From Vicinamibacteria bacterium (GTDB taxonomy: Bacteria; Acidobacteriota; Vicinamibacteria; Fen-336): 64,000 nucleotides of DNA. The stretch is from contig JAMPXO010000006.1 in assembly GCA_023701125.1 (NCBI GenBank), forward strand, positions 1 to 64,000, written 5' to 3'. The notes under the pieces were generated by a model. It was not told where the DNA came from. It did not search any database and was given only the letters and a program-made list of their open reading frames with translations. This document shows positions 1-64,000 of this stretch, one piece after another (the first letter of the stretch is position 1; each line of letters opens with the position of its first letter). Made by a program: the position numbers and the translations under genes.

Positions 1-1
1 A

Positions 2-625
2 GGTCCCGTTCCGCCCCCGCCGCCGCGCGCGGGCGGCCCCGTGCCCCCGCCCCCGCCGCCGGCCGGCGGTGGCGGGGCGAAGAAGGCGGCGGCCTGGGCT
101 GCGGGCGGTTGCGGCTGCCTGCTGATCCTGTTCGGCTTCGCCGCCCTGGCGCTGATGCTGGCCGCGGGCTCCTGCGGCCAGTCGGGCTCGACCCCGCCGA
201 CGCCCGCTCCCGCGCCTGACGGCGGGGCCGCGGCCGACAGCGGCGGCGCGCCGGCGCCGGCCGGCGCGACGCTCGCCATCGGCGACGGTGACCTGAAGGC
301 GGCCGTCGAGGGCAACGCGGTCGTCGTCGAGTTCTCCTACGTGATCCGCGGCTTCAGCATGCAGCAGGAGCCGAACGGCCAACGCATCAACCTGCAGGCG
401 GAGCTCGTCACCTACGGTCCCGACGGCCAGCCCTTCCCCGACCTCTCGCAGCAGGGCCAGGCCGACGAGGTCGTGCCGAAGCTGCTCGAGACCTACACCT
501 TCAGCGGCAAGATCACGTTGCCGACCGACGCCCCGGGCGGGCGCTACCACCTGCAGTTCAACATCACCGACCGCTTGACCGGCGCGACCGCGACGCGTCG
601 CTCGCCGTTCGACCTCGAGGGCTAG
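2..625 (+). CDS. Proline-rich membrane-anchored protein, 5' end missing
   Basis: The reading frame is already open at base 2, so the true start lies left of the window; a GTG at 41 is only an internal candidate. The visible part starts with two PPPPP blocks separated by small residues, a cytosolic Pro/Gly-rich linker typical of single-pass proteins. One hydrophobic helix follows (GCLLILFGFAALALMLAAG), then a Pro/Ala/Gly spacer and a polar C-terminal domain of about 120 residues with alternating beta-strand character ending in SPFDLEG. A Cys sits just after the helix (GSCGQ), but the residues before it fit a lipobox poorly. No enzymatic motif is visible and the function is unknown. The PrsW-type protease gene follows after 9 bases, so the two are probably co-transcribed. 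Confidence 0.6.
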   Translation, partial: GPVPPPPPRAGGPVPPPPPPAGGGGAKKAAAWAAGGCGCLLILFGFAALALMLAAGSCGQSGSTPPTPAPAPDGGAAADSGGAPAPAGATLAIGDGDLKAAVEGNAVVVEFSYVIRGFSMQQEPNGQRINLQAELVTYGPDGQPFPDLSQQGQADEVVPKLLETYTFSGKITLPTDAPGGRYHLQFNITDRLTGATATRRSPFDLEG

Positions 626-634
626 CCCACCAAG

Positions 635-1651
635 ATGCTCGGCCTGCTGATCGGGCTCACGTTCGTGACGCCGCTGGTCCTGTTCTACGCGCTGGTGATC
701 AAGGGCGTCGACCGCTACGAGCCGGAGCCGTGGTGGCTGCTGACCGCCGCCTTCCTGTGGGGCGCGTTCGCCTCGACGGCGCTGGCGATCGTCGGCAACG
801 GCCTCGGCGACGCGGTGTTCTCGGCCGCGCTGGGCCAGGGCAACGCGCTGGTCGAGGGGGCGACGGCGTCGATCGTCGCGCCGCTGGTCGAGGAGTCGAC
901 CAAGGGCTTCGGCCTGCTGATCCTGCTCGCCGTGTCGCTGCTGTGGCTGCACGAGGTCGACGGGCCGCTCGACGGTGTCATCTACGGGGGCGTGGTCGGT
1001 CTCGGCTTCACCTTCACCGAGGACATCCTCTACATCTCCCGGTACACCGCCGACCAAGGCGTCGCCGGCGGCTTCATGCTGCTGGTGCTGCGCACGGTGC
1101 TGGCGGGGCTCGGCCACGCCAGCTTCACGGCGATGACGGGGCTCGGCATCGGCATCGCGGTGGTCGCCCGCAACCCGCTGATACGGATCGCCGCGCCGAT
1201 CGCGGGCTGGTGCATGGCGGTGCTGCTGCACGCGATCCACAACGGCCTGGTCAGCTTCCTCGGGCCCGCCGGCCTGATCATCAAGCTGCTGTTCTTCTGG
1301 CTGGTCGACATCCTGTTCTTCGTGCTGCTCTACGCGCTGGCGCTGCGCGACCGCCGGATCGTGCGCGAACAGCTGCAGCCCGAGGTCGGCGTGATCCTGC
1401 ACGAGCTGGAGCTCGAGAACGTCACCCGCTTCAAGATGCTGCTGCCGCTGTGGAACACCATCGCGCTGTGGGGCGACGGCCTCGCCGGTTACCGCAGGCG
1501 GCGGGCCAAGCAGGTCGCGCTGATCGAGCTGGCCTTCGCCAAGGCGCGCGCCCAGCGCTCGCCCGACGACGCGGACGTGCTGGCGATGGAGACCGACCTG
1601 CGGCGCCAGGTCGACGACCACAACGCGGCCGGCGTCTTCGTCGGGACTTAG
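635..1651 (+). CDS. PrsW-family intramembrane metalloprotease
   Basis: This is a 338-residue polytopic membrane protein with about 8 hydrophobic segments. The family signatures are in order: EESTK at residues 86-90 in a membrane segment (the EExxK/R motif), FTFTED in the next conserved block, GLGHASFTA and HAIHNGL supplying histidines. In Bacillus, PrsW cleaves the anti-sigma factor RsiW within the membrane; relatives belong to the CPBP/ABI-like glutamic or metalloprotease superfamily. The last 100 residues are charged and cytosolic, longer than in Bacillus PrsW. No anti-sigma factor gene lies nearby, so the substrate is unknown. The gene ends one base before the convergent Mpo1-like gene. 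Family assignment is firm, proteolytic activity inferred. Confidence 0.82.
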   Translation: MLGLLIGLTFVTPLVLFYALVIKGVDRYEPEPWWLLTAAFLWGAFASTALAIVGNGLGDAVFSAALGQGNALVEGATASIVAPLVEESTKGFGLLILLAVSLLWLHEVDGPLDGVIYGGVVGLGFTFTEDILYISRYTADQGVAGGFMLLVLRTVLAGLGHASFTAMTGLGIGIAVVARNPLIRIAAPIAGWCMAVLLHAIHNGLVSFLGPAGLIIKLLFFWLVDILFFVLLYALALRDRRIVREQLQPEVGVILHELELENVTRFKMLLPLWNTIALWGDGLAGYRRRRAKQVALIELAFAKARAQRSPDDADVLAMETDLRRQVDDHNAAGVFVGT

Positions 1652-1652
1652 C

Positions 1653-2021
1653 TCAAGCGCCGCGGCTGTCGAAGGCGGCCGCGGTGTCCGGGTACAGGCG
1701 GCGCGCGTACTCGAGTTCCGGCTTCATCTGGCCGAGCAGCATCAGCGCGTACATGTGGAAGTCGCCGATCAGCGACCACAGCGGGTGGCGGAAGGTCGCC
1801 GGGCGGTTGCGCTCGAAGACCAGGTGGCCGAGCCACGCGAAACCGTAGCCCGCCACCGGCGCCACCCCCATCCAGCCCGGCGTCGTCAGCGCAGCCCCGG
1901 CCACGATCGCGATCACGCAGGTCGTCCCCACCGCGTGCAGCATGCGATTGACGGGGTGCAGGTGCTGCGACACGTAGAACGGCCAGAACTCGCGATAAGA
2001 AGTGGGTGGCTCGGACGGCAT
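1653..2021 (-). CDS. Mpo1-like (DUF962) membrane protein
   Basis: The 122-residue protein matches the DUF962/Mpo1 family. It shows the N-terminal block YVSQHLHPVNRMLHAVGT, two hydrophobic segments, and the second block GHLVFERNRPATFRHPLWSL followed by GDFHMY. Yeast Mpo1 is an Fe(II)-dependent dioxygenase acting on 2-hydroxy fatty acids in phytosphingosine breakdown; the conserved His residues of the two blocks are metal ligand candidates. Bacterial members are widespread and mostly unstudied, so a role in hydroxy fatty acid turnover is inference. The ATG at 2021 is followed at once by conserved sequence. It is transcribed divergently from the S9 peptidase gene. Confidence 0.8.
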   Translation of the reverse strand: MPSEPPTSYREFWPFYVSQHLHPVNRMLHAVGTTCVIAIVAGAALTTPGWMGVAPVAGYGFAWLGHLVFERNRPATFRHPLWSLIGDFHMYALMLLGQMKPELEYARRLYPDTAAAFDSRGA

Positions 2022-2091
2022 CGGGCGATTCTAGAAGATCCCCCGCGGCGCAGGTATGCTTTTGCCCGCTTCGCAAAAGGAGGCGCTCCTC

Positions 2092-4106
<2,015 letters not shown>

Positions 4107-4107
<1 letters not shown>

Positions 4108-5165
4108 TGCGCATCCTCGACGTCGCCCACGAGATGGGGCACGAGGAGGTCGTGGTCCTGCACGACCAGGCCTCCGGCCTGCGCGCCGTGGTCGCGATCC
4201 ACGACACCACGCTCGGGCCGGCGGCCGGCGGCACCCGCATGCGGCTGTACCCGACCATGGACGACGCGGTGCTCGACGCGCTGCGGCTGTCGCGGGCGAT
4301 GACCTACAAGGCGGCGCTGGCCGAGATGCCGACCGGCGGCGGCAAGGCGGTGATCCTCGGCGACCCCGCCCGCGACAAGACCCGGCAGCGGCTGGTCGCC
4401 TACGCGAAGGCCGTCGAGCGCATGGGCGGCCGCTTCCACACCGGGCCCGACATGGGCATCGACGCCCGCGACGCGGCGGTGATGGCGCGCCACACGAAGC
4501 ACGTCAGCCACGCCAACCCGCAGTCGGGCGTCGACACCGCCGACCTGACCGCGGTCGGCGTGCTGGAGGCGATCCGCCACACGGCGCTGTTCCTCGGCAC
4601 CGAGCTGCGCGACCTGCGGGTGGCGCTGCAGGGCGTCGGCCAGGTCGGCTACCGGCTGGCGAAGCGGTTGCACGCGGCCGGCGCGAAGCTGACCGTCTGC
4701 GACCGCGAAGAGGCCCGCGCCGGCCGCGTCGCGGACGAGTGCGGCGCCGAGGTCGTCGGCCACGAGAACATCTACGATGCCGACTGCGACGTGTTCTCAC
4801 CCAACGCCGCGGGGGCCGTGCTCAACAGCGAGACGATCCCGCGGCTGCGCGCGAAGGCGGTCGTCGGCGCGGCCAACGAACAACTGTCGACGCCCGAGGA
4901 CGGCGACCGCCTGCACGAGCGCGGGATCGTGTGGGCGCCCGACTACGTCGCCAACGCCGGCGGCCTGCTCAGCCTGCTCCACGAGCGCGGCGAGGTCGAC
5001 GAGGACGGCATCCACGAGCGCGTGCGCGCGATCGGGCCGCGGGTGCGCGAGATCCTGGAGAGCGCCGCCGACGACGACCTGCCGCCGCACGTGATCGCCG
5101 ACCGCATCGCCCACGAGCGGCTGCGGGCCGCTCGCGAAGCCCGGCGCGCGAGGCCACCCGCATGA
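4107..5165 (+). CDS. ldh: Leucine dehydrogenase (Glu/Leu/Phe/Val dehydrogenase family)
   Basis: A 352-residue NAD-dependent dehydrogenase that oxidatively deaminates branched-chain amino acids to 2-oxo acids. The N-terminal domain contains GPAAGGTRMRLYPT and the two catalytic lysines, Lys68 (AMTYKAA) and Lys80 (TGGGKAV), at the same numbers as in Bacillus leucine dehydrogenase. The Rossmann domain begins at LQGVGQVGYRLA, and the C-terminal block WAPDYVANAGGL is typical. Length is close to the family norm of 350-370. The start is a GTG overlapping the peptidase stop (TAGTG), and the stop overlaps the next gene (ATGA), so it is translationally coupled inside a three-gene operon. Leucine versus phenylalanine preference cannot be decided by eye. 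Confidence 0.88.
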
Positions 5166-5959
5166 GCCGCCGTTTCACTCGCGGCGGTGGCACGCTCGAT
5201 TACGAGGTGCGCGGCGACGGGCCCGACGTGCTGCTGCTGCATGCCTTCCCGTTCGACCTCTCGATGTGGGACGACGTCGTGGTGGCGCTCTCGCCCCAGG
5301 CCCGCTGCCTGCGCTTCTCGGCCCGCGGCTTCGGCGCCTCGTCGCCGGCCGGAGCGCTGCTGTCGATGGAGGGCATCGCCGCCGACGCGGTGGCGCTGAT
5401 GGACCACCTGGGCGTGTCGCGCGCGCTGGTTTGCGGGCTGTCGATGGGCGGCTACGCGGCGCTGGCGATGGCCCGCGCCCACGCGATGCGGGTGACCGGG
5501 CTGGCGCTCTGCGACACCCGGGCCGAGGCCGACAGCCCGGAGGCGCGCAGCAGTCGATCGGCGCTGGCCGCCGCGGTCCGCGCGAAGGGCGTCGCGCCGG
5601 TCGTCGAGGCGATGCTGCCGAAGCTCCTCGGCGCGACCACCCACCGCGAGCGTCCGGCGGTCGTGGCCCGTACCCGCGCGGCGATGGAGCGCTCCGCGCC
5701 GAACGCCGTCGCCGACGCGCTGGCGGGGCTCGCGGCGCGCGCCGATCAGACCGGTTTCCTGCGCGAGATCCGGGTCCCGACGTTGTGCCTCGCCGGCGAG
5801 GAGGACGTGCTGACGCCGCCGGCGGACGCGCGGCGGATGGCGGACGCGATCCCCGGCGCCCGGCTGGTGCTGCTGCCCGGCAGTGGCCACCTGCCCTGCT
5901 TCGAGGCGCCCGAGGCGCTCGCGGAGCGCCTGCGGGAGCTGCTCGGCGCTCGTCCCTGA
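5162..5959 (+). CDS. Alpha/beta-fold hydrolase
   Basis: The 265-residue protein is an alpha/beta hydrolase of the 3-oxoadipate enol-lactonase/esterase type. It shows the oxyanion-hole region LLLHAFPFD, the nucleophile elbow GLSMGGYAAL, an acid in LAGEEDVLTPP and a catalytic His in PGSGHLPCFE. The start ATG at 5162 overlaps the stop of the leucine dehydrogenase gene (ATGA), so it is the last gene of the peptidase-dehydrogenase operon. The substrate cannot be read from the sequence; an ester or lactone from amino-acid breakdown is one guess. No signal peptide is present, so it acts in the cytoplasm. Confidence 0.82.
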   Translation: MSRRFTRGGGTLDYEVRGDGPDVLLLHAFPFDLSMWDDVVVALSPQARCLRFSARGFGASSPAGALLSMEGIAADAVALMDHLGVSRALVCGLSMGGYAALAMARAHAMRVTGLALCDTRAEADSPEARSSRSALAAAVRAKGVAPVVEAMLPKLLGATTHRERPAVVARTRAAMERSAPNAVADALAGLAARADQTGFLREIRVPTLCLAGEEDVLTPPADARRMADAIPGARLVLLPGSGHLPCFEAPEALAERLRELLGARP

Positions 5960-5994
5960 GCGCCGTCGTCCATAGTTCGCAAAACTGCCTCGCC

Positions 5995-6023
5995 TTGATC
6001 AATAGTCGTTCACGATGAATAAT
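5995..6023 (+). promoter_or_regulatory. Sigma-70-type promoter of the NhaR-like regulator
   Basis: TTGATC at 5995-6000 and AATAAT at 6018-6023 are separated by 17 bases, the best sigma-70 match I found in the window. Transcription would begin near 6030, three bases before ATG 6033. An upstream in-frame ATG at 6015 would lie before the transcription start, which supports 6033 as the real start and implies a leaderless mRNA. Confidence 0.5.
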
Positions 6024-6032
6024 CGGGCTCAG

Positions 6033-6935
6033 ATGGAGTGGCTGAACTACCACCACCTGCGCTACTTCTGGGCCGTGGTCCGGGAGGGCGGGGTGACTCG
6101 CGCGTCCGAGAAGCTCAACGTGTCGCAGCCGACGGTGTCGGCCCAGTTGCGCGAGCTGGAGGAGGCGCTGGGCGAGCCACTGTTCGAGCGCCGCGGACGG
6201 ACCCTCGAGCTGACCGAGATGGGTCGCGTCGTGCACCGCTACGCGGACGAGATCTTCGCCATCGGCCAGGAGCTGGTCGACACCGTGCGCAAGCGGCCGA
6301 CTGGGCGTCCGTCACGGCTCGCGGTCGGCGTCGCCGACGCGGTGCCCAAGCTGATCGCCCACCGCCTGCTGCTGCCGGCGCTGAGCGGCCCCGAGGCGGT
6401 CGTGCTCTCGTGCGCGGAGGGCAGCGGCGAGCGGCTGCTGTCCGAGCTCGCCACCCACGGCCTCGACGTCGTCATCTCCGACGCACCGGTGCCGCCGTCG
6501 GTGCGGGTCAAGGCCTTCAGCCACCTGCTCGGCGAGTGCGGCGTCGCGGTGTTCGGGAACGCGGAGTGGGCAGCGCGACTGCAGCCCGGGTTCCCCGGCT
6601 CCCTCGACGGGGCCTCGTTGCTGATGCCGACCCAGCACTCCAGTGCGCGCCGTGGCCTCGACGCCTGGTTCGAGCGCGAGGGCCTGCGGCCGCGGGTGGT
6701 GGGGGAGTTCGACGACCCGGCCCTGCTCAAGACATTCGGCCAGACCGGGCTCGGCGTGTTCACCGCGCCGACTGCAATCGCGCGCGAGGTGGAGCAACAG
6801 TTCCAGGTCCGCTGCATCGGCAAGCTGCCTGGCCTGCGCGAGCGCTACTACGCGATCACCGTCGAGCGGCGGCTGCGCCATCCCGCGGTCGTGCGCATCT
6901 CGCAGGCCGCCCGCGAGGAAATCTTCGCGCCATGA
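6033..6935 (+). CDS. nhaR: NhaR-like LysR-family transcriptional regulator
   Basis: The 300-residue protein opens with MEWLNYHHLRYFWAVVREGG, the hallmark start of NhaR-type LysR regulators, followed by the helix-turn-helix (ASEKLNVSQPTVSAQLRELE) at about residues 20-60. The rest is a LysR effector domain; GRPSRLAVGVAD starts it and SGERLL, GLDVVISD and LLMPTQHSS are NhaR-like. In Enterobacteria NhaR senses sodium and alkaline pH and activates the nhaA antiporter gene; no antiporter is present here. The only candidate neighbour is a small membrane protein translated through an ATGA overlap. Start 6033 is preferred over 6015 because the family begins with MEWLNY. Family certain, regulated target unknown. 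Confidence 0.85.
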   Translation: MEWLNYHHLRYFWAVVREGGVTRASEKLNVSQPTVSAQLRELEEALGEPLFERRGRTLELTEMGRVVHRYADEIFAIGQELVDTVRKRPTGRPSRLAVGVADAVPKLIAHRLLLPALSGPEAVVLSCAEGSGERLLSELATHGLDVVISDAPVPPSVRVKAFSHLLGECGVAVFGNAEWAARLQPGFPGSLDGASLLMPTQHSSARRGLDAWFEREGLRPRVVGEFDDPALLKTFGQTGLGVFTAPTAIAREVEQQFQVRCIGKLPGLRERYYAITVERRLRHPAVVRISQAAREEIFAP

Positions 6936-7366
6936 GTCACGACCCGCTGCTGGAGCAACTGTTGCCCCGGCGCAACCTGTGGTTCTGGCTGAGCGGGCTG
7001 CCGCTGCCGTTCGTCTCCTTCGCGATCTTCCAGCCGCCCGGCGCGGGGGAGATCCCGTGGCCGCTGGCGCTGCTCACGTTCGCGGGGACGGTCGGCCTGT
7101 GGGCGGCCCAGCGCGCGCCCGCCGCGATGATCCGCGGCTTCGCCTACGCGTTCTACTCGCTGGTGCTCGCGCTGGGCTTCGGGGCGGGAATGCTGAAGGC
7201 CGTGGTCAACCAGTGGGGCCTGGTGACCGGCCCCGGGCCCTTCGGCCTGACCGCGCTGTTCGGCGCCGGCGCCGTGATCAGCGGGCTGGCGCTGCTGGCG
7301 CTGGGCGCCCTGATCCTGACCGAGCCCTCGCTGCGTCAGTCGCCGCTCGTTCGCCGCCGCGGCTAG
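6932..7366 (+). CDS. Small four-helix membrane protein coupled to the NhaR-like regulator
   Basis: This 144-residue protein has a short polar N-terminus (MSHDPLLEQLLPRRNLW) and four predicted hydrophobic helices (about residues 18-35, 40-58, 65-90 and 105-130), ending in a basic tail. I do not recognise a family. Its ATG overlaps the stop of the NhaR-like gene (ATGA), so it is translated with it and may be its target or sensor partner. A long inverted repeat follows at 7384-7434, a likely end of the operon. Confidence 0.62.
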   Translation: MSHDPLLEQLLPRRNLWFWLSGLPLPFVSFAIFQPPGAGEIPWPLALLTFAGTVGLWAAQRAPAAMIRGFAYAFYSLVLALGFGAGMLKAVVNQWGLVTGPGPFGLTALFGAGAVISGLALLALGALILTEPSLRQSPLVRRRG

Positions 7367-7383
7367 AGAGCGGCCCGTCGAGA

Positions 7384-7434
7384 CTGCCCCGGGAGCGGCT
7401 GGGGAGCGGGGAATGGGACCGCTTCCCGGGGCAG
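7384..7434 (+). terminator. Long GC-rich inverted repeat after the NhaR operon
   Basis: CTGCCCCGGGAGCGG at 7384-7398 pairs with CCGCTTCCCGGGGCAG at 7419-7434, a 15-base-pair stem with one bulged T and a 20-base loop. No strong T tract follows at once, so it may be a Rho-independent-like terminator or an mRNA-stabilising hairpin. Its right part, ATGGGACCGCTTCCCGGG, resembles the dispersed palindromic repeat family seen at 8558 and 41873. Confidence 0.45.
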
Positions 7435-7504
7435 CCTCGAAAACAATGTACGTCCCCGCCGCGCTAGAGTCTCATTCTTTCTTTTGTGTCGTTTGATAGG
7501 CAGG

Positions 7505-7554
7505 CTCGATTGATCGGCGCGGGCTGCTAGAATCCGCAGCGATCCACGAGGAGG
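7505..7554 (+). promoter_or_regulatory. Promoter and ribosome binding site of the ATP-grasp gene
   Basis: TAGAAT at 7528-7533 matches the sigma-70 -10 box at five of six positions; the -35 region (CTCGAT at 7505-7510) is weak. The Shine-Dalgarno GAGGAGG at 7548-7554 lies nine bases before ATG 7564. The 7435-7504 stretch before it shows a T-rich run (TTCTTTCTTTTG) but nothing else I can name. Confidence 0.42.
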
Positions 7555-7563
7555 ATTCCAATC

Positions 7564-8508
7564 ATGCGCATCGGCGTGCTGCGCGGTCGCGAGAACTCGT
7601 TCCCCGACGCCTTCATCGCGAAGGTCAACTCCATGGGCCGAGGCGTGGCGGCCGAGTACGTGCAGCTCGGCGGCACCAAGCTCAACGAGCCGGTGCCGTA
7701 CCGGGTCGTGCTCGACCGCATGAGCCACGAGGTGCCGTACTACTCCGTCTACCTGAAGATGGCGGCGCTGCAGGGCACCTACTGCATCAACAACACGTTC
7801 TGGCGCTCGTGCGACGACAAGTTCTTCGGCTACGCGATCGCCGAGAAGCTGGGCATCTCCGAGCCCAAGACGGTGGTGCTGCCCAACCGCGAGTACGTCG
7901 ACGACGTGACCGCGGAGAGCCTGCGCAACCTGTGGCCGACCGACTTCTCGATGTACCTCGACTACGTCGGCACGCCCTGCATCATGAAGCCGGCGTTCGG
8001 CGGCGGGTGGAAGGACGTCAACAAGATCCACTCGCTCGAGGAGCTGATCCACTTCTACAACTCCTCCGGCAGCAAGACGATGATGCTGCAGGAGTTCATC
8101 AAGTGGGACACCTACATCCGCATCCCCACGATCGGCCGCCGCCACGCCCGCGCGATCCGCTACGACCCCGCGCCGATGGGCCTCGGTGGCTACAACCAGG
8201 ACTACGACGTGCTCGAGAAGGAACTCGGGTCCTGGGGGCGCGAGATGCGCGACACCTGCGAGGAGCTGTCGCTCAAGCTCAACATCGCGCTCGGCTACGA
8301 CATGAACGCGATCGAGCTGGCGGTCAAGGACGGCAAGTACTACGGCATCGACCTGACCAACTACACGCCGGACATGGACTACAAGAGCCTCAAGGACGCC
8401 CACTTCCCGTGGGTCGTCGAGAAGATGGCGGAGTTCGCGGTCGAGAAGGCGCTCTCCAACGAGCCGACGCCGCACCCGCCCCACTTCCGCGAGCTGATGC
8501 TGAAGTAA
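7564..8508 (+). CDS. ATP-grasp domain protein (RimK-like), unknown substrate
   Basis: The 314-residue protein has a RimK/glutathione-synthetase-like layout. An N-terminal pre-ATP-grasp region starts MRIGVLRGRENSFPD, and the ATP-grasp fold runs from about residue 90, with the glycine-rich loop in GTPCIMKPAFGGGWKDV, the hinge MMLQEFIKW, and metal-binding residues in NAIELAVKDGKYYGIDLTNY. Such enzymes join a carboxylate to an amine or thiol using ATP through an acyl-phosphate. The gene stands alone with its own promoter and a terminator-like palindrome after it, so context gives no substrate. Peptide ligase and aspartate/glutamate ligase roles are possible. Confidence 0.75.
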   Translation: MRIGVLRGRENSFPDAFIAKVNSMGRGVAAEYVQLGGTKLNEPVPYRVVLDRMSHEVPYYSVYLKMAALQGTYCINNTFWRSCDDKFFGYAIAEKLGISEPKTVVLPNREYVDDVTAESLRNLWPTDFSMYLDYVGTPCIMKPAFGGGWKDVNKIHSLEELIHFYNSSGSKTMMLQEFIKWDTYIRIPTIGRRHARAIRYDPAPMGLGGYNQDYDVLEKELGSWGREMRDTCEELSLKLNIALGYDMNAIELAVKDGKYYGIDLTNYTPDMDYKSLKDAHFPWVVEKMAEFAVEKALSNEPTPHPPHFRELMLK

Positions 8509-8557
8509 AGCCTGGCGCGCGGTGCGCGGCCGGGCGCTCTCGGTGTTGATCGGAACC

Positions 8558-8603
8558 CGACGGAGCCCCCATGGGACCGGCGCCGGGTTCATCCCGGCGC
8601 CGG
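8558..8603. terminator. Palindromic repeat copy acting as a two-way terminator
   Basis: CCGGCGCCGGG (8577-8587), loop TTCAT, and CCCGGCGCCGG (8593-8603) form a perfect 11-base-pair hairpin between the convergent ATP-grasp and YciI genes. It is preceded by CGACGGAGCCCCCATGGGACC (8558-8578), which matches the repeat copy at 41895 with one mismatch and one gap. It therefore belongs to a dispersed family as well as serving as a likely bidirectional terminator. Confidence 0.6.
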
Positions 8604-8616
8604 AACCCGATAATCG

Positions 8617-9381
8617 CTACGGCAGCTTCGGGAACGTGCCCCTGGCGTGGTACCAGGGGTGGAACTCGAGGGCCATGTGGCCCGCGGCCACGGCCGGGTC
8701 CTGCGCCGCCAGCGCCTTCGCTTCGTCGAGCGGGACCTCGGGCGCGAAGACGAAGATGCCGCGCTTCTGGCCTGGCTCGACGAACGGGCCCGCCGCCAGC
8801 AGCTTGCCGGACTTCATCAGCGCCACGATGTGGTCCATGTGGCCGGCCTGGATCTTCTGGGCGTCTGCCGGCGGCACCGGCAGCGTGCCGCTGACCAGGA
8901 AGCCGAGCGCGTGCACGCCCATCTCCGTCTTCTTGCCCTCGGCCTGGTCCTTCCAGTACTGGTCGCCGACGCCGACCGGGCCCCACCACTCGAGCAGGTC
9001 GAGCTTCAGCCGCCCGGCCGCGATGGCCGGGTCCTGGGCCGCCTCGGCCTGCGCATCCGCCACCGAGGTCGCGAACACGAAGATGCCGCGCAGGCTGCTC
9101 TGCGGGTCGGCCATCGGCCCCGCCGCGACCAGCTTCTTCGCCGCGGCCATGCGCCCGATGTTGGCCATGTGGCCGGCCTGCAGCTTCTCGGTCTCCGGCG
9201 TGCGCTCGGGCGTCCACTGGTCGCCGCGCGAGAGCAGGCCGAACACGTAACGGCGCATCGTCTGCCCCGTGGGCGCGACGAAGGTCTCGGGCGAGGCCGC
9301 GGGTGAAGCGGCTGGCGCCGGGGCCTGGGCGAGTGCCGGCAGCGCGGCGACGAGGGCCAGCGCGGCGAGCCGGGTCTTCAT
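8617..9381 (-). CDS. Secreted protein with two YciI-like domains
   Basis: A 254-residue product with a signal peptide (MKTRLAALALVAALPALAQA) and a Pro/Ala linker, then two tandem YciI-like ferredoxin-fold domains. The repeats correspond: KLQAGHMANIGRMAAAKKLVAAGPM with KIQAGHMDHIVALMKSGKLLAAGPF, and LRGIFVFATSVADAQAEAAQDPAIAAGRLKL with KRGIFVFAPEVPLDEAKALAAQDPAVAAGHMAL. YciI is a small putative hydrolase/dehydratase-like protein with an active-site His-Asp pair; the conserved His here is in AGHM. Most family members are single-domain and cytosolic, so a secreted duplicate is unusual. The ATG overlaps the upstream GDSL gene stop by one base (TGATG), so both are co-translated. Confidence 0.8.
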   Translation of the reverse strand: MKTRLAALALVAALPALAQAPAPAASPAASPETFVAPTGQTMRRYVFGLLSRGDQWTPERTPETEKLQAGHMANIGRMAAAKKLVAAGPMADPQSSLRGIFVFATSVADAQAEAAQDPAIAAGRLKLDLLEWWGPVGVGDQYWKDQAEGKKTEMGVHALGFLVSGTLPVPPADAQKIQAGHMDHIVALMKSGKLLAAGPFVEPGQKRGIFVFAPEVPLDEAKALAAQDPAVAAGHMALEFHPWYHARGTFPKLP

Positions 9382-10406
9382 CACAGTCCTCCCGACGTGG
9401 AAGTGGTCCCGCGCGGCGCCGTGATGGCCCGCGCGAACTCGCGGCCGATGATCTCGTAGCCGGAGTCGTTGGGGTGCAGGAAGTCGAAGAACAGTTCGGA
9501 GAGGTCAGGCTCCTTGAGCATCGCCGCGTGGATGTCCGCGAGCGCAGCCCCCTCCTGCTTCACCATCGGCCGGATCAGGTCGTTCATTCGCTTGACCCAT
9601 GCGTTGCGGTTCTCGGCGTCGCGGTCGAGCAGCAGGGGGTTGACGGGCGGAATGGTGGCGACCACCGGCACGCTGCCGAAGGCCTTGACCTGCCCGATCA
9701 TCGAGCGGAGTGCGTCGATCGTGTAGCAGGGGAAGCTGTCGCGGCAGGAACTCGAGTTCCAGTCGTTGGTGCCGTACAGGATCAGCACGTAAGCGGGCCG
9801 CACGGTGGCCAGGCTCGCGCCCAGTCGCTCGTTGCCCCGGTCGGAGCGGGTGGCCGCGACGCCCTCGTTGACGAGCGAGGCCCGGCCCCAGTAGCCGCGC
9901 AGCAGGTCCTGGGTCCAACCGAGGTAGCCGTCGCCGCCGCGCGAACCGTCACCGGCGGTGATGCTGTCGCCGAAGGCCATGTAGACGTTCGGCTTGTTGC
10001 GGCCGATCGGCACCGTCACCGGCAGCAGCAATTCGCCGTTGACCGGCAGCGTCACGCTGCGGGCGGTGACCTGCCACCCGATCGGCAGGCTCGACTCGAC
10101 GATCGTCGCCTGCTGCGCGCCTTCCGGGGCGTCGAAGCTGAACCGGCCGCCGTCCGTCGTCACCGTCGTGCGGCCGCCGATGGAGACGGTCAGGTTCGGC
10201 ATCCGCACGGATTCGATGCCGTCGAGCTGGCCGCCTCCGTCCTCGTCGTAGAACACGACGCCCTGGACGCTGACCGTGCGCACGCTGGGCGTGGGTGTGG
10301 GCGTCGGGCTGGTCGGCGTGGTCGGGCCGGCGGACCCTCCCCCGCCACCGCAGGCGGCGAGGAAGACGAAGGCGAGCAGGGCCGTACAGCGACTGAACAA
10401 ACGCAT
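9381..10406 (-). CDS. GDSL/SGNH hydrolase lipoprotein with an N-terminal SdrD-B-like domain
   Basis: The 341-residue protein has a lipoprotein signal (ALLAFVFLAACGGGG, lipid-modified Cys about residue 19), then a Pro/Thr linker. A beta-sandwich of about 75 residues follows (VVFYDEDGGGQLDGIESVRMPN, TTDGGRFSF), which fits SdrD-B/Cna-B-like domains. The SGNH esterase domain carries block I GDSITAG, the block III triplet YGTNDWN, and the catalytic Asp/His of FDFLHPN. Such enzymes deacylate lipids, peptidoglycan or polysaccharide. It is anchored in the envelope and translated with the double-YciI protein. Substrate unknown. Confidence 0.85.
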   Translation of the reverse strand: MRLFSRCTALLAFVFLAACGGGGGSAGPTTPTSPTPTPTPSVRTVSVQGVVFYDEDGGGQLDGIESVRMPNLTVSIGGRTTVTTDGGRFSFDAPEGAQQATIVESSLPIGWQVTARSVTLPVNGELLLPVTVPIGRNKPNVYMAFGDSITAGDGSRGGDGYLGWTQDLLRGYWGRASLVNEGVAATRSDRGNERLGASLATVRPAYVLILYGTNDWNSSSCRDSFPCYTIDALRSMIGQVKAFGSVPVVATIPPVNPLLLDRDAENRNAWVKRMNDLIRPMVKQEGAALADIHAAMLKEPDLSELFFDFLHPNDSGYEIIGREFARAITAPRGTTSTSGGL

Positions 10407-10468
10407 AGAGCCGGGAAAACTAGCATGAGCCGACCGCCCGGCGTAGCCTCCGGGAGGGAGAAATACGA

Positions 10469-11065
10469 ATGTTGACAGTGCTGCTGATGCCGCTGTGGCT
10501 GGCCCAGGCCACGGACCCGTCGTCCGCGGCCGTGGCCGAGCACCTGCGCGGCCTGCGCGGCGAGGTCGCCGGCCTCCACGCGACCGTCGCCCGCCAGGGA
10601 GAGCTGCTCACCGCGTTGGCCGCGGCGCTCGAGGACCAGCGCCGCCTGCTGGCCGATCGGGCCACTCCCGAGGCCACCGCCGCCGACCCGGCGCTGGCCT
10701 TCCTGGCCGGCGCGCCCGCCGCCTCGGATTCGGCCGGCGTCGCCCGCGCGGTCGTGTTCGAGCCGCGGATCGTGTCGGACCAGCCGCGCCGCCACGACCT
10801 GGTGACCCTGCGCCTGCGTCGGGTCGAAGCCCAGCGCAGCGCCACGCTCGCCGAGTTGGACCTCGGCGGCGACCAGGCCGCCGGCGTCGCCCTGCCGCTC
10901 GACCGCAACGGCGCGCTCTACGTCGTCGAGTGGGCGACCTCCGAGGGCCAGACCTTCAGCCTGGTGCTCCGCGATGGCCTGACCGGGGCCACGGCGGCCC
11001 AGGTCAAGGTCACGGCCGCGCAGGCCCGCGGTGCTTTCGTGTTCGTCGGCTACCGGCTCGACTGA
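10469..11065 (+). CDS. Secreted coiled-coil protein of unknown function
   Basis: The 198-residue protein starts with a short hydrophobic leader (MLTVLLMPLWLAQA) followed by a helical heptad region (residues about 18-62, VAEHLRGLRGEVAGLHATVARQGELL) likely to form a coiled coil. A beta-rich domain of about 100 residues then ends in GAFVFVGYRLD. I do not recognise a family. A Shine-Dalgarno GGGAGGGAG lies at 10451-10459 before ATG 10469. It is divergent from the GDSL gene, and its last 16 bases overlap the 3' end of the convergent YkgJ gene. Confidence 0.6.
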   Translation: MLTVLLMPLWLAQATDPSSAAVAEHLRGLRGEVAGLHATVARQGELLTALAAALEDQRRLLADRATPEATAADPALAFLAGAPAASDSAGVARAVVFEPRIVSDQPRRHDLVTLRLRRVEAQRSATLAELDLGGDQAAGVALPLDRNGALYVVEWATSEGQTFSLVLRDGLTGATAAQVKVTAAQARGAFVFVGYRLD

Positions 11066-11505
11066 CGCCCGCGCGGCGCGGGCCGGTGCTCCGCGACCGT
11101 GTGCGAGCGCTCGATCTGGCGGTACACCTTCGGGTAGTGCTGCTGCAGGTAGGCCAGGAACTCCTCGGGCGTGCGGAAGGTGTGGGCCGTGCCCTCCTGC
11201 GAGTTCACCTCGCAGGTGTTCTCGTCGAACGTGCGGCAGATGTGGGGCCGCACGCCGTAGATGGCGCACAGGTTGTCGGCCTGCAGGTTGCGGCAGCGGC
11301 TCTCGAACTGCACGCACCACTCGCCGTCGCCGTCCACGTAGACCGACGTCTTGTCGTGGTACAGGAACCAGAGGATCTCGGTCGCGTGCTTGGGCCGGGT
11401 CGGCGCGTTGATGCCGACCGCGACGTAGGTGCAGCAGCGGGCGCAGTCGAGGCAGTGGACGAGCGGCTTCTCTTCGGAGCGGGCCATCGGCAGGGTCATG
11501 TGCAT
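11050..11505 (-). CDS. YkgJ-family cysteine cluster protein
   Basis: The 151-residue protein has the YkgJ/UPF0153 pattern of conserved cysteines thought to bind Zn or an Fe-S cluster: CLDCARCCTYV near the N-terminus, WCVQFESRCRNLQADNLCAIYGVRPHICRTF in the middle, and a later Cys in NTCEV. The start can be ATG 11505 or ATG 11499. It is the last gene of the seven-gene minus-strand operon, eight bases after the thioesterase stop. Relatives are sometimes encoded near lipid A or flagellar genes, but their chemistry is unresolved. Confidence 0.78.
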   Translation of the reverse strand: MHMTLPMARSEEKPLVHCLDCARCCTYVAVGINAPTRPKHATEILWFLYHDKTSVYVDGDGEWCVQFESRCRNLQADNLCAIYGVRPHICRTFDENTCEVNSQEGTAHTFRTPEEFLAYLQQHYPKVYRQIERSHTVAEHRPAPRGRQSSR

Positions 11506-11513
11506 CGTCGTCG

Positions 11514-11966
11514 CTAGTCCTTCTCTTCCTTTTCTTTGCGGCGGCGGTGGATGTTGTACACGGCGCGGCCTTCGGCGACCAGGCGCTCGCCCTGGCGGAC
11601 CACGACCCGCACGTGGCAGACGCGGTTGCCGCGGCGCAGCAGCACGGCCTCGGCGACGAGCGGCGCGTCGAAGCCGCCCGGCTCGAGGTAGTCGACCAGC
11701 AGGTCGACGGTCGACACGTTTTCGCCCGGCGGCAGCGCGGTCCAGGCGGCGGCGCCACCCGCGGTGTCGATCAGCGCGGAGATCACGCCGCCGTGCAGCG
11801 CCGGCCGCACCGGGTCGCCCGTGTGCTCGGGCCGCGGGTCGATCGCCATCGTCACCCGCCCGGGCTCGGCGCTGACGCCGCGGATGCCCAGCCAGCGGTT
11901 GAAGGGCGAGAACTCCTCCATCAGCCGCACCACCTCCGCCGCCGACCCGCGGGTGGCGCCGGTCAC
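11514..11966 (-). CDS. PaaI-family hotdog-fold thioesterase
   Basis: A 150-residue single hotdog domain. The conserved PaaI/ACOT13 motif HGGVISALIDTAGG (with the catalytic Asp) is at about residues 59-72, preceded by FNRWLGIRG and followed by TVDLLVDYLEPG and the long strand LVAEAVLLRRGNRVCHVRV. It hydrolyses acyl-CoA thioesters in the cytoplasm. Its start overlaps the upstream ATPase gene stop (ATGA), placing it in an envelope-transport operon, where it could release or recycle acyl chains; that link is inference. A lysine/glutamate-rich tail (RRRKEKEEKD) is unusual. Confidence 0.85.
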   Translation of the reverse strand: MTGATRGSAAEVVRLMEEFSPFNRWLGIRGVSAEPGRVTMAIDPRPEHTGDPVRPALHGGVISALIDTAGGAAAWTALPPGENVSTVDLLVDYLEPGGFDAPLVAEAVLLRRGNRVCHVRVVVRQGERLVAEGRAVYNIHRRRKEKEEKD

Positions 11967-12640
11967 GACGCCGCCTCCAGGCGCCCGTCAGCCAGCCGCA
12001 GCACGCGCTGGGCATGGACCAGCACCTTCGGATCGTGGGTCGAGAAGATGAAGGTCGTGCCCTGCTTGCGATTGAGGTCGAGCATCAGGTCGAGGATCGC
12101 CTCTCCCGTCTTCGAGTCGAGGTTGGCGGTCGGCTCGTCGGCCAGCACCAGCACCGGCGCGGTGACGAGCGCGCGGGCGATCGCCACCCGCTGACGCTGG
12201 CCCCCCGACAGCTCGTCGGGCCGGTGGCGCGCGACGTCGCCGAGGCCCACCTCGTCGAGCGCGCGCTCCGCGCGGGCCCGCGACTGGGCGCGCGGCAGGC
12301 CGCGGAACAGCAGCGGGAACTCGACGTTCTCGAGCGCCGACAGCACGGGGATCAGGTTGAAGCTCTGGAAGATGAAGCCGATCTTCTGGGCCCGCAGGTC
12401 GGACAGCGCGTCGTCGTCGAGGGCCGCGACGTCGCGGCCGTCGACCACCACTCGTCCCGCGCTCGGGTGGTCGAGGCAGCCGACCAGGTTGAGCAGCGTC
12501 GACTTGCCCGAGCCGGACGGCCCGGCGACGGCGACGAACTCGCCGGGCTCGACAGCGAGCGACACGCCGCGCAGCGCGCTGACCTGGGTGCGGCCCAGCG
12601 CGTAGTCCTTGGAGACGTCTTCGAGGCGGGCAGAACTCAT
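11963..12640 (-). CDS. LolD/MacB-type ABC transporter ATP-binding protein
   Basis: The 225-residue ATPase has all ABC motifs: Walker A GPSGSGKST (residues about 40-48), Q-loop FIFQSFNLIP, signature LSGGQRQRVAIARAL, Walker B VLVLADEPTANLD and H-loop FSTHDP. The FQSFNLIPVL segment and the SKTGEAILDL region are typical of the LolD/MacB group, which powers FtsX-type permeases that move lipoproteins or other substrates out of the inner membrane without pumping them through it. The two permeases are encoded upstream in the same operon. Start ATG 12640 overlaps the beta-barrel stop by one base. Confidence 0.9.
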   Translation of the reverse strand: MSSARLEDVSKDYALGRTQVSALRGVSLAVEPGEFVAVAGPSGSGKSTLLNLVGCLDHPSAGRVVVDGRDVAALDDDALSDLRAQKIGFIFQSFNLIPVLSALENVEFPLLFRGLPRAQSRARAERALDEVGLGDVARHRPDELSGGQRQRVAIARALVTAPVLVLADEPTANLDSKTGEAILDLMLDLNRKQGTTFIFSTHDPKVLVHAQRVLRLADGRLEAAS

Positions 12641-13887
12641 CAGAACAGCACCTCGAGCCGCGCCTGCAGCGCGGCCCGGACGGGGACGAGGCCAAGGTAC
12701 GCGTCCTCGGGCCCGAAAGGGAAGGAGGCGTCGAGCGCCAGCCGGAGGTCGTCGCGCAGTGCCCAGGTGAAGCCGGGCGCGAGCGCCACGCCGCCGTCGT
12801 CGAGGCCGAAGAGGGCGCGGGCGACCAGGGTCACGTCGCCGCCCAGGGCCTGGCTGCGGGTCCACGAGGCGTGCAGCGTGTGGCGGCGCAGGCCGAGCCC
12901 GCCGGAGAACGGCACGCTGGCCGCGGCGAGGTAGCCGAGCCGGCCCGCGGCCTGCGCGGGCGGCGGCAGCGACCGGTCGTGCCAGGCGTCGAGTGCGGCG
13001 TCGGCGCGCGAGAGCAGCGTCGCGACCTCGGCGTCTTCGTAGCCCTCGCCGTTGAAGAAGTACTCGAGCGCGACCGCGTCGTCGCCGCGCGTCCACAACC
13101 CGCCGGCCGCGAGGCGGAAGAAGGTCTCGTCGTCGCGCGGGGGGAACAACTCCGCGCCGCGGGTGAAGGCGCCCTCGGCATGCAGCGCCACCGAGCCGCC
13201 GAGGTTACGGCCGAGGTCGAAGCCGACCAGCGTGCGCTGCTCCTCGCCGCCCGACACGACCAGCGCGAGGTCGGTGTCCCGGACCAGGAAGCGCATGCGC
13301 AGCGCGCCGGCCGCGGCGCCTTCGGCTTCGGACCGCTCGACGGCCTCGCGGTCGGAGACCGTCTCGGCGCGGGCCGCGACCGCCATCACGCCGGCCCACG
13401 CGGCCGGCTGCCAGTCGATCCGCGCGGCCCACGCCCCGGGCAACTCCAGGCCGGGCACGGCGGCGTTCTTCGGCGGCTCCAGCCGCGAGGTCGGGTTCCA
13501 GGCCAGGCCCGACCCCCAGGCCAGCCGCTGCTTGCCGACGCGGATCGACAGCGCGGGGCCGAACGTGTACTGCGCGAAAGCCTGGCGGATCACGAACCGG
13601 GTCTCGTCGTCGGGTTCCAGCTCCTCCGCCCCCAAACCCCCGTCGCTGCCGTCCCGCCGCTCGACGTAGCCCCGGAAGGCGAGCCGCAGGTTGCCGAAGG
13701 CCTGCTTCGCGTGCAGCGCGGCGCGCAGCCGGTTCTCGTCGTCGCCGAGGCCGAGCGCGTCCTTGCGGTTGAGGGCCGTCTCGCGGTACGCGTTCCAGTC
13801 GTCCTCCAGCCGCAACTCGAACTCGGGCGGCCCGGCCCCGGCCGGCGCCGCCAGCGCCAGCAGCAGCAGCGGAACCGACAGCTTCAC
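12640..13887 (-). CDS. Outer-membrane beta-barrel protein of the Lol-like operon
   Basis: The 415-residue product starts at GTG 13887 with a signal peptide (KLSVPLLLLALAAPAGAG). The remainder is a series of amphipathic strands with aromatic girdle residues (LRLAFRGYVERRD, TRFVIRQAFAQYTFGPALSIRVGKQRLAWGSG, VALEYFFNGEGYED) and ends in LQARLEVLF with a C-terminal Phe, the signal for BAM insertion. The layout resembles alginate-export/phosphate-selective porin-like barrels. Its position between a LolA-like protein and a LolD-like ATPase, all with overlapping ends (GTGA, TGATG), suggests it is the outer-membrane terminus of one export chain. Function inferred from context. Confidence 0.75.
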   Translation of the reverse strand: MKLSVPLLLLALAAPAGAGPPEFELRLEDDWNAYRETALNRKDALGLGDDENRLRAALHAKQAFGNLRLAFRGYVERRDGSDGGLGAEELEPDDETRFVIRQAFAQYTFGPALSIRVGKQRLAWGSGLAWNPTSRLEPPKNAAVPGLELPGAWAARIDWQPAAWAGVMAVAARAETVSDREAVERSEAEGAAAGALRMRFLVRDTDLALVVSGGEEQRTLVGFDLGRNLGGSVALHAEGAFTRGAELFPPRDDETFFRLAAGGLWTRGDDAVALEYFFNGEGYEDAEVATLLSRADAALDAWHDRSLPPPAQAAGRLGYLAAASVPFSGGLGLRRHTLHASWTRSQALGGDVTLVARALFGLDDGGVALAPGFTWALRDDLRLALDASFPFGPEDAYLGLVPVRAALQARLEVLF

Positions 13888-14603
13888 TCGCCGCGCTCCA
13901 GCGCCGCGGGCGTGAACATCCGCTCGTCCAGCTTCGGGTCGTCCTCGATGGTCAGGAACACGAGCGTGGTGGTGGCGCCCGGCTCCAGCGCGTTCTCCAT
14001 CACCATCGTCACCGGCCGCTCGCGGCGGCCCAGCTTCTTCACGTCGCGCACGGTCAGCCACTTCAGCTTGCGGCCCGACAGCGTGTAGTACTCGGCGCGC
14101 AGCGGGAAGAACGTGCCGTCGGCCCGCACCCAGTAGGTGACCCGGTCGTAGGCGACCTTGCGGTCCTTCGCCTTCAGCTCCAGCTTGTACGCGCGCTGCC
14201 CGTCCAGCGCCTCTTCGCCGACCAGGGTCGGCACGTAGTCGCTGACCAGCGACAGCCGGAAAATGTCGCCGTTGCTGAAGTCGCCGCCGCCGAAGTTCTG
14301 CTTGGGTCCGACCCGGACGACCTTCTCCGCCGCCGGCAGGAACAGGTAGGTGCTGTCGCCGTTGCGCAGGTAGGCGGTGCCGCGCTCCTTGGCCGGAGCC
14401 GTGTAGCGGACGAGGCCGCGCAGGTCGCCCATCCGCCAGCCCTTCATCTCGACCAGGCGATCGGCCTTGCCGGGGCGGACGACGGTCATCCGCAGCGTGT
14501 AGATCGCCTGCTCGTTCAGGATCGCGGTGTCGGCGCGGCGCAGGATCTCGGTGGCGTCCGGGGTGGCGGCCAGCAGGGCGCAGAGGGCGAAGGTCGGGGT
14601 CAT
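13884..14603 (-). CDS. LolA-like periplasmic carrier (outer-membrane lipoprotein-sorting family)
   Basis: The 239-residue protein has a short signal peptide (MTPTFALCALLAATPDA) and a LolA/LppX-like half-barrel fold with motifs of the COG2834 group: ERGTAYLRNGDSTYLFLPAAEKVVRV, QNFGGGDFSNGDI, and LELKAKDRKVAYDRVTYWVR. This group binds lipid-like cargo in a hydrophobic groove in the periplasm. It overlaps both neighbours (ATGA with the permease, GTGA with the barrel) and is likely the shuttle between the FtsX-type permeases and the outer-membrane barrel. Cargo unknown; it is not canonical lolA. Confidence 0.82.
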   Translation of the reverse strand: MTPTFALCALLAATPDATEILRRADTAILNEQAIYTLRMTVVRPGKADRLVEMKGWRMGDLRGLVRYTAPAKERGTAYLRNGDSTYLFLPAAEKVVRVGPKQNFGGGDFSNGDIFRLSLVSDYVPTLVGEEALDGQRAYKLELKAKDRKVAYDRVTYWVRADGTFFPLRAEYYTLSGRKLKWLTVRDVKKLGRRERPVTMVMENALEPGATTTLVFLTIEDDPKLDERMFTPAALERGE

Positions 14604-15868
14604 GGCTGCTGCAAGGCCTCCCGGGGCAAGAGCCGCGCGGCCTGCAGCGCGGGGTAGACGGCGGCGAGTGTCGACAGGCCCACGATCAGCAGCACCGCGC
14701 GGCCCACGCTGGCCGCTTCCAGTCGCGGGTAGAGCACGTCGCCGCCGGCCATCCAGGCGAGCGTCATGGTGTTCATCGGGATGCCGTGGGCGGCATACCA
14801 GAGCACGACCGCGCCGCCCGCGGCCACGCCCACGACGGCCGCGCACACGCCCAGCGCGAAGCCCTCCAGCACGAACAGCCAGGCGACCGCGGCGCGGCGC
14901 AGGCCCAGCGCGCGCAGGGTGCCGATCTCGCGGGTGCGCTCGTGCACGCTCATCAGCATCGAGTTGACGATGCCGACGCCGGCCGCGACGAACAGGAACG
15001 ACGAGACCACCAGCAGCGCGACCTGGTTGGCCTGCACGATCGCGAACGAGAAGCGACCGGCGCGGTCGTAGGGCTCGACCGCGAGCCGCGTGCCCTCCGG
15101 GGCGACTTCGTCCGCGATCAGCGGCAGCAGGCCGCGGGCGGCGGCGTGGGCGGCCGAAGTCGAGTCAGCGCGCAGCGTCAGCTTGACCTGGGTGGCGCCG
15201 CCCGCCGCGTCGAACAGCGCCTGTGCGGTCTCCAGGTTCAGGTAGAAGAAGTTGTCGTGCCACGGCGCCGCCTTGCGGAAGATCCCGCACACGACCGCAT
15301 CGATCGAGTTGAAGGCGCCGCCTTCGGTCTGGATCACGAACGACACGGTGTCGCCGACCTCGAGCCCGAGCTTGCGGGCGATCGGGGCCGCCACGTAGGT
15401 GGCCAACGGGTCGTCCGCGGGCAGCGCCCGCCCCGCCTGCGGCACGTGCTGCGCGAACAGCGCCGTCTCGCGCTCGGGTCTCACGCCGACGATGCCGACC
15501 AGCGCGGAGCGGCTGGAGGCACTGGCACTGCCGCGGCCGTAAAGCACGGGCGTGGCGTCGACCACGCCCAGCCCGGTGGCGTCCCGCCGCAGCCGGTCCG
15601 CGAGCGCCTCGCCGCCCGGCATCACGTCCTGGCCGTAGGCGTCGAACGGGTTGTTCTGCGGCACCCAGTCGAGCGGCCGGGCGGCGACCTGGACGTGGCC
15701 GGTCTGGGTCGCCACCAGGTTACGGGTGAGCTGGCCCGAGATGCCGTCGGCGAGGCCGGAGCCGAGCACCAGCGCCGCGGTGCCGAGCGCCATCGTGCCG
15801 CCGGCCAGCGCGTTGCGCCGGCGCGCCCGCAACAGGTTCAGGAAGGCGACCCGAAGCAGCGCCGTCAC
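14600..15868 (-). CDS. FtsX/MacB-type ABC permease (second of two)
   Basis: A 422-residue permease of the LolC/E-MacB class: one N-terminal transmembrane helix (LGTAALVLGSGLADGI), a large periplasmic MacB-PCD domain of about 200 residues, and three C-terminal helices with the FtsX signature VNSMLMSVHERTREIGTLRALG followed by LFVLEGFALG. Start GTG 15868 overlaps the upstream permease stop (GTGA), and its stop overlaps the LolA-like start (ATGA). It should pair with its neighbour as a LolCE-like heterodimer driven by the ATPase at 11963-12640. Confidence 0.88.
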   Translation of the reverse strand: MTALLRVAFLNLLRARRRNALAGGTMALGTAALVLGSGLADGISGQLTRNLVATQTGHVQVAARPLDWVPQNNPFDAYGQDVMPGGEALADRLRRDATGLGVVDATPVLYGRGSASASSRSALVGIVGVRPERETALFAQHVPQAGRALPADDPLATYVAAPIARKLGLEVGDTVSFVIQTEGGAFNSIDAVVCGIFRKAAPWHDNFFYLNLETAQALFDAAGGATQVKLTLRADSTSAAHAAARGLLPLIADEVAPEGTRLAVEPYDRAGRFSFAIVQANQVALLVVSSFLFVAAGVGIVNSMLMSVHERTREIGTLRALGLRRAAVAWLFVLEGFALGVCAAVVGVAAGGAVVLWYAAHGIPMNTMTLAWMAGGDVLYPRLEAASVGRAVLLIVGLSTLAAVYPALQAARLLPREALQQP

Positions 15869-17124
15869 ACGTGCCTCAGCGCTTCGGCGGGGCGCAGCCG
15901 GGCGGCCATCAGCGCGGGTCCCAGCGCGGCCAGCACACAGATGACGATCATCAGGCCCGCCACGGAGAAGAGGCCGGGCAGGTCGAGCACGGGATAGAGC
16001 GCGTCGCCGCCGTAGGAGTAGCGCTGGGCCTCGGAGAAGGCGGGGATGCCGACCCGGCCGAATGTCGCGATCAACCCGGCGCCGAGGCCCGTGCCGATCG
16101 CCGCGCCGAGCAGCGACAGCAGCAGCGCCTCGACCAGGAACAGCGCCAGCACCCGACCGCGGCGCGCGCCCATCGCGCGCACGGTGCCGATCTCGCGGGT
16201 GCGCTCGAAGACCGACATGAGAGCGGTGTTGGTGACGCCGGCGGCGACGATCACGACCATCACCAGGTCGAGGATGCCGGAGATGAAGCGGGTCACCAGC
16301 ATGCCGCCGATGAACGGGCCGCCCATCTCCTCCCAGGTGAAGGCGCGCAGCTTCGAGCCCTCGCGGCGGAAGCGGTCGTTGAGCGCCCGCGCGACCGGGG
16401 CCGCGTCGGCGCGCGCGTCGCGCTGGCGCAGGATCAGCACGCTGGCCTGGTCGGGCGCGTCCAGCAGCTCCTGGACCGCGGCCAGGTCGACGAAGCAGGC
16501 GCCCCACTCGTAGGCCTCCAGGCCGCGCACGGTCCAGGTCCCGGTCACCTTCAGCTTGGCCCCGGTCAGCCGCCCGTCGACGGCGTTGGCGAGGGCGACC
16601 ACGTCGTCGCCGGGCTTCAGGCCGAGCCGGCGGGCGACGCCGCGGTTGACCAGCAGGCCGTTCTCGCCGGGTGCGAAGTGGCGGCCCTCGATCACGCCGA
16701 CCGCCGGGTACACGGCGGCGCGGGTGGCGGGGTCGACGCCGAGCAGCAGCACTTCCATCGACTCGTCGCCGGCCGAGAGCAGGGCGCCGATCGACAAGCG
16801 GGCCAGCCCGGCCGCGAGCCGCGGTTCGTCCGCCAGCAGGCGCGCGACCAGCGCCCGCGGCCCCGCGATCAGCCGGTAGCCGTTGTGAGGCTGGACGAAC
16901 GAGATCTCGCCGCCTTCGTCGTCCGCGGCGTCGGTGCGGTAGACCTGCAGGTGGCCGATGGTGCCGTCCTTGGCTGGCTCGACGACGGCCGTCGCCATCG
17001 CCGCGGTCCACGCCCGCGACAGGCACAGGATGGCGACGCCGAAGCCCAGCGCCGAGGCCGTCAGCAGGGTGCGGCGGCGACGGCGTATCAGGTTGCGGGC
17101 CGCGAGGGTGAGGAGCAGGCGCAC
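15865..17124 (-). CDS. FtsX/MacB-type ABC permease (first of two)
   Basis: A 419-residue permease built like its neighbour: an N-terminal helix after a basic stretch (ARNLIRRRRRTLLTASALGFG), a periplasmic domain, and three C-terminal helices. The signature TNTALMSVFERTREIGTVRAMGARRG is near-identical in pattern to the second copy, but the periplasmic domains differ, fitting a LolC/LolE pair. GTG 17124 is the most likely start; no ATG is available. It is the first gene of the seven-gene envelope operon, whose promoter should lie between 17125 and the divergent OPT gene. Confidence 0.87.
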   Translation of the reverse strand: MRLLLTLAARNLIRRRRRTLLTASALGFGVAILCLSRAWTAAMATAVVEPAKDGTIGHLQVYRTDAADDEGGEISFVQPHNGYRLIAGPRALVARLLADEPRLAAGLARLSIGALLSAGDESMEVLLLGVDPATRAAVYPAVGVIEGRHFAPGENGLLVNRGVARRLGLKPGDDVVALANAVDGRLTGAKLKVTGTWTVRGLEAYEWGACFVDLAAVQELLDAPDQASVLILRQRDARADAAPVARALNDRFRREGSKLRAFTWEEMGGPFIGGMLVTRFISGILDLVMVVIVAAGVTNTALMSVFERTREIGTVRAMGARRGRVLALFLVEALLLSLLGAAIGTGLGAGLIATFGRVGIPAFSEAQRYSYGGDALYPVLDLPGLFSVAGLMIVICVLAALGPALMAARLRPAEALRHV

Positions 17125-17214
17125 GAGAGCGGGAAAGCCTAGCAGGGGTGCGGCGCTCCGCGCACGGCTATCATGCCGCGCCCTCGCCGTCCGCGAGGAA
17201 GGAGGCAGCCCAAG

Positions 17215-19170
17215 ATGGCCACCGCGATTCGCCCCGATTCCCACCACCCGGAGGTCGACGGCCTGCCCGAGTTCACGCTGCGTGCGATCGTGGCCGGCAT
17301 CACGTTCGGCGTGATCTTCGGCGCGGCCAACGCCTACCTCGGCCTGCGCGTCGGCCTCACCGTGTCGACCTCGATTCCGATCGCCGTGCTGACGGTGGCG
17401 CTGTTCCGCGCGCTGTCGGCCAAAGGCGGGGTGATCCTCGAGGCCAACATGTCGCAGACGATCGGCTCGGCCAGCTCGTCGTTGGCGGCGGGCACGATCT
17501 TCACGATCCCCGCGCTGTTCCTGTGGGGGATCGTGCCGCCGCTGCACCAGGTGGCGATCCTGGCCTGGCTCGGCGGCATCCTCGGCATCTGCGCGATGGT
17601 GCCGCTGCGGCGGCTGCTGATCGTGCGCAGCGCCGCGGAGCTGCCCTACCCCGAGGGCACGGCCTGCGCCGAGGTGCTGAAGGCGACCGCGGTCAGCGCG
17701 CCCGGCGGCCGCTTCATCTTCGAGGGGCTGGCGCTGGGCGCGGCCATCAAGCTGCTGATCGGCGGCTTCTCGCTGCTCTCCTCCGAGCTCGGCATGCACG
17801 TCGGCTTCCTGCCCAAGGCGGAGCTGACGCTGGAGATCGCACCCGCGCTGCTGGCGGTCGGCTACATCCTCGGCTACACGCAGTCGGCGGTGATGGTCGC
17901 CGGCTCGCTGATCTCGGCGCTGGTGCTGATCCCGCTGATCGCTCTCGTCGGCGACCAGTTGACCGCCCCGCTGTTCCCCGAGGCGACGAAGACGATCCAC
18001 GACATGACGACCGGCCAGATCTGGTCGCGTTACGTGCGCTACATCGGCGCGGGGGCCGTGGCCGCGGCCGGGATCGTGACCGTGATTCGCTCGCTGCCGA
18101 CGATGTACCGCTCGCTGGCCGCGGTGCTGGGCGGCATGCGCGGGGGTGGCGAGGCGGCTGGCGACGGCACCCGCACCGACCGCGACGTGCCGGGCTGGGT
18201 GGTGATCGCCGGCCCCGCGATCGTGATCGCGACGCTGGCCCTGGTGCCGGGGCTGTTCGCCGGCGACATGAACTTCGTGCAGCGGCTGGTGGCGGCGATC
18301 GGCGTCGCGGTGTTCGGCGTCGCCTTCGTCGTCGTCAGCTCGCGCATCGTCGGCCTGATCGGCGTGTCCTCGAACCCGACGTCGGGCATGACGCTGGTGA
18401 CGCTGCTCGGCACGGCCCTGATCTTCGTGGCGCTCGGCTGGTCGGACGACTCGGCGCGGGCGGCGATCCTGACCGTCGGCACGGTCGTCTGCATCGCCGC
18501 CTCCAAGGCGGGCGACATCTCGCAGGATCTCAAGACGGGCCAACTGGTCGGCGCGACGCCCGCGAAACAGCAGGTCGGCCAGTTGATCGGCGCCGCGTTC
18601 GCGTGCTGGGCGGTAGCCGGCACCGTGCTGCTGCTGGGCCAGGCCTTCGGCTTCGGCAGCGCCGAGCTGCCCGCGCCGCAGGCGACGCTGATGAAGACGG
18701 TGATCGAGGGCGTGCTGTCGGGGGCCTTGCCGTGGGGCCTGGTCGGCGTCGGCGGCGCGTTCACGCTGTGCGGGCTGCTGGGCGGCCTGCCCGGGCTGCC
18801 GTTCGCCGTCGGCATCTACCTGCCGCTGGCCAGCCTGACCCCGATCTTCGTCGGTGGCTGCGTGCGGCGGCTGGTCGATGCCCGTCGCGGCGGGCCGGCG
18901 AAGGACGGCGACCCCGGCGTGCTGATGGCCTCGGGGCTGATCGCTGGCGAAGGCCTGGCCGGCGTCGCGATCGCGTTCCTGGTCGCCGCCAAGTCGCAGT
19001 TCGCCGGCCTCGACGCCTGGCTCGCCAGCGTGCACTTCGCCGACCGCGGCTTCGCCCACCTCGGCGGGGCTGCCGGCGCCGCGCTCGGCGTGGTCGTGTT
19101 GCTGGCCGTGTGCGGGCTGCTGTACCGCGCCGGCCGCAGCGGGGCGGCGGCCGCCCCGGCGCAGGGCTGA
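17215..19170 (+). CDS. OPT-family oligopeptide/metal-chelate transporter
   Basis: The start is ATG 17215, set by AGGAAGGAGG at 17196-17205; an ATG at 17173 has no such site. The 651-residue protein has about 15 hydrophobic segments and OPT signatures: FTLRAIVAGITFGVIFGAANAYLGL at the N-terminus, NMSQTIGSASSSLAAG, LPYPEGTACAEVL (family-defining PYPEG-like block), SSNPTSGMTL and SKAGDISQDLKTG. OPT proteins are proton-coupled symporters of oligopeptides, glutathione or metal chelates such as siderophores. Together with the secreted S9 peptidase it suggests peptide scavenging. It is divergent from the envelope operon. Confidence 0.9.
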   Translation: MATAIRPDSHHPEVDGLPEFTLRAIVAGITFGVIFGAANAYLGLRVGLTVSTSIPIAVLTVALFRALSAKGGVILEANMSQTIGSASSSLAAGTIFTIPALFLWGIVPPLHQVAILAWLGGILGICAMVPLRRLLIVRSAAELPYPEGTACAEVLKATAVSAPGGRFIFEGLALGAAIKLLIGGFSLLSSELGMHVGFLPKAELTLEIAPALLAVGYILGYTQSAVMVAGSLISALVLIPLIALVGDQLTAPLFPEATKTIHDMTTGQIWSRYVRYIGAGAVAAAGIVTVIRSLPTMYRSLAAVLGGMRGGGEAAGDGTRTDRDVPGWVVIAGPAIVIATLALVPGLFAGDMNFVQRLVAAIGVAVFGVAFVVVSSRIVGLIGVSSNPTSGMTLVTLLGTALIFVALGWSDDSARAAILTVGTVVCIAASKAGDISQDLKTGQLVGATPAKQQVGQLIGAAFACWAVAGTVLLLGQAFGFGSAELPAPQATLMKTVIEGVLSGALPWGLVGVGGAFTLCGLLGGLPGLPFAVGIYLPLASLTPIFVGGCVRRLVDARRGGPAKDGDPGVLMASGLIAGEGLAGVAIAFLVAAKSQFAGLDAWLASVHFADRGFAHLGGAAGAALGVVVLLAVCGLLYRAGRSGAAAAPAQG

Positions 19171-19221
19171 GCGCCCGCTTTCGGCGACAATACGAGCTTT
19201 CGCAACGGGAGCCGAGAGGGC

Positions 19222-20226
19222 ATGTCGAAGACACGGGCGCGGATCACTTCGCTGGGCCGGTACGTGCCGCCGCGGGTGGTGACCAACGCGGAGCTCGAGA
19301 AGCTGGTCAACACCAACGACGAGTGGATCCGCACCCGCACGGGCATCCGCCAGCGCCACTACGCCGAGCCCGGCACGCCGACCAGCGAGATCGCCCTCCA
19401 CGCCTGCCGCGACGCGCTGGCGAAGCGGGGCCTCGGCGCCGACGAGATCGACCTGATCATCGTCGCCACCGTCACCCCCGACATGACGTTCCCGGCCACC
19501 GCCTGCCTGCTGCAGGAGAAGCTCGGCGCCTCGAAGGCGTGGGGCTTCGACGTCTCGGCCGCCTGCTCGGGTTTCCTGTACGCGCTGACGACCGGCGCCC
19601 AGTTCATCGAAAACGGCGTCCACAAGAAGGTGCTGGTGGTCGGCGCCGACGTGATGACCTCGATCCTCGACTTCCAGGACCGCGCCACCTGCGTGCTGTT
19701 CGGCGACGGCGGCGGTGCGGTGCTGCTCGAGCCGGGCAACGACGGCACCGGCGTGCTCGACTTCAGTCACGAGGTCGACGGTACCGGCGCCCAGTTCCTG
19801 TACATGGAGGCCGGTGGTTCGCGGCGGCCCGCCAGCCACGAGACGATCGACAAGCGCCTCCACTACGTGCACCAGGAGGGCGGTCAGGTCTTCAAGTTCG
19901 CGGTCCGCAAGATGGCCGAGGTCAGCCTGAAGGTGCTCGAGAAGAACGGCCTGACGGGCGCCGACGTCGACCTGTTCGTCGCCCACCAGGCCAACATCCG
20001 GATCATCGACGCCGCACAGCAGCGGCTGGGCTTGCCCGACGACAAGGTGATCAAGAACATCGACCGCTACGGCAACACCACCGCGGGCACCATCCCGCTG
20101 GCGCTCGGCACCGCCCTCGACGAGGGCCGGCTGAAGGCGGGCGACACGCTGGTGCTGGCCAGCGTCGGCGCCGGCTTCACGGTCGGCGGCGTGCTCCTCA
20201 AGTGGAGCGGCGTGAACTGGGGCTGA
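19222..20226 (+). CDS. fabH: Beta-ketoacyl-ACP synthase III
   Basis: The 334-residue enzyme condenses acetyl-CoA (or a branched primer) with malonyl-ACP to start type II fatty acid synthesis. Its triad is complete: Cys115 in SAACSGF, His255 in AHQAN and Asn285 in [21 protein letters not shown] near residue 32-42 and [10 protein letters not shown] are standard FabH features. Length fits the family. It is not next to other fab genes. A leucine dehydrogenase elsewhere in the window would supply branched 2-oxo acids, which could feed branched primers, but primer choice is not readable here. The gene ends before a palindromic terminator. Confidence 0.93.
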
Positions 20227-20243
20227 AGCCGGGCCCCGCGGGT

Positions 20244-20270
20244 CTGCGCCGGGATTCACTCCCGGCGCAG
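20244..20270. terminator. Palindromic terminator between fabH and uspA-like genes
   Basis: CTGCGCCGGGA (20244-20254), loop TTCAC, and TCCCGGCGCAG (20260-20270) form a perfect 11-base-pair hairpin between two convergent genes. The same GCGCCGGG-TTCA-CCCGGCGC core occurs at 8577-8603 and, slightly degraded, at 21836-21857, so it belongs to the dispersed repeat family. Confidence 0.6.
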
Positions 20271-20277
20271 CCACCCG

Positions 20278-20739
20278 TTAATCCACGAAGTCGTGCTCGC
20301 TCTCGCGGACGGACAGCACGGGGCAGGGGGCCTTGCGCACCACCCGCTCGGTCGTCGAGCCGAAGATGGCCTGGTCGAGCATGCCCTTGCCGTGGGTGCC
20401 GAGGATGATCATGTCGGCCTTCTCGGCGCCAGCCAGGCGCAGGATCTCGGCCGAGGGCTTGCCCTGGGCCAGCACCACCCGCACCTGGATGCCCTGGGCC
20501 TCGACCTCCTTCGCCAGCGTGTCGAGCTCGGCCTTCGCGTAGCTCGTCAGCTCCTGCACCACCTCGGCCATCGGCACCGGGAACAGGTCGTTGGCGTAAC
20601 CGACGGCCACGTTCTCGACCACGTGGACGAGCACGAGCTCGGCGTCGTACTCCCTGGCGAACGACGACGCGTAGCGCAGGGCCAGCCGGGCGGTGTCCGA
20701 GAAGTCGGTGGGCACGAGGAGTCGCTGCAGTCGGATCAT
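20278..20739 (-). CDS. Universal stress protein (UspA family)
   Basis: A 153-residue single Usp domain: VPTDFSDTARLALRYASSFA at the N-terminus, LVLVHVVEN, and the ATP-binding block ILGTHGKGMLDQAIFGSTTERVVRKAPCPVLSVR (G-2x-G-9x-G-S/T) near the C-terminus, so it likely binds ATP. A strong Shine-Dalgarno, AAAAGGAGGG read on the minus strand, lies just upstream of ATG 20739. Usp proteins raise survival under starvation or redox stress. The gene stands alone between the fabH terminator and the divergent microcompartment locus. Confidence 0.9.
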   Translation of the reverse strand: MIRLQRLLVPTDFSDTARLALRYASSFAREYDAELVLVHVVENVAVGYANDLFPVPMAEVVQELTSYAKAELDTLAKEVEAQGIQVRVVLAQGKPSAEILRLAGAEKADMIILGTHGKGMLDQAIFGSTTERVVRKAPCPVLSVRESEHDFVD

Positions 20740-20810
20740 GGCGGCCCTCCTTTTGCTGTTCCTCGAGACCATTCTGGTGCCGTCGCGGGGGGCAGGTAAA
20801 GCGCTTCCGA

Positions 20811-20840
20811 TTGACCCCTCGCGGAGGCGGGGGCGATACT
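20811..20840 (+). promoter_or_regulatory. Candidate sigma-70 promoter for the microcompartment locus
   Basis: TTGACC (20811-20816) and GATACT (20835-20840) are 18 bases apart. The predicted transcription start, near 20847, is only about five bases from ATG 20852, so the first mRNA would be leaderless or nearly so. The rest of the 112-base divergent region holds the uspA ribosome binding site and nothing else I can name. Confidence 0.38.
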
Positions 20841-20851
20841 GCCTGCTGGAC

Positions 20852-21130
20852 ATGAGCCTGCTGATGGGGCTGTTGCGTTTCCTGCTGGTGCTGGTGGTCT
20901 TGCGCTTCGTCGGGCGCGCGATCGCCTACGCCGTGCGCCGCGCCTCGTCGTCGCCCGCCCGGCGCCCGGCCGAGGCCCCGCCGCAGGCCACGGCCGAGGT
21001 GCTGGTCCGCGACCGCGTGTGCAACACGTTCGTGCCCAAGAGCCGCGCGCTGCGCGCGGTGGTCGCCGGCCACGAGGAGTACTTCTGCTCGGCCGCGTGC
21101 CGCGACCGCGCCGGCGCGCGCGCCTCCTGA
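20852..21130 (+). CDS. Small membrane-anchored YHS/TRASH-like Cys protein (PP0621-like)
   Basis: The 92-residue product has one N-terminal helix (LLRFLLVLVVLRFVG) and a C-terminal cysteine module VCNTFVPKSRALRAVVAGHEEYFCSAACRDR. That is the YHS/PP0621 pattern, with a Cys pair split by a conserved His/Tyr-Phe block; it probably binds a metal ion. It opens the cluster leading to the class II aldolase and shell genes ten bases downstream, but a functional tie to the microcompartment is not established. Confidence 0.65.
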   Translation: MSLLMGLLRFLLVLVVLRFVGRAIAYAVRRASSSPARRPAEAPPQATAEVLVRDRVCNTFVPKSRALRAVVAGHEEYFCSAACRDRAGARAS

Positions 21131-21140
21131 TCCCGCGGCC

Positions 21141-21812
21141 GTGGACCCCCGCGCCGCCCTCGTCGAGTACGGCCGCCGGCTCTACGACCGGGGCCTGATC
21201 GGCGGCAGCGAGGGCAACCTCTCGATCCGGATCGCCGCCGACCGCCTGCTGGTCACGCCCGGTGGCGTCAGCAAGGGCTTCCTGGCCGCCGACATGCTGG
21301 TCGAGACCGACCTGTTCGGGCGAGCGCTGCGCGCGGGGCCGTGGCGGGTTTCGTCCGAGGTGCGGATGCACGCGGTCGTCTACGCGCGCCGCGCCGATGT
21401 CGGCGCCATCGTCCACGCCCACCCGCCGGTGGCCACCGCGTTCGCGGCCGCGCGCATGCCGCTCGAGGTGGCGGTGCTGCCCGAGGCCGTGGTGGCGCTG
21501 GGGCCGATCCCGATCGTCGCCTACGCGACCCCGGGCACCGAGGAGCTGGCCGCCCGCGTCGGCGACGCCGCGGCCGACGCCCAGACGCTGCTGCTCGAGA
21601 ACCACGGCGCGCTGACCCTGGGCGACGGCCTGGAGCGGGCGTGGCAGCGGATGGAGATGCTCGAGCAGTTCGCGAAGGTCAGCCTCCACGCGCGGACGCT
21701 GGGCGGCGCGCGCCGGCTGCCGGACGACGAGGTGGAACGCCTCGCCGAGCTGCGCGCCCGGGGCGCCTACGGGCCGCCGTTGAAGAAGCCGGGCGGCGCG
21801 TCGTACGAATGA
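21141..21812 (+). CDS. Class II aldolase (L-fuculose-phosphate aldolase-like)
   Basis: The 223-residue enzyme matches E. coli FucA closely enough that the zinc and catalytic residues fall on the same numbers: Glu73 (SSEVRMH), His92 and His94 (VHAHPP), and His155 (ENHG). SEGNLSIR and [10 protein letters not shown] form the phosphate pocket. Class II aldolases of this type split fuculose- or rhamnulose-1-phosphate to DHAP and lactaldehyde. In planctomycete and related microcompartments this enzyme is the signature cargo that makes lactaldehyde inside the shell. The start is GTG 21141, in frame with the conserved N-terminus. The shell gene follows 119 bases later. Exact sugar substrate uncertain. 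Confidence 0.85.
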
Positions 21813-21835
21813 GGACTGTGGGTACGGGGGCGGAG

Positions 21836-21857
21836 CGCCGGGATTCACTCCCGGCGC
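21836..21857 (+). repeat. Palindromic repeat copy between aldolase and shell genes
   Basis: GCGCCGG (21836-21842), loop ATTCACTC, and CCGGCGC (21851-21857) form a hairpin whose core is the 20244 hairpin with one G missing. It is preceded by GGGGGCGGA, recalling the GGGGCGGAGGAG block of other copies. It lies between two genes on the same strand, so it may lower read-through or protect mRNA ends, setting the shell-to-aldolase ratio. Confidence 0.5.
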
Positions 21858-21931
21858 CAGCAGCCCACGGCCACGGCTTGACTCGCGGGCGAGGGCGAGT
21901 CAGATTCAGCCCTTCAGGCGAGAGGGACGAC

Positions 21932-22219
21932 ATGGGCGAAGCGCTCGGATTGATCGAGACGCGTGGGCTGGTGGCGATGATCGAAGCCAGCGACGCGATG
22001 GTGAAGGCGGCCAAGGTCCAGTTGATCGGCTACGAGAAGATCGGCTCGGGCTACGTGACCGCGATCGTGCGCGGCGACGTCGCCGCCGTGAAGGCCGCGA
22101 CCGACGCCGGCGCGGCGGCTGCCCGCCGCGTGGGCGAGCTGGTCTCGGTCCACGTGATCCCGCGGCCGCACGGCAACCTCGAGGACGTGCTGCCGATCGG
22201 CAAGTCCACGTCGAAGTAA
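21932..22219 (+). CDS. BMC-H microcompartment shell protein (hexamer)
   Basis: A 95-residue single BMC domain of the PduA/EutM/CcmK type: [60 protein letters not shown] and [16 protein letters not shown]. Such proteins form hexagonal tiles making the facets of protein microcompartments, with pores for substrates. The pore-loop segment KIGSG is ordinary. It is the only BMC-domain gene in the window; a full shell normally needs one or more hexamers plus pentamers, which follow immediately. The ATG at 21932 has the modest site GAGAGGGA before it. Confidence 0.95.
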
Positions 22220-22229
22220 GCCGCCGCCC

Positions 22230-22595
22230 ATGATCCTGGGCCGCGTGATCGGGACCGTCGTCTCGACTCGCAAGGACGAGAAGCTGTCGGGCTCCAAGCT
22301 GCTCGTGGTGCGCGCCACGGACCCGCGTGGCAAGGACGAGGCCGGCTACGTGATCGCCGTCGACACGGTCAACGCCGGCGTCGGCGACCGCGTGCTGGTC
22401 GTCTCCGGCTCCTCGGCGCGGATGGCCAGCGGCCTCAAGGACGTCCCGGTCGACGCGGCGATCTGCGGCGTCGTCGATGCCGTAGACGTAGTCGGGGGTG
22501 CAGGGGCGGAGGAGGGTTCGCGGTCCGACGTAGCCCCCGTGGAGCCCGGCGGCGCCCGTAAGGCGACGCCGGGACTCAGAGACGGTCGAGCCTAG
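22230..22595 (+). CDS. EutN/CcmL-type BMC-P pentamer, copy 1, with extended C-terminus
   Basis: The 121-residue protein begins with a complete EutN/CcmL domain (MILGRVIGTVVSTRKDEKLSGSKLLVV through AAICGVVDAVDVV, residues 1-89). Pentamers cap the vertices of microcompartment shells. The last 32 residues (GGAGAEEGSRSDVAPVEPG and on) are not part of the fold. They are encoded by a copy of the dispersed GC-rich repeat (22503-22573), which has read through in frame and includes an imperfect 12-base-pair hairpin. The usual end would fall near residue 90. Whether the tail is tolerated, or projects from the shell, is unknown. Confidence 0.9.
   Translation: MILGRVIGTVVSTRKDEKLSGSKLLVVRATDPRGKDEAGYVIAVDTVNAGVGDRVLVVSGSSARMASGLKDVPVDAAICGVVDAVDVVGGAGAEEGSRSDVAPVEPGGARKATPGLRDGRA
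22503..22573 (+). repeat. Dispersed palindromic repeat copy inside the eutN-like gene
   Basis: GGGGCGGAGGAG (22503-22514) and CGACGTAGCCCC (22526-22537) match the copy at 41873-41906 exactly in both blocks. A hairpin follows: CCCGGCGGCGCC (22545-22556), loop CGTAA, and GGCGACGCCGGG (22562-22573), with one mismatch. Unlike other copies, this one lies inside an open reading frame and encodes the tail of the first pentamer. Confidence 0.6.
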
Positions 22596-22600
22596 CCTCC

Positions 22601-22867
22601 ATGCTGCTCGCGCGCGTGCTCGGCACCGTCGTCGCGACCCGCAAGGACCCGGCGCTGGTCGGCAGCAAGCTGCTGCTGGTGCAGCCGATCGACGCCAGGA
22701 GCGCGCCGATCGGCAAGCCGCTGGTGGCGATCGACTCGGTCGGCGCCGGCGCGGGAGAGCACGTCATCTACCTGAAGGGCCGCGAGGCGGCCCACCCGTT
22801 CCTGCCCGGCGACGTGCCGACCGACGCCGCGATCGTCGGCATCGTCGACCAGTGGTACGCGGAGTAG
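22601..22867 (+). CDS. EutN/CcmL-type BMC-P pentamer, copy 2
   Basis: An 88-residue EutN/CcmL domain: MLLARVLGTVVATRKDPAL, SKLLLVQPIDA, LVAIDSVGAGAGEHVIYLKGREA and DAAIVGIVDQW. It is the shortest of the three and ends at the domain border, so it is the reference for the family length here. It lies five bases after copy 1 and two bases before copy 3. Three different pentamers with one hexamer is the composition seen in aldolase-type (planctomycete-like) microcompartments. Confidence 0.95.
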   Translation: MLLARVLGTVVATRKDPALVGSKLLLVQPIDARSAPIGKPLVAIDSVGAGAGEHVIYLKGREAAHPFLPGDVPTDAAIVGIVDQWYAE

Positions 22868-22869
22868 CG

Positions 22870-23151
22870 ATGCTGCTGGCACGCGTCGTCGGCATGGCGG
22901 TCGCCACCCAGAAGAACGAGAAGCTGGTCGGGGCCAAGCTGCTGCTGGTCCAGCCGCTCGACCTGGCCGGCCAGGACCGCGGCGGCACCGTGATGGCGAT
23001 CGACGGCGTCGACGCTGGCATCGGCGACCGCGTGCTGCTGGTGCAGGACGGCAAGGCCGCGATGCAGACGCTGGGCAAGGGCCTCGCGGGGGTGGACGCC
23101 GCGGTCATCGGCGTCGTCGACGCGGTGGACCTGCCAGGAGGTGAGGCGTGA
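22870..23151 (+). CDS. EutN/CcmL-type BMC-P pentamer, copy 3
   Basis: A 93-residue EutN/CcmL domain: MLLARVVGMAVATQKNEKLVGAKLLLVQPLDL, MAIDGVDAGIGDRVLLVQ and DAAVIGVVDAVDLPGG. It is most like copy 1 in its C-terminus and shares the MLLAR start with copy 2. ATG 22870 follows the copy 2 stop closely. The gene overlaps the next one (GTGA at 23148-23151), showing that the small protein behind it is made together with the shell. Confidence 0.95.
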   Translation: MLLARVVGMAVATQKNEKLVGAKLLLVQPLDLAGQDRGGTVMAIDGVDAGIGDRVLLVQDGKAAMQTLGKGLAGVDAAVIGVVDAVDLPGGEA

Positions 23152-23501
23152 CCCTCTCGGACGAACGGCTGCGGCAACTGGCCGCGGAGACGCTGGAACT
23201 GGCGCGGTCCGGCCGCGACGACGGCGGCGCGATCGGAGGCTCGTCCGACGACCGCATCGCCGCGCTCGAGGCCCGCGTGCGGCGCCTGGAAGCGGCCCTC
23301 GCGGTGGTGGCGCCCATCGCACCGGCACTGGCAATGGCGCCCGTGCCACGCCTGGCGCTGCCGATGGTCCACGCCCATCCGCACGATCACGGTGCCGCCG
23401 GCCACCAGTACGGCCTGCCGCCGGCGATGGGCGAGCGCTGTGTGCTCGAGCCGGGCAGCCCCTGCGTCGGCCACGGCACCTGCAAGTCGCACGGCTACTA
23501 G
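23148..23501 (+). CDS. Microcompartment-linked small protein with amphipathic helix and Cys/His tail
   Basis: The 117-residue product starts at GTG 23148, overlapping the third pentamer gene by four bases. Residues 2-20 (LSDERLRQLAAETLELARS) form an amphipathic helix like the encapsulation peptides that target cargo to shells; a Gly/Ser linker follows (DDGGAIGGSSDD), then a second helix with heptads (RIAALEARVRRLEAALAVV). The middle is Pro/His-rich (VHAHPHDHGAAGHQYG) and the end holds three cysteines (GERCVLEPGSPCVGHGTCKSHGY). I know no family for it. A metal-binding core or scaffold protein of the shell is my inference from layout and coupling. Confidence 0.6.
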   Translation: MTLSDERLRQLAAETLELARSGRDDGGAIGGSSDDRIAALEARVRRLEAALAVVAPIAPALAMAPVPRLALPMVHAHPHDHGAAGHQYGLPPAMGERCVLEPGSPCVGHGTCKSHGY

Positions 23502-23653
23502 CCGTCCCCCTCCCGCCGTCCAGGCCGCACCCCGCAACCACCCCGCCGCCTCGTGCCCCGCCCGCGCGCACCACCGGGAATGGGACTTGCTACGCATGCG
23601 ACCAGCCCTTTCTGGGACGCAGACGTTGCGGTCGCAGTCGGCTCGGAGGCCCC
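23502..23653. other. Intergenic region before the cytochrome operon
   Basis: These 152 bases separate the shell genes from the electron transfer operon. I see no clear hairpin. The stretch CGGGAATGGGAC at 23574-23585 echoes the repeat family, and no -35/-10 pair stands out. The Shine-Dalgarno for the cytochrome is probably GGAGG at about 23645-23649. Confidence 0.35.
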
Positions 23654-24127
23654 ATGAGGCTGCTCGAAGGCCGGGCCCATCTGGTTCGTGTCGCGGGATT
23701 GTTCGCGGCCGGGCTCGTGGTGTTCGTGGTGATCCGCGCCCTGCTCGTGCCCGCCGACTTCGGCGTGTACGGCCACTACCGCGCGGGCGCCCTCGACGAC
23801 GCCCGCAAGCTGCCGGTGGTCCACGCCGGACAGGCCACCTGCGCGGAGTGCCACACGGACATTGCCGAGCTGCGCGCGAAGGGGCGTCACGCGCGCATCG
23901 GCTGCGAGAGCTGTCACGGGGCCCAGGTCCGCCACGCGAAAGCGCCCGACGAGGCGAAGCCCGAGCGGCCCAACGGGCGCACCACCTGCGTCAACTGCCA
24001 CGCGGCCAACGTGGCGCGGCCCGCGAAGCACCCGCAGGTCGACGTCGCGGAGCACCCGGGTGACGACACGGCGTGCATCGCCTGTCACGTACCGCATCAG
24101 CCCGGCACCGCCCCGGAGGTGAAGTGA
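23654..24127 (+). CDS. Membrane-anchored tetraheme cytochrome c
   Basis: The 157-residue protein has an N-terminal transmembrane helix (residues about 13-33) and four CxxCH heme c sites: CAECH at 63-67, CESCH at 84-88, CVNCH at 112-116 and CIACH at 141-145. Extra histidines (HYR, HAG, RHA, RHAK, KHP, EHP) could serve as distal ligands. The layout fits the small multiheme quinol-oxidising or electron-transfer cytochromes next to NrfC/NrfD. Its stop overlaps the start of the iron-sulfur gene (TGATG). Electrons probably pass between the quinone pool and a periplasmic partner; no terminal reductase lies in the window. Confidence 0.88.
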   Translation: MRLLEGRAHLVRVAGLFAAGLVVFVVIRALLVPADFGVYGHYRAGALDDARKLPVVHAGQATCAECHTDIAELRAKGRHARIGCESCHGAQVRHAKAPDEAKPERPNGRTTCVNCHAANVARPAKHPQVDVAEHPGDDTACIACHVPHQPGTAPEVK

Positions 24128-24891
24128 TGCAGGAGGACCGGCGCCGGTTCCTGATCGAGTCGGGCCGTTTCCTGTTGCTGACCGGCGCGGCCGGCATCGC
24201 CTTCGACCACGTGCTCGCGGGCGAACCCGAGAAGGCCCCCAACTACGACGCAACGCGTCATTGGTGGGCGATGCTGGTCGACATCGAGCAGTGCATCGGC
24301 TGCGGCGGCTGCGTGCGCGCGTGCAAGGACGAGAACGGCGTGTCCCACGAGCCCTTCTACTTCCGCACCTGGGTCGAGCGCTACCACGTCGATCCGCTCG
24401 ACGCGGAGCACCCGCGGGTCGACTCGCCCAACGGCGGCCACGACGGGTTCCCCGAGATCTACCGCCAGGGCGACGGGGCCAAGGCCTTCTTCGTGCCCAA
24501 GCTCTGCAACCACTGCGAGCACTCGCCCTGCGTCCAGGTCTGTCCGGTGGGCGCCACCTTCGAGAGCCCGGACGGCGTCGTGCTGGTCGACAAGAGCTAC
24601 TGCCTGGGCTGCCGCTACTGCGTCCAGGCCTGCCCCTACGGCTGTCGCTACATCGACCCCGAGCAGCAAGTCGTCGACAAGTGCACGCTGTGCTACCACC
24701 GCATCACCCAGGGGCTGACCACGGCCTGCTGCGAGGTGTGCCCCACGGGCGCCCGCCAGCTCGCCGACCTGAAGGACCCGAAGGACCCGATCCACGAGTT
24801 CCTGCGCACCCACACGATCAACGTCCTGAAACCGCAGATGGCGACCGGGGCCAAGGTCTACTACAACGGCCTCGACGGCTCGGTGCGATAG
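24127..24891 (+). CDS. 4x[4Fe-4S] ferredoxin subunit (NrfC/DmsB-like)
   Basis: The 254-residue protein starts with a Tat-like signal (DRRRFLIESGRFLLLTGAAG), so it is exported folded. Four cysteine groups bind [4Fe-4S] clusters: C56-C59-C62-C66, C127-C130-C135-C139, C159-C162-C165-C169, and C186-C189 with C201/C202-C205. The order and spacing match NrfC/DmsB/PsrB electron-transfer subunits. It links the NrfD quinone-binding membrane subunit to the tetraheme cytochrome encoded on either side. ATG 24127 overlaps the cytochrome stop; the next gene follows nine bases on. No molybdopterin catalytic subunit is present. Confidence 0.9.
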   Translation: MQEDRRRFLIESGRFLLLTGAAGIAFDHVLAGEPEKAPNYDATRHWWAMLVDIEQCIGCGGCVRACKDENGVSHEPFYFRTWVERYHVDPLDAEHPRVDSPNGGHDGFPEIYRQGDGAKAFFVPKLCNHCEHSPCVQVCPVGATFESPDGVVLVDKSYCLGCRYCVQACPYGCRYIDPEQQVVDKCTLCYHRITQGLTTACCEVCPTGARQLADLKDPKDPIHEFLRTHTINVLKPQMATGAKVYYNGLDGSVR

Positions 24892-24900
24892 GAGGCGGCC

Positions 24901-26106
24901 ATGGACAGCGTGCTGCACGCCGTCGAAGGGTTCATGTACCCGAACGAGGTCGAGCTGCAGTGGAGCGTGCTGATCGTGCTCTACCCGTTCATCACCGGGC
25001 TGGTCGCCGGCGCCTTCATCCTGGCCTCGCTGGAGCGGATCTTCCGGGTCGAGGCCGTGCGCCCGACCTACCGCCTGGCGCTGCTGACGGCGCTCGCCTT
25101 CCTGCTCGTCGCGCCGCTGCCGCTGCAGCTCCACCTCGGCCACCCCGAGCGCTCGTTCGAGATGTACCTGACGCCGCACACCTCGTCGGCGATGGCGATG
25201 TTCGGCTTCGTCTACCTCTGGTACCTGATGGTCGTGCTGCTGCTGGAGATCTGGCTCGACTATCGCAAGGACATCGTGCTGCTCTCGCAGCGAACGACCG
25301 GCCCGCTACGGCTCGTCTACCGCGCGCTGACGCTCGGCTCCGACGACATCTCGCCGCGAGCGCTCCACACCGACGACAAGGTGGGCTGGTTCGTCACCCT
25401 GCTCGGCATCCCCTCGGCCTTCCTGCTCCACGGCTACGTCGGCTTCATCTTCGGCTCGATCAAGGCCAATCCGTGGTGGTCGACGCCGCTGATGCCGATC
25501 GTGTTCCTGTTCTCGGCGATCGTCTCCGGCATCGCGCTGGTGATGCTGATGTACATGGGCTTCGCCTGGCTGCGCGAGCAGCCGATCGACATGGAATGCG
25601 TCGACACCATCGGCCGCTACCTGCTGTACGCGTTCGTGATCGACTTCTCGCTGGAGATGCTGGACCTGCTGCACCGCATCTACGAGGCCGACGAGTCGTT
25701 CGCCAGCCTCGACTTCATGGTCCACACCAAGCTCTACACCTCGCACATCCTGATCCAGATCGTGCTCGGCACGCTGCTGCCGATCGGACTGCTGGCGATG
25801 GTCCAGGTGATCCGGCTGTCGGACGCGGCCCGCCGCGGGCTGTACGCGAGCGCCGGGCTGCTGACGCTGATCGGCATCTTCGCGATGCGCTGGAACGTGG
25901 TGATCGGCGGCCAGTTGTTCTCGAAGAGCTTCCTCGGCTACACCACCTACAAGATGGGCTTCGCCACCCGCGAGGGCCTGCTGCCCGCGATCCTGCTGAT
26001 GATCCTGCCGTTCGCCATCCTGTGGGTGCTGGTCCGGCTGCTGCCGCCGTGGCCGCGCGAGTGGGAAGAGGCCAAGCCTCAGGAGGCGCCGTCGGTCTCC
26101 GCCTGA
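24901..26106 (+). CDS. nrfD: NrfD/PsrC-type quinone-interacting membrane subunit
   Basis: A 401-residue integral membrane protein with about nine helices of the NrfD family: LIVLYPFITGLVAGAFILASL at the start, PLQLHLGHPERSFEMY and LHGYVGFIFGSIKANPWWSTPLMPIVFLFSAIVSGIAL in the middle, and MRWNVVIGGQLFSKS near the end. The last motif is the conserved quinone-site segment of this family. With the Fe-S and cytochrome subunits it should form a membrane complex that reduces or oxidises menaquinone. Its last 28 bases overlap the convergent membrane-protein gene. Confidence 0.92.
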   Translation: MDSVLHAVEGFMYPNEVELQWSVLIVLYPFITGLVAGAFILASLERIFRVEAVRPTYRLALLTALAFLLVAPLPLQLHLGHPERSFEMYLTPHTSSAMAMFGFVYLWYLMVVLLLEIWLDYRKDIVLLSQRTTGPLRLVYRALTLGSDDISPRALHTDDKVGWFVTLLGIPSAFLLHGYVGFIFGSIKANPWWSTPLMPIVFLFSAIVSGIALVMLMYMGFAWLREQPIDMECVDTIGRYLLYAFVIDFSLEMLDLLHRIYEADESFASLDFMVHTKLYTSHILIQIVLGTLLPIGLLAMVQVIRLSDAARRGLYASAGLLTLIGIFAMRWNVVIGGQLFSKSFLGYTTYKMGFATREGLLPAILLMILPFAILWVLVRLLPPWPREWEEAKPQEAPSVSA

Positions 26107-27830
26107 CCGCCGCCGTCGGACAGCAGCCGCGGCAGCACGATCAGCGCGCCGCCGAAGCAGGCGAAGGCGACGAACAGGGTGAGCGGGCGGCCGCGGGGCA
26201 GATCCTGGACGAGCAGCTTGACCCCGCCGGCCACCAGCCAGGCGATCGCCAGCCCCCGCAACTCGGGCCGCCCGCTCCGGCCGGCCGCCGCCGCCAGCAG
26301 CAGCGCGCAGAGCGCGATCGCCGCCGTGGCCGCCGCCGCGCCGAGCCCCGGGTCGCCCGGCGCCAGGCTCGCCAGGGCGCGCGCCACCAGGCCCGTTCCG
26401 GCGATCGCCAACAGCGCCTCGGTCACCGCCAGCGGCATGCGCCGGACCCCGTCCACCGCGCCGTCCCGGGCCAGGGCGTAGGCGCAGAGTGCCCCGGCGG
26501 CCAGGGCCAGCGCCACGCCGAGCTGGAGCGGTTCGTCGGGCCGGCCCGTCAGCCCGGCAGCGACCGCCCGCGGCAGACCCGAAGCCGCCGCCGTGGCGGC
26601 GAAGAACAAGGCGGCGTGAGCGCGCAGCGTGCTGCGGTCGAAGCGCACGCCGAGCGCGGCCGAGGCGCAGGCGAACGCTGCCAGGGCCGCGGTTTGAGCG
26701 GCGCCCGAGAGCAGCACGTGGCTGCCCGCCAGCGCCAGCACGGCGCCGAACGTGGCGTACGCATAGAAGTTCCGGTCGTGGCCCGCGTGGCGTTCGACGA
26801 CGGCGAAGGCGATGAAGTAGTTCGCCGCGGCCAGCCCCAACCCCGCCAGGCCCACCAACGCCGCGCCGATCTCGTCCGTCGCCCGCAGCGCGCCCGTCCA
26901 ACCGATCGCCAGCGCCAGCGTGCCCTGCACGACCTCGAAGCCGCCCAGCAGGTGGTGCCCGCGCAGGCTGCGGGCCGCCGCGGACGCCAGGTGCAGCGCC
27001 GCCAGCGTCAGCCCCAGCAGCGCCGCGGTGCCGCGCGCCAGCGGCACGTAGCCCTCGGGCATGCCCGCGGGCCGCAGCGCGAGCAGGAACACGATTCCCA
27101 GCGCGAGGTCCGCGGCCAGCGCGAACGGCCAACGCAGCGACAAGCCGCGCTCACCCCACGGCGCGGTCTCCAGCCACGCGTTGGCGGCGAGCAAGGCCAG
27201 CACGAACGGCAGCAGGTCGCCGCTGGCGACCGGCAGCACCGCCAGCAGGGCAGCCGTGAGCGTTGCCGCCAGGGCGGCGAACCAGCGGAAGCCGTGGCGC
27301 ACGGCCACGTGGGTCTGAGCCAGCCCCAGCAGGGCCAGCAGCACTGCGGCTGCCGCCGGAGCCAGGAGCTTCAACCGCACCGTCGTCTCCGCCAGCAGCG
27401 GGCCCACGATCAACAGCGAGACCAGCAGGTGCAGGCTCGCCGCCAGCCGACGGCCCTGGCGGGCCGCACGATCCGCGAGCGCCAGCCAAGCAGCGCCGTA
27501 GAGGAGCCCGCCCGCGATCCCGAACAGCGGTGGCAGCGTGCCCGAGTCCGTCAGCGAGCGCAGGAAGAAGGCGCCGCCGAGCGCGACCAGGGTCCTGCCC
27601 ACGGCCGCCGACAGGTTGCTGGCCGCGGGCCGACCACTCGCGAGGGCCGGCGCCACGGCAGGCGTGGGGGCCGGCACGGCGGCGACCGTTGCGGCGAGCT
27701 GGTCGGAGGCGGACGCCGGCGCCGCAGGGTTGACGGCCCGCTCGAGGGCGCAGACGCGCGCGCGCAAGTCAGCCACCTCGCGGGCCAGGTCGACGACCAC
27801 GTCGCGCGTTTCTGGCGCGTCCTGGGGCAT
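26079..27830 (-). CDS. Large polytopic membrane protein of unknown function
   Basis: The 583-residue protein begins with a short coiled coil (VDLAREVADLRARVCALERAV), a Pro/Ala linker, and then some 16-18 hydrophobic helices almost without loops, in the style of DUF2339 proteins. The first helices read GRTLVALGGAFFLRSLTDSGTLPPLFGIAGGLLYGAAWL, a DUF2339-like pattern. No catalytic residues stand out. It may be a scaffold or a transporter-like protein; I cannot say which. It is read toward the NrfD gene and overlaps it by 28 bases, so a shared terminator is not possible. Confidence 0.65.
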   Translation of the reverse strand: MPQDAPETRDVVVDLAREVADLRARVCALERAVNPAAPASASDQLAATVAAVPAPTPAVAPALASGRPAASNLSAAVGRTLVALGGAFFLRSLTDSGTLPPLFGIAGGLLYGAAWLALADRAARQGRRLAASLHLLVSLLIVGPLLAETTVRLKLLAPAAAAVLLALLGLAQTHVAVRHGFRWFAALAATLTAALLAVLPVASGDLLPFVLALLAANAWLETAPWGERGLSLRWPFALAADLALGIVFLLALRPAGMPEGYVPLARGTAALLGLTLAALHLASAAARSLRGHHLLGGFEVVQGTLALAIGWTGALRATDEIGAALVGLAGLGLAAANYFIAFAVVERHAGHDRNFYAYATFGAVLALAGSHVLLSGAAQTAALAAFACASAALGVRFDRSTLRAHAALFFAATAAASGLPRAVAAGLTGRPDEPLQLGVALALAAGALCAYALARDGAVDGVRRMPLAVTEALLAIAGTGLVARALASLAPGDPGLGAAAATAAIALCALLLAAAAGRSGRPELRGLAIAWLVAGGVKLLVQDLPRGRPLTLFVAFACFGGALIVLPRLLSDGGGQAETDGAS

Positions 27831-27919
27831 GGTTTGCCTCGCTTCGGGGTTTTGCCCGTTCGCAGCAAGAAACGTGCGCGGACCCCCGCCGGCGCGTCGG
27901 CGTGCGATCCTCGATCCCC

Positions 27920-29143
27920 GTGAGTCGCACGATCTTCCACCTCGACATGGACGCGTTCTACGCGGCCGTCGAGCAGCGCGACCGGCCCGAGCTGCGCGGC
28001 AAGCCGGTGATCATCGGCTCCGACCCGAAAGGCGGCGCCGGGCGCGGCGTCGTCTCCACCTGCTCCTACGAGGCGCGCCGCTTCGGCGTGCGCTCTGCGC
28101 AGTCGATCTCCGAGGCCTGGCGGCTGTGCCCGCAGGGGATCTACGTGCAGCCCGACATGAAGCGTTATGCCGCGGTGTCGGAGCAGGTGATGGAGATCCT
28201 CGGCACCGTCACCGACCTGGTCGAGCCGGTCTCGATCGACGAGGCGTTCCTCGACGTCGGCGGCTCGCTGCGGCCCTTCGGCGGCAGCGCCGAGGCGCTG
28301 GCCCGCGCCCTCAAGGACCGCGTCTGTGAGCGGCTGCAACTGACCGCCTCGGTCGGCGTGGCGAGCTGCAAGCTGGTCGCCAAGGTGGCCTCGGACATGC
28401 GCAAGCCCGACGGCCTGGTGATCGTGCCGGCGGGCCAGGAGGCCGCGTTCCTCGCCCCGCTGCCGGTACGGCGGCTGTGGGGCGTGGGGCCGAAGATGGA
28501 GGAGCGGCTGATCCCGCTCGGCCTGCACACGATCGGCGACCTGGCCCGCGCCGACCCCGCCCGCCTCGAGCGCAAGCTCGGCACTCACGGCTTCGACCTG
28601 CAGAAGCTGGCCCGCGGCGAAGACGACCGCCCGGTGGTGCCCGACCGCGGCGAGGCGAAGAGCCTCGGCGCCGAGCACACCTTCGACGCGGACGTGAACG
28701 ACGCCGACACCCTGCGCCGCACCCTGCTCGACATCGCCGATCACGTCGCCCGCCGCCTGCGCCGCCACGGCTTGCAGGGCCGCACGGTGACCCTCAAGTA
28801 CCGCGACGAGGACTTCGAGACGCTGACCCGGGCCGAGACCGCGCCGCAGCCGACGGACTCCGGCGACGTCATCTTCGCGGTCGCCTGGCGGCTGTTCCAG
28901 AAGGTCCACGGCCGCAAGCGGGTGCGCCTGCTGGGGGTGACGCTGTCGCACTTCGGCGCCGTCTCGCAACTGGGGCTGTTCGCACCCGCGGCCGCCGAGG
29001 CCAGTGCCGCGGAACGCGTCCGCGATGCGCTCGCCGCCCGCTTCGGCCGCGACGCAGTGACCCGCGCCAGCCTGCTCAAGAGCCCGCGCAGCCGCCGAGT
29101 GGGCTGGGACGACGGGCCGGCCGCGAAGGACGCGAAGAAGTAG
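27920..29143 (+). CDS. dinB: DNA polymerase IV (Y-family)
   Basis: The translesion polymerase has the Y-family palm motifs FHLDMDAFYAAVEQRD (first catalytic Asp) and VSIDEAFLDV (catalytic Asp-Glu), the VSTCSYEAR and VRSAQSISEAWRLCP fingers, GVASCKLVAKVASDMRKP, and helix-hairpin-helix LWGVGPKMEERLIPLGLHTIGDLA. The C-terminal little finger begins at KSLGAEHTF. The protein is about 407 residues from GTG 27920, or 413 from GTG 27902; both are possible. No beta-clamp motif is obvious at the Lys-rich end. It is divergent from the membrane-protein gene. Confidence 0.93.
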   Translation: MSRTIFHLDMDAFYAAVEQRDRPELRGKPVIIGSDPKGGAGRGVVSTCSYEARRFGVRSAQSISEAWRLCPQGIYVQPDMKRYAAVSEQVMEILGTVTDLVEPVSIDEAFLDVGGSLRPFGGSAEALARALKDRVCERLQLTASVGVASCKLVAKVASDMRKPDGLVIVPAGQEAAFLAPLPVRRLWGVGPKMEERLIPLGLHTIGDLARADPARLERKLGTHGFDLQKLARGEDDRPVVPDRGEAKSLGAEHTFDADVNDADTLRRTLLDIADHVARRLRRHGLQGRTVTLKYRDEDFETLTRAETAPQPTDSGDVIFAVAWRLFQKVHGRKRVRLLGVTLSHFGAVSQLGLFAPAAAEASAAERVRDALAARFGRDAVTRASLLKSPRSRRVGWDDGPAAKDAKK

Positions 29144-29169
29144 CGGCGGCTACGAACGCAGCTTCAGGT

Positions 29170-29691
29170 TCAGCGGCCTGCGCCCAGGCTCAGCTCCGCC
29201 AGCCGCGTCAGCAGGTCCAGTTGGAGGCGGAACGCCTCGGCCGTCGGGAGCCCGTCTTCGAACACGGCCTCCAGCTCGGCGCGCGAGCTGGCGAAGGACT
29301 GCACGCTCATCAATGCCGGCACCGTTCGCACCACCTCGAGCACGCCAGCGCGGTCGAGGGCTTCCTTCCACGGTGCTGGCGAGGCCTCCAGCGTCCATTC
29401 CGCGTTGCGGCGGTTCGGGTTCAAGGTGGACGCCCGCCAACCGACCGCCGCCGAAGGACGGCGCAGGCTGACGACCCAGTGGGACGGACGTCGTTCGCGG
29501 AGATGAAGGGTCGCCACCACCGCCTGGTTCTTCCAGGTACCCCTCAACTCGTCGGATGCCGGCCGGCGCCCGGCGACCAGTCCCTCCAGGGGCCTCCACT
29601 TCTCGTCGAACGCGGCGACCTGCCGCCTGAAGAGGGCGACGAGGATCGGGACCAGGATCATCACGATCAGCGCCGGGAGGTACTCGCTCAT
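29170..29691 (-). CDS. Single-pass membrane protein of unknown function
   Basis: A 173-residue protein with one N-terminal helix (LPALIVMILVPILVALF) and a cytosolic or periplasmic domain of about 140 residues containing many Arg/Trp/Ser (LRERRPSHWVVSLRRPSAAVGWRA), ending in amphipathic helices (AFRLQLDLLTRLAELSLGA). I recognise no family. It is encoded downstream of the MglA-type GTPase gene, 31 bases away on the same strand, and may be co-transcribed with it. Confidence 0.5.
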   Translation of the reverse strand: MSEYLPALIVMILVPILVALFRRQVAAFDEKWRPLEGLVAGRRPASDELRGTWKNQAVVATLHLRERRPSHWVVSLRRPSAAVGWRASTLNPNRRNAEWTLEASPAPWKEALDRAGVLEVVRTVPALMSVQSFASSRAELEAVFEDGLPTAEAFRLQLDLLTRLAELSLGAGR

Positions 29692-29722
29692 GAGGCAGCC
29701 CTGCGCCCCTGGAAGTGAGCCG

Positions 29723-31189
29723 CTACGAGCGCTTCAGGTTCAGCGTCAGTCGCAGGTGGAGCTGGACCCGGGTCGTGCCCGGCTCGATCGTGATCTCGAG
29801 CGGGATCGAGACCGCGGCTGCGCCGGGGGTGACGTCCACGGTCACCGGCACCTCGCGCACGGTCGGTGCGCTCTCCTCCGGCGCGGGGAACGGCGCGGTC
29901 GCCGCGGCCTGCACGCGAGGCGCCGGTGCCGGAGGCGGCAGAGGCGCCGGGGCGGGCTCCGGCTCTGGCTCGGGAGGCGCGGCCGCCTCCTCCATGCCGA
30001 GGGCATCGAGCGAGAGCTCCGCGGGCTCCGGCGCGCGCGCGGGGGGCTCGGGCGCCTCTTCCATGCCGAGCGCGTCGAGCGCGAACTCGGCCGGCTCGGG
30101 CTCGCGGACGGGCGGTGGCGCCTCGATCGGCAGCTCCGGCTCGGGTTCGGGTTCGGGTTCGAACGAGAGTTCCGGCTCCGGCCCGGGCGCCGCGGGCTCC
30201 GGCGTGAACGCCAGTTCCTCTTCCGCCCCCAGACCGCCGACAGGCGCGGGCGGCTCCGGGGCCATCGGCTCGAACGCCAGCTCGGGCTCGGGCGTCAGCG
30301 TCAGCTCGTCCATCGGCGCGACCGGCGCCGTCACTTCGCCCAGCCCCAGCTCGGCCACGTCGCCGATCGGCACCGCCGGCTCTGTCGAGTCGAGCGAGTT
30401 CAGCAGGTCGTCGGTCGAAGTGGGCGCCGGGGCGGGTGGTGGCGGCGGCGGCGGTGGTGGCGGTGGCGGTGGCGGCGCGCTGGGGCGCGGCGGTGCCGGC
30501 GCGGGCGGAGGCACCGCCGGCTTCGCCGGTGCGACGGCCGGCGCCGGGGCCTGCGGGCGGGCAGCGGGCCGGGCCAGGCTCGACGTCGCCTCGCCGCCGC
30601 CGTACTTGCCGGCCAGGGTGCGGAACACGAGGCCGGTGGCGGCCTTCAGCGTCTCCTCGACGCCGACCCCGGACTTGGCCGAGGCCTCGCAGGTGACGAA
30701 CTTGCCCTGCGGGTTGAGCTTCGCTTCCAGGTCCGCGATCGGCATCGCGTTGGGCAGGTCGCGCTTGTTGTACTGCAGGACGATCGGGATCTCGTCCGGG
30801 TCGATCTCGTTGACCTCGAGGTTCTCGCGCAGGTTGGCGAAGGCGTCGAGGTTGGCGTCGAGCATCGGCTCCTGGCTGTCGACCACGAACACCACGCAGT
30901 CGGCGCCCTTCAGCACCATTCGCCGCGTCGCGTTGTAGAAGACCTGGCCGGGGACCGTGTAGAGCTGGATGCGGGTCTTCATCCCGCGGATCGTGCCGAG
31001 CTCGATCGGCAGGAAGTCGAAGAACAGCGTGCGGTCGGCCTCGGTGGCCAGCGAGAGCATCTTCCCCTTGTTCTTGATCGGGAGCTGCTCGTGGACCCAC
31101 TGCAGGTTGGTCGTCTTCCCGCACAGGCCAGGACCGTAGTAGACGACCTTGGCGGTCAACTCTTTCGTCGAGTAGTTGAAGAGGACCAT
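29723..31189 (-). CDS. MglA-type GTPase with a long Pro/Glu-rich tail
   Basis: The first 195 residues are an MglA-class small GTPase: start FNYSTKELTAKVVYYGP, P-loop GPGLCGKT (19-26), the TVPGQ block (78-82) and NKRD (141-144). MglA sets cell polarity and motility switching, cycling with a roadblock GAP. ATG 31189 is chosen because the family begins with FNYS; ATG 31201 is also open. The tail of about 290 residues is low-complexity: a run of 14 prolines, then alternating Pro and Glu blocks with a repeated LDALGMEEA element (twice), and a last 45-residue beta-like segment. The tail probably extends or docks the GTPase; the role is inferred. It is divergent from the cyclophilin. Confidence 0.85.
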   Translation of the reverse strand: MVLFNYSTKELTAKVVYYGPGLCGKTTNLQWVHEQLPIKNKGKMLSLATEADRTLFFDFLPIELGTIRGMKTRIQLYTVPGQVFYNATRRMVLKGADCVVFVVDSQEPMLDANLDAFANLRENLEVNEIDPDEIPIVLQYNKRDLPNAMPIADLEAKLNPQGKFVTCEASAKSGVGVEETLKAATGLVFRTLAGKYGGGEATSSLARPAARPQAPAPAVAPAKPAVPPPAPAPPRPSAPPPPPPPPPPPPPPAPAPTSTDDLLNSLDSTEPAVPIGDVAELGLGEVTAPVAPMDELTLTPEPELAFEPMAPEPPAPVGGLGAEEELAFTPEPAAPGPEPELSFEPEPEPEPELPIEAPPPVREPEPAEFALDALGMEEAPEPPARAPEPAELSLDALGMEEAAAPPEPEPEPAPAPLPPPAPAPRVQAAATAPFPAPEESAPTVREVPVTVDVTPGAAAVSIPLEITIEPGTTRVQLHLRLTLNLKRS

Positions 31190-31250
31190 GACCGCGGGCA
31201 TTCTAGGCACGCCCGAGAAGGGCAAGCAAACGAACGAGGCCGAAAAAGAC

Positions 31251-31898
31251 ATGTTGCTGAGCTACGCCCTGCTGTTCCTGCTGGCCCAGGCGCCGACCCC
31301 CGCGCCGGCCGCGGCCACGCCCGAACCGACCCCGCGCTCGCTGCCGGCCGGCCCGGTGGTGGTACTCGAGACGTCGATGGGCACGATCAAGATCGGCCTG
31401 CACCAGGACAAGACGCCGCGCACGGTCAAGAACTTCCTGTCCTACGTGCGGATCGGGCACTACGACGGCACGGTCTTCCACCGCGTGATCCCGGGCTTCA
31501 TGGCCCAGGGCGGCGGCTTCCTGCCCGACATGACCGAGCGCGCGGAGACGCTGATGCCGCCGGTCGTCAACGAGGCGCGGCTGAGCGCCGGCGCCGGCCT
31601 GCGCAACTCGCGGGGCACCGTCGCGATGGCCCGCACCAACGAGCCCAACTCGGCGCAGGCCCAGTTCTTCATCAACGTGAAGGACAACCACCGGCTCGAC
31701 TTCGGCATCGGCGGCGCCGGCTACACCGTGTTCGGCGAGGTGCTCGAGGGCATGGACGTCGTGGACAAGATCATGGCCGTGCCGACCACCACCAAGGGCA
31801 TGCACCAGAACGTGCCGCGCACGCCGATCCTGATCACCCGCGCCCGCGAGCTGCCGGCGGCCAAGGCCGCGACTCCGGCGGCCAGCCCGAAGCCCTGA
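31251..31898 (+). CDS. Secreted cyclophilin-type peptidyl-prolyl isomerase
   Basis: The 215-residue product has a signal peptide (MLLSYALLFLLAQAPTPAPAAA) and one cyclophilin domain: VLETSMGTIKIGLHQDKTPRTVKNF, GTVFHRVIPGFMAQGG with the catalytic Arg, GTVAMARTNEPNSAQAQFFIN, and FGEVLEGMDVVDKI. It folds proteins in the periplasm. The insertion FLPDMTERAETLMPPVVNEA is slightly longer than in PpiA. ATG 31251 starts the signal peptide and is preferred over an upstream ATG at 31188, which would overlap the divergent GTPase start. Its TGA overlaps the next gene. Confidence 0.9.
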   Translation: MLLSYALLFLLAQAPTPAPAAATPEPTPRSLPAGPVVVLETSMGTIKIGLHQDKTPRTVKNFLSYVRIGHYDGTVFHRVIPGFMAQGGGFLPDMTERAETLMPPVVNEARLSAGAGLRNSRGTVAMARTNEPNSAQAQFFINVKDNHRLDFGIGGAGYTVFGEVLEGMDVVDKIMAVPTTTKGMHQNVPRTPILITRARELPAAKAATPAASPKP

Positions 31899-33121
31899 CG
31901 GCGGCGCTCCCGCCGGACGCGCCGCCCGGCCTCCGCCCGCTCGACGGCGTCACGGTGCTGGAGCTGGGTCAACTCGTCTCCGGCCCGTTCGCCGGCGCGG
32001 TACTCGCCTGGTTCGGCGCCCGCGTGATCAAGGTCGAGCCGCCCGGCGGCGATCCCGTCCGCGACTGGCGCGTGGTCGAGGACGGCTCCTCGATGTGGTG
32101 GCGCTCGCTCGGCCGCAACAAGGAGTGCATCACCCTCGACCTGCGCCGCGAGCAGGGCCGCGCCCTCGCTTTCGACCTCGCCTGCCGGGTCGACGTGGTG
32201 GTCGAGAACTTCCGACCCGGCACGCTCGAGCGCTGGGGCCTCGGCCCCGAGCGGCTACGCGAGCGCAACCCCGGCCTCGTCCTGTGTCGCATCTCGGGCT
32301 TCGGCCAGGACGGGCCGTACGCGTCGCGCCCGGGCTTCGCCTCGATCTGCGAGGCGATCGGCGGCCTGCGCCACGTCGACGGCTTTCCCGACCGGGCGCC
32401 GACCCGTCCCAACCTCTCGATGGGCGACAGCCTCGCTGGCCTGCACGCCGCGCTCGGCACGGTGCTCGCCCTGTATCACCGCGATCGTCCGGGCGGGTCG
32501 CGCCAGGGCCAGGTGGTGGACACCGCGATCTACGAGGCGGTCTTCAACATGATGGAGGCGGTGCTGCCCGAGTACGATCGCGCGGGCGTGGTGCGCGAGC
32601 GCACCGGCGGCCGCCTCGACGGCGTCGTGCCGAGCAACGCCTACGCCTGCGCGGATGGCCAGCACGTGGTGATCGGCGGCAATGGCGACTCGATCTTCAA
32701 GCGCCTGATGCGGGCCGCGGGCCGCTCCGACCTGGCCGACGACCCGCGGCTTTCGACCAACGCCGGCCGCGTCGCCCACGAGCCCGAGATCGACGCGGCG
32801 CTCTCGGCGTGGACGGCGACGCTGCCCGCGCGCGAGGTGACGGCGCGGCTGGAGGCGGCCGAGGTGCCGGTGGGGCGGCCGTACAGCGCGCGCGACATCG
32901 CGGAGGACCCGCACTACGCGGCGCGCGGGATGTTCGAGCGGGTCGACGTGAACGGCCGCCCGCTGGCCCTGCCGGCGATGGCCCCGAAGCTCGGCACGAC
33001 GCCGGGCCGCACCGAGTGGGCCGGTCCCGAACGCGGGGCCCACACCCACGCGGTGCTGCGCGCCGAGTTGGGCCTCGACGACGCCGAACTCGACCGGCTG
33101 GCGCGCGAGGGCGTGATCTAG
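31895..33121 (+). CDS. Family III CoA-transferase (CaiB/BaiF)
   Basis: The 408-residue protein is a class III CoA-transferase: PLDGVTVLELGQLVSGPFAGAVLAWFGARVIKVEPPGGD at the N-terminus, LGRNKECITLDLR, the conserved SGFGQDGPYASRPGFASICEAI block, and NLSMGDSLAGLHAALG with the catalytic Asp in the position used by formyl-CoA transferase. It moves CoA between carboxylic acids. No ATG or GTG precedes the conserved start: the best initiation is CTG 31895, overlapping the cyclophilin stop (CTGA), in line with the ATGA/GTGA couplings nearby. Substrate unknown. Confidence 0.9.
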   Translation: MTAALPPDAPPGLRPLDGVTVLELGQLVSGPFAGAVLAWFGARVIKVEPPGGDPVRDWRVVEDGSSMWWRSLGRNKECITLDLRREQGRALAFDLACRVDVVVENFRPGTLERWGLGPERLRERNPGLVLCRISGFGQDGPYASRPGFASICEAIGGLRHVDGFPDRAPTRPNLSMGDSLAGLHAALGTVLALYHRDRPGGSRQGQVVDTAIYEAVFNMMEAVLPEYDRAGVVRERTGGRLDGVVPSNAYACADGQHVVIGGNGDSIFKRLMRAAGRSDLADDPRLSTNAGRVAHEPEIDAALSAWTATLPAREVTARLEAAEVPVGRPYSARDIAEDPHYAARGMFERVDVNGRPLALPAMAPKLGTTPGRTEWAGPERGAHTHAVLRAELGLDDAELDRLAREGVI

Positions 33122-33122
33122 A

Positions 33123-33136
33123 CCGCGCCCCCGCGG
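33123..33136. terminator. Small hairpin between convergent genes
   Basis: CCGCG (33123-33127), loop CCCC, and CGCGG (33132-33136) form a short hairpin in the 22-base gap between the CoA-transferase and DUF4340 genes. It may help end transcription from both sides but lacks a T tract. Confidence 0.25.
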
Positions 33137-33143
33137 CCAGAGG

Positions 33144-34511
33144 TCACAAGCTCCCGAACGCCTTCAGCAGCTCGTCGGCCTTGGCCGGGTCGAGCGCCAG
33201 CAGCGCGTCGTCGTCCGGCCGCCGCGCGTGCCACGCGCCGCCGGCCTCGCCCAGCTCCAGCCACGCGCGCTCGCCCTTCTCCAGCGTCAGCACGACCTTG
33301 AAGCGGGGCTTGTCGAGGCCATAGGCGGCCAGTGGCCTGGGCGCGTCGACGAAGCTCGCCGCCTCGGTGCCGCCGAGCTTGAACAGCGCCTCCTCCACGA
33401 GCTTCGTCTCGACGTCCTTCGCGTCCGGCGCCGTGCGCTTCCACTTCTGCTCGTCGAAACCCTCGGCGCCCTTGACCGTGCTGCGAGCCAGCTTGCGCAC
33501 CTTGCCCGCCTCGTGGATCTCGATCGCCGTGACCTGGTACGTGGCCAGCTCGAGCAGGCGCTTCGCGCGCCAGTGGTCGAGGCCCTTGGCCAGGTCGTCG
33601 ACGATCGCGCCGGGGATCACCGCCACCAGCGACCCGCCGCTGACTCTTGCGTGGAACTTGTTGTCGGCGGCACCAGAGCCGATCTCGAGCGTCTTCGTGG
33701 AGCCGTCGGCCAGCTTCAGCGCCACCTTGCGCGCCGGCTTGTCGAGGCCGAACGGCTTGAGCTCGCGGGCGTCCTCGGCCGCAACCGCGTCGAAGCGCAG
33801 GCTCTCGAGCAGGCCGACGAAGCCGTCGACCGTGTAGCGCCCGGCCCGGGTCTTGACCGGGGCGGTGACCCCCCACTCGGCGCCTTCGCGCGCGAGCGCG
33901 TAGCCGCCCTCGGGCCCGCTGACTTCCACCCCGCGCACGGCGTCGCGCTGGATCTTCAGCAGGTTGCGGTCGCGCAGCTCGAACGGCTTCTTCTCGAACG
34001 CCGCCGCGGCGTAGCCGGGGATCGTGATCACGCTGTTGCGGGCGTTGGTCTGGGCGAACACGTCGGCCGAGGCCGGCACCTTGTCGCCGATCAGCAGCAC
34101 TCGCGGCGCCTTCTCGCCGGCGACCTCCACCTCGATCCGGGCCTGGGCGGGGGCGAGGCCGAACTCGGCCAGATCCGCGGGCGCCTCGGCGGCGACCGAG
34201 GCCGACTCCATGTTCTCCAGGTTGCCGAGCAGGGTCTCGACCTCGGCCATGTCCGCTGCCGCGTCGATCGGCTCCAGCAACCGCCACGTGTTGTCGCGCT
34301 TCGCGAGCCGCACGACCTCGCCGCCGCGGGGCTGGAGGCGCAGCCCCTCGATCCGCTGGCGGACCAGGCCCGCGAGGACCTTGTCCTTCTTCGCCTCGGG
34401 TTCTTCGTCGCCACTGCGGGCCGGCTTCTCGCGCTCCACGAACCACGCGTAGCCGCCGAGCCCCGCCAGCACGGCGAGCACCACGGTCGTCCGGACGAAC
34501 GTGCCCTTCAT
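33144..34511 (-). CDS. DUF4340-domain membrane-anchored protein
   Basis: The 455-residue protein has an N-terminal helix (TTVVLAVLAGLGGYAWFV) and a repeated beta-rich fold typical of DUF4340: DNTWRLLEPIDAAADMAEVETLLGNLENMES, then LAEFGLAPAQARIEVEV and LKPFGLDKPARKVALKL and YGLDKPRFKVVLTL. It always sits behind GldA/F/G-like ABC genes and likely sits in the periplasm as part of that complex. It is last in the four-gene operon, eleven bases after the GldG-like gene. Function unknown. Confidence 0.85.
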   Translation of the reverse strand: MKGTFVRTTVVLAVLAGLGGYAWFVEREKPARSGDEEPEAKKDKVLAGLVRQRIEGLRLQPRGGEVVRLAKRDNTWRLLEPIDAAADMAEVETLLGNLENMESASVAAEAPADLAEFGLAPAQARIEVEVAGEKAPRVLLIGDKVPASADVFAQTNARNSVITIPGYAAAAFEKKPFELRDRNLLKIQRDAVRGVEVSGPEGGYALAREGAEWGVTAPVKTRAGRYTVDGFVGLLESLRFDAVAAEDARELKPFGLDKPARKVALKLADGSTKTLEIGSGAADNKFHARVSGGSLVAVIPGAIVDDLAKGLDHWRAKRLLELATYQVTAIEIHEAGKVRKLARSTVKGAEGFDEQKWKRTAPDAKDVETKLVEEALFKLGGTEAASFVDAPRPLAAYGLDKPRFKVVLTLEKGERAWLELGEAGGAWHARRPDDDALLALDPAKADELLKAFGSL

Positions 34512-34521
34512 CGGCTGCGAC

Positions 34522-36093
34522 CTACCTTCTCTGCCACCAGTTCATGATGCCGAGCACGACCCACAGGCCGGGCAGCACGAACAGCGCGAGCCACGACACG
34601 CGCCGCTGCTGGTCGGGGCTCAGGAACAGCTTCTGGTCCTCGGGCTCCTTGGGCCGGATCGCGATCAGGTCGGTGTCGCGCGCCAGCCACGCCACGCAGT
34701 TCAGGAAGAAGTCGGCGTTGCCCGAGATCTGCAGGAACTGGTTGGTCGCGAAGTCGGAGTCACCGAACGCCACCACCCGGCCCTCCGGCGCGCTCGCTTC
34801 GCCCTCCGGCGTCGGCGTGGGAGCCGCGCCGGGTGCCGGCTCGGCGCCGGGGGCCTTGATCGTGGCCACCGCGGCCAGCGAGATCGGGCCCTTCTTCTCC
34901 TCCGGCTGCGGCATCGGCTCCTGCAGGTCCTTGAGGTTGGTCTCCGCCCACGAGCGGGAGGAGGTCTGGACCAGGTTCTGGGCGAACACGCCGGGCTTCG
35001 AGGCGGTACCCGCGCTCACGCTACGCGCGGTCGCGAACACGGTGGCCACCCGGAAGTCGCGGGTGATCTCGTGGTAGGGGTAGGAGTCGGCGACCGGAGC
35101 CGCCGGCCCCAGGCCGAACACCTGGCCCACGCCGGAGACGTCGAGCACCAGGTCCTTGCCGGCCTCGAGGTTCCACTCGGCGAGCAGCGCCACCAGCGCG
35201 GGCACCCCACCGCGCAGTTCCGGTTCCACCATCGCCAGCAGCTTGCCGCCGCCCGCGACGTACGTGCGCAGGGCGTCGATCGCCGGCTGCATCAGGTCCT
35301 TCTCGGGCCCGCCCAGCACCACCACCGTGCACTCGGCGGGCACCTTCGGCTCGCGCAGCAGGGCGATCTTCTTCGTCTTGTAGGACGCCTTCTCCAGCGC
35401 GCTCTTGGCCGCCGAGAAGCCGGCCTCGCCCATCTCGTCGATCGAGCGCTGGCCTTCGCCTTCGGCGAAGCAGACCGTCTTCAGGCCCTTGCGGGTGACC
35501 GCGATCAGCGCGTTGGTGACGTCCTGCTCGGTCACGCTGGTGACCTTCTCGCGCTTGCCCTGGTACTCGACGACCAGCGTCGGCACCGCGGTGATGTCGT
35601 ACTCGCGGGTCAGCCCCGGCTTCTGGGTGGGGTCGACGTAGACGACCTTCAACTGGTGCGAGGCCGCCTCGTACTCGCGCAAACGGTCGCGGCCGGGGTC
35701 GCCGGCGCCCGTGTCGCGATTGAAGTAGGTCAGCTTCGCCTCGCCCTCCAGGGCACCCAGCACCTTCTGGGTCTGGTCGGACAGGCTCCACTGGCGGCCC
35801 TTGGTCAGGTCCCAGCGCTTGTTGTTGCGGGCGACCATCCAGTTGGTGATGCCGAGGATGGCGAGCACCGCGACCGAGGTGACCAGCGTGTTGGTGCCGT
35901 ACTTGAAGTTGCGGCGCGAGAACAGCGCGAGCAGTTCGCGGCCGCGCATCAGCGCGTGCAGCACGACCAGGCCGGCGGCGGCGTACAGGTACCACTCGGG
36001 CTGGCCGGGCAGCTCGCGCCCGGAGCGCTGCCACCACTGGGTGCCGATGGCGAGGATGGCGGCGACGGGGGTCAGCAGGTCGAAGGGCTTCAT
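34522..36093 (-). CDS. GldG-like ABC-associated substrate-binding/membrane protein
   Basis: The 523-residue protein has helices at both ends (YLYAAAGLVVLHAL, TLVTSVAVLAILGITNWMV, and LALFVLPGLWVVLGIMNWW) and a large central domain of the ABC-type uncharacterised (GldG) family: LTYFNRDTGAGDPGRDRLREYEAAS, LKVVYVDPTQKPGLTREYDI, and LMQPAIDALRTYVAGGGKLLAMVEPEL. In flavobacteria GldG helps gliding; elsewhere the same module is thought to export polymers or act on the envelope. It follows the permease gene closely. Confidence 0.85.
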   Translation of the reverse strand: MKPFDLLTPVAAILAIGTQWWQRSGRELPGQPEWYLYAAAGLVVLHALMRGRELLALFSRRNFKYGTNTLVTSVAVLAILGITNWMVARNNKRWDLTKGRQWSLSDQTQKVLGALEGEAKLTYFNRDTGAGDPGRDRLREYEAASHQLKVVYVDPTQKPGLTREYDITAVPTLVVEYQGKREKVTSVTEQDVTNALIAVTRKGLKTVCFAEGEGQRSIDEMGEAGFSAAKSALEKASYKTKKIALLREPKVPAECTVVVLGGPEKDLMQPAIDALRTYVAGGGKLLAMVEPELRGGVPALVALLAEWNLEAGKDLVLDVSGVGQVFGLGPAAPVADSYPYHEITRDFRVATVFATARSVSAGTASKPGVFAQNLVQTSSRSWAETNLKDLQEPMPQPEEKKGPISLAAVATIKAPGAEPAPGAAPTPTPEGEASAPEGRVVAFGDSDFATNQFLQISGNADFFLNCVAWLARDTDLIAIRPKEPEDQKLFLSPDQQRRVSWLALFVLPGLWVVLGIMNWWQRR

Positions 36094-36097
36094 CGCG

Positions 36098-36886
36098 TTA
36101 CGCCCTCCACCGCTGCGACTCGACCGACTGCTGGGCGAGGAACAGCCCGAAGCCGGTGAAGGTCAGGTAGAACACGATGTCCTTGAGGTCGAGCACGCCC
36201 TTGGCCATGTCCTCCATGTGGGCCGTGACCGACAGGTAGGCGATCACCTGCTGCACCGGGCCGGCCGCCGGGTCGTCGGCCCAGCCGAGCGTCAGCAGCG
36301 CGAGGAACGCGCAGAAGGAGAGGATGCCGGCCACGATCTGGTTGCGGGTCAGGGTCGAGATGAAGGTGCCGATCGCGATCAGCGAGGCGCCGTAGAGCAG
36401 CAGCGCCAGCACCCCGGTCGCCACCGGCTTCCACTCCGGCGGGTTCTGGGCGTACACCCACAGCGGCACGAAGTTGACCAGCGAGACGAGGATCATGAAG
36501 CCGAACAGGCCGGTCGCGGCGAAGAACTTGCCGAGCACGATCTGCCAGTCGGTCAGCGGGTTGGTCGCCAGCAGCTCGATCGTGCCCTGGCGCTTCTCCT
36601 CGGCGAACAGCCGCATGGTCAGCATCGGGATCACGAACAGCGCGACCACGGCCATGTTCTGGAACAGCGGCCGCAGCACCCACTCGTTGAGCGACATCTT
36701 GGGCGCCATGCCCATCTCCATGCCGCCCTGGCGGGCCGAGGCCAGCAGGAAGTACTCGAACGCGACCTGGAAGAAGCGGCCGAACAGGAAGGTCCAGACG
36801 AACAGCAGCACGTAGGCGATCGGGCTGCCGAAGTAGTGGCGCCACTCCTTCTCGACGATGGCGCTGACGTTGCGAAGCGAGGTCAT
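36098..36886 (-). CDS. ABC-2-type permease (GldF-like)
   Basis: A 262-residue permease with six helices, pattern EWRHYFGSPIAYVLLFVWTFLFGRFF at the N-terminus, LRLFAEEKRQGTIELLATNPLTDWQIVLGKFFAA in the middle and GILALLLYGASLIAIGTFISTLTRNQIVAGILSF near the end; the EEKRQGTIE block is the ABC-2 signature loop. It is the membrane channel of the GldAFG-like system, with a four-base gap to both neighbours. Confidence 0.9.
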   Translation of the reverse strand: MTSLRNVSAIVEKEWRHYFGSPIAYVLLFVWTFLFGRFFQVAFEYFLLASARQGGMEMGMAPKMSLNEWVLRPLFQNMAVVALFVIPMLTMRLFAEEKRQGTIELLATNPLTDWQIVLGKFFAATGLFGFMILVSLVNFVPLWVYAQNPPEWKPVATGVLALLLYGASLIAIGTFISTLTRNQIVAGILSFCAFLALLTLGWADDPAAGPVQQVIAYLSVTAHMEDMAKGVLDLKDIVFYLTFTGFGLFLAQQSVESQRWRA

Positions 36887-36890
36887 CGGG

Positions 36891-37892
36891 TTACGAGGCC
36901 TCCGTCGTGTCGACTGTCGCGGCCGGGGCAGGCGCCTCGGGCGCCTCGCCGTTCGTGCTGTCGGTGGTGGTGATCTGCAGGAAGATCTCCTCGAGGCTCA
37001 TGCCGAGCCGGGACAGGCCGACCAGGTCGAAGCCGGCGCCGACGACCACCCGCGACAGGTCGCCGCGCAGGTCGCGGCCGGCCTCGGCGTCGACCTCGAA
37101 GGCCGAGATGCCGTCGCCGCCGTCGGCCTTCGGCCGCAGCGCGACCACGCCCGGCACCGCCCGCAGCAGGTCGAACAGCGGGCCCGTGTCGCCGCGGGCT
37201 TCGACCCGCAGCCCGCCGCTGCCGCGCAGCCGCGCGGTCAGGTTGGCGGGCGTGTCCTCGGCGACCACCTTGCCGCGGTTGATGATCACGACCCGGCCGC
37301 AGGTCACCTCGACCTCCGGCAGGATGTGGGTGGAGAGGATGATCGTGTGCTCGCCGCCGAGCGACTTGATCAGCTCGCGAGTCTCCAGGATCTGCTTGGG
37401 GTCGAGGCCGGCCGTGGGCTCGTCGAGGATCAGCACGTCCGGGCTGGCCAGGATCGCCTGGGCCAGGCCGACGCGCTGGCGGTAGCCCTTCGACAGCTTG
37501 CCGATGTGCTTGTGGCGCACGTCGCCGAGCCGCGTCTTCTCGATCGCCTCGTCGATCCGGCGCGGGCGATCCTTGCCGGGGACGCCCTTGATCTTGGCGC
37601 AGAAGCCGAGGAAGTCGGCGACCTCCATGTCGGGGTACAGGGGCGGCGTCTCCGGGATGTAGCCGATCCGCCGCTTGACCTCGAGCGGCTGGTCGAACAC
37701 GTCGAAGCCCGCGACCCGCGCCGTGCCCTCGGTGGCCGGCAGGTAGCAGGTCAGGATCCGCATCGTCGTGGTCTTCCCGGCGCCGTTGGGGCCGAGGAAG
37801 CCGAGGATCTCGCCCTTCTGCACGCTGAAGGACACGCCGTCGACCGCCGTGTGGCGGCCGTACCGCTTGGTCAGGTTGACGACCTCGATCAT
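36891..37892 (-). CDS. ABC transporter ATP-binding protein (GldA-like)
   Basis: The 333-residue ATPase has Walker A GPNGAGKTT, Q-loop IGYIPETPPLYPDM, signature LSKGYRQRVGLAQAIL (LSKGY in place of LSGGQ, normal for this subgroup), Walker B VLILDEPTAGLDP and H-loop ILSTHIL. After the ATPase, a domain of about 90 residues (GLRVEARGDTGPLFDLLRAVPGV) is typical of GldA/NosF-like subunits. The start ATG 37892 begins MIEVVNLTKRYG. It is the first gene of the operon; its promoter must lie in the 37893-38124 region. Confidence 0.92.
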   Translation of the reverse strand: MIEVVNLTKRYGRHTAVDGVSFSVQKGEILGFLGPNGAGKTTTMRILTCYLPATEGTARVAGFDVFDQPLEVKRRIGYIPETPPLYPDMEVADFLGFCAKIKGVPGKDRPRRIDEAIEKTRLGDVRHKHIGKLSKGYRQRVGLAQAILASPDVLILDEPTAGLDPKQILETRELIKSLGGEHTIILSTHILPEVEVTCGRVVIINRGKVVAEDTPANLTARLRGSGGLRVEARGDTGPLFDLLRAVPGVVALRPKADGGDGISAFEVDAEAGRDLRGDLSRVVVGAGFDLVGLSRLGMSLEEIFLQITTTDSTNGEAPEAPAPAATVDTTEAS

Positions 37893-38124
37893 CAAGGCTC
37901 CCGTCTGTTGCGCCCGTGTCCCGCCGCCTTGCAGCCGGGGCTGCCGGGTGGCGAGGCACGGGCCAGTGCGCTCTGCCTGGTCCCGCCGGCGGCGCCGGCA
38001 GGGCCTGGCGCCGCGGGGCCATGACCTCTGGCCCTCGAGGCCGCCGCTCGCGCGGTGGCCCCGGTGCGGGAAACATGAGTATATTGCGGACCGCCCGTCC
38101 GAGCTGTCAACGAGGAGGACCGCC
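37893..38124. other. Divergent regulatory region between GldA-like operon and GAF kinase
   Basis: This 232-base stretch holds no gene I can support. TATATT at 38080-38085 is a good -10 box reading toward the kinase, though no -35 box is seen at the right distance. AGGAGG at 38113-38118 is a ribosome binding site. An ATG at 38075 lies upstream of the -10 box in another frame. The left half has short GC-rich inverted repeats and no clear promoter for the minus-strand operon. Confidence 0.4.
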
Positions 38125-39321
38125 ACGCCGCGAAGCGCGACGCGCGCCCGGGACCTGCGCCAACTGGCCGAGCGCGTGCTGGAAACCCCGGACCTGTCTG
38201 GCCTGTCCAGCCTGCTGACCCGCGACCTGCCGCGGGCGCTCGGCCTCGCTCGCACCTCCCTCCTGCTGTGGGACCGCAAGCTCGAGGCCTTCGAGTCCCT
38301 GACGACCGGTGAGACGCAGGCCCAGCCCGGTCGGCCGGGCGCCCCGGACGCCGCGGGACTGGGAGCCGGCGACGCCAACACCGGCAAGTGGCTGCTGGCC
38401 GAGGGCCACCTGATCGAGGGCCCGCAGGGCCGCCACGACGTGGTGATGGTGCCGCTGATGGCGCGCAGCGGCGTCGTCGGCATGCTGGTGCTGGGCGAGC
38501 CCGCCGCGGGGAGCCGCCGCCGCCGCCCGCCGCTGGGCAAACGCGACGCCGTGCTGGTCTCCGCGCTGGCGGCCCGCGCCGCGCTGGCGCTGGAGAACCA
38601 CCTGTACCAGCGCGAGGTCGTCTCCTCCGAGCGCATGGCGGCGCTCGGCACCATGGCCGGCATGCTGGCCCACGATTTCCGCGGGCCGATGACGATCATC
38701 CGCGGCTACGCGGAGACGCTGGTCGACGGCCTGATCTCGCCCGCCGACCTGCAGGCCCGGGCCACGCTGATCATGAATGCGGTCGACCGCCTGGAGCGGA
38801 TGACGACCGAGACCCTCGACTTCGCCCGCGGCGGCGGCAAGCTGGCGCGGCGCACGCTGCCGCTGCGGCTGCTGCTCGAGGACTTCGCCAGCGGCCTGGT
38901 CGACGAGGTCCCGGGCATGCAGATCGTCAGCGACCACGCGGTCGGCACCGAGACGATCGCCGTCGACGTCGACAAGCTGCGCCGCGTGCTGTCGAACATG
39001 GCGGCCAACGCCCGCGACGCACTGGGTGGCAAGGGCACGCTGACGCTGCAGGCCCGGGTGGCCCTGCGCGACGGCGCGCCGTGGCTCGCGCTGCTGGTCT
39101 TCGACGACGGCCCGGGCGTGCCGCCCGAGATCCGCGACCGCGTGTTCGAGCCGTTCGTGACCAAGGGCAAGAAGCAGGGAACGGGCCTCGGCCTGGCGGT
39201 GTCCAAGCGCTTCGTGGAGGACCACGGCGGCCAGGTCGAGCTGCTGCCGGAAGGGCCCGGCGCCCGCTTCCGGATCTCGCTGCCGCTGCACCCGCCGCCC
39301 GAAGCCCCGAGGAGCGCCTGA
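38125..39321 (+). CDS. GAF-domain sensor histidine kinase
   Basis: The 398-residue kinase has an N-terminal GAF-like domain (residues about 15-160, LARTSLLLWDRKLEAFESL, MVPLMARSGVVGMLVLGEP), then an H-box AGMLAHDFRGPMTIIRGYAETLV and the ATPase boxes NMAANARDALGG (N), DDGPGVPPEI (G1) and GTGLGLAVSKRF (G2). Phospho-acceptor His sits in HDFRGP. No ATG, GTG or TTG exists at the expected spot: AGGAGG at 38113-38118 is followed six bases later by ACG 38125, which seems to be the start; CTG 38104 and GTG 38176 are alternatives. No response regulator is adjacent. Its stop overlaps the next gene. Confidence 0.85.
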   Translation, partial: TPRSATRARDLRQLAERVLETPDLSGLSSLLTRDLPRALGLARTSLLLWDRKLEAFESLTTGETQAQPGRPGAPDAAGLGAGDANTGKWLLAEGHLIEGPQGRHDVVMVPLMARSGVVGMLVLGEPAAGSRRRRPPLGKRDAVLVSALAARAALALENHLYQREVVSSERMAALGTMAGMLAHDFRGPMTIIRGYAETLVDGLISPADLQARATLIMNAVDRLERMTTETLDFARGGGKLARRTLPLRLLLEDFASGLVDEVPGMQIVSDHAVGTETIAVDVDKLRRVLSNMAANARDALGGKGTLTLQARVALRDGAPWLALLVFDDGPGVPPEIRDRVFEPFVTKGKKQGTGLGLAVSKRFVEDHGGQVELLPEGPGARFRISLPLHPPPEAPRSA

Positions 39322-39845
39322 TGCGCCGCACCCTGATCGCGTCCACCGCCGCCGTGCTGCTCGTCGGCTGCACCAGCCCCGACCCGAAAGCGACGCTCGT
39401 GGTCTCGAACGTCGAGACCTACTACGCCATCGACAAGCAGGTCGGTGAGGAGCTCTACCTCGCGGCCACGATCCGTTTCGAGATCAAGAACGTCGGCACG
39501 GAGCCGCTCGACTACGTGCTGGGGACAGCGACCTTCAAGCGCAAGGGCTTCGAGCACGTCGACTGGGGCACGGCCTTCGAGCGGATCACGCCGCCCGACA
39601 AGCCGGCGCTGGCGCCGGGCGCGACGCTCGTCTATTGGCTGAAGTCCGACACCCGCTACTTCTCCACAGGCCGCCCGGAGTCGATGTTCGAGCACAAGGA
39701 GTTCCGGGACGTGATCGCCACCTTGTTCCTGCGCGTGGGCTCGTCCGGCTGGGTCGAGTTCGCGAAGGCCGAGGTGCCGCGCCAGATCGGGGCGAAAAGC
39801 GTGGCCGAGCCGCCCCCGGCCGCCAGCCCGTCGACCACGAAGTAG
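39321..39845 (+). CDS. Lipoprotein of unknown function
   Basis: The 174-residue protein has a lipoprotein signal (RRTLIASTAAVLLVGCTSPDP, lipobox LVGC). The mature part is an immunoglobulin-like beta domain: ATIRFEIKNVGTEPLDYVLGTATFKRKG, PGATLVYWLKSDTRYFSTGRPE, and WVEFAKAEVP. No family recognised. Its ATG overlaps the kinase stop by one base (TGATG), so it is co-translated with the GAF kinase and could be the partner sensed in the periplasm; that is inference. Confidence 0.7.
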   Translation: MRRTLIASTAAVLLVGCTSPDPKATLVVSNVETYYAIDKQVGEELYLAATIRFEIKNVGTEPLDYVLGTATFKRKGFEHVDWGTAFERITPPDKPALAPGATLVYWLKSDTRYFSTGRPESMFEHKEFRDVIATLFLRVGSSGWVEFAKAEVPRQIGAKSVAEPPPAASPSTTK

Positions 39846-39862
39846 CGACCCGTTCGCGCCCG

Positions 39863-39889
39863 CCTCAGCAGCCCTCGCAGGCGCTGAGG
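39863..39889 (+). terminator. Weak inverted repeat after the lipoprotein gene
   Basis: CCTCAGC (39863-39869) and GCTGAGG (39883-39889) can pair across a 13-base loop. It is a possible transcript end; there is no T tract. The other bases of this 96-base gap show nothing notable. Confidence 0.25.
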
Positions 39890-39941
39890 AAGTCGAGCAG
39901 GAACCGACGACCACCGCCTTCATCTGAATCGGAGGCTGAAG

Positions 39942-40976
39942 ATGGGCATCCTCGATTGGCTGTTCGCCTCGAAACCGACGCACGCCGACAGCGGCGCCAG
40001 GATCGCGCCGCCGTGCTTTCGCACCTGGCCGGTCGTCGTTCTCGGCCTCGGAGCCCTGCTCGCGGGCCCGGTCACGACGCTCCAGGCACAGGCTCCCGCG
40101 GTCCCGCCTCCGACCGAGGTCGAGGTCGCCGCGGCGATCGCCGCCGGAGAGTCCACGCGCGCGCTCGAGCTCGCGCTGCGGCGCAGCGAGGAGACCGAGC
40201 GACAGCACGTCCACGCGCTCTACACGGTCGCGCGTCTCCACGGCCTCCTCGGCCATCCGGACGAGGCTTTCGCCTGGCTCGGGCGGGCGGCGGCGGCGGG
40301 GCTGCTGAGCGTCCAGGAGGTGCGCGGCGACGAGGCGTTCGCGGCGCTGCGCGAGCAGGAACGCTTTCGCGAGCTGACGCGCGCGATCTGGCTCAAGGGC
40401 TATCTCTGGCTGCTCGAGCGGCCCGAGCGCGACGCCTACCAGATGCCGGAGCAGGTGATGCGGACGCTCGACTTCCGCCCGGGCGAGCGAGTCGCCGACA
40501 TCGGCGCCGGCTCGGGCTACTTCGCGCTGCGTGTGGCGCGTGCGGTGGGACCCGAGGGGCGAGTCTGGGCGCTCGATATCAACGACACGCTGCTCGAGCT
40601 GCTGGCCGACCGCGTGGCCAAGGCGGGGCTCGCGAACGTCAAGGTGGCGAAGGTCGAGCGCGACGACCCGAAGCTGCCGCCGGGGAGTGTCGACACGATC
40701 CTGATGGTCGACACGTTGCACTACGTCGCGGACCGTCCCGCCTATGCGCGGAAGCTCGCTGCGGCGCTCGCGCCGGGCGGACGGGTGGTGGTCATCGACT
40801 TCCTCCCCAAGCCGATCGGAGAGCGCCCCTGGGGGCCGCCACCCGAGCAGGAGATGCCGCGCGCGGAGGTCGATGCCGCGATGGCGGCGGCCGGCCTGCG
40901 GCCCGCGGCTGTCCACGAGTTCCTGACCGAGCAGTTCTTCGTGGAGTACCGGGCGGCGGCGGAGCCGGCTCCCTGA
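39942..40976 (+). CDS. Exported-like class I SAM-dependent methyltransferase
   Basis: The 344-residue protein has a hydrophobic stretch at residues about 30-48 (WPVVVLGLGALLAGPVTT) after a basic lead, so it may be anchored or exported. A helical, TPR-like segment follows (IAAGESTRALELALRRSEE, ARLHGLLGHPDEAFAWLGRAAAAGL). A Rossmann methyltransferase domain holds motif I VADIGAGSGYFALRVA, acid motif WALDIN, and motif IV VDTILMVDTLHYVADRP, with LAPGGRVVVIDF. A SAM enzyme outside the cytoplasm would be unusual since SAM is not periplasmic. GC content and codon choice look slightly unlike the neighbours (fewer GGC, more CTC). Substrate unknown. Confidence 0.8.
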   Translation: MGILDWLFASKPTHADSGARIAPPCFRTWPVVVLGLGALLAGPVTTLQAQAPAVPPPTEVEVAAAIAAGESTRALELALRRSEETERQHVHALYTVARLHGLLGHPDEAFAWLGRAAAAGLLSVQEVRGDEAFAALREQERFRELTRAIWLKGYLWLLERPERDAYQMPEQVMRTLDFRPGERVADIGAGSGYFALRVARAVGPEGRVWALDINDTLLELLADRVAKAGLANVKVAKVERDDPKLPPGSVDTILMVDTLHYVADRPAYARKLAAALAPGGRVVVIDFLPKPIGERPWGPPPEQEMPRAEVDAAMAAAGLRPAAVHEFLTEQFFVEYRAAAEPAP

Positions 40977-41016
40977 GGGGCCGGCGCGTGGGGCGCGGGA
41001 GTCTCCGAGGTCCGAG

Positions 41017-41790
41017 CTAGGCTCGCGCCGGGCGTCCGCGCAGGCGACGCAGCATCGTCGCCGCCAGCACGCCGGCGCCGAAGCCGTTGTCGATGTTGAC
41101 CGTGGCGACGCCCGAGGCGCAGGAGTTGAGCATCGCCAGCAGCGCGGCCAGGCCCTGGAACGAGGCGCCGTAGCCGATGCTGGTCGGCACCGCGATCACC
41201 GGCGCGTCGACCAGGCCGGCCACCACCGACGGCAGCGCGCCTTCCATGCCGGCGGCCACGATCAGCACGTCGGCCGCGCGCAGTGCCTCGACCCGGCCCA
41301 GCAGGCGGTGCAGGCCGGCGACGCCGACGTCGCTGATGCGCTCGACGCGAGCGCCGTAGAGCTCCGCGGTCAGCGCGGCCTCCTCCGCCACCGGCAGGTC
41401 CGAGGTGCCGGCACAGATCACGGCCACCTGGCCGCGCAGTGCGCGCGTGCGGCGCCGGCCGGGCAGGCTCACGCAGCGGGCGAGCGTGTGCTCGGTGGCC
41501 CTCGGGAAGCGCGCGACCAGCGCGGCCCGGGTCGGGTCCGCGGCCCGCGTCACCAGCGCCGCCTGGCCGCGCGCGGCGATCCGCTCGACGATCGCCACGC
41601 ACTGCCCGGGCGTCTTGCCGGCGCCGAACACCGCCTCGGGGAAGCCGGTGCGCACCGCGCGGTGGTGGTCGACCTGGGCGAAGCCCAGGTCCTCGAACGG
41701 CAGCCGCGCGAGTTGCTCGAGCGCCGCCTCCGGGGTCAGGCGGCGGGAGCGGACTTCCGTCAGCAGTTCGCGCAGTCGGTTCGGGTCCAT
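41017..41790 (-). CDS. larB: LarB, pyridinium-3,5-biscarboxylic acid mononucleotide synthase
   Basis: The 257-residue protein has the LarB layout: an N-terminal helical part (RLTPEAALEQLARLPFEDLGFAQVDHHRAVRTGFPEAVFGAGKTPGQ) and a PurE-like domain VAVICAGTSDLPVAEEAALTAELYG, ADVLIVAAGMEGALPSVVAGL and PVIAVPTSIGYGASF. LarB carboxylates and hydrolyses nicotinic acid adenine dinucleotide in the first step of nickel-pincer cofactor synthesis for lactate racemase-type enzymes. larC, larE and larA are not in the window, so it is an orphan here. Start ATG 41790. Confidence 0.92.
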   Translation of the reverse strand: MDPNRLRELLTEVRSRRLTPEAALEQLARLPFEDLGFAQVDHHRAVRTGFPEAVFGAGKTPGQCVAIVERIAARGQAALVTRAADPTRAALVARFPRATEHTLARCVSLPGRRRTRALRGQVAVICAGTSDLPVAEEAALTAELYGARVERISDVGVAGLHRLLGRVEALRAADVLIVAAGMEGALPSVVAGLVDAPVIAVPTSIGYGASFQGLAALLAMLNSCASGVATVNIDNGFGAGVLAATMLRRLRGRPARA

Positions 41791-41872
41791 GCCCCTGATT
41801 AGCCTGCCGCGCAGGGCTTGGCAAGGCGGACTCCGCTCCGCACCGGCACCCGCCGGAACCCGCCGGGGGTTT

Positions 41873-41929
41873 GGGGCGGAGGAGCGTCCGTTTGCGACGT
41901 AGCCCCATGGGACCGGTGACCGGGCAGTG
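41873..41929 (+). repeat. Dispersed palindromic repeat copy upstream of the glycosyltransferase
   Basis: GGGGCGGAGGAG at 41873-41884 and CGACGTAGCCCC at 41895-41906 are identical to the blocks of the 22503 copy; ATGGGACCGG after it is identical to the 8571 copy. Here the hairpin is degraded to ACCGGTGACCGGG. This copy links the other two into one family. Confidence 0.6.
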
Positions 41930-41930
41930 T

Positions 41931-41960
41931 TTGACAGTTCGCGTCGGGGGGCGGGAGACT
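41931..41960 (+). promoter_or_regulatory. Weak candidate promoter for the glycosyltransferase
   Basis: TTGACA at 41931-41936 is a perfect -35 box; GAGACT at 41955-41960, 18 bases away, shares only the conserved second A and last T of the -10 consensus. If used, it would give a leader of about 200 bases. Confidence 0.3.
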
Positions 41961-42164
41961 CTACGCAGCCCGCAACGGGCGCGCGCTCGCGCACCCGAAC
42001 AGTGAAGCGATAGTGGCCCGGCGGTCGGGAGGCAACCCGACGCCCTCGCCGGACCGACTCCCAGGTCGTCATGAGGCTAAAGGGAGCGCCGCCGCCCGGC
42101 GAAGCCGCGTCCGGGCCCGGTGTCTTGCGCAGTCCGGCTTTTCGAGGAACGTCGCAAAGCTGCC

Positions 42165-43649
42165 ATGAGCCCGTTCGAAATCGGCGTCCTGGGCCTTTAT
42201 TTCCTGGTCCTCGTCATCCTCGCCATCTTCGGCCTGCACCGCTACGTGATGGTCTACCTGTACTACCGCCACGCGGACCGCCGCGCGCTCCCGGAGCCGC
42301 TGCCGGAGACGCTGCCGCGGGTCACGGTGCAGCTCCCGCTCTACAACGAGATGTACGTCGTCGACCGCCTGCTCGCCTCGGTGGCGGAGCTGCGCTACCC
42401 GCGCGAGCTGCTCGACGTGCAGGTGCTCGACGACTCGACGGACGAGACGCGCAAGATCGCGGCGGCCGCGGTCGCGCGGCTGCGGGAGCAGGGGATCGAC
42501 GCCCACTACATCCACCGCGCCGACCGCACCGGCTTCAAGGCCGGCGCCCTCGACAACGGCCTGCGCACGGCCAAGGGCACGCTGGTCGCCATCTTCGACG
42601 CCGACTTCGTCGTCCCGCTCGACTTCCTGGAGAAGCTGGCCGGCCACTTCGAGGACCCGAAGGTGGCCCTCGTCCAGGCGCGCTGGGGCCACATCAACCG
42701 CGACCACTCGCTGCTGACCCAGATCCAGTCGATCCTGCTCGACGGCCACTTCATCCTCGAGCACGGCGGCCGCAACCGCGGCGGGCGCTTCTTCAACTTC
42801 AACGGCACCGCGGGGGTGTGGCGCAAGGACGCGATCACGGACGCCGGCGGCTGGCAGCACGACACGCTGACCGAGGACCTCGACCTGTCCTACCGCGCGC
42901 AGCTCCGCGGCTGGCGCTTCGTGTTCGTCCAGGACCTGGTGTGCCCCGCCGAGGTGCCGGTCGAGATGAACTCGTTCAAGGGCCAGCAGCACCGCTGGGC
43001 CAAGGGCTCGATCCAGACCTGCCTCAAGCTGCTGCCGCGGATCCTGGCCTCGGCCGTGCCGTTGCCGGTCAAGGTCGAGGCGGCTTTCCACCTCACCGCC
43101 AACTTCGCCTACCCGCTGATGGTGCTGCTGTCGCTGCTGATGTTCCCGGCGATGGTGATCCGCTACGACATGGGCTTCTACGAGATGCTGATCGTCGACG
43201 TGCCGCTGTTCCTGGGCGCGACGATGAGCGTGTGCTCGTTCTACTCGGTGTCACAGCGGGAGACCGCCGGCGCCGGCTGGCGGGGCCGGATGAAGTACCT
43301 GCCGGCGGTGCTGGCGACCGGGATCGGGCTCTCGATCAACAACGCCAAGGCGGTGATGGAGGCGCTCTTGGGCCACGGCGGCGAGTTCGTGCGCACGCCC
43401 AAGTACAAGGTCGAAGGCGCGGGCGACGCGTGGAAGAACAAGCGCTATCGGGGTGCCCTCAACTTCGCGCCGTTTCTGGAGCTGACGCTCGCGTTCTACT
43501 TCGCGGCGATGGCCTGGTACGCGCTGACCCACGCGATCTGGGGCACGCTGCCGTTCATCCTCATCTTCATGTCGGGCTACGGCTACACGGCCCTGATGTC
43601 GCTGCTGCAGAACCTCGACTTCCCGGGGCTGCGCGAGCAGGAGGCGTGA
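42165..43649 (+). CDS. Family 2 processive glycosyltransferase (BcsA/ceramide glucosyltransferase-like)
   Basis: The 494-residue membrane enzyme has one N-terminal helix pair (GVLGLYFLVLVILAIFGLH), a cytosolic GT2 domain (residues about 45-290), and four C-terminal helices. Catalytic features are complete: QLPLYNE, VLDDSTDET (Asp-Asp), AIFDADFV (DxD), TLTEDLDLSYRA (TED catalytic base) and QQHRWAKGS (QxxRW), the marks of processive beta-glycan synthases such as cellulose or glucomannan synthase. ATG 42165 is preferred because the upstream extension from 42120 is not conserved in character. It lacks a PilZ domain. Likely product: an extracellular polysaccharide or a glycolipid. Confidence 0.9.
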   Translation: MSPFEIGVLGLYFLVLVILAIFGLHRYVMVYLYYRHADRRALPEPLPETLPRVTVQLPLYNEMYVVDRLLASVAELRYPRELLDVQVLDDSTDETRKIAAAAVARLREQGIDAHYIHRADRTGFKAGALDNGLRTAKGTLVAIFDADFVVPLDFLEKLAGHFEDPKVALVQARWGHINRDHSLLTQIQSILLDGHFILEHGGRNRGGRFFNFNGTAGVWRKDAITDAGGWQHDTLTEDLDLSYRAQLRGWRFVFVQDLVCPAEVPVEMNSFKGQQHRWAKGSIQTCLKLLPRILASAVPLPVKVEAAFHLTANFAYPLMVLLSLLMFPAMVIRYDMGFYEMLIVDVPLFLGATMSVCSFYSVSQRETAGAGWRGRMKYLPAVLATGIGLSINNAKAVMEALLGHGGEFVRTPKYKVEGAGDAWKNKRYRGALNFAPFLELTLAFYFAAMAWYALTHAIWGTLPFILIFMSGYGYTALMSLLQNLDFPGLREQEA

Positions 43650-43690
43650 GCCTCCGGTAGGCTTCGGGGCGGACACGGGAGGTCGTCACC

Positions 43691-45376
43691 ATGGACATCC
43701 GCGGCAAGAGCGTCCTGATCCTCGGCGGTTACGGGCTGGTCGGCCAGGCCATCGCGCGGCGGCTGCTGCCGGAGCGGCCGCGGCGGCTGGTGCTGCTCTC
43801 GCTCAAGCGCGAGGAGGCCGAGTCGGCCGTCGCCGCGATCCTGCCGGAGGCGGACGGCGTGGAACTCGCCCCGGCGTGGGGCGACGTGTTCACGTTCGCC
43901 GACGTCAAGGACACGCCGCGGCCGCAGAACTACGCGGACCCGAATTTCCGCGCGCGGCTGATCGACAGCCTGACCGAGCCGCTGTCCGAGGCCGCCGCCG
44001 CCGAGTACTACCTCGCGCAACTGGTGACCCGCGAGCGGCCCGACGTGATCATCGACGCGGTCAACACCGCGACCGGGATCGCGTACCAGGACATCTACAA
44101 GACCAGCCGCCAGGCCGCCCAGGCGCTGAAGGACGGCAGCGACCTGCGCGGCAGCCTGGAGATGCTGCTGGTCACCGACTACGTGCCGCAGCTGATCCGC
44201 CACGTCCAGGTGCTGTACCAGGCGATGGTCCAGGCGGGCACCAAGGCCTACGTCAAGATCGGCACCTCCGGCACCGGTGGCATGGGGCTCAACATCCCTT
44301 ACACCCACTCCGAGGAGAAGCCGTCGCGGGTGCTGCTCAGCAAGAGTGCCTTGGCCGGCGCCCACACCCTGCTGCTGTTCCTGATGGCGCGCACGCCGGG
44401 CGGCCCGATCACCAAGGAGATCAAGCCGGCGGCGGCGATCGCCTGGAAGCGGGTCGGCTACGGCGAGGTCGTGCGCGGCGGCCGGCCGGTGCCGCTGTTC
44501 GACGCGCCACTGGAGGCGGCCGAGACGCTGGTGCCGGGCCAGACGTTCGCGCCCCACGACAAGACCCGCGGCAAGGCCACCGGCGAGACGATGAAGAACG
44601 TCTTCATCGACACCGGCGAGAACGGCATCTTCTCGCTCGAGGAGTTCGCCGCGATCACCACCGGCGAGCAGATGGAGTTCGTCACCCCGGAGGAGATCGC
44701 CGAGGTGGTGGCCCAGGAGCTGTCCGGCGGCAACACCGGCCACGACGTGATCAACGCCCTCGACAACGCGGTGATGGGCCCGACCTACCGCGCCGGCCTG
44801 ATGCGCCACTGGGCGCTCGAGAAGCTGCGCAATCTGGAGCTGCAGCACGGCGTGCGCTCGATCGCGTTCGAGAACCTGGGCCCGCCCCGGCTCTCCAAGC
44901 TGCTGCACGAGGCCGACCTGCTGCGCCGCTCGTTCGAGACGATGGGCGCGGTGCGGGCCGCCACGCCGGAGGAGATGTCGCAGCGGCTGGCCGCGGACAT
45001 CGCGAAGGACGCCGCCCACCGCACCGAGATCGTCTCGATCGGCATCCCGATCCTGCTGCCCGACGGCCGTCTGTTGCGCGGTCCCGAGTGCAAGATCCCG
45101 CCGGTGGCGGCGCCCGGCGACGCGCTGACGCTGACGCCGGAGGCCATCGAGAAGTGGACCCGCGGCGGCTGGGTCGACCTGCGGGTCGCCAACATGGCCG
45201 CCTGGCGCGAGCGCTTCGTGGCGATCGAGAAGGAGATCGCGGCGATCCCGGCCGGCGACACCTCTTCGCGCTTCCTGCGCGACCGCCAGTTCTGGGGCGA
45301 AGCCGGGGTCATCCAGCCGGGCAAGGTGGTGGGCTGGGTCTTCGCGGTCGAGGAGCAGGGCGCGCGCATGAAGTAG
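43691..45376 (+). CDS. Rossmann-fold dehydrogenase-like protein of unknown substrate
   Basis: The 561-residue protein begins with an NAD(P)-binding Rossmann motif KSVLILGGYGLVGQAIARRLL (GGxGxxG) and a short-chain/epimerase-like core with DVIIDAVNTATGIAYQDIY. The rest is unusual for this family: a long C-terminal half with conserved TMKNVFIDTGENGIFSLEEFAAITTGEQMEFVTPEEIA, HDVINALDNAVMGPTYRAGLMRHWALEKL, and GRLLRGPECKIPP. I recognise it as a saccharopine-reductase-style or uncharacterised dehydrogenase, with no certain substrate. A GGGAGG site lies before ATG 43691; the CDF gene follows twelve bases on. Confidence 0.7.
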   Translation: MDIRGKSVLILGGYGLVGQAIARRLLPERPRRLVLLSLKREEAESAVAAILPEADGVELAPAWGDVFTFADVKDTPRPQNYADPNFRARLIDSLTEPLSEAAAAEYYLAQLVTRERPDVIIDAVNTATGIAYQDIYKTSRQAAQALKDGSDLRGSLEMLLVTDYVPQLIRHVQVLYQAMVQAGTKAYVKIGTSGTGGMGLNIPYTHSEEKPSRVLLSKSALAGAHTLLLFLMARTPGGPITKEIKPAAAIAWKRVGYGEVVRGGRPVPLFDAPLEAAETLVPGQTFAPHDKTRGKATGETMKNVFIDTGENGIFSLEEFAAITTGEQMEFVTPEEIAEVVAQELSGGNTGHDVINALDNAVMGPTYRAGLMRHWALEKLRNLELQHGVRSIAFENLGPPRLSKLLHEADLLRRSFETMGAVRAATPEEMSQRLAADIAKDAAHRTEIVSIGIPILLPDGRLLRGPECKIPPVAAPGDALTLTPEAIEKWTRGGWVDLRVANMAAWRERFVAIEKEIAAIPAGDTSSRFLRDRQFWGEAGVIQPGKVVGWVFAVEEQGARMK

Positions 45377-45388
45377 GGGGGTGGTGCC

Positions 45389-46252
45389 GTGACCCAGGAA
45401 GCCCGCAAGCGTGGCGTGCAGCGGGTGCTGCTCGCCACGCTGGTGCTGAACGTCATCGTCAGCGGCGCCAAGATCGTCGTCGGCACGATGATCGGCAGCC
45501 TGGCGATGATCGCCGACGGCTACCACTCGCTGCTCGACGGCTCCAACAACGTGATCGGGCTGGTGGTGACGCGCTTCGCGTACGCCCCGCCCGACCCCGA
45601 TCACCCTTACGGGCATCGCAAGTTCGAGACCTCGGCGTCGCTGCTGCTGGGGCTCGGCCTGCTGAGCCTCGCCTACAACGTCTTCGAGGGCGCGCTCGCC
45701 TCGTTCCAGAAGCCGAGCCTGCCCGAGATCACGGCGCTGTCGTGGTTCGTGATGTTCGGCACGCTGGTGGTCAACCTGTTCGTCGCGACCTACGAGGCGC
45801 GCGAGGGCCGGCGGCTGCAGAGCGAGTACCTGACGGCCGACGCGGCCCACACCCGCTCCGACGTGTACGTGACGCTGGGCGTGGTGGCCAGCTTCGCCGG
45901 CGCTCGCGCCGGCATCGCCTGGCTCGACCCGCTGATCGCGATCGGCATCGCCGCCTTCATCGCCTACCTGGCGGTCGGCATCATCGTCCGCTCGTTCCAC
46001 GTGCTGACCGACCGCGCCGCGATCGAGCCGGTGGCGATTGCCGCGGTCGTGGCGAAGGTCGCGGGCGTGAAGCGCTGCGGCGAGGTCCGCACCCGCGGCG
46101 GCGACGCGGTCTACGTCGACCTGACCGCACTGGTCGACGGCGGGATGACGATGCGCGCGGCCCACGACGTCGCCGACCGCATCGAGCAGGCCGTCCACGC
46201 GGCCTTCCCGGCCGTCGTCGACGTGGTGGTGCACCTGGAGCCCGGGGAGTAG
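45389..46252 (+). CDS. Cation diffusion facilitator metal exporter
   Basis: The 287-residue protein has six helices of the CDF/ZnT family. Transport-site residues appear as MIADGYHSLLDGSNN in helix 2 (DxxxD) and AAHTRSDVYVTLG in helix 5 (HxxxD); HPYGHRKFET is the conserved cytosolic loop. A C-terminal ferredoxin-like domain (about 75 residues, VRTRGGDAVYVDLTALVDGGMTMRAAHDVADRIEQ, and VVDVVVHLEPGE) ends it. It expels Zn, Fe or Mn in exchange for protons. GTG 45389 is the likely start. Confidence 0.92.
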   Translation: MTQEARKRGVQRVLLATLVLNVIVSGAKIVVGTMIGSLAMIADGYHSLLDGSNNVIGLVVTRFAYAPPDPDHPYGHRKFETSASLLLGLGLLSLAYNVFEGALASFQKPSLPEITALSWFVMFGTLVVNLFVATYEAREGRRLQSEYLTADAAHTRSDVYVTLGVVASFAGARAGIAWLDPLIAIGIAAFIAYLAVGIIVRSFHVLTDRAAIEPVAIAAVVAKVAGVKRCGEVRTRGGDAVYVDLTALVDGGMTMRAAHDVADRIEQAVHAAFPAVVDVVVHLEPGE

Positions 46253-46267
46253 GGCTCCGGCTGTGGA

Positions 46268-46297
46268 TTGACTTTCGGGGCGGTAGCGCCCTAGCGT
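46268..46297 (+). promoter_or_regulatory. Candidate sigma-70 promoter of the PAS/HisKA_2 kinase
   Basis: TTGACT at 46268-46273 and TAGCGT at 46292-46297 are 18 bases apart. The predicted start of transcription would be within about three bases of ATG 46306, so this too would be leaderless. Confidence 0.35.
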
Positions 46298-46305
46298 CCC
46301 CCGGC

Positions 46306-48510
46306 ATGAAACGGCAGTCGGGCGCGCGCGCGCCACGGCCCGATCTGGCGCCACTGCTTGCGGCGCTCGACGACATCGTGTTCGAGTTCGACGCTCGGGG
46401 CACGTTCCTCCAGGCCTGGGCCCGCAACGCGCAGAAGCTCTCTCGGCCGCGGCGATCCCTGATCGGCCGCACGCTCGACGAAGTGCTCGGGGAGGCGGCC
46501 GCGAAGCCGTTCGTGGAGGCGTTCTCCCGGGTCCTGGCCAGTGGACAGGCCGAAGAAATGCAGTACCCGCTGGAGGTCCGCGAGGGGCGGCGCTGGTTCT
46601 CGGGCCGCCTCAGCCGCGTCACCCGTGGTCGCCGCCGCACGGTCGTCGCCCTGATCCGCGACATCACCGAGAGCCGGGCGACGAGCGAGGCGCTGGCCGC
46701 GGCCCGGCGCCGCCTCGAGCAAGGCGAAGCGCAGTATCGAGCGCTCGTGGAGTACGCCTCGGACGGCATCTTCGTCGCCGACCGAGGGGGGCGCTACATC
46801 GAGGTCAACTCCCGTGCCTGCGAACTGGTCGGGTACAGCCGAGAGGAACTGCTGCGGATGTCCGTCCCCGAACTGGTTCCCGCGGATCTGGCTGCCGGGA
46901 TCGCGGACCAGTTCGAGCAGATGGCGCGTGGTCGGGCGCTCTTCTTCGAGTACGAACTCAAAAGGAAGGACGGGTCGCTCGTCGCCACCGAGCTGTCCAC
47001 CCGCATGCTGGAGGACGGCCGGGTCCTGGCCATCGTGCGCGACATCAGCGCCCGCCGCCGCGCCGACCGCGAGCTTCGCCAGAGCCAGCACCGGCTCGAC
47101 CTGATCTTCGACAACACTTCCGATCTGCAGGTCTTGATCCGGGTCGAGCCCGGCGGCCGGCTGGTGGTGGAGATGGCCAACCGCGCCTTCCACGCCCTGC
47201 TGCTGCAGGCCTTCGGCGTCGACGACGTGGATGTCGTGGGCCGTGACCGGACCGACGCGCTGACCGCGATCGGCGTCCGCCCCGAGGAGATCGAGCGCGA
47301 ACGGCCCCACTTCGAGCGGGTGATCCGTACCCGCGAGCGGGCTGACTACACCATCGACGTGCCCGGGCCCTGTGGCCAGCGTGTGCTCGAAGTGTCGATC
47401 GTGCCCGTGGTCGAGGACGGCGCTCAGGCTTGCAGCCACGTGCTGTGGACGGCCCGCGACATCACCGATCGTGTGCGGGTGACCGCGCGGCTCGCCGCCA
47501 GCAAGCGGCGCCTGAGCCAGATCCTCGACGCGCTGTTCGGTTTCGTCGGCCTGTTCGACCGCGACGGCAAGCTGCTCTACTGCAACCAGGCCCCGCTCGC
47601 TGCTGCGAGCCTGGCACCCGAGGACGTGCTGGGCCGGCCCTTCTGGGAGGCGCCGTGGTGGCGCCACTCGGCGTCGGAGAGGGAGCGACTGAAGGACGTC
47701 CTGCGGCGGGCCGCGGCCGGCGAAACCGTGCGCTTCGAGGCCACGGCCCAGTTCGGTGAGCGCCTGGCCAGCGTCGACCAGTCGTACGGCCCGCTCCGCG
47801 ACGACCAGGGCGCGATCACCGGTGTGATCGGCTTCGCGGTCGACGTCAGTGAGCGCGTGCGAACGGAGGCCGCGTTGCGGTCCTCGCTGCAGGAGAAGGA
47901 GATCCTGCTCCGCGAGATCCACCACCGCGTCAAGAACAACCTCCAGATCGTCGGCAGCCTGCTCTATTTCCATTCTCGAAAAATGGAGGGCGACGCAGCG
48001 CAGGCCGTCCTGCGCGACGTGCAGGCGCGACTGGAGGCGATGTCGCTCGTCCACGCCTCGCTGTACGAGGCGGCGGACCTGGCCGCGGTGGACTTCGTCG
48101 CCTACGCGCGGTCGATGGCCGAGCAGGTCGTGGGCGTCCACGGCTCGGTGGCCCGCCGGGTGCAGGTCACCGTCGACGCCGCGTCGGGCCCGTGGTCGCT
48201 GCCGCTGGAGCGGGCCCTGCCGCTGGGGCTCGCGCTCAACGAGCTGCTGGTCAACGCGTTGAAGTACGCATTTCCGGGCGATCGAGCGGGCACCGTCGCG
48301 GTCCGCTTCAGCGCCTCGGACGACGAGCTCGAGGCGAGCGTGATCGACGACGGGGTTGGCGCCAGCGACGACGCGCGCTCGACCGCGGGCTTCGGCCTGC
48401 GCATGGTGCATGCGCTCGCGGAGCAACTGGGCGGGCGCGCCAGCTTCGACTTCGGGGCTGGCACCCGGGCCCGTCTGTTCATCCCGCGGTCGCCGAGGCC
48501 GAGCGCGTGA
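46306..48510 (+). CDS. Multi-PAS histidine kinase of the HisKA_2 class
   Basis: The 734-residue cytosolic kinase holds four PAS domains (about residues 15-120, 140-260, 262-385 and 390-515) linked by short helices, each ending in a conserved (R/A)DI(T/S) element. The kinase core is HisKA_2: REIHHRVKNNLQIVGSLLYFHSRKM with the acceptor His in EIHHRVKN, then the HWE/HisKA_2-type ATPase with LNELLVNALKYAFPG (N-box), DDGVG and GFGLRMVHALAEQLGG. No transmembrane helix is present, so it senses an internal signal such as redox or light. No response regulator follows; a globin does. Confidence 0.9.
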   Translation: MKRQSGARAPRPDLAPLLAALDDIVFEFDARGTFLQAWARNAQKLSRPRRSLIGRTLDEVLGEAAAKPFVEAFSRVLASGQAEEMQYPLEVREGRRWFSGRLSRVTRGRRRTVVALIRDITESRATSEALAAARRRLEQGEAQYRALVEYASDGIFVADRGGRYIEVNSRACELVGYSREELLRMSVPELVPADLAAGIADQFEQMARGRALFFEYELKRKDGSLVATELSTRMLEDGRVLAIVRDISARRRADRELRQSQHRLDLIFDNTSDLQVLIRVEPGGRLVVEMANRAFHALLLQAFGVDDVDVVGRDRTDALTAIGVRPEEIERERPHFERVIRTRERADYTIDVPGPCGQRVLEVSIVPVVEDGAQACSHVLWTARDITDRVRVTARLAASKRRLSQILDALFGFVGLFDRDGKLLYCNQAPLAAASLAPEDVLGRPFWEAPWWRHSASERERLKDVLRRAAAGETVRFEATAQFGERLASVDQSYGPLRDDQGAITGVIGFAVDVSERVRTEAALRSSLQEKEILLREIHHRVKNNLQIVGSLLYFHSRKMEGDAAQAVLRDVQARLEAMSLVHASLYEAADLAAVDFVAYARSMAEQVVGVHGSVARRVQVTVDAASGPWSLPLERALPLGLALNELLVNALKYAFPGDRAGTVAVRFSASDDELEASVIDDGVGASDDARSTAGFGLRMVHALAEQLGGRASFDFGAGTRARLFIPRSPRPSA

Positions 48511-48591
48511 GCCGGCTCGCGGCCTGATCGTCGAGGACGAGCCGAGACACCTGGCCCGCAGCTTGCTAACGAGCCAGCAGGAGGATCTCGC

Positions 48592-49191
48592 ATGGCAGTT
48601 CGATTGCGGCGTCGAGGTGGTGATCTGGCTCCCGACCCGGAGTTGTGGGCGGCGTTGCGCCATGGCGACGGCCTGCGCGAGGTCCTCGACGACTTCTACA
48701 CGCGGGTCTACGCGGACCCGCGGCTCGGCCCGTTCTTCCGCTTTGCGACTCGCGAGCGGGCCATCGACAAACAGTTCGCCTTCCTCAAGGAACTCCTGAC
48801 CGGCGAGGAGTGCTATTTCGGCGATCGCCCCTACAACGCGCACCACTGGATGGTGATCTCGGACGAACTGTTCGACCATCGAGAGCAGTTGATGGCCGAT
48901 TGCCTGCGCCGCCACGGCCTCGACGAGGCGCAAGTGGCCCGCTTCCGGCGCATCGACGAGGTGTTCCGCAAGCAGATTGTCAAGTCCGAGCCGAAGCCCA
49001 AGAAGCTCCGCGGGGAGGCGATCCCGCTGACGGGCTTCGGCGACGTCGTGATCGCGGGCGGCACGCTGTGCGATGGCTGCGGGCAGGCCCTGGACGATGG
49101 CTCGGCCGCCCGTTACCACCTCCGCACCGGCCAGACGTACGGGCTCACCTGCTGCGATGGGGCCGAGCCGCGCGGCCTCGAGCGGGCCTAG
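48592..49191 (+). CDS. Truncated hemoglobin with a Cys-rich C-terminal extension
   Basis: The 199-residue protein has a trHb core (residues 14-125): VLDDFYTRVYADPRLGPFF (B-C-CD region), FLKELLTG (E helix), YNAHHWMVISDELFDHREQLM with likely proximal His84 in HxxM, and LRRIDEVFRKQI. Truncated hemoglobins bind oxygen or nitric oxide. The C-terminal 65 residues are extra: GGTLCDGCGQALDDG and TGQTYGLTCCDGAE resemble a zinc-ribbon/knuckle. That tail is not part of the usual fold. Its start ATG lies 81 bases after the kinase gene; its stop overlaps the convergent VOC gene by four bases. Confidence 0.82.
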   Translation: MAVRLRRRGGDLAPDPELWAALRHGDGLREVLDDFYTRVYADPRLGPFFRFATRERAIDKQFAFLKELLTGEECYFGDRPYNAHHWMVISDELFDHREQLMADCLRRHGLDEAQVARFRRIDEVFRKQIVKSEPKPKKLRGEAIPLTGFGDVVIAGGTLCDGCGQALDDGSAARYHLRTGQTYGLTCCDGAEPRGLERA

Positions 49192-49838
49192 TCGGCGTCC
49201 CAGTCCGCCTGGTAGCGCCCGGTGTCGATGCCGTGCTCGACCAGCGGCTTGCGGTTCCGGCCGCGGGTGATCCGCGGGCTGGCCAGGATCAAGCCGCGGA
49301 TTACCTCCTCGCGGGTCACGACTCGTCGCGACCCGGCCAGCTCCTCGGCGACGCGCACCACCTTGCGTCGCGCCAGCCCGCGGAACAGCGCGGGCACGCT
49401 TTTCAGCAGCGACTGGAGCAGGTGCTCGGCGTCCTCCGTCCACTGCAGCTCCTTGGGCAGTGCGGGTACCACTTCGTACTCGTCTTCCGTCAGCGGCCGC
49501 CAGACCAGCAGGGTGTGGCCGTCGGGGTCGCGCAGGCTGGCCAGGCACTCGCGCTCCGGGGAGCGCTCTGCGGCGTGGACGGCCGTGCAGCCCGCCCGCA
49601 GCAGCGCGTCGAAGGCGGCTTCCACCGTGCCGGCCTGGACCCGCAGCGTCACCTGCCGCTCGGCCTCGGGGGCGAGAACCAGCCGCAGGGTCACGGTGCC
49701 GGCATCGAGGTCGACGTGCTCCGCACCCCGCGCCCGGGTCGTGAAGCCGAGGACGCGCTCGTAGATCGCCAATGCCCGGTCGAGGTCGCGCACCGGCAGG
49801 TCGACGTGGCTCAGGCCGTGGATGACTGCGGTCGCCAT
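49188..49838 (-). CDS. VOC-domain protein with a C-terminal PCP_red-like domain
   Basis: The 216-residue protein begins with a vicinal oxygen chelate fold (residues 5-125): GLSHVDLPVRDLDRALAIYERVLGFT, AEHVDLDAGTVTLRL, AAFDALLRAGC and SLRDPDGHTLLVW, the glyoxalase/bleomycin-resistance pattern with metal-ligand positions His and Glu. The last 85 residues, WTEDAEHLLQSLLKSVPALFRGLARRKVVRVAEELAGSRRVVTREEVIRG and ending GIDTGRY, look like the small PCP_red helical domain found at the end of light-independent protochlorophyllide reductase subunits and in many unrelated proteins. The fusion is unusual. Chemistry unknown. Confidence 0.75.
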   Translation of the reverse strand: MATAVIHGLSHVDLPVRDLDRALAIYERVLGFTTRARGAEHVDLDAGTVTLRLVLAPEAERQVTLRVQAGTVEAAFDALLRAGCTAVHAAERSPERECLASLRDPDGHTLLVWRPLTEDEYEVVPALPKELQWTEDAEHLLQSLLKSVPALFRGLARRKVVRVAEELAGSRRVVTREEVIRGLILASPRITRGRNRKPLVEHGIDTGRYQADWDAD

Positions 49839-49894
49839 GCCGTGGTCTCAGCAAGGCCCATGCCCTGGTCCACTTCTTGATACCGGAAGCGTCC

Positions 49895-52315
49895 ATGGTG
49901 TCCGCAGCCCCGGCCTGTTCCACGAGCGGGACCTGGAGTCTCGCTTTTGGGAGGGAGCGGTCCGCCGGGGTTGCGCTCTTCGCCACCCTCGGCTTCGCCC
50001 TGTTCCTGGTCCACTTCGGCGACCACGCCGACGTGCCCGCCCTGGTGTGGACCGGGATTCTGGCCGCCAGCGGCCTGGTGGCTCGACGGGCCGGGCGCCA
50101 CTCCTACGCGGCGCTGGCCGCCGTCGCCAGTTGCCTGCCCGTGCCGCTGACCTGGCTCGTGAGCGGAGCGGAGCGCGCGCCGTGGCTGCCGGTGAACTGG
50201 GCCGTTCTGGCCTGCGCGACCGCCGTGGCGGTGTGGCCGCTGGAGCGGGCCCGAGCCTTTCTGCTGGTCCTGGTCGGTTCGTTCGTCGGCTCGGCCGTCG
50301 TCTTCGGTCAGGCCCGGCTCGCGCTGGTGCCGCTCGCGGTGATGGCCGTCGCCAGCCTGCTGGCACTCGTGCTCGGGGCGGAGCTGTCCGACCTGCAGGC
50401 CGCGGGCAGCGCGGCCGGGGTGCGTTCCCGGCGCGACCTGCACGAGGCGACGGAGCGAGCCGCGGCGAGCGAGGAGTTGTACCGCTCGGTCTTCGAGTCG
50501 GCCCGCGACGCGATCGTGATCAGCGACGCCGAGACCGGCCTCGTCCTGGCGGCGAACGCCCGCGCAGCGGAACTCTGCGGTGACTCGGCCGCCAGTCTCG
50601 TCGGCCTCGACACCGCTCGATTCCTGGTCGGTCCGGAGCTGTCGCTGATGGTCGACCTGCGGGCCAAGGGCTATGCCCAGGACGTCGAGTGCCGCCACCG
50701 CGGCGAGGACGGCCAGGAGCGGCGGCTGGTGATCAACGCCTCGCTGATCCGCTATCAGGGCCGGGAAGCGGTGCTGAGCGTGCTCACGGACGTGACCTCG
50801 CTCCACACCCTGCAGGCCCGCCTGAGTCGCGCGAACGAAGATCTCGAGCGCACCGTGCGGGAACGCACCGCCGAGCTGGAGAGCAGCAGGAACCTGTTTG
50901 CGTCACTGGCGGCCGGCGCGCCAGCCGCCATCATCCGCGCCGATGCCGGCGGGCGCTGGACCTGGGCGAGCACCCGCTGGACCGAGTTGACCGGGGTGAC
51001 CGCCGAGCAGAGCCTTGGCGACGGCTGGCTCGCTGCGCTCGCCCGCGAGGACCAGGAGCTGGTGGCGACGAACTGGGGGCGGGCCGCCCAGGACGGCCGG
51101 TCCTTCCGCGCCGAGTGCCGGCTCGCCCGACCACGGTCGTCCGGCCCGGCGTGGGTGACCGTTTCGGCCGTCCCCGATCGCGACCGGGATGGACAGGTGC
51201 TCCAGTACGTCGGCACGGTGACCGACATCTCGGACCTGATGCGGGGCGTCGAGCTGACGCGGAGCCTCGCCGAGACGCTGCGCGCGAGTTCGCGCCAGTG
51301 GCGGAAGATCTTCGACGCCGTGCCCGACGTCCTGGTCTCCGTCGACGCCGACGGCCGCCTGCTCAAGCTCAATCAGGCCGCCGCCGACCTCGCCGCCCTG
51401 CCGCTCACCGCCGCCCTCGGACAGCCGCTCTCCAGCCTGCGGCCCGTGGAACTCTGGGGGCGGGTGCACGACCTGGCCGTCGAGGCCCTCCGGTGCGCAG
51501 ACGCCGTTGGGCGTCGCTGGGTGCCGGGGCCCGGCCGTGCCTGGAGCCTGCTGGCGACACCGGTCATCGGCGCGCAGCCCGCACAGGCCGTCGTGGTGGC
51601 CCGCGACGTGAGTGCTGAAGCCGCCCTGGAGTCGGCACTGCGCCGCCGCGCGATGGACGAGCTGGCCGCCGAGCTGCTCGCGGGCCTCGCCCACGAGTTG
51701 CGCAACCCGTTGTTCGCGATCTCGGCCATTACCGATGCGCTGGCGGCCGAACAGCCGGGCCCGGCGTGGGAGCACCTGCGACTGGAGACCGCGCGGCTGT
51801 CTGCGCTGATCGAGCGCCTGCTCCAGCAGGCGGATGTCCGCCCGGGCGCGGAACTCGAGGTCGACCTGCGGCATCTCGTCGCCGACTGTCTCGAGGGCCT
51901 GCGACGCTCGTTCCCGGAGATCTCCTTCGAAGTGCGTTTCGAACCGCCCGATGCGACCTGCGGGCTGGTCGTCGAGGCCCACGCGCTGGAGACCGCGGTC
52001 GCGGCACTCGTCCGCAACGCCTGCCAGCACTCCGCGCCGGGTGGACAGGTCGAGGTGCTCGCCCGGCTGGACGCTGCGGAGGGTGGCGGGCGCTGGAGCA
52101 TCGGCGTGCACGACCAGGGGCCCGGCTTCTCGCCGCGGCTGCTCGAGCGGGGACCACGTCCCTTCTACACGACTCGTCGCGCTGCCGTCGGCCTGGGTTT
52201 GACCCAGGCGCTGCAGATCGCCGAGCACCTGGGTGGCTCGCTCGACCTCTCCAACCCCGTCGCCGGCGGCGCCCTCGCCGTGCTTCGCTTCCGCGATCGA
52301 AACGAGACCCGGTGA
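49895..52315 (+). CDS. Membrane-bound PAS sensor histidine kinase
   Basis: The 806-residue kinase has an N-terminal membrane region of six helices (residues about 20-155, LFATLGFALFLVHFG through LLALVLGAELS), a coiled linker, and three PAS domains (about 185-300, 315-445 and 465-580). The HisKA box is GLAHELRNPLFAISAITDALAAEQ, then a HATPase with LVRNACQHSAPGG, DQGPGFSPRL and LGLTQALQIA. The N-box and F-box are complete but the G2 box is shorter than usual. ATG 49895 is chosen over TTG 49877. It is divergent from the VOC gene and followed by the REC-kinase. Confidence 0.9.
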   Translation: MVSAAPACSTSGTWSLAFGRERSAGVALFATLGFALFLVHFGDHADVPALVWTGILAASGLVARRAGRHSYAALAAVASCLPVPLTWLVSGAERAPWLPVNWAVLACATAVAVWPLERARAFLLVLVGSFVGSAVVFGQARLALVPLAVMAVASLLALVLGAELSDLQAAGSAAGVRSRRDLHEATERAAASEELYRSVFESARDAIVISDAETGLVLAANARAAELCGDSAASLVGLDTARFLVGPELSLMVDLRAKGYAQDVECRHRGEDGQERRLVINASLIRYQGREAVLSVLTDVTSLHTLQARLSRANEDLERTVRERTAELESSRNLFASLAAGAPAAIIRADAGGRWTWASTRWTELTGVTAEQSLGDGWLAALAREDQELVATNWGRAAQDGRSFRAECRLARPRSSGPAWVTVSAVPDRDRDGQVLQYVGTVTDISDLMRGVELTRSLAETLRASSRQWRKIFDAVPDVLVSVDADGRLLKLNQAAADLAALPLTAALGQPLSSLRPVELWGRVHDLAVEALRCADAVGRRWVPGPGRAWSLLATPVIGAQPAQAVVVARDVSAEAALESALRRRAMDELAAELLAGLAHELRNPLFAISAITDALAAEQPGPAWEHLRLETARLSALIERLLQQADVRPGAELEVDLRHLVADCLEGLRRSFPEISFEVRFEPPDATCGLVVEAHALETAVAALVRNACQHSAPGGQVEVLARLDAAEGGGRWSIGVHDQGPGFSPRLLERGPRPFYTTRRAAVGLGLTQALQIAEHLGGSLDLSNPVAGGALAVLRFRDRNETR

Positions 52316-52427
52316 CGACCAGGGCCCGGCGTCGCCCGCGCCTGATCCTCGAGTCACACCGGTCCCCGCTTGTGGCATCGTTATCCGCAAGTTGGTCGAC
52401 AACGCCTTCAAACACCCCGGTTCCGCG

Positions 52428-55367
52428 GTGAAGCCCCGCCTGCTGGTCGTCGAGGACGAGGCGATCGTGGGCCTGGAACTCCGCCTGCGGCTCGAGGACC
52501 TGGGCCACGAAGTCGTCGCCGTCTGCCGCTCGGCGGCTGCGGCGCGCGAGGTCCTGCACGGGCAGGTCGTCGACCTCGTCCTGCTCGACATTCGGCTGGA
52601 GGGCGACGAGGACGGGATAGCGCTCGGAGTCGAGCTGAGGGAGCGCGACGTCCCGGTGGTGTTCCTCACCGCTTTCAGTGACCGTGACACGGTGATCCGG
52701 GCGGGTGCGGCCGAGCCCTACGGCTATCTCGTCAAGCCCTTCTCGCCGCGCATGCTCGAGGCCACCCTGGCCACCGCCCTCCAGCGCATCCGGCTGGAGC
52801 GGGCTCGAGCGGATGCCGAGGCGGCGCTGCGTCGCAGCGAGGCCGAGCTGAGGGCGACCACCAAACGCCTGACGGAGATCCTGCGTGACTCGCCTGCGGG
52901 AATCTACGTGTGCACGGCGACGGTTCCACCGCGGATCACGTTTACGAATGCGCGCTTCGACGAGTTGCTCGGGCGACAGGGCGTCGATTTCCCGTCGTGG
53001 CTGGCGGCGATCCACCCCGACGACAGAGAGCCCCCGGCCGCCGTCCGCTCCCGGCTCGAGCGGGAGGGGAGCGTCACGCTCGAGTACCGGCTGATCCAGG
53101 CAGACGGGTCCTGGCGCTGGCTGCGTGACCACGCCATCCTCGATCGCGGCAGCGCGGGCGAGTGCGCGGAGATCTCGGGCTTCGTGATCGATATCACCGC
53201 TCAGAAGGAGGCGGAGCAGGCCCAGCGCGAGAGCGAGGATCGGCTGCGCGAGATCGCGGAGCACGTGAACGCGGTGCTCTGGATCGCAGCCCCGGACTTC
53301 TCGGAGATCTTTTTCGTGAACCGCGCTTTCGAAGACGTCTGGGGTCGCAGCCGCGCGGAGGCGTATGCCGACCCGCAGGTCTGGGCCGATGCCGTCCACC
53401 CCGACGACCGCGCGGCGGTGCTGGCGACGACCGCGCAGAGCCCCCACGAGCACGAGTACGTGCACCGGCTGCTGCGGCCGGGCGGAGACGTGCGCTGGGT
53501 CAACGTGCGGGTGTTCCCGATCCGCGACAGCGTGGGCCGGACCTGCCGCGTCGCCGGCCTCGCCGAGGACGTGACCGCGGCGCGCGAGGTGGAGTTCAGC
53601 GTCGCCCGTATCCGCCGCAGCCTCGAGGACGCGCAACGCATCGCGCGGATTGGAAACTGGGACTGGGACATCGCCACCAACCGCCTGTGGTGGTCGGAGG
53701 AGGTCTATCGCATCTTCGGGATGGCCGCCGGCGAGGGCATGTCCTACGAGAGGTTCCTCGCCGCCGTCCACCCGCACGACCGCACGCAGGTGGCCGCGGC
53801 CGTCAACCAGTCCCACGCGTCGGGACAGCCGTACTCGATCGTCCACCGTGTCGTCCAGCCGGGCGGCACGACGCGCGTGGTCGAGGAGCGCGGAGAGGTC
53901 GTCTTCGATGGCCAGGGGCACCCCGAGCGCATGCTGGGCACGGTCCAGGACATCACCGAGGCCCAGCGCGCCGAGGAGACCCTGCGGCTGCTCTCGCGAG
54001 CCGTGGCGCAGACGGCCGAGCACGTCTTCATCACCGACGACCAGGGCCGCTTCCTGTTCGCCAACCCGGCCTTCGAGAAGCTGTCGGGCTGGCGCCTCGA
54101 GGAACTGCGGGACTGCACGCCGCGCGTGCTGAAATCCGACCGCCACTCGCCCGACTTCTACCAGCACATGTGGGAGTGCCTGCGCCGCGGCGACGTCTTT
54201 CAGGCCACCTTCGAGAACCGGGCCCGGGACGGGCGCATCTACTTCGAGGAGAAGGCGATCACGCCGATGCGGGACGCCGACGGGCGGATCACCCACTTCG
54301 TGTCGACCGGGCGCGACGTGACCGAGAAGCTGATGCTGGAGCGGGCCCAGGAGGAGTTCACCCGCCAGATCCGCCGCTCGGCCGAGGACTGGGCCCGCAC
54401 GTTCGACGCCGTGGGCTTTCCGATGCTGGTGGTCGACGCCAGCGGGTACGCGCAGAGCGTCAACCGCCCGGCCCGCGAGCAACTGGGCTGGGATTCGGAT
54501 TCGTCCGCCGCAGTCCGGCTCGACGCGCTCCCCGGGGAGCCGTGGCGGACGCTCGTGGGGCTGGCGCCGGACAGCGGGCCTGTCCAGGTTCGCGACGAGG
54601 CGGGGCGCACGTGGGAGGTGGAGGCTTTCGCGGCCGCGTCGTCGGTGGTGCTGACGGCGCGCGACGTATCCGAAATGCTGGGATTGCAGGAGTCGGTGCA
54701 CCGCCTGGAGACGGTGTCGGTGATGGGGCGACTCGTGGCCGGCGTGGCCCACGAGGTCCGCAATCCGTTGTTCGCGATCTCGGCCGCCCTCGACGCCTTC
54801 GAGGCCGAGTTCGGTGCCGAGCCGATGCAGGGCTACAGCCGGGTGCTGCGCCAGGAGGTGGATCGCCTCAGCGAGCTGATGCGCGACCTGCTCGAGTTCG
54901 GGCGCCCGACCCATGCCGCGAAGCAGCGCCGGCCGCTTCAGCCAGTGATCGACCGGGCAGTCCGGGCCTGTTCCCGCGAGGCGACCCGCCGCGGCGTCGA
55001 GATCCGGCGTCGGGCACCCGAGGCGGCGATCGAGCTGGACATGGACTTCGGCCGCCTCGTCCAGGTCTTCCAGAACGTGATCGAGAACGCGGTCCAGCAT
55101 GCGCCCGGCGGGAGCCACGTCTGCGTGCAGGTCGCGCGCCGCGACGACAACGTCGAGGTCGAGGTGCACGATCGTGGCCCGGGCTTCGGGGGGGACGTGT
55201 CACGGTTGTTCGAGCCCTTCTTCACGCGTCGTCGCGGGGGCACCGGGCTCGGGCTCTCGATCGTCCAGCGCATCGTCGAACAGCACGGCGGCCGCGTCAC
55301 GCTGGAGAACGCCCCCGATGGTGGCGGCCTGGTGCGGTTGCACCTGCCGCTCGCGGAGAGCCGATGA
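52428..55367 (+). CDS. Hybrid histidine kinase with N-terminal receiver and several PAS domains
   Basis: The 979-residue protein starts at GTG 52428 with a receiver domain (RLLVVEDEAIVGLELRLRLE, LVLLDIRLEG with the phospho-Asp, VFLTAF, LVKPFSPRM), then four to five PAS domains (EILRDSPAGIYVC, REIAEHVNAVLWIAA, RIGNWDWDIATNRLWW, AEHVFITDDQGRFLF, FDAVGFPMLVVDASG). The transmitter has HisKA GVAHEVRNPLFAISAALDAFEAEFG and HATPase NVIENAVQHAPGGS, DRGPGFGGDV and GTGLGLSIVQRI. The H-box is almost the same as in the upstream kinase, suggesting shared partners. Its stop overlaps the NtrC-type regulator start (ATGA), so this kinase is the natural phosphodonor for it. Confidence 0.9.
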   Translation: MKPRLLVVEDEAIVGLELRLRLEDLGHEVVAVCRSAAAAREVLHGQVVDLVLLDIRLEGDEDGIALGVELRERDVPVVFLTAFSDRDTVIRAGAAEPYGYLVKPFSPRMLEATLATALQRIRLERARADAEAALRRSEAELRATTKRLTEILRDSPAGIYVCTATVPPRITFTNARFDELLGRQGVDFPSWLAAIHPDDREPPAAVRSRLEREGSVTLEYRLIQADGSWRWLRDHAILDRGSAGECAEISGFVIDITAQKEAEQAQRESEDRLREIAEHVNAVLWIAAPDFSEIFFVNRAFEDVWGRSRAEAYADPQVWADAVHPDDRAAVLATTAQSPHEHEYVHRLLRPGGDVRWVNVRVFPIRDSVGRTCRVAGLAEDVTAAREVEFSVARIRRSLEDAQRIARIGNWDWDIATNRLWWSEEVYRIFGMAAGEGMSYERFLAAVHPHDRTQVAAAVNQSHASGQPYSIVHRVVQPGGTTRVVEERGEVVFDGQGHPERMLGTVQDITEAQRAEETLRLLSRAVAQTAEHVFITDDQGRFLFANPAFEKLSGWRLEELRDCTPRVLKSDRHSPDFYQHMWECLRRGDVFQATFENRARDGRIYFEEKAITPMRDADGRITHFVSTGRDVTEKLMLERAQEEFTRQIRRSAEDWARTFDAVGFPMLVVDASGYAQSVNRPAREQLGWDSDSSAAVRLDALPGEPWRTLVGLAPDSGPVQVRDEAGRTWEVEAFAAASSVVLTARDVSEMLGLQESVHRLETVSVMGRLVAGVAHEVRNPLFAISAALDAFEAEFGAEPMQGYSRVLRQEVDRLSELMRDLLEFGRPTHAAKQRRPLQPVIDRAVRACSREATRRGVEIRRRAPEAAIELDMDFGRLVQVFQNVIENAVQHAPGGSHVCVQVARRDDNVEVEVHDRGPGFGGDVSRLFEPFFTRRRGGTGLGLSIVQRIVEQHGGRVTLENAPDGGGLVRLHLPLAESR

Positions 55368-56743
55368 CGGCTTCGACCGAGAACGCCGGACGCCAGCAGT
55401 TGTTGCTGGTGGAAGACGAGGAGCCGATCCGCTTCTCGCTCAATCGCTTCTTCTCCAACAAGGGCTACACGGTGACGGAGGCCACTGGCCCGGCCGAGGC
55501 GTTCGACAGCTTCCGCTCGTCGCGCCCGGACTGCGTGATCCTCGACTACCACTTCCCGGACTCGGAGGGGCTCTCGCTCCTGCGCACGCTGCGCGGGCTC
55601 GACGCCACGGTCCCGATCGTGATGCTGACCGGCCACGGCACGATCGACCTCGCGGTGAGCGCGATCAAGGAGGGGGCAGAGCAGTTCTTCACCAAGCCGG
55701 TCGAGCTGCCGGCGCTGCTGCTGGTGGTCGAACGGTTGATCGAGAGCCGCCGCGCGCAGCGCTCGAAGGTGGCGGGCAAGAGCCGCGAGGCGCGCGAGGG
55801 CGTGGACCCCTTCGTCGGCGACAGTGCGGCGATCCGCGACCTGGCGTCGCGCGCCCGCCGCGTCGCGGTCTCCCAGAGCCCCGTGCTGATCCTCGGCGAG
55901 ACCGGGACCGGCAAGGGGGTGCTGGCGCGTTGGCTGCACCAGAACGGCCCCCGAGCCGACGAACCGTTCGTCGACCTCAACTGTGCCGGGCTCAGCCGCG
56001 ATTTCCTCGAGACGGAACTCTTCGGGCACGAGAAGGGCGCGTTCACCGGCGCCGTCGCCAACAAGCAGGGACTGCTCGAGATCGCCCACCGCGGCAGCGT
56101 GTTCCTGGACGAGATCGGGGACCTGCCCGCCGAGGTCCAGCCCAAGCTGCTCAAGGTCCTCGAGGAGCGGCGCTTCCGGCGTCTCGGGGACGTCCGCGAT
56201 CGGATGGTGGACGTGCGGCTGATCGCGGCCACCCATCGCGACCTCGAAGGCCTGATCGCCGACGGGCGTTTCCGGGCCGACCTTCTCTACCGAGTCAACA
56301 CGCTGCCACTGCGGGTGCCTCCCTTGCGCGAGCGCGGCGACGACGTCGTCGCCCTCGCCCGTGACCTGCTCACCCGGATCGCTGGCGAGGTCGGCCGTCC
56401 GGGCCTGTCGATCTCGTCCGCCGCCGTCGTCGCGATTCGCTCCCATCGCTGGCCGGGCAACGTGCGCGAGCTTCGCAACTGCCTGGAGCGCGCGGCGTTG
56501 TTCGCCGAGTCCCCGACGCTGCGGGCCGAGGACCTGTTCCCGCCACGGGTGGAGGTCCCGGGCCCGCCCTCGGCCCCGGTGCCGCGCACCCTGGTCGAGG
56601 CGGAGCGAGAGCACATCCGTGCGGTCCTGGTCCAGGCCGGCGGTGACGCCGTCGCCGCAGCCCGGGTTCTTGGGCTGACCAAGAGCGCCTTCTACCGTCG
56701 GCTGGCCAAGCACGGCATCCTGCCCCCGACCCAGAGGGCCTGA
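55364..56743 (+). CDS. NtrC-family sigma-54-dependent response regulator
   Basis: The 459-residue activator has a receiver (residues 10-125, phospho-Asp61 in VILDYHF, Lys111 in FFTKPVE), a AAA+ domain with Walker A GETGTGKG (178-185), the sigma-54-contact loop GAFTGA (225-230), Walker B VFLDEIGD (246-253) and RFRADLLYRVNTLPLRVPPLRERGDD, and a C-terminal Fis-type helix-turn-helix (AEREHIRAVLVQAGGDAVAAARVLGLTKSAFYRRLAKHG). All parts for activation of sigma-54 RNA polymerase are present. It overlaps the hybrid kinase (ATGA). A perfect sigma-54 promoter lies 104 bases after its stop, so it very likely controls the following operon. Confidence 0.95.
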   Translation: MTASTENAGRQQLLLVEDEEPIRFSLNRFFSNKGYTVTEATGPAEAFDSFRSSRPDCVILDYHFPDSEGLSLLRTLRGLDATVPIVMLTGHGTIDLAVSAIKEGAEQFFTKPVELPALLLVVERLIESRRAQRSKVAGKSREAREGVDPFVGDSAAIRDLASRARRVAVSQSPVLILGETGTGKGVLARWLHQNGPRADEPFVDLNCAGLSRDFLETELFGHEKGAFTGAVANKQGLLEIAHRGSVFLDEIGDLPAEVQPKLLKVLEERRFRRLGDVRDRMVDVRLIAATHRDLEGLIADGRFRADLLYRVNTLPLRVPPLRERGDDVVALARDLLTRIAGEVGRPGLSISSAAVVAIRSHRWPGNVRELRNCLERAALFAESPTLRAEDLFPPRVEVPGPPSAPVPRTLVEAEREHIRAVLVQAGGDAVAAARVLGLTKSAFYRRLAKHGILPPTQRA

Positions 56744-56764
56744 CCCTCTCGCCCAGAAATGCGA

Positions 56765-56805
56765 CTGTCGCTCCCGCAAGCGGGAACGGGAGCCTGTCGT
56801 CCCGC
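56765..56805 (+). promoter_or_regulatory. Candidate activator binding sites (direct repeats and palindrome)
   Basis: CTGTCGCTCCCGC at 56765-56777 recurs as CTGTCGTCCCGC at 56794-56805, 29 bases apart, and TCCCGC-AA-GCGGGA at 56772-56785 is a perfect palindrome. They lie 45-80 bases upstream of the -24 box, the usual place for NtrC-type enhancer sites. Binding is inference. Confidence 0.4.
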
Positions 56806-56846
56806 GCGAGGCCAACGATCTCGCCCGCTCGCGAGTGACCAGCGTC

Positions 56847-56861
56847 TGGCACATGCCTTGC
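56847..56861 (+). promoter_or_regulatory. Sigma-54 (-24/-12) promoter
   Basis: TGGCAC at 56847-56852, five bases ATGCC, and TTGC at 56858-56861 give an exact match to the sigma-54 consensus, with the invariant GG and GC spaced ten bases apart. Transcription should start near 56873, one base before ATG 56874. It follows the gene for a sigma-54 activator, strengthening the call. Confidence 0.8.
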
Positions 56862-56873
56862 GAGAGGATTGGC

Positions 56874-57248
56874 ATGCACCGCCTGCTGATCGTCGACGAC
56901 GAGGAGTCGATCGTGTTCGCGATGACGCGCTACTTCAAGGCGCGCGGGTTCGCCGTCGACGCCGCTCGCGAGATGGAAGAGGCGCAGGCGCTGCTGGTCA
57001 ACTACCAGTACGCGGCCGTGATCGTCGACCTGCGCCTGACGGGCGTGCACGGTGCCGAGGGCCTCGACATCATCGACCACATCCGCCAGCGCTGCCCGGC
57101 CACCCGCACGGTGCTGCTCACTGCCTACGGCTCGCCCGAACTCGAGGCCGAGGCCAAGGCGCGCGGCGTCGACGCGGTGCTGCGCAAGCCGCAGGCGCTG
57201 CCCGACCTCGCGCAACTGGTGCTGAGCCTGGTGGAAGAGGCGGAGTGA
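56874..57248 (+). CDS. Stand-alone receiver-domain protein (CheY-like)
   Basis: The 124-residue protein is a single receiver domain: HRLLIVDDEESIVFAMTRYFKARG (acid pocket DDE), VIVDLRLTGVHG with the phospho-Asp, VLLTAYGSPE and VLRKPQALP with the conserved Lys. No output domain is attached. ATG 56874 is chosen over an ATG at 56853 that lies inside the promoter. It is the first gene behind the sigma-54 promoter, and its end overlaps the EAL gene (GTGA). Confidence 0.88.
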   Translation: MHRLLIVDDEESIVFAMTRYFKARGFAVDAAREMEEAQALLVNYQYAAVIVDLRLTGVHGAEGLDIIDHIRQRCPATRTVLLTAYGSPELEAEAKARGVDAVLRKPQALPDLAQLVLSLVEEAE

Positions 57249-58006
57249 GCCTGCTCGCGCGGCTGCTCGAGCCGGAGGCGCTGAGCCTGGTGTTCCAGCC
57301 GGTGTTCGAGGCCGCCGACGACGGTGGCGGCCATGCGGTGCACTCCTTCGAGGCGCTGACCCGGGGGCCCGTCGGCACCAACGCCTTTGCGCCCAACGTG
57401 CTGTTCGAGTACGCGCGGCGCAAGGGCCACGAGGCCACGCTGGACCGGATCTGCCTCGAGAACCTGCTGCGCGCCATGACGTTGTTGCCCGGCCGGGTCC
57501 GCTGCTCGTTCAACGTGCACGCGTCGACCCTGCAGCGTGACGCCGGCTTCGCGGCCCACGTGCTCGAGCGCGCGCACACACACGGGCTCGAACCGTCGCG
57601 GCTCACGATCGAGATCGTCGAGCACGCTCCGGACTGGAGCGGTCGCGGTTTCCTGCGTGCCCTGGGCCAGTTGCGCGACGGCGGCATGCGGATCGCCCTC
57701 GACGACATCGGGCTCGGCCAGTCCAACTACCGGATGATCCTCGACTGTCGCCCGGACTACTTCAAGATCGACCGCTACGTCGTTCAAGGCTGTCCGACGG
57801 ACACGGGACGACAGGCGATCATCGATTCGCTCGTCGTTCTGGCCCGCAAGTTCGGGGCGCGCGTGGTCGCCGAGGGCATCGAGTCGCGCGCCGAGCTGAC
57901 GGCCGTGCGGTTGCTGGGCGTGGACCTGCTCCAGGGCTTCTTGCTCTCTGCCCCGCTGCCCGCTACCGATTGTTCCGCCCTGTTGAGCCCGGCGCCCGGC
58001 CGGTGA
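57245..58006 (+). CDS. EAL-domain cyclic-di-GMP phosphodiesterase
   Basis: The 253-residue protein is a single EAL domain with all key motifs: FEALTRGP (the EAL motif with catalytic Glu), SFNVHAST (Asn ligand), IEIVEHAP (Glu), RIALDDIGLG (DDxG metal site), DYFKIDRYVV (Lys), VAEGIES (Glu) and LLQGF (Gln). The full set suggests active hydrolysis of c-di-GMP to pGpG. It starts at GTG 57245 (GTGA overlap) and ends by overlapping the next kinase, so the three are translated together. No GGDEF partner is in the window. Confidence 0.92.
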   Translation: MSLLARLLEPEALSLVFQPVFEAADDGGGHAVHSFEALTRGPVGTNAFAPNVLFEYARRKGHEATLDRICLENLLRAMTLLPGRVRCSFNVHASTLQRDAGFAAHVLERAHTHGLEPSRLTIEIVEHAPDWSGRGFLRALGQLRDGGMRIALDDIGLGQSNYRMILDCRPDYFKIDRYVVQGCPTDTGRQAIIDSLVVLARKFGARVVAEGIESRAELTAVRLLGVDLLQGFLLSAPLPATDCSALLSPAPGR

Positions 58007-59793
58007 GTGCGATCGGCCCGCGTGAGCTGTGCCCCGCGCCGCGGGTGCTGTGGTACTCGGCCGACGCCGAGGTCCGCCAGGACCTGCGGGTGACGCTCGG
58101 GGCGGTGGGCTTCCAGGCGGCCGAGGTGGAGCGGCGCGACCTGCTGGCGACGGCGGTGGGCGCGCTGCGGCCCGACCTGCTGCTGCTGGACTTGCGGCGC
58201 GCGGAGCCGGCACTGCTAGGCGCGGTCGAGGCGCTCGCGGCAGCGCGGCCCCAGGGCACGCCGCGTCTGGCGGGCCTGGTCGGCGAGGCGGGCCCGGCGC
58301 CGGCCTGGCTCGAGTCGCGGTGCGCGTGGGCCAGCCCGGAACCCGCTCGTGAGGAGTGGCTGCGGCTGTTGTATGACGCCGCCGTCGCCCGGCGCCGGGC
58401 GGCGTTCTTCGAGGCGCTCGCCGCGACCGCCCCGACGCCGCTGGCCGCGCTCGCGTCCGCGCCGGACTACCGCGTGGCGTGGGCCAACGCGGCGTTCGCG
58501 GCGCTGATCGGCGAGCGCCTTCCGCCGGTCGGCGCGGCGGCCGGGCTCTGGTTCGACGGCCTGCCCGACCCGCACCGGCTGGTGCTGAATGCCGGACCGG
58601 GGCAGGGTAGCGCCGTGCCCGCCCAGTTGCGGCCGTTCGCGCCCGGCGGCGTGCGGCCGAGCGGGTGGTTGCTCGCGCTTTCCCCCGCGGGCCCGGCGAG
58701 TCCGAACGCCGGCCACCAGATGCGCGACGAAAACGAGCAGCGTCGCCGCTTCACGGAGACCCTGCTCGACCAACTGACGGCTGGCGTCGTCACCGCCGAC
58801 CTGGGGGCGCGGGTGACGTTCGCGAACCGGATGGCGACGGAGACCCTGGGCCTGGAAGCGGCGAACTGCCTGGGCCGGGATCTTGTCGAGATGTTCGGTG
58901 ACGTGCCGGCCCTGCGTCGGGGCGTCGCAGCGCTGGCGAAGGGTGGCGAGGAGCGAGTCGACCTGGTGCACCCGCGGGCGGACGGCCGCCGCGCGGAGCT
59001 CGGCATGACGTTGATCCGCTCCCGCGAGGGCGCACCCGCCGACATGGCCTTCGTCGCGCTCTTCCGCGATCTCGGCGCGCAGCGCCAGTTCGACCGCGAG
59101 TTGCGCCGGGTGGAGCGGCTCTCGGCCATCGGCTCGATGGTGGCGGGCTTCGCGCACGAGCTGCGGAACCCGCTGGCGGGCATCCAGGCGCTGGCCGAGG
59201 CGCTGCTCGCGGAGTCCGAGACCGGCGACCCGCGCCGCGAGTACGGCACCCGCATCCTCGCGCTCCTGTCCCGCGTCGAGCGCTTCGTCAAGGAAGCCCT
59301 CCAGTTCGGCGAGCCGCAACCCCCCGACCGCCGACGCCAGGACCCGCATCAGATCCTGGAGCGCGTGCTCGGTGTCCTGACCCCGCGCTGGGGACGGCGC
59401 GGCAGGCCGCCGGCGACGTCCTGCGCCGACGCACCCGCGGTGCTCGTCGACGGCGACCAGGTCGGCGAGTGCCTGCTGGCACTGATCGAGAACGCGCTCG
59501 ACGCGGCCGGCGACGCCAGCCGCGTCCAGGTCCGGCTGTCGACGGCGGAGGGCCTGCCGGGGCCAGAGCCGCGGATGGTGCGCTTCGACGTCTGCGACCA
59601 GGGTCCCGGCATAGCGCCCGGCGACCTGTCGCGGATCTTCGACCCCTTCTTCACGACCAAGCCCAAGGGCACGGGTCTGGGCCTGGCCCTCGCGCAAACC
59701 CTGGTCCGGGAGAACGGCGGGCGGCTGCTGGTGCGCTCCACGCCGGGTCTCGAGACGGTGTTCAGTCTCCTGCTGCCGGAGGCCCCCGAGTGA
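58003..59793 (+). CDS. Histidine kinase with an N-terminal pseudo-receiver
   Basis: The 596-residue cytosolic protein begins with a receiver-like domain (RVLWYSADAEVRQDLRVTLGAVG, LLLLDLRRAE) that lacks the acid pocket DD and the conserved Lys, so it cannot be phosphorylated normally. One or two PAS domains follow (about residues 140-235 and 245-365, LLDQLTAGVVTADLGARVTFAN), then HisKA GFAHELRNPLAGIQALAEALLAE and HATPase LIENALDAAGD, DQGPGIAPGD and GTGLGLALAQTL. GTG 58003 and its stop both overlap neighbours (GTGA twice), fixing it in the EAL operon. The pseudo-receiver may be a docking domain. Confidence 0.88.
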   Translation: MSAIGPRELCPAPRVLWYSADAEVRQDLRVTLGAVGFQAAEVERRDLLATAVGALRPDLLLLDLRRAEPALLGAVEALAAARPQGTPRLAGLVGEAGPAPAWLESRCAWASPEPAREEWLRLLYDAAVARRRAAFFEALAATAPTPLAALASAPDYRVAWANAAFAALIGERLPPVGAAAGLWFDGLPDPHRLVLNAGPGQGSAVPAQLRPFAPGGVRPSGWLLALSPAGPASPNAGHQMRDENEQRRRFTETLLDQLTAGVVTADLGARVTFANRMATETLGLEAANCLGRDLVEMFGDVPALRRGVAALAKGGEERVDLVHPRADGRRAELGMTLIRSREGAPADMAFVALFRDLGAQRQFDRELRRVERLSAIGSMVAGFAHELRNPLAGIQALAEALLAESETGDPRREYGTRILALLSRVERFVKEALQFGEPQPPDRRRQDPHQILERVLGVLTPRWGRRGRPPATSCADAPAVLVDGDQVGECLLALIENALDAAGDASRVQVRLSTAEGLPGPEPRMVRFDVCDQGPGIAPGDLSRIFDPFFTTKPKGTGLGLALAQTLVRENGGRLLVRSTPGLETVFSLLLPEAPE

Positions 59794-60878
59794 CGCACCG
59801 GATCCTGATGGTCGACGACGAGGAGGACCTCGTGTGGTCGACCGCGCGGCAGATGGCCCGCGAGCGCCCCGATATCGCTTTCGAGGGTCTGTCCGACCCG
59901 CGCGAGGCGCTGACCCGCATCCGGGCCGTGCCGCCCGACCTGCTGATCACGGACGTCCGCATGCCGCACATCAGCGGGATCGAGCTGTTGCTGGCGGCGC
60001 GCGAGGTGGTGGCCAGCCTGCCGGTGATCGTGGTCACCGCCTACGGCAGTGCCCAGGTCCGCGAGGACGTGCGGCGCAACCCGGCGGTCGAGTACATCGA
60101 GAAGCCGTTCGCCTTCCCGTCGCTGGTGGCCGCCATCGACCGCGCGCTGGCCTCGGCCACCGGCTTCTCGGGCTCGATCTCGCTGCCGATGCTGCCGGAC
60201 CTGATCCAGATCTACGCGCTGTCGATGGCCACCGGCGCCCTTCGCATCACTCGCGCCGGCCGCGCCGGGGCGATCTGGTTCGAGCGTGGCGCGATCGTCG
60301 ACGCGAGCTGCGGGGAAATCCGCGGCGACGAGGCCGTCTACGAGCTGCTCGCCTGGGAGGGCGGCGTCTTCAACATGGAGGTCGGAGCCGCCGCTGTCCA
60401 GGCGACGATCAGTGCCCACTGGCAGGAACTGCTGGTCGAGGGCTGCCGCCGCCTCGACGAGGCCGGTCGCGACCGCGCGAGCGAGGACGCGCTGGCGGCG
60501 CTGTGCGACCCGGCGGCGGAGCTCGACCCGCGACACGCGCAGGCCCTGACGACCGCCGTCCGCGAGGGCGGCGCGTTCCAGGTCTTCCGCGTCGGCGGGC
60601 GGGCGATCCCCGTCAGCGGCTGGGCCGTGCCCGAGGAACTGGGCGCGCAGGTGCTGGAGCTGATCGACGTCGCGCAGCGCATCGCGGGCGGCGGGGCCGT
60701 CTGCCTGGAAGTGGCCACGGAAGCGATGGGACTGTGCGCCCTGTGGGACGCCGACGGCGAGCGCTGCCTCGGCATCGCCGAGCCGCTGGCCAGTCGGACC
60801 GACGGCTCACGCTTCCGCGCAGCCGTCCTGCGCCTGCGCGAGGACGTGCTGTCTCGAGGAGACGAGGGGCCATCGTGA
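59790..60878 (+). CDS. Receiver plus DUF4388 (PATAN-like) response regulator
   Basis: The 362-residue protein has a receiver (residues 3-120: ILMVDDEEDLVW, LLITDVRMPHISG, VIVVTAYGSAQ, VEYIEKPFAF) followed by a DUF4388 domain (about 125-215: GSISLPMLPDLIQIYALSMATGALRITRAGRAGAIWFERGAIVDA and GDEAVYELLAWEGGVFNMEV). DUF4388/PATAN domains occur in motility and phototaxis regulators of cyanobacteria and delta-proteobacteria. A C-terminal part (about 140 residues, ALTTAVREGGAFQVFRVGG) could hold a roadblock-like or other small fold. It is the likely target of the preceding kinase, with which it overlaps (GTGA). Confidence 0.88.
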   Translation: MTHRILMVDDEEDLVWSTARQMARERPDIAFEGLSDPREALTRIRAVPPDLLITDVRMPHISGIELLLAAREVVASLPVIVVTAYGSAQVREDVRRNPAVEYIEKPFAFPSLVAAIDRALASATGFSGSISLPMLPDLIQIYALSMATGALRITRAGRAGAIWFERGAIVDASCGEIRGDEAVYELLAWEGGVFNMEVGAAAVQATISAHWQELLVEGCRRLDEAGRDRASEDALAALCDPAAELDPRHAQALTTAVREGGAFQVFRVGGRAIPVSGWAVPEELGAQVLELIDVAQRIAGGGAVCLEVATEAMGLCALWDADGERCLGIAEPLASRTDGSRFRAAVLRLREDVLSRGDEGPS

Positions 60879-60900
60879 ACCACAACCGGGAGGAGAGGGC

Positions 60901-61305
60901 GTGACCATCGAGGAAGCGTGCCGGCAGGTCGTCGAGCGGGTGGAGGGCGCCGTGGCCTGCGGCGTCGTCGACCTCGAGAACGGGATACTGCTCGGCATCC
61001 ACAACGCGTCGAACTACCCGCAGACGCTGAACGAGGTCGTGGCCGCCGCGACCATGGACCTGTTCCGTGGCCCCAACGTGGCGCGCATCGAGCAGATGGT
61101 CCGCGCCCATCGCGGCGTGCCCGAGACCGGCGACCGCTACTTCCAGGAAATCCAGATCACCTCGCGGCACAACTTCCACTTCGCCAAGACCCTGTGTGGT
61201 GCCCGCGCCGTGATCATGCTGGTCACCCGCAAGACCACAAACATCGGCATGGGCTGGGCGCAGCTCAAGTCGGCGATCCCCGTGGTCGAGCCGCTGCTGT
61301 CCTGA
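60901..61305 (+). CDS. Roadblock/LC7-like protein, copy 1
   Basis: The 134-residue protein, starting at GTG 60901, has the alpha-beta-beta-alpha-beta-beta-beta-alpha order of roadblock/LC7 proteins: VERVEGAVACGVVDLENGILLG, LNEVVAAATMDLFRG, NFHFAKTLCGARAVIMLVTRKTTNIGMGWAQLK. It is plainly homologous to the next gene product (ACGVVD/AVGFVD, VVAAATMDLFRGPNV/LVAAATGDIFQGQNV). Roadblock proteins such as MglB activate or scaffold MglA-type GTPases, one of which is encoded two genes later. Assignment rests on fold pattern and context. Confidence 0.7.
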   Translation: MTIEEACRQVVERVEGAVACGVVDLENGILLGIHNASNYPQTLNEVVAAATMDLFRGPNVARIEQMVRAHRGVPETGDRYFQEIQITSRHNFHFAKTLCGARAVIMLVTRKTTNIGMGWAQLKSAIPVVEPLLS

Positions 61306-61348
61306 GGCCGACCGACCCACGCGACAAGACCCAAGGAGAGTGAGAGAG

Positions 61349-61753
61349 ATGAGCCTCGACAACGAGCTGGCCAGCGTGCAGAAGCAGGTCCCGGAGTGCG
61401 TCGCCGTGGGCTTCGTGGACATGAGGAGCGGCATGCTGCTCGGCGTGCGCACCGTCGACAGCCACCCGCAGGAGGTGCTGGACCTGGTGGCCGCCGCGAC
61501 CGGCGACATCTTCCAGGGCCAGAACGTCTCCGCGATCGAGAAGATGTTCAAGGCCTCGCGCGGCGTCAAGGACGACGGCCACCACTACTTCCAGGAGATC
61601 ATCATCCTGTCCGACAACCTGATCCACGTCTTCCAGCGCACCAAGCGCAACGAGGACATGGTGATGGTCACGGTCTGTCGCTCCTCCGCGAACCTCGGCA
61701 TGGTGCTCGCGAAGTCGCGGGCGGGCCTGCCGGCGGTCGAGGCCGCGGCCTAG
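61349..61753 (+). CDS. Roadblock/LC7-like protein, copy 2
   Basis: The 134-residue protein is a diverged duplicate of the previous one: VPECVAVGFVDMRSGMLLG, VLDLVAAATGDIFQGQNVSAIEKMFKASRGV, YFQEIIILSDNLIHVFQRTKRNEDMVMVTVCRSSANLGMVLAKSR. ATG 61349 follows AAGGAG at 61333-61338 and is preferred over a GTG nine bases before it. Two different roadblock-like proteins could form a heterodimer on the GTPase. The GTPase gene begins 64 bases on. Confidence 0.7.
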   Translation: MSLDNELASVQKQVPECVAVGFVDMRSGMLLGVRTVDSHPQEVLDLVAAATGDIFQGQNVSAIEKMFKASRGVKDDGHHYFQEIIILSDNLIHVFQRTKRNEDMVMVTVCRSSANLGMVLAKSRAGLPAVEAAA

Positions 61754-61817
61754 AGCGGGAGCGCCGGGGTGCGCGGCGGGCAGTCGCTCGCCGCCACCCC
61801 GCATCCGAGTCGCCAAC

Positions 61818-63326
61818 TTGCCGGCCTTCGACGAGCAGCAGCAGCGACTGGTCGTGCGCATCGTTTACGACGGCCCCGCCACGGCCGGCAAGACGACCAA
61901 CCTCGCCCAGCTCTGCGGGATCGTCACGCCCCGTCGCCGCGGGGAGTTGCGCTCGCAGGGAGAGCGCGCCGGTCGCACGTTGTTCTTCGACTGGCTGCAG
62001 ATCGAGGGCGGCCTCGTCGACGGTCTGCCGCTGCGCTGCCAGTTGTTGAGCGTGCCCGGTCAGGCGGTGCTGGCGCGACGCCGGCAGCACGTCCTGCGCC
62101 TGGCCGACGCGGTCGTGTTCGTGTGCGATAGCCGTGAGTCGGGCGTCGACATCGCGCGGCGCATGCTGACGTCGCTGCTCGAGGGCGCGCGCTGCCCGCT
62201 GGTGATCCAGGCCAACAAGCAGGACCTGCCGGGCGCGCTCTCCCCGGAGCAACTCGCCTCAGCCCTCGGCCTCGAGCCGGGTGTGCGCGTGATACCGGCC
62301 CGCGCCGATCGGGGCCAGGGCGTGAAGGAGACGCTCGTGCTCGCGATCCGGGCGGCGACGGACACCGCGCTCGACGCCCTGCGCCAATCGGGCCTCGCGG
62401 GTTTCGACCGGGACGTGATGACGCCGGAGCGCTTGCACGCGAGGATGCAGGCGGCCGAGCGCGACGAGGCGCCGTCCTCCGTGGCCGAACAGGTCGCCCG
62501 CGCGCTCGGTTTGTCGGCGCCCGCGGCCACGCGCCGGCCCGCGCTGCCAACCGCGGCGGCCCCGCCCGGCTGCGTGTGGCCCGAGTCCGGGCGTGGCGCG
62601 CTGCGGCTTGCGCAGAAGCTGCCCTGGTCGCCGGTCGACGGCCCGCCCGGAACGTTCACCTATCAGGTCGGCGACCTGCATCTCGAGACCTCGCACCGGC
62701 GCCACCACCCGTCGCTCGCGACGGCCCGGCTCGCGCTGCACGATCTCGCCCGGCGCAAGGCGGCGCTCGGCCCGCTGTTGCCGTCGGGGACCGTGTTGTG
62801 CGCCCAGCCGGACCCCGCCGGAGGCGCCTGGCTGTGGACGGTCCGCCCCCAGCTCCCGACGCTCGGCTCCTGGATGGAGAGCGCCGCAGTTGCCGGCGAC
62901 GAGGCGGAGCTGGCGCGCGCGCTGGCCGCCTTCGGCGACGCGGTCTTCCAGTCGGTGGACCATGCCTGGCGCGGTGCGCCCGGCGTGGAGGTGAGCCCGT
63001 CAAGTTTCGGGCTCGATGGCCAGCGCGTGGTCTGCCTGCACGAGGGCCGCGACGCCGAAGGACCGCTTCCCGGGCCGGGCCCGGCGGTGCTGCGCGCGCT
63101 GGACCAGTACGCGGCCTTTCCGCAGGCCGCCCGGCGATACGTCGGCGTCCTCGACGGCGCCTTCGCGTCGCTCGGCCTGATCGCCGAGCCGCGGGCTCGC
63201 CAGGAGCTGCGTGATTCGCTGGCCTCGGCGCAGCCCGCCACGGCACTCGCGCGGCGGGTCCGCGCGCGGCTCGTGGCGCACCTCGATGACCGCGCGGGGC
63301 TCGCCGCGTCGGCCGGGGAGGAGTGA
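61818..63326 (+). CDS. MglA-like GTPase with a C-terminal degenerate kinase-like region
   Basis: The 502-residue protein has an N-terminal MglA-class GTPase (residues 10-190): P-loop GPATAGKT (19-26), RTLFFDWLQIE, SVPGQ (78-82) and NKQD (133-136). It differs from the other MglA in the window by a different P-loop body (ATAG versus GLCG). Residues about 195-240 are a linker, and the last 260 residues hold a second domain: ALHDLARRKAALGPLLPSGTVLCAQPDPAGGAWLWTV, VSPSSFGLDGQRVVCLHEG in place of a kinase catalytic loop and DFG, then helices. I read this as a dead protein-kinase-like fold. No ATG or GTG fits; TTG 61818 is the likely start. Confidence 0.78.
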   Translation: MPAFDEQQQRLVVRIVYDGPATAGKTTNLAQLCGIVTPRRRGELRSQGERAGRTLFFDWLQIEGGLVDGLPLRCQLLSVPGQAVLARRRQHVLRLADAVVFVCDSRESGVDIARRMLTSLLEGARCPLVIQANKQDLPGALSPEQLASALGLEPGVRVIPARADRGQGVKETLVLAIRAATDTALDALRQSGLAGFDRDVMTPERLHARMQAAERDEAPSSVAEQVARALGLSAPAATRRPALPTAAAPPGCVWPESGRGALRLAQKLPWSPVDGPPGTFTYQVGDLHLETSHRRHHPSLATARLALHDLARRKAALGPLLPSGTVLCAQPDPAGGAWLWTVRPQLPTLGSWMESAAVAGDEAELARALAAFGDAVFQSVDHAWRGAPGVEVSPSSFGLDGQRVVCLHEGRDAEGPLPGPGPAVLRALDQYAAFPQAARRYVGVLDGAFASLGLIAEPRARQELRDSLASAQPATALARRVRARLVAHLDDRAGLAASAGEE

Positions 63327-64000
63327 GTGTCCGCGACCTTCACGGTCCACGGGGGAGCGTTACACGGCCCGGAAGGGTTCGCCCTGCGCGGTCTCAGCTT
63401 CGAGCTGGCGGCGGGGACCGTCACCGCAGTGCTCGGCCCCGCAGGCACAGGCAAGAGCCTGCTGCTGCGGGCGCTGGCCGGGGAGCTGCCTGCGAGCTGC
63501 TCGCGCCTCGGCGGCTGGCGTTTTCGCGGCCTCCCGCTGACTTCGCCGGCAGCAGGCGTGGTCTTCGTCGCGCAACGTCCCCGGGAGCGGCGGGCGGGCG
63601 CAGCCACCACGCTCGGCGAGGCCGAGACCCGGGCGGACGTGTTGCTGCTCGACGAGCCGGGCACCCGCGAAGGGGGCGAGCTGCACGCGCCGCTGTCGGC
63701 AGCGCTCCGCGGCCGGGCCGGGCAAGGACTCTCCACCGTGCTGGTCACCCACGATCTCGGCTTTGCGCGCGCGGTCAGCGACCGCGTGCTGATGCTCTGC
63801 GCGGGCCAGCTCCACGTCGCGACCACGGTCAGCGGCTTCTTCGACTCTCCCGCAGATCCGCTCGTCGCCCGCTTCGTGCAGCAGGGTAACTGTTGGCCGC
63901 CGCCACCCGCTCCCGCTTTGCCCACTCACTTCCGCTGGGTGCTGCCCGGGCAGTTGGGCGGCATGGGACGGCCGGGGTTGCTGGGCGACCAGCAACTGGA
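63327..64000 (+). CDS. Minimal ABC-type ATPase, C-terminal end outside window
   Basis: From GTG 63327 the frame stays open to the right edge (224 codons seen). It shows Walker A GPAGTGKS (about residues 35-42), a Q-loop VFVAQRPRE, Walker B ADVLLLDEPGT and H-loop VLVTHDLGFARAVSDRVLMLCAGQ. Between Q-loop and Walker B only about 20 residues remain and no LSGGQ signature is present, so the helical subdomain is lost. After the ATPase, starting near 63927, the sequence HFRWVLPGQLGGMGRPGLLGD resembles the start of dual-specificity phosphatase-like proteins. Its start lies one base past the GTPase stop. Confidence 0.65.
   Translation, partial: MSATFTVHGGALHGPEGFALRGLSFELAAGTVTAVLGPAGTGKSLLLRALAGELPASCSRLGGWRFRGLPLTSPAAGVVFVAQRPRERRAGAATTLGEAETRADVLLLDEPGTREGGELHAPLSAALRGRAGQGLSTVLVTHDLGFARAVSDRVLMLCAGQLHVATTVSGFFDSPADPLVARFVQQGNCWPPPPAPALPTHFRWVLPGQLGGMGRPGLLGDQQL

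Follow-up and report, generated by a model that had tools for sequence, protein, structure and literature searches.

A conserved sigma-54 operon of a Vicinamibacteria bacterium combines c-di-GMP breakdown with a Ras-like GTPase fused to a probable pseudokinase

Do the signalling genes crowded at the end of a stretch of Vicinamibacteria DNA form one regulatory unit, and what would such a unit control? In the window (the whole stretch analysed, 64,000 nucleotides of contig JAMPXO010000006.1), a co-directional run on the + strand, directly 3′ of a TGGCAC-N5-TTGC element, encodes a receiver, an EAL protein, a histidine kinase, a receiver-DUF4388 protein, two roadblock proteins, an MglA-type GTPase and an ABC-like protein. 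The original prediction, made from the sequence alone, had named these genes, and all are present on the + strand (gene calls and Pfam; the roadblock proteins by fold search). It had missed the upstream kinase/activator pair (52233–56743), which is part of the conserved unit, as well as a kinase-like domain on the GTPase, the phosphatase portion of the ABC protein and an island-like, patchy distribution. The features are as follows.

52233..55367, +, hybrid histidine kinase HK1 (REC-PASx4-HisKA-HATPase; Pfam; same-place homologue in L066 and L067)
55364..56743, +, NtrC-type sigma-54 activator (REC-AAA+-Fis HTH; PF00158 1e-62, REC, HTH_8)
56770..56793, no strand, inverted repeat GCTCCCG-N10-CGGGAGC, inner TCCCGC-AA-GCGGGA (sequence scan)
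56847..56861, +, sigma-54 type -24/-12 element TGGCACatgccTTGC (single match in the 64-kb window; kept in L066 and L067)
56874..57248, +, stand-alone receiver, REC (PF00072 1e-17)
57245..58006, +, stand-alone EAL c-di-GMP phosphodiesterase (PF00563 1e-44; PDB EAL enzymes, E 4e-20)
58003..59793, +, histidine kinase HK2 (unassigned N-terminus, PAS, HisKA, HATPase; Pfam)
59790..60878, +, REC-DUF4388 (PATAN) response regulator (PF14332 2e-18, PF00072 2e-18)
60901..61305, +, roadblock protein ROB1, 134 aa (AF2 model and Foldseek)
61349..61753, +, roadblock protein ROB2, 134 aa (39% identical to ROB1)
61818..62534, +, MglA-type GTPase domain, N-terminal part of a 502-aa protein (phmmer to PDB MglA, E 1e-24)
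62535..63326, +, kinase-like domain (probable pseudokinase), C-terminal part of the same protein (AF2 pLDDT 86.8, pTM 0.82; Foldseek)
63327..64000, +, ABC-like ATPase half of an ABC-tyrosine phosphatase fusion (357 aa, running on to contig position 64400)

When its 130-bp gap is shuffled, the -24/-12 element has a P of 6e-4. It recurs in the same slot at two further loci, L066 (TGGCACCGCTTTTGC) and L067 (TGGCACGGACAATGC), each from a distant member of the same phylum, with P < 0.001 in each of the three. The genome encodes rpoN (PF04552, 9e-65), and the adjacent NtrC-type activator has an orthologue (49% identical) upstream of REC-EAL in L066. This combination of conserved promoter, sigma factor and activator supports the predicted sigma-54 control. 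A sigma-54 start would be expected 12 nt past the -12 GC, at ~56873; as the ATG begins at the very next base (56874), such a transcript would have next to no leader. The inverted repeat at 56770–56793, sought in the relatives and not found there, is possibly an activator site or the terminator of the activator gene. The exact start of HK1 is uncertain within 52233–52467.

The first four genes behind the promoter are joined by the GTGA overlaps reported originally (57245, 58003 and 59790). The active residues of the receiver (DD, D, T and K) are kept in three orthologues. The EAL protein aligns with MucR and BlrP1 (PDB), and its catalytic and metal residues (E-x-L-x-R, N, E, DD, K, E and Q) are intact in the window, L066 and L067. 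HK2, whose homologues in L066, L067 and L047 are 45–50% identical, had been described as a pseudo-receiver kinase; the kinase part stands (HisKA and HATPase), the proposed N-terminal pseudo-receiver has no Pfam match. A tRNA-Glu predicted within this gene (58686–58765, minus strand) has no Rfam match and was treated as false.

The two proteins encoded after the REC-DUF4388 regulator match no Pfam family, and a profile search against the PDB gave nothing firm for them; a published survey records that some Robl_LC7 members escape the Pfam Robl_LC7 model (PMC4316618). The AF2 model of ROB1 (pLDDT 86.8) has a predicted alpha-beta-beta-alpha-beta-beta-beta-alpha fold whose best Foldseek matches are MglB/roadblock proteins (E 2e-7, TM about 0.7), and ROB2 follows by its identity to ROB1, which supports the roadblock-like assignment. 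ROB2 is 74–78% identical to its orthologues in L010, L047, L066 and L067. In L010 (439 aa) and L066 (395 aa) the REC-DUF4388 protein is fused to the roadblock domain (roadblock 1), and because relatives carry such fusions, a connection from PATAN to roadblock/MglA is directly testable.

The GTPase gene (61818–63326) encodes 502 aa in two domains, its TTG start backed by the orthologues in L066 and L010. The best PDB matches of the first domain are the Thermus thermophilus and Myxococcus xanthus MglA proteins (1e-24 to 4e-21; next best 9e-7), and the kinship with MglA, closest here among Ras-like GTPases, is confirmed. The same survey uses as an MglA-family criterion that an MglB/roadblock homologue lie no more than four genes away (PMC4316618); this gene qualifies, since ROB2 adjoins it and ROB1 is next. 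In a tree with local MglA paralogues (published MglA reference groups left out), the cassette GTPases form a separate, well-supported clade, and a canonical mglB-mglA pair lies elsewhere in the genome; an MglA-like polarity function is for these two reasons not simply transferable. For the second domain we infer a kinase fold: the top Foldseek matches of its model are kinases, but with TM 0.3–0.43 and E about 1e-3, and a sequence profile search against the PDB gave no kinase match. At the kinase catalytic positions (K, D-x4-N, DFG-like D) the window has E, E, S and H/E, whereas L066, L010 and L070–L072 have K, D, N and D. The domain is probably a pseudokinase in the window and intact-looking in relatives.

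The last gene had been read as a minimal ABC ATPase, which proves to be an ABC-PTP fusion cut by the window edge. The ABC half has Walker A (GPAGTGKS), Walker B (LLLDEP) and H-loop (VTHD) motifs; it lacks the LSGGQ signature and most of the domain that carries it, as well as an adjacent permease gene, and so does not qualify as an ABC transporter ATPase. The whole gene (contig 63327–64400) encodes an H-C-x5-R loop (HCHAGLGR) and a general acid motif (PDMG) and matches PF22785 (9e-20), features that predict a Cys-based tyrosine or dual-specificity phosphatase. Both motifs are kept in L066–L068 and L015, and the fusion in these and in L010. Among the matches listed in a plasmid search there were ABC transporter ATPases only, none covering 80%, and the literature under PTP/Tc-R-P names yielded nothing.

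Gene order is kept elsewhere, the opposite of the rarely conserved neighbourhood that had been proposed as a refutation. L066 has HK1-EBP-REC-EAL-HK2-(EBP2)-DUF4388-ROB-ROB1-ROB2-GTPase-ABC/PTP, with a second activator (EBP2) beside HK2, and L067 has HK1-REC-EAL-HK2-DUF4388-ROB1-ROB2-ABC/PTP, without a GTPase in the cassette. The distribution is patchy (2/193 genomes of the class, 8/396 of the phylum), and the two same-genus genomes lack a block of ~18.4 kb at the corresponding position. The cassette probably spreads horizontally, to judge by the absence of the block there and from nearly all relatives. A mis-binned contig as the source of the patchiness was ruled out: the contig flanks are 85–89% identical to, and collinear with, the two same-genus genomes, which places the contig correctly. 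A globin and PAS kinases lie within the same block.

The operon is thus real and conserved, and brings together a stress-type (sigma-54) switch, c-di-GMP breakdown and a Ras-like GTPase fused to a probably dead kinase. We favour, at a probability of about one half, a horizontally transmitted two-tier signalling operon whose probable target is the type IV pili or some other machine at the pole or surface. In the first tier, PAS-rich HK1 would phosphorylate the activator, which would fire sigma-54 polymerase at 56847 and so have the second-tier proteins made. There HK2 would phosphorylate the lone receiver and the REC-PATAN protein. The former would gate the translationally coupled EAL protein, a split version of the REC-EAL regulators, and lower c-di-GMP; the latter would act through a PATAN-roadblock contact on the ROB1/ROB2 pair, which, in presumed GAP or GEF roles, would set the nucleotide state of the GTPase. 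The GTPase would then signal through its C-terminal pseudokinase and ABC-PTP. The pairing of kinase and receiver is ambiguous because of the second activator beside HK2 in L066, and the components do not have to act in a single chain, given that L067 has no GTPase and that modules also occur apart. Such an operon might plausibly affect pili, polarity or surface behaviour. The 11 PilB/PilT/T2SE-type ATPase matches in the genome count for the two-tier reading, as does the binding of cyanobacterial PATAN-REC proteins to the PilB motor, according to the passages of PMC10519157 and PMC9090330 that cite Han 2022 and Jakob 2020. Against this reading, no pili, gliding or flagella genes are directly linked in any of the loci read; the canonical mglBA elsewhere, the near absence of a leader and the low TM of the kinase-fold match also count against it.

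The output may instead lie outside motility and polarity, in a free-standing stress or developmental unit of conservon-like logic, with metabolism or gene expression as the target of the GTPase-pseudokinase and the phosphatase. This is a possibility of some weight: a canonical mglBA exists separately, the cassette GTPases have their own clade, conservons, which likewise unite a histidine kinase, a roadblock protein and a GTPase, influence development and gene expression (PMC4316618, PMC13343842), and the globin and PAS kinases share the block. Against it, the conserved core holds two components with ties to surface motility elsewhere, the PATAN regulator and the EAL protein. More tentatively, the cassette might be a mobile, sigma-54-controlled bacterial G-protein–kinase relay in which a PATAN-roadblock receiver complex controls an MglA-subfamily GTPase with a kinase-like domain, and a tyrosine phosphatase with an ABC domain counteracts it. 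Such a relay would tie two-component, c-di-GMP and Ras-like signalling together, its kinase-like domain active in some lineages and a pseudokinase in the window.

It is unlikely that the run is two adjoining operons, a sigma-54 REC-EAL-HK2-DUF4388 unit and an independently transcribed roadblock-GTPase-ABC/PTP unit. After 60878 the overlaps give way to gaps of 22, 43 and 64 bp, ROB2 and ABC/PTP are found apart from the other genes in L068 and L069, as are ROB1 and the kinase-like domain in L070–L072, and L047 has no REC-EAL upstream of HK2; yet no intrinsic terminator was found on the + strand at 56600–64000 and no sigma-70-like promoter, DUF4388 is joined to ROB1 in L010 and L066, and the order is the same in L066, L067 and the window. 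A chance neighbourhood or assembly error, for which the rarity and the 254-contig assembly might speak, can practically be dismissed, since the same order in unrelated families (L066, L067) and the collinear flanks contradict it.

Four signalling languages (phosphorelay, sigma-54 control, c-di-GMP, and Ras-like GTPase with roadblock) stand in one transferable operon of fixed order. We did not find such a combination described, in line with the original prediction, although neighbourhoods that bring PATAN, MglA and roadblock genes together had been reported earlier (PMC4316618), so this part is not new. The M. xanthus MglA/MglB/RomR-RomX module shares an MglA-family GTPase (E about 1e-21 to its structures), the roadblock fold and receiver-domain regulators; the cassette differs in fusing its GTPase to a kinase-like domain and in combining two roadblocks, PATAN, EAL and a phosphatase within one sigma-54-controlled operon. 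Its GTPase also falls in a separate clade, and its host has canonical mglBA elsewhere. Roco/LRRK proteins carry a GTPase and a kinase in one chain. The window protein resembles them in joining a Ras-like GTPase to a kinase-like domain, but its GTPase is of MglA type, its kinase-like domain is degenerate and no LRR or COR domain was seen. Paired with a tyrosine phosphatase, a Ras-like GTPase that carries a kinase or pseudokinase would be an arrangement better known from eukaryotes.

Also close are neighbourhoods in which PATAN (DUF4388) genes adjoin homologues of MglA and MglB (Makarova 2006; Wuichet and Sogaard-Andersen 2014, PMC4316618). Their composition is variable and the PATAN link only ‘occasionally’ seen (PMC4316618), whereas the cassette keeps its order and includes kinases, EAL, two roadblocks and ABC/PTP, with PATAN-roadblock fusions besides. 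Actinobacterial conservons (CvnA-D; PMC13343842) also hold a histidine kinase, a roadblock protein and an MglA-type GTPase in one operon; the cassette has receivers and EAL in addition and belongs to a different phylum, and conservon membership was ruled out, there being no CvnC-like gene among the annotated neighbours. Anti-phage defence was likewise set aside, as PADLOC matched only generic ABC, receiver and sigma-54 activator proteins. Cyanobacterial PixE/PixG/PilG (PMC10519157, PMC9090330) combine PATAN and receiver and are linked to pili; in the cassette protein the receiver is N-terminal, and the protein is coupled to roadblock proteins, with no adjacent pilus genes. Finally, PvrR and RocR couple a receiver to EAL as the cassette does, where REC and EAL are two separate, translationally coupled proteins; PvrR is among the sub-cutoff NCBIfam matches.

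From 52233 onwards and past the end of the window, signalling genes succeed one another on the + strand, as judged from gene calls and Pfam matches, and every member of the originally predicted series, from the receiver to the ABC-like protein, is present on that strand:

from 52233, + strand, hybrid histidine kinase (HK1) with REC, four PAS, HisKA and HATPase domains
55364-56743, + strand, NtrC-type sigma-54 activator
56874-57248, + strand, lone receiver (REC)
57245-58006, + strand, EAL protein
58003-59793, + strand, second histidine kinase (HK2)
59790-60878, + strand, REC-DUF4388 (PATAN) protein
60901-61305, + strand, roadblock protein ROB1, 134 residues
61349-61753, + strand, roadblock protein ROB2, 134 residues
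61818-63326, + strand, GTPase, 502 residues
from 63327 to beyond the window end, + strand, ABC-PTP (ABC-like ATPase plus phosphatase), 357 residues

The EAL protein and the lone receiver both look active by sequence, since their key residues (E-x-L-x-R, N, E, DD, K, E and Q in the former; DD, D, T and K in the latter) are kept in all three orthologues. A tRNA-Glu called by ARAGORN inside the kinase gene (58686-58765, minus strand) is probably false; it has no Rfam match.

The predicted sigma-54 -24/-12 promoter is supported. TGGCAC-N5-TTGC at 56847-56861 is the sole match in the window, and counterparts occupy the same gap upstream of REC in two other loci, L066 (TGGCACCGCTTTTGC), which lies on the minus strand in another family of the phylum, and L067 (TGGCACGGACAATGC). 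Shuffling gives the element P values of 6e-4 (window), 5e-4 (L066) and 2e-4 (L067), and rpoN is found in the genome. Because the predicted start falls only 1-2 bases ahead of the REC start codon in the window (56874) and in L067 (L067:13722), either the REC message is almost leaderless at these loci or the true start differs from the predicted one; in L066 the leader would measure ~235 nt. A search of 56600-64000 turned up neither an intrinsic terminator on the + strand nor any sigma-70-like promoter.

L066 carries HK1, activator, REC, EAL, HK2 and a second activator, then REC-DUF4388 fused to a roadblock, ROB1, ROB2, a GTPase with kinase-like domain and ABC-PTP. L067 has HK1, REC, EAL, HK2, REC-DUF4388, ROB1, ROB2 and ABC-PTP, the GTPase being missing from the run. 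In L047 (same order as the window) the run covers HK2, DUF4388, ROB1, ROB2 and, at a contig end, the beginning of the GTPase; L010 (Myxococcales UBA1660) combines a kinase with a DUF4388-ROB1 fusion, ROB2, GTPase, ABC-PTP and two extra genes. These arrangements argue against the genes being rarely kept together, so that the claim of a conserved cassette stands for gene order; it has to be narrowed in that modules are also used apart, ROB2 with ABC-PTP in L068 and L069 and ROB1 with the kinase-like domain in L070-L072. At L068:8925-14812, ROB2 and ABC-PTP lie near a TPR-repeat Ser/Thr protein kinase, the other cassette genes being absent. Labilithrix and a related Myxococcales genome (L009, L011, L013) hold a parallel set of REC-DUF4388, small roadblock-like proteins, a GTPase with degenerate kinase-like domain, HK2 and a sigma-54 activator; L009 has an additional stand-alone DUF4388-like gene.

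Neither ROB1 nor ROB2 has a Pfam match. In a Foldseek search, the AlphaFold2 model of ROB1 (pLDDT 86.8) comes closest to MglB of M. xanthus and T. thermophilus and to further roadblock structures (E ~2e-7, TM ~0.7). ROB2, 39% identical to ROB1, is the most conserved of the proteins compared between genomes (74-78% in L010, L047, L066 and L067).

Residues 10-175 of the GTPase match MglA structures (1e-24). The C-terminal part (~residues 240-502) received no family name; its AlphaFold2 model is confident (pLDDT 86.8, pTM 0.82), and the best Foldseek matches are kinases, namely APH(3'), maltokinase, choline kinase, protein kinases and the pseudokinases PAN3 and MLKL, at E ~1e-3 and TM of just 0.3-0.43. 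The model supports a kinase fold, short of proof. The domain in L066, L010 and L070-L072 has an LKT lysine and LD-[VI]-HPSN, with [LI]DDD 17-18 residues past that aspartate in L066 and L010 and slightly further in L070-L072, the distance that separates catalytic loop and DFG aspartate in protein kinases. Whereas these relatives look intact, the window has LET, VEVSPSS and LHEG, and its domain is therefore probably a pseudokinase. The kinase-like domain is a separate gene adjoining ROB1 in L070-L072, followed by a metallophosphoesterase gene in two of them (L071:11949-12695, L072:11135-11884), and a divergent version is fused to a metallophosphoesterase at L015:8389-9999. A metallophosphoesterase gene also lies beside the kinase-like gene or GTPase at L010:11984-12727. 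In a GTPase-domain tree, sequences of the cassette type form one clade (100/100) that takes in those of the window, L066, L010, Labilithrix with other Myxococcales, genome G014 and Thiotrichaceae and stands apart from every MglA paralogue sampled from the window's own family; the program flags long branches within this clade, so its internal order is not readable.

Beyond the window (L005, the continuation of contig C55), the last cassette gene fuses an ABC-like ATPase without LSGGQ signature to a Cys-based tyrosine/dual-specificity phosphatase (HCHAGLGR; PF22785 9e-20, PF22784 7e-17). Its 3' end is overlapped by a free-standing 105-residue protein (C55 64394-64711, L005:4394-4711) resembling the glutamyl-tRNA reductase dimerisation domain (PF00745, 1.6e-7).

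Kinase, roadblock and GTPase are likewise combined in the conservons of Actinomycetota (PMC13343842), and PATAN genes have been reported beside MglA/MglB homologues (PMC4316618). A literature search, with subscription journals largely outside its reach, returned no description of this gene order, of the GTPase-kinase-like fusion or of a roadblock-ABC/PTP association.

Of 193 genomes sampled from the class, 2 carry ROB2; of 396 sampled from the phylum, 8 do. It is absent from all other genomes of the orders to which genomes G503 (0/18) and G201 (0/7) belong. Both same-genus genomes (L095, L096) are collinear with the window from ~30 to 46.25 kb, and collinearity resumes at 64.7 kb (a 0.7-kb piece, 64700-65428, inverted) and 67.26 kb, with 85-89% identity throughout these parts; ~18.4 kb (46.26-64.70 kb) is therefore absent at the matching site in both. 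The simplest reading is horizontal gain of this block; repeated loss is a less simple alternative. Neither an integrase nor a repeat boundary was seen. Besides the cassette the block holds a PAS/HWE kinase, a glyoxalase-like gene, another kinase and a bacterial-like globin (PF01152, 48592-49191) that might connect the kinases to oxygen or NO. A beta-propeller gene (65430-67263) is likewise missing in both same-genus genomes.

We propose that HK1 and the activator switch on the operon and that HK2 would phosphorylate the lone receiver, which may gate EAL, and the PATAN regulator. The target of the latter would be the ROB1/ROB2 pair, a link suggested by the natural fusions of L010 and L066; this pair would set the GTPase state, and pseudokinase and ABC-PTP could relay or reverse the signal. 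Since the genome has 11 matches to pilus- or secretion-type motor ATPases and cyanobacterial PATAN-REC proteins act on PilB (PMC10519157, PMC9090330), pilus or surface control is a reasonable first guess for the output. Against this output, no motility genes adjoin the cassette in the loci examined, and canonical mglA (197 residues) and mglB (165 residues) sit elsewhere in the genome (L006:1398-2507, contig C30). A second MglA-like GTPase of 509 residues with a long C-terminal extension (29723-31252, minus strand) lies outside the variable block, in a region collinear within the genus.
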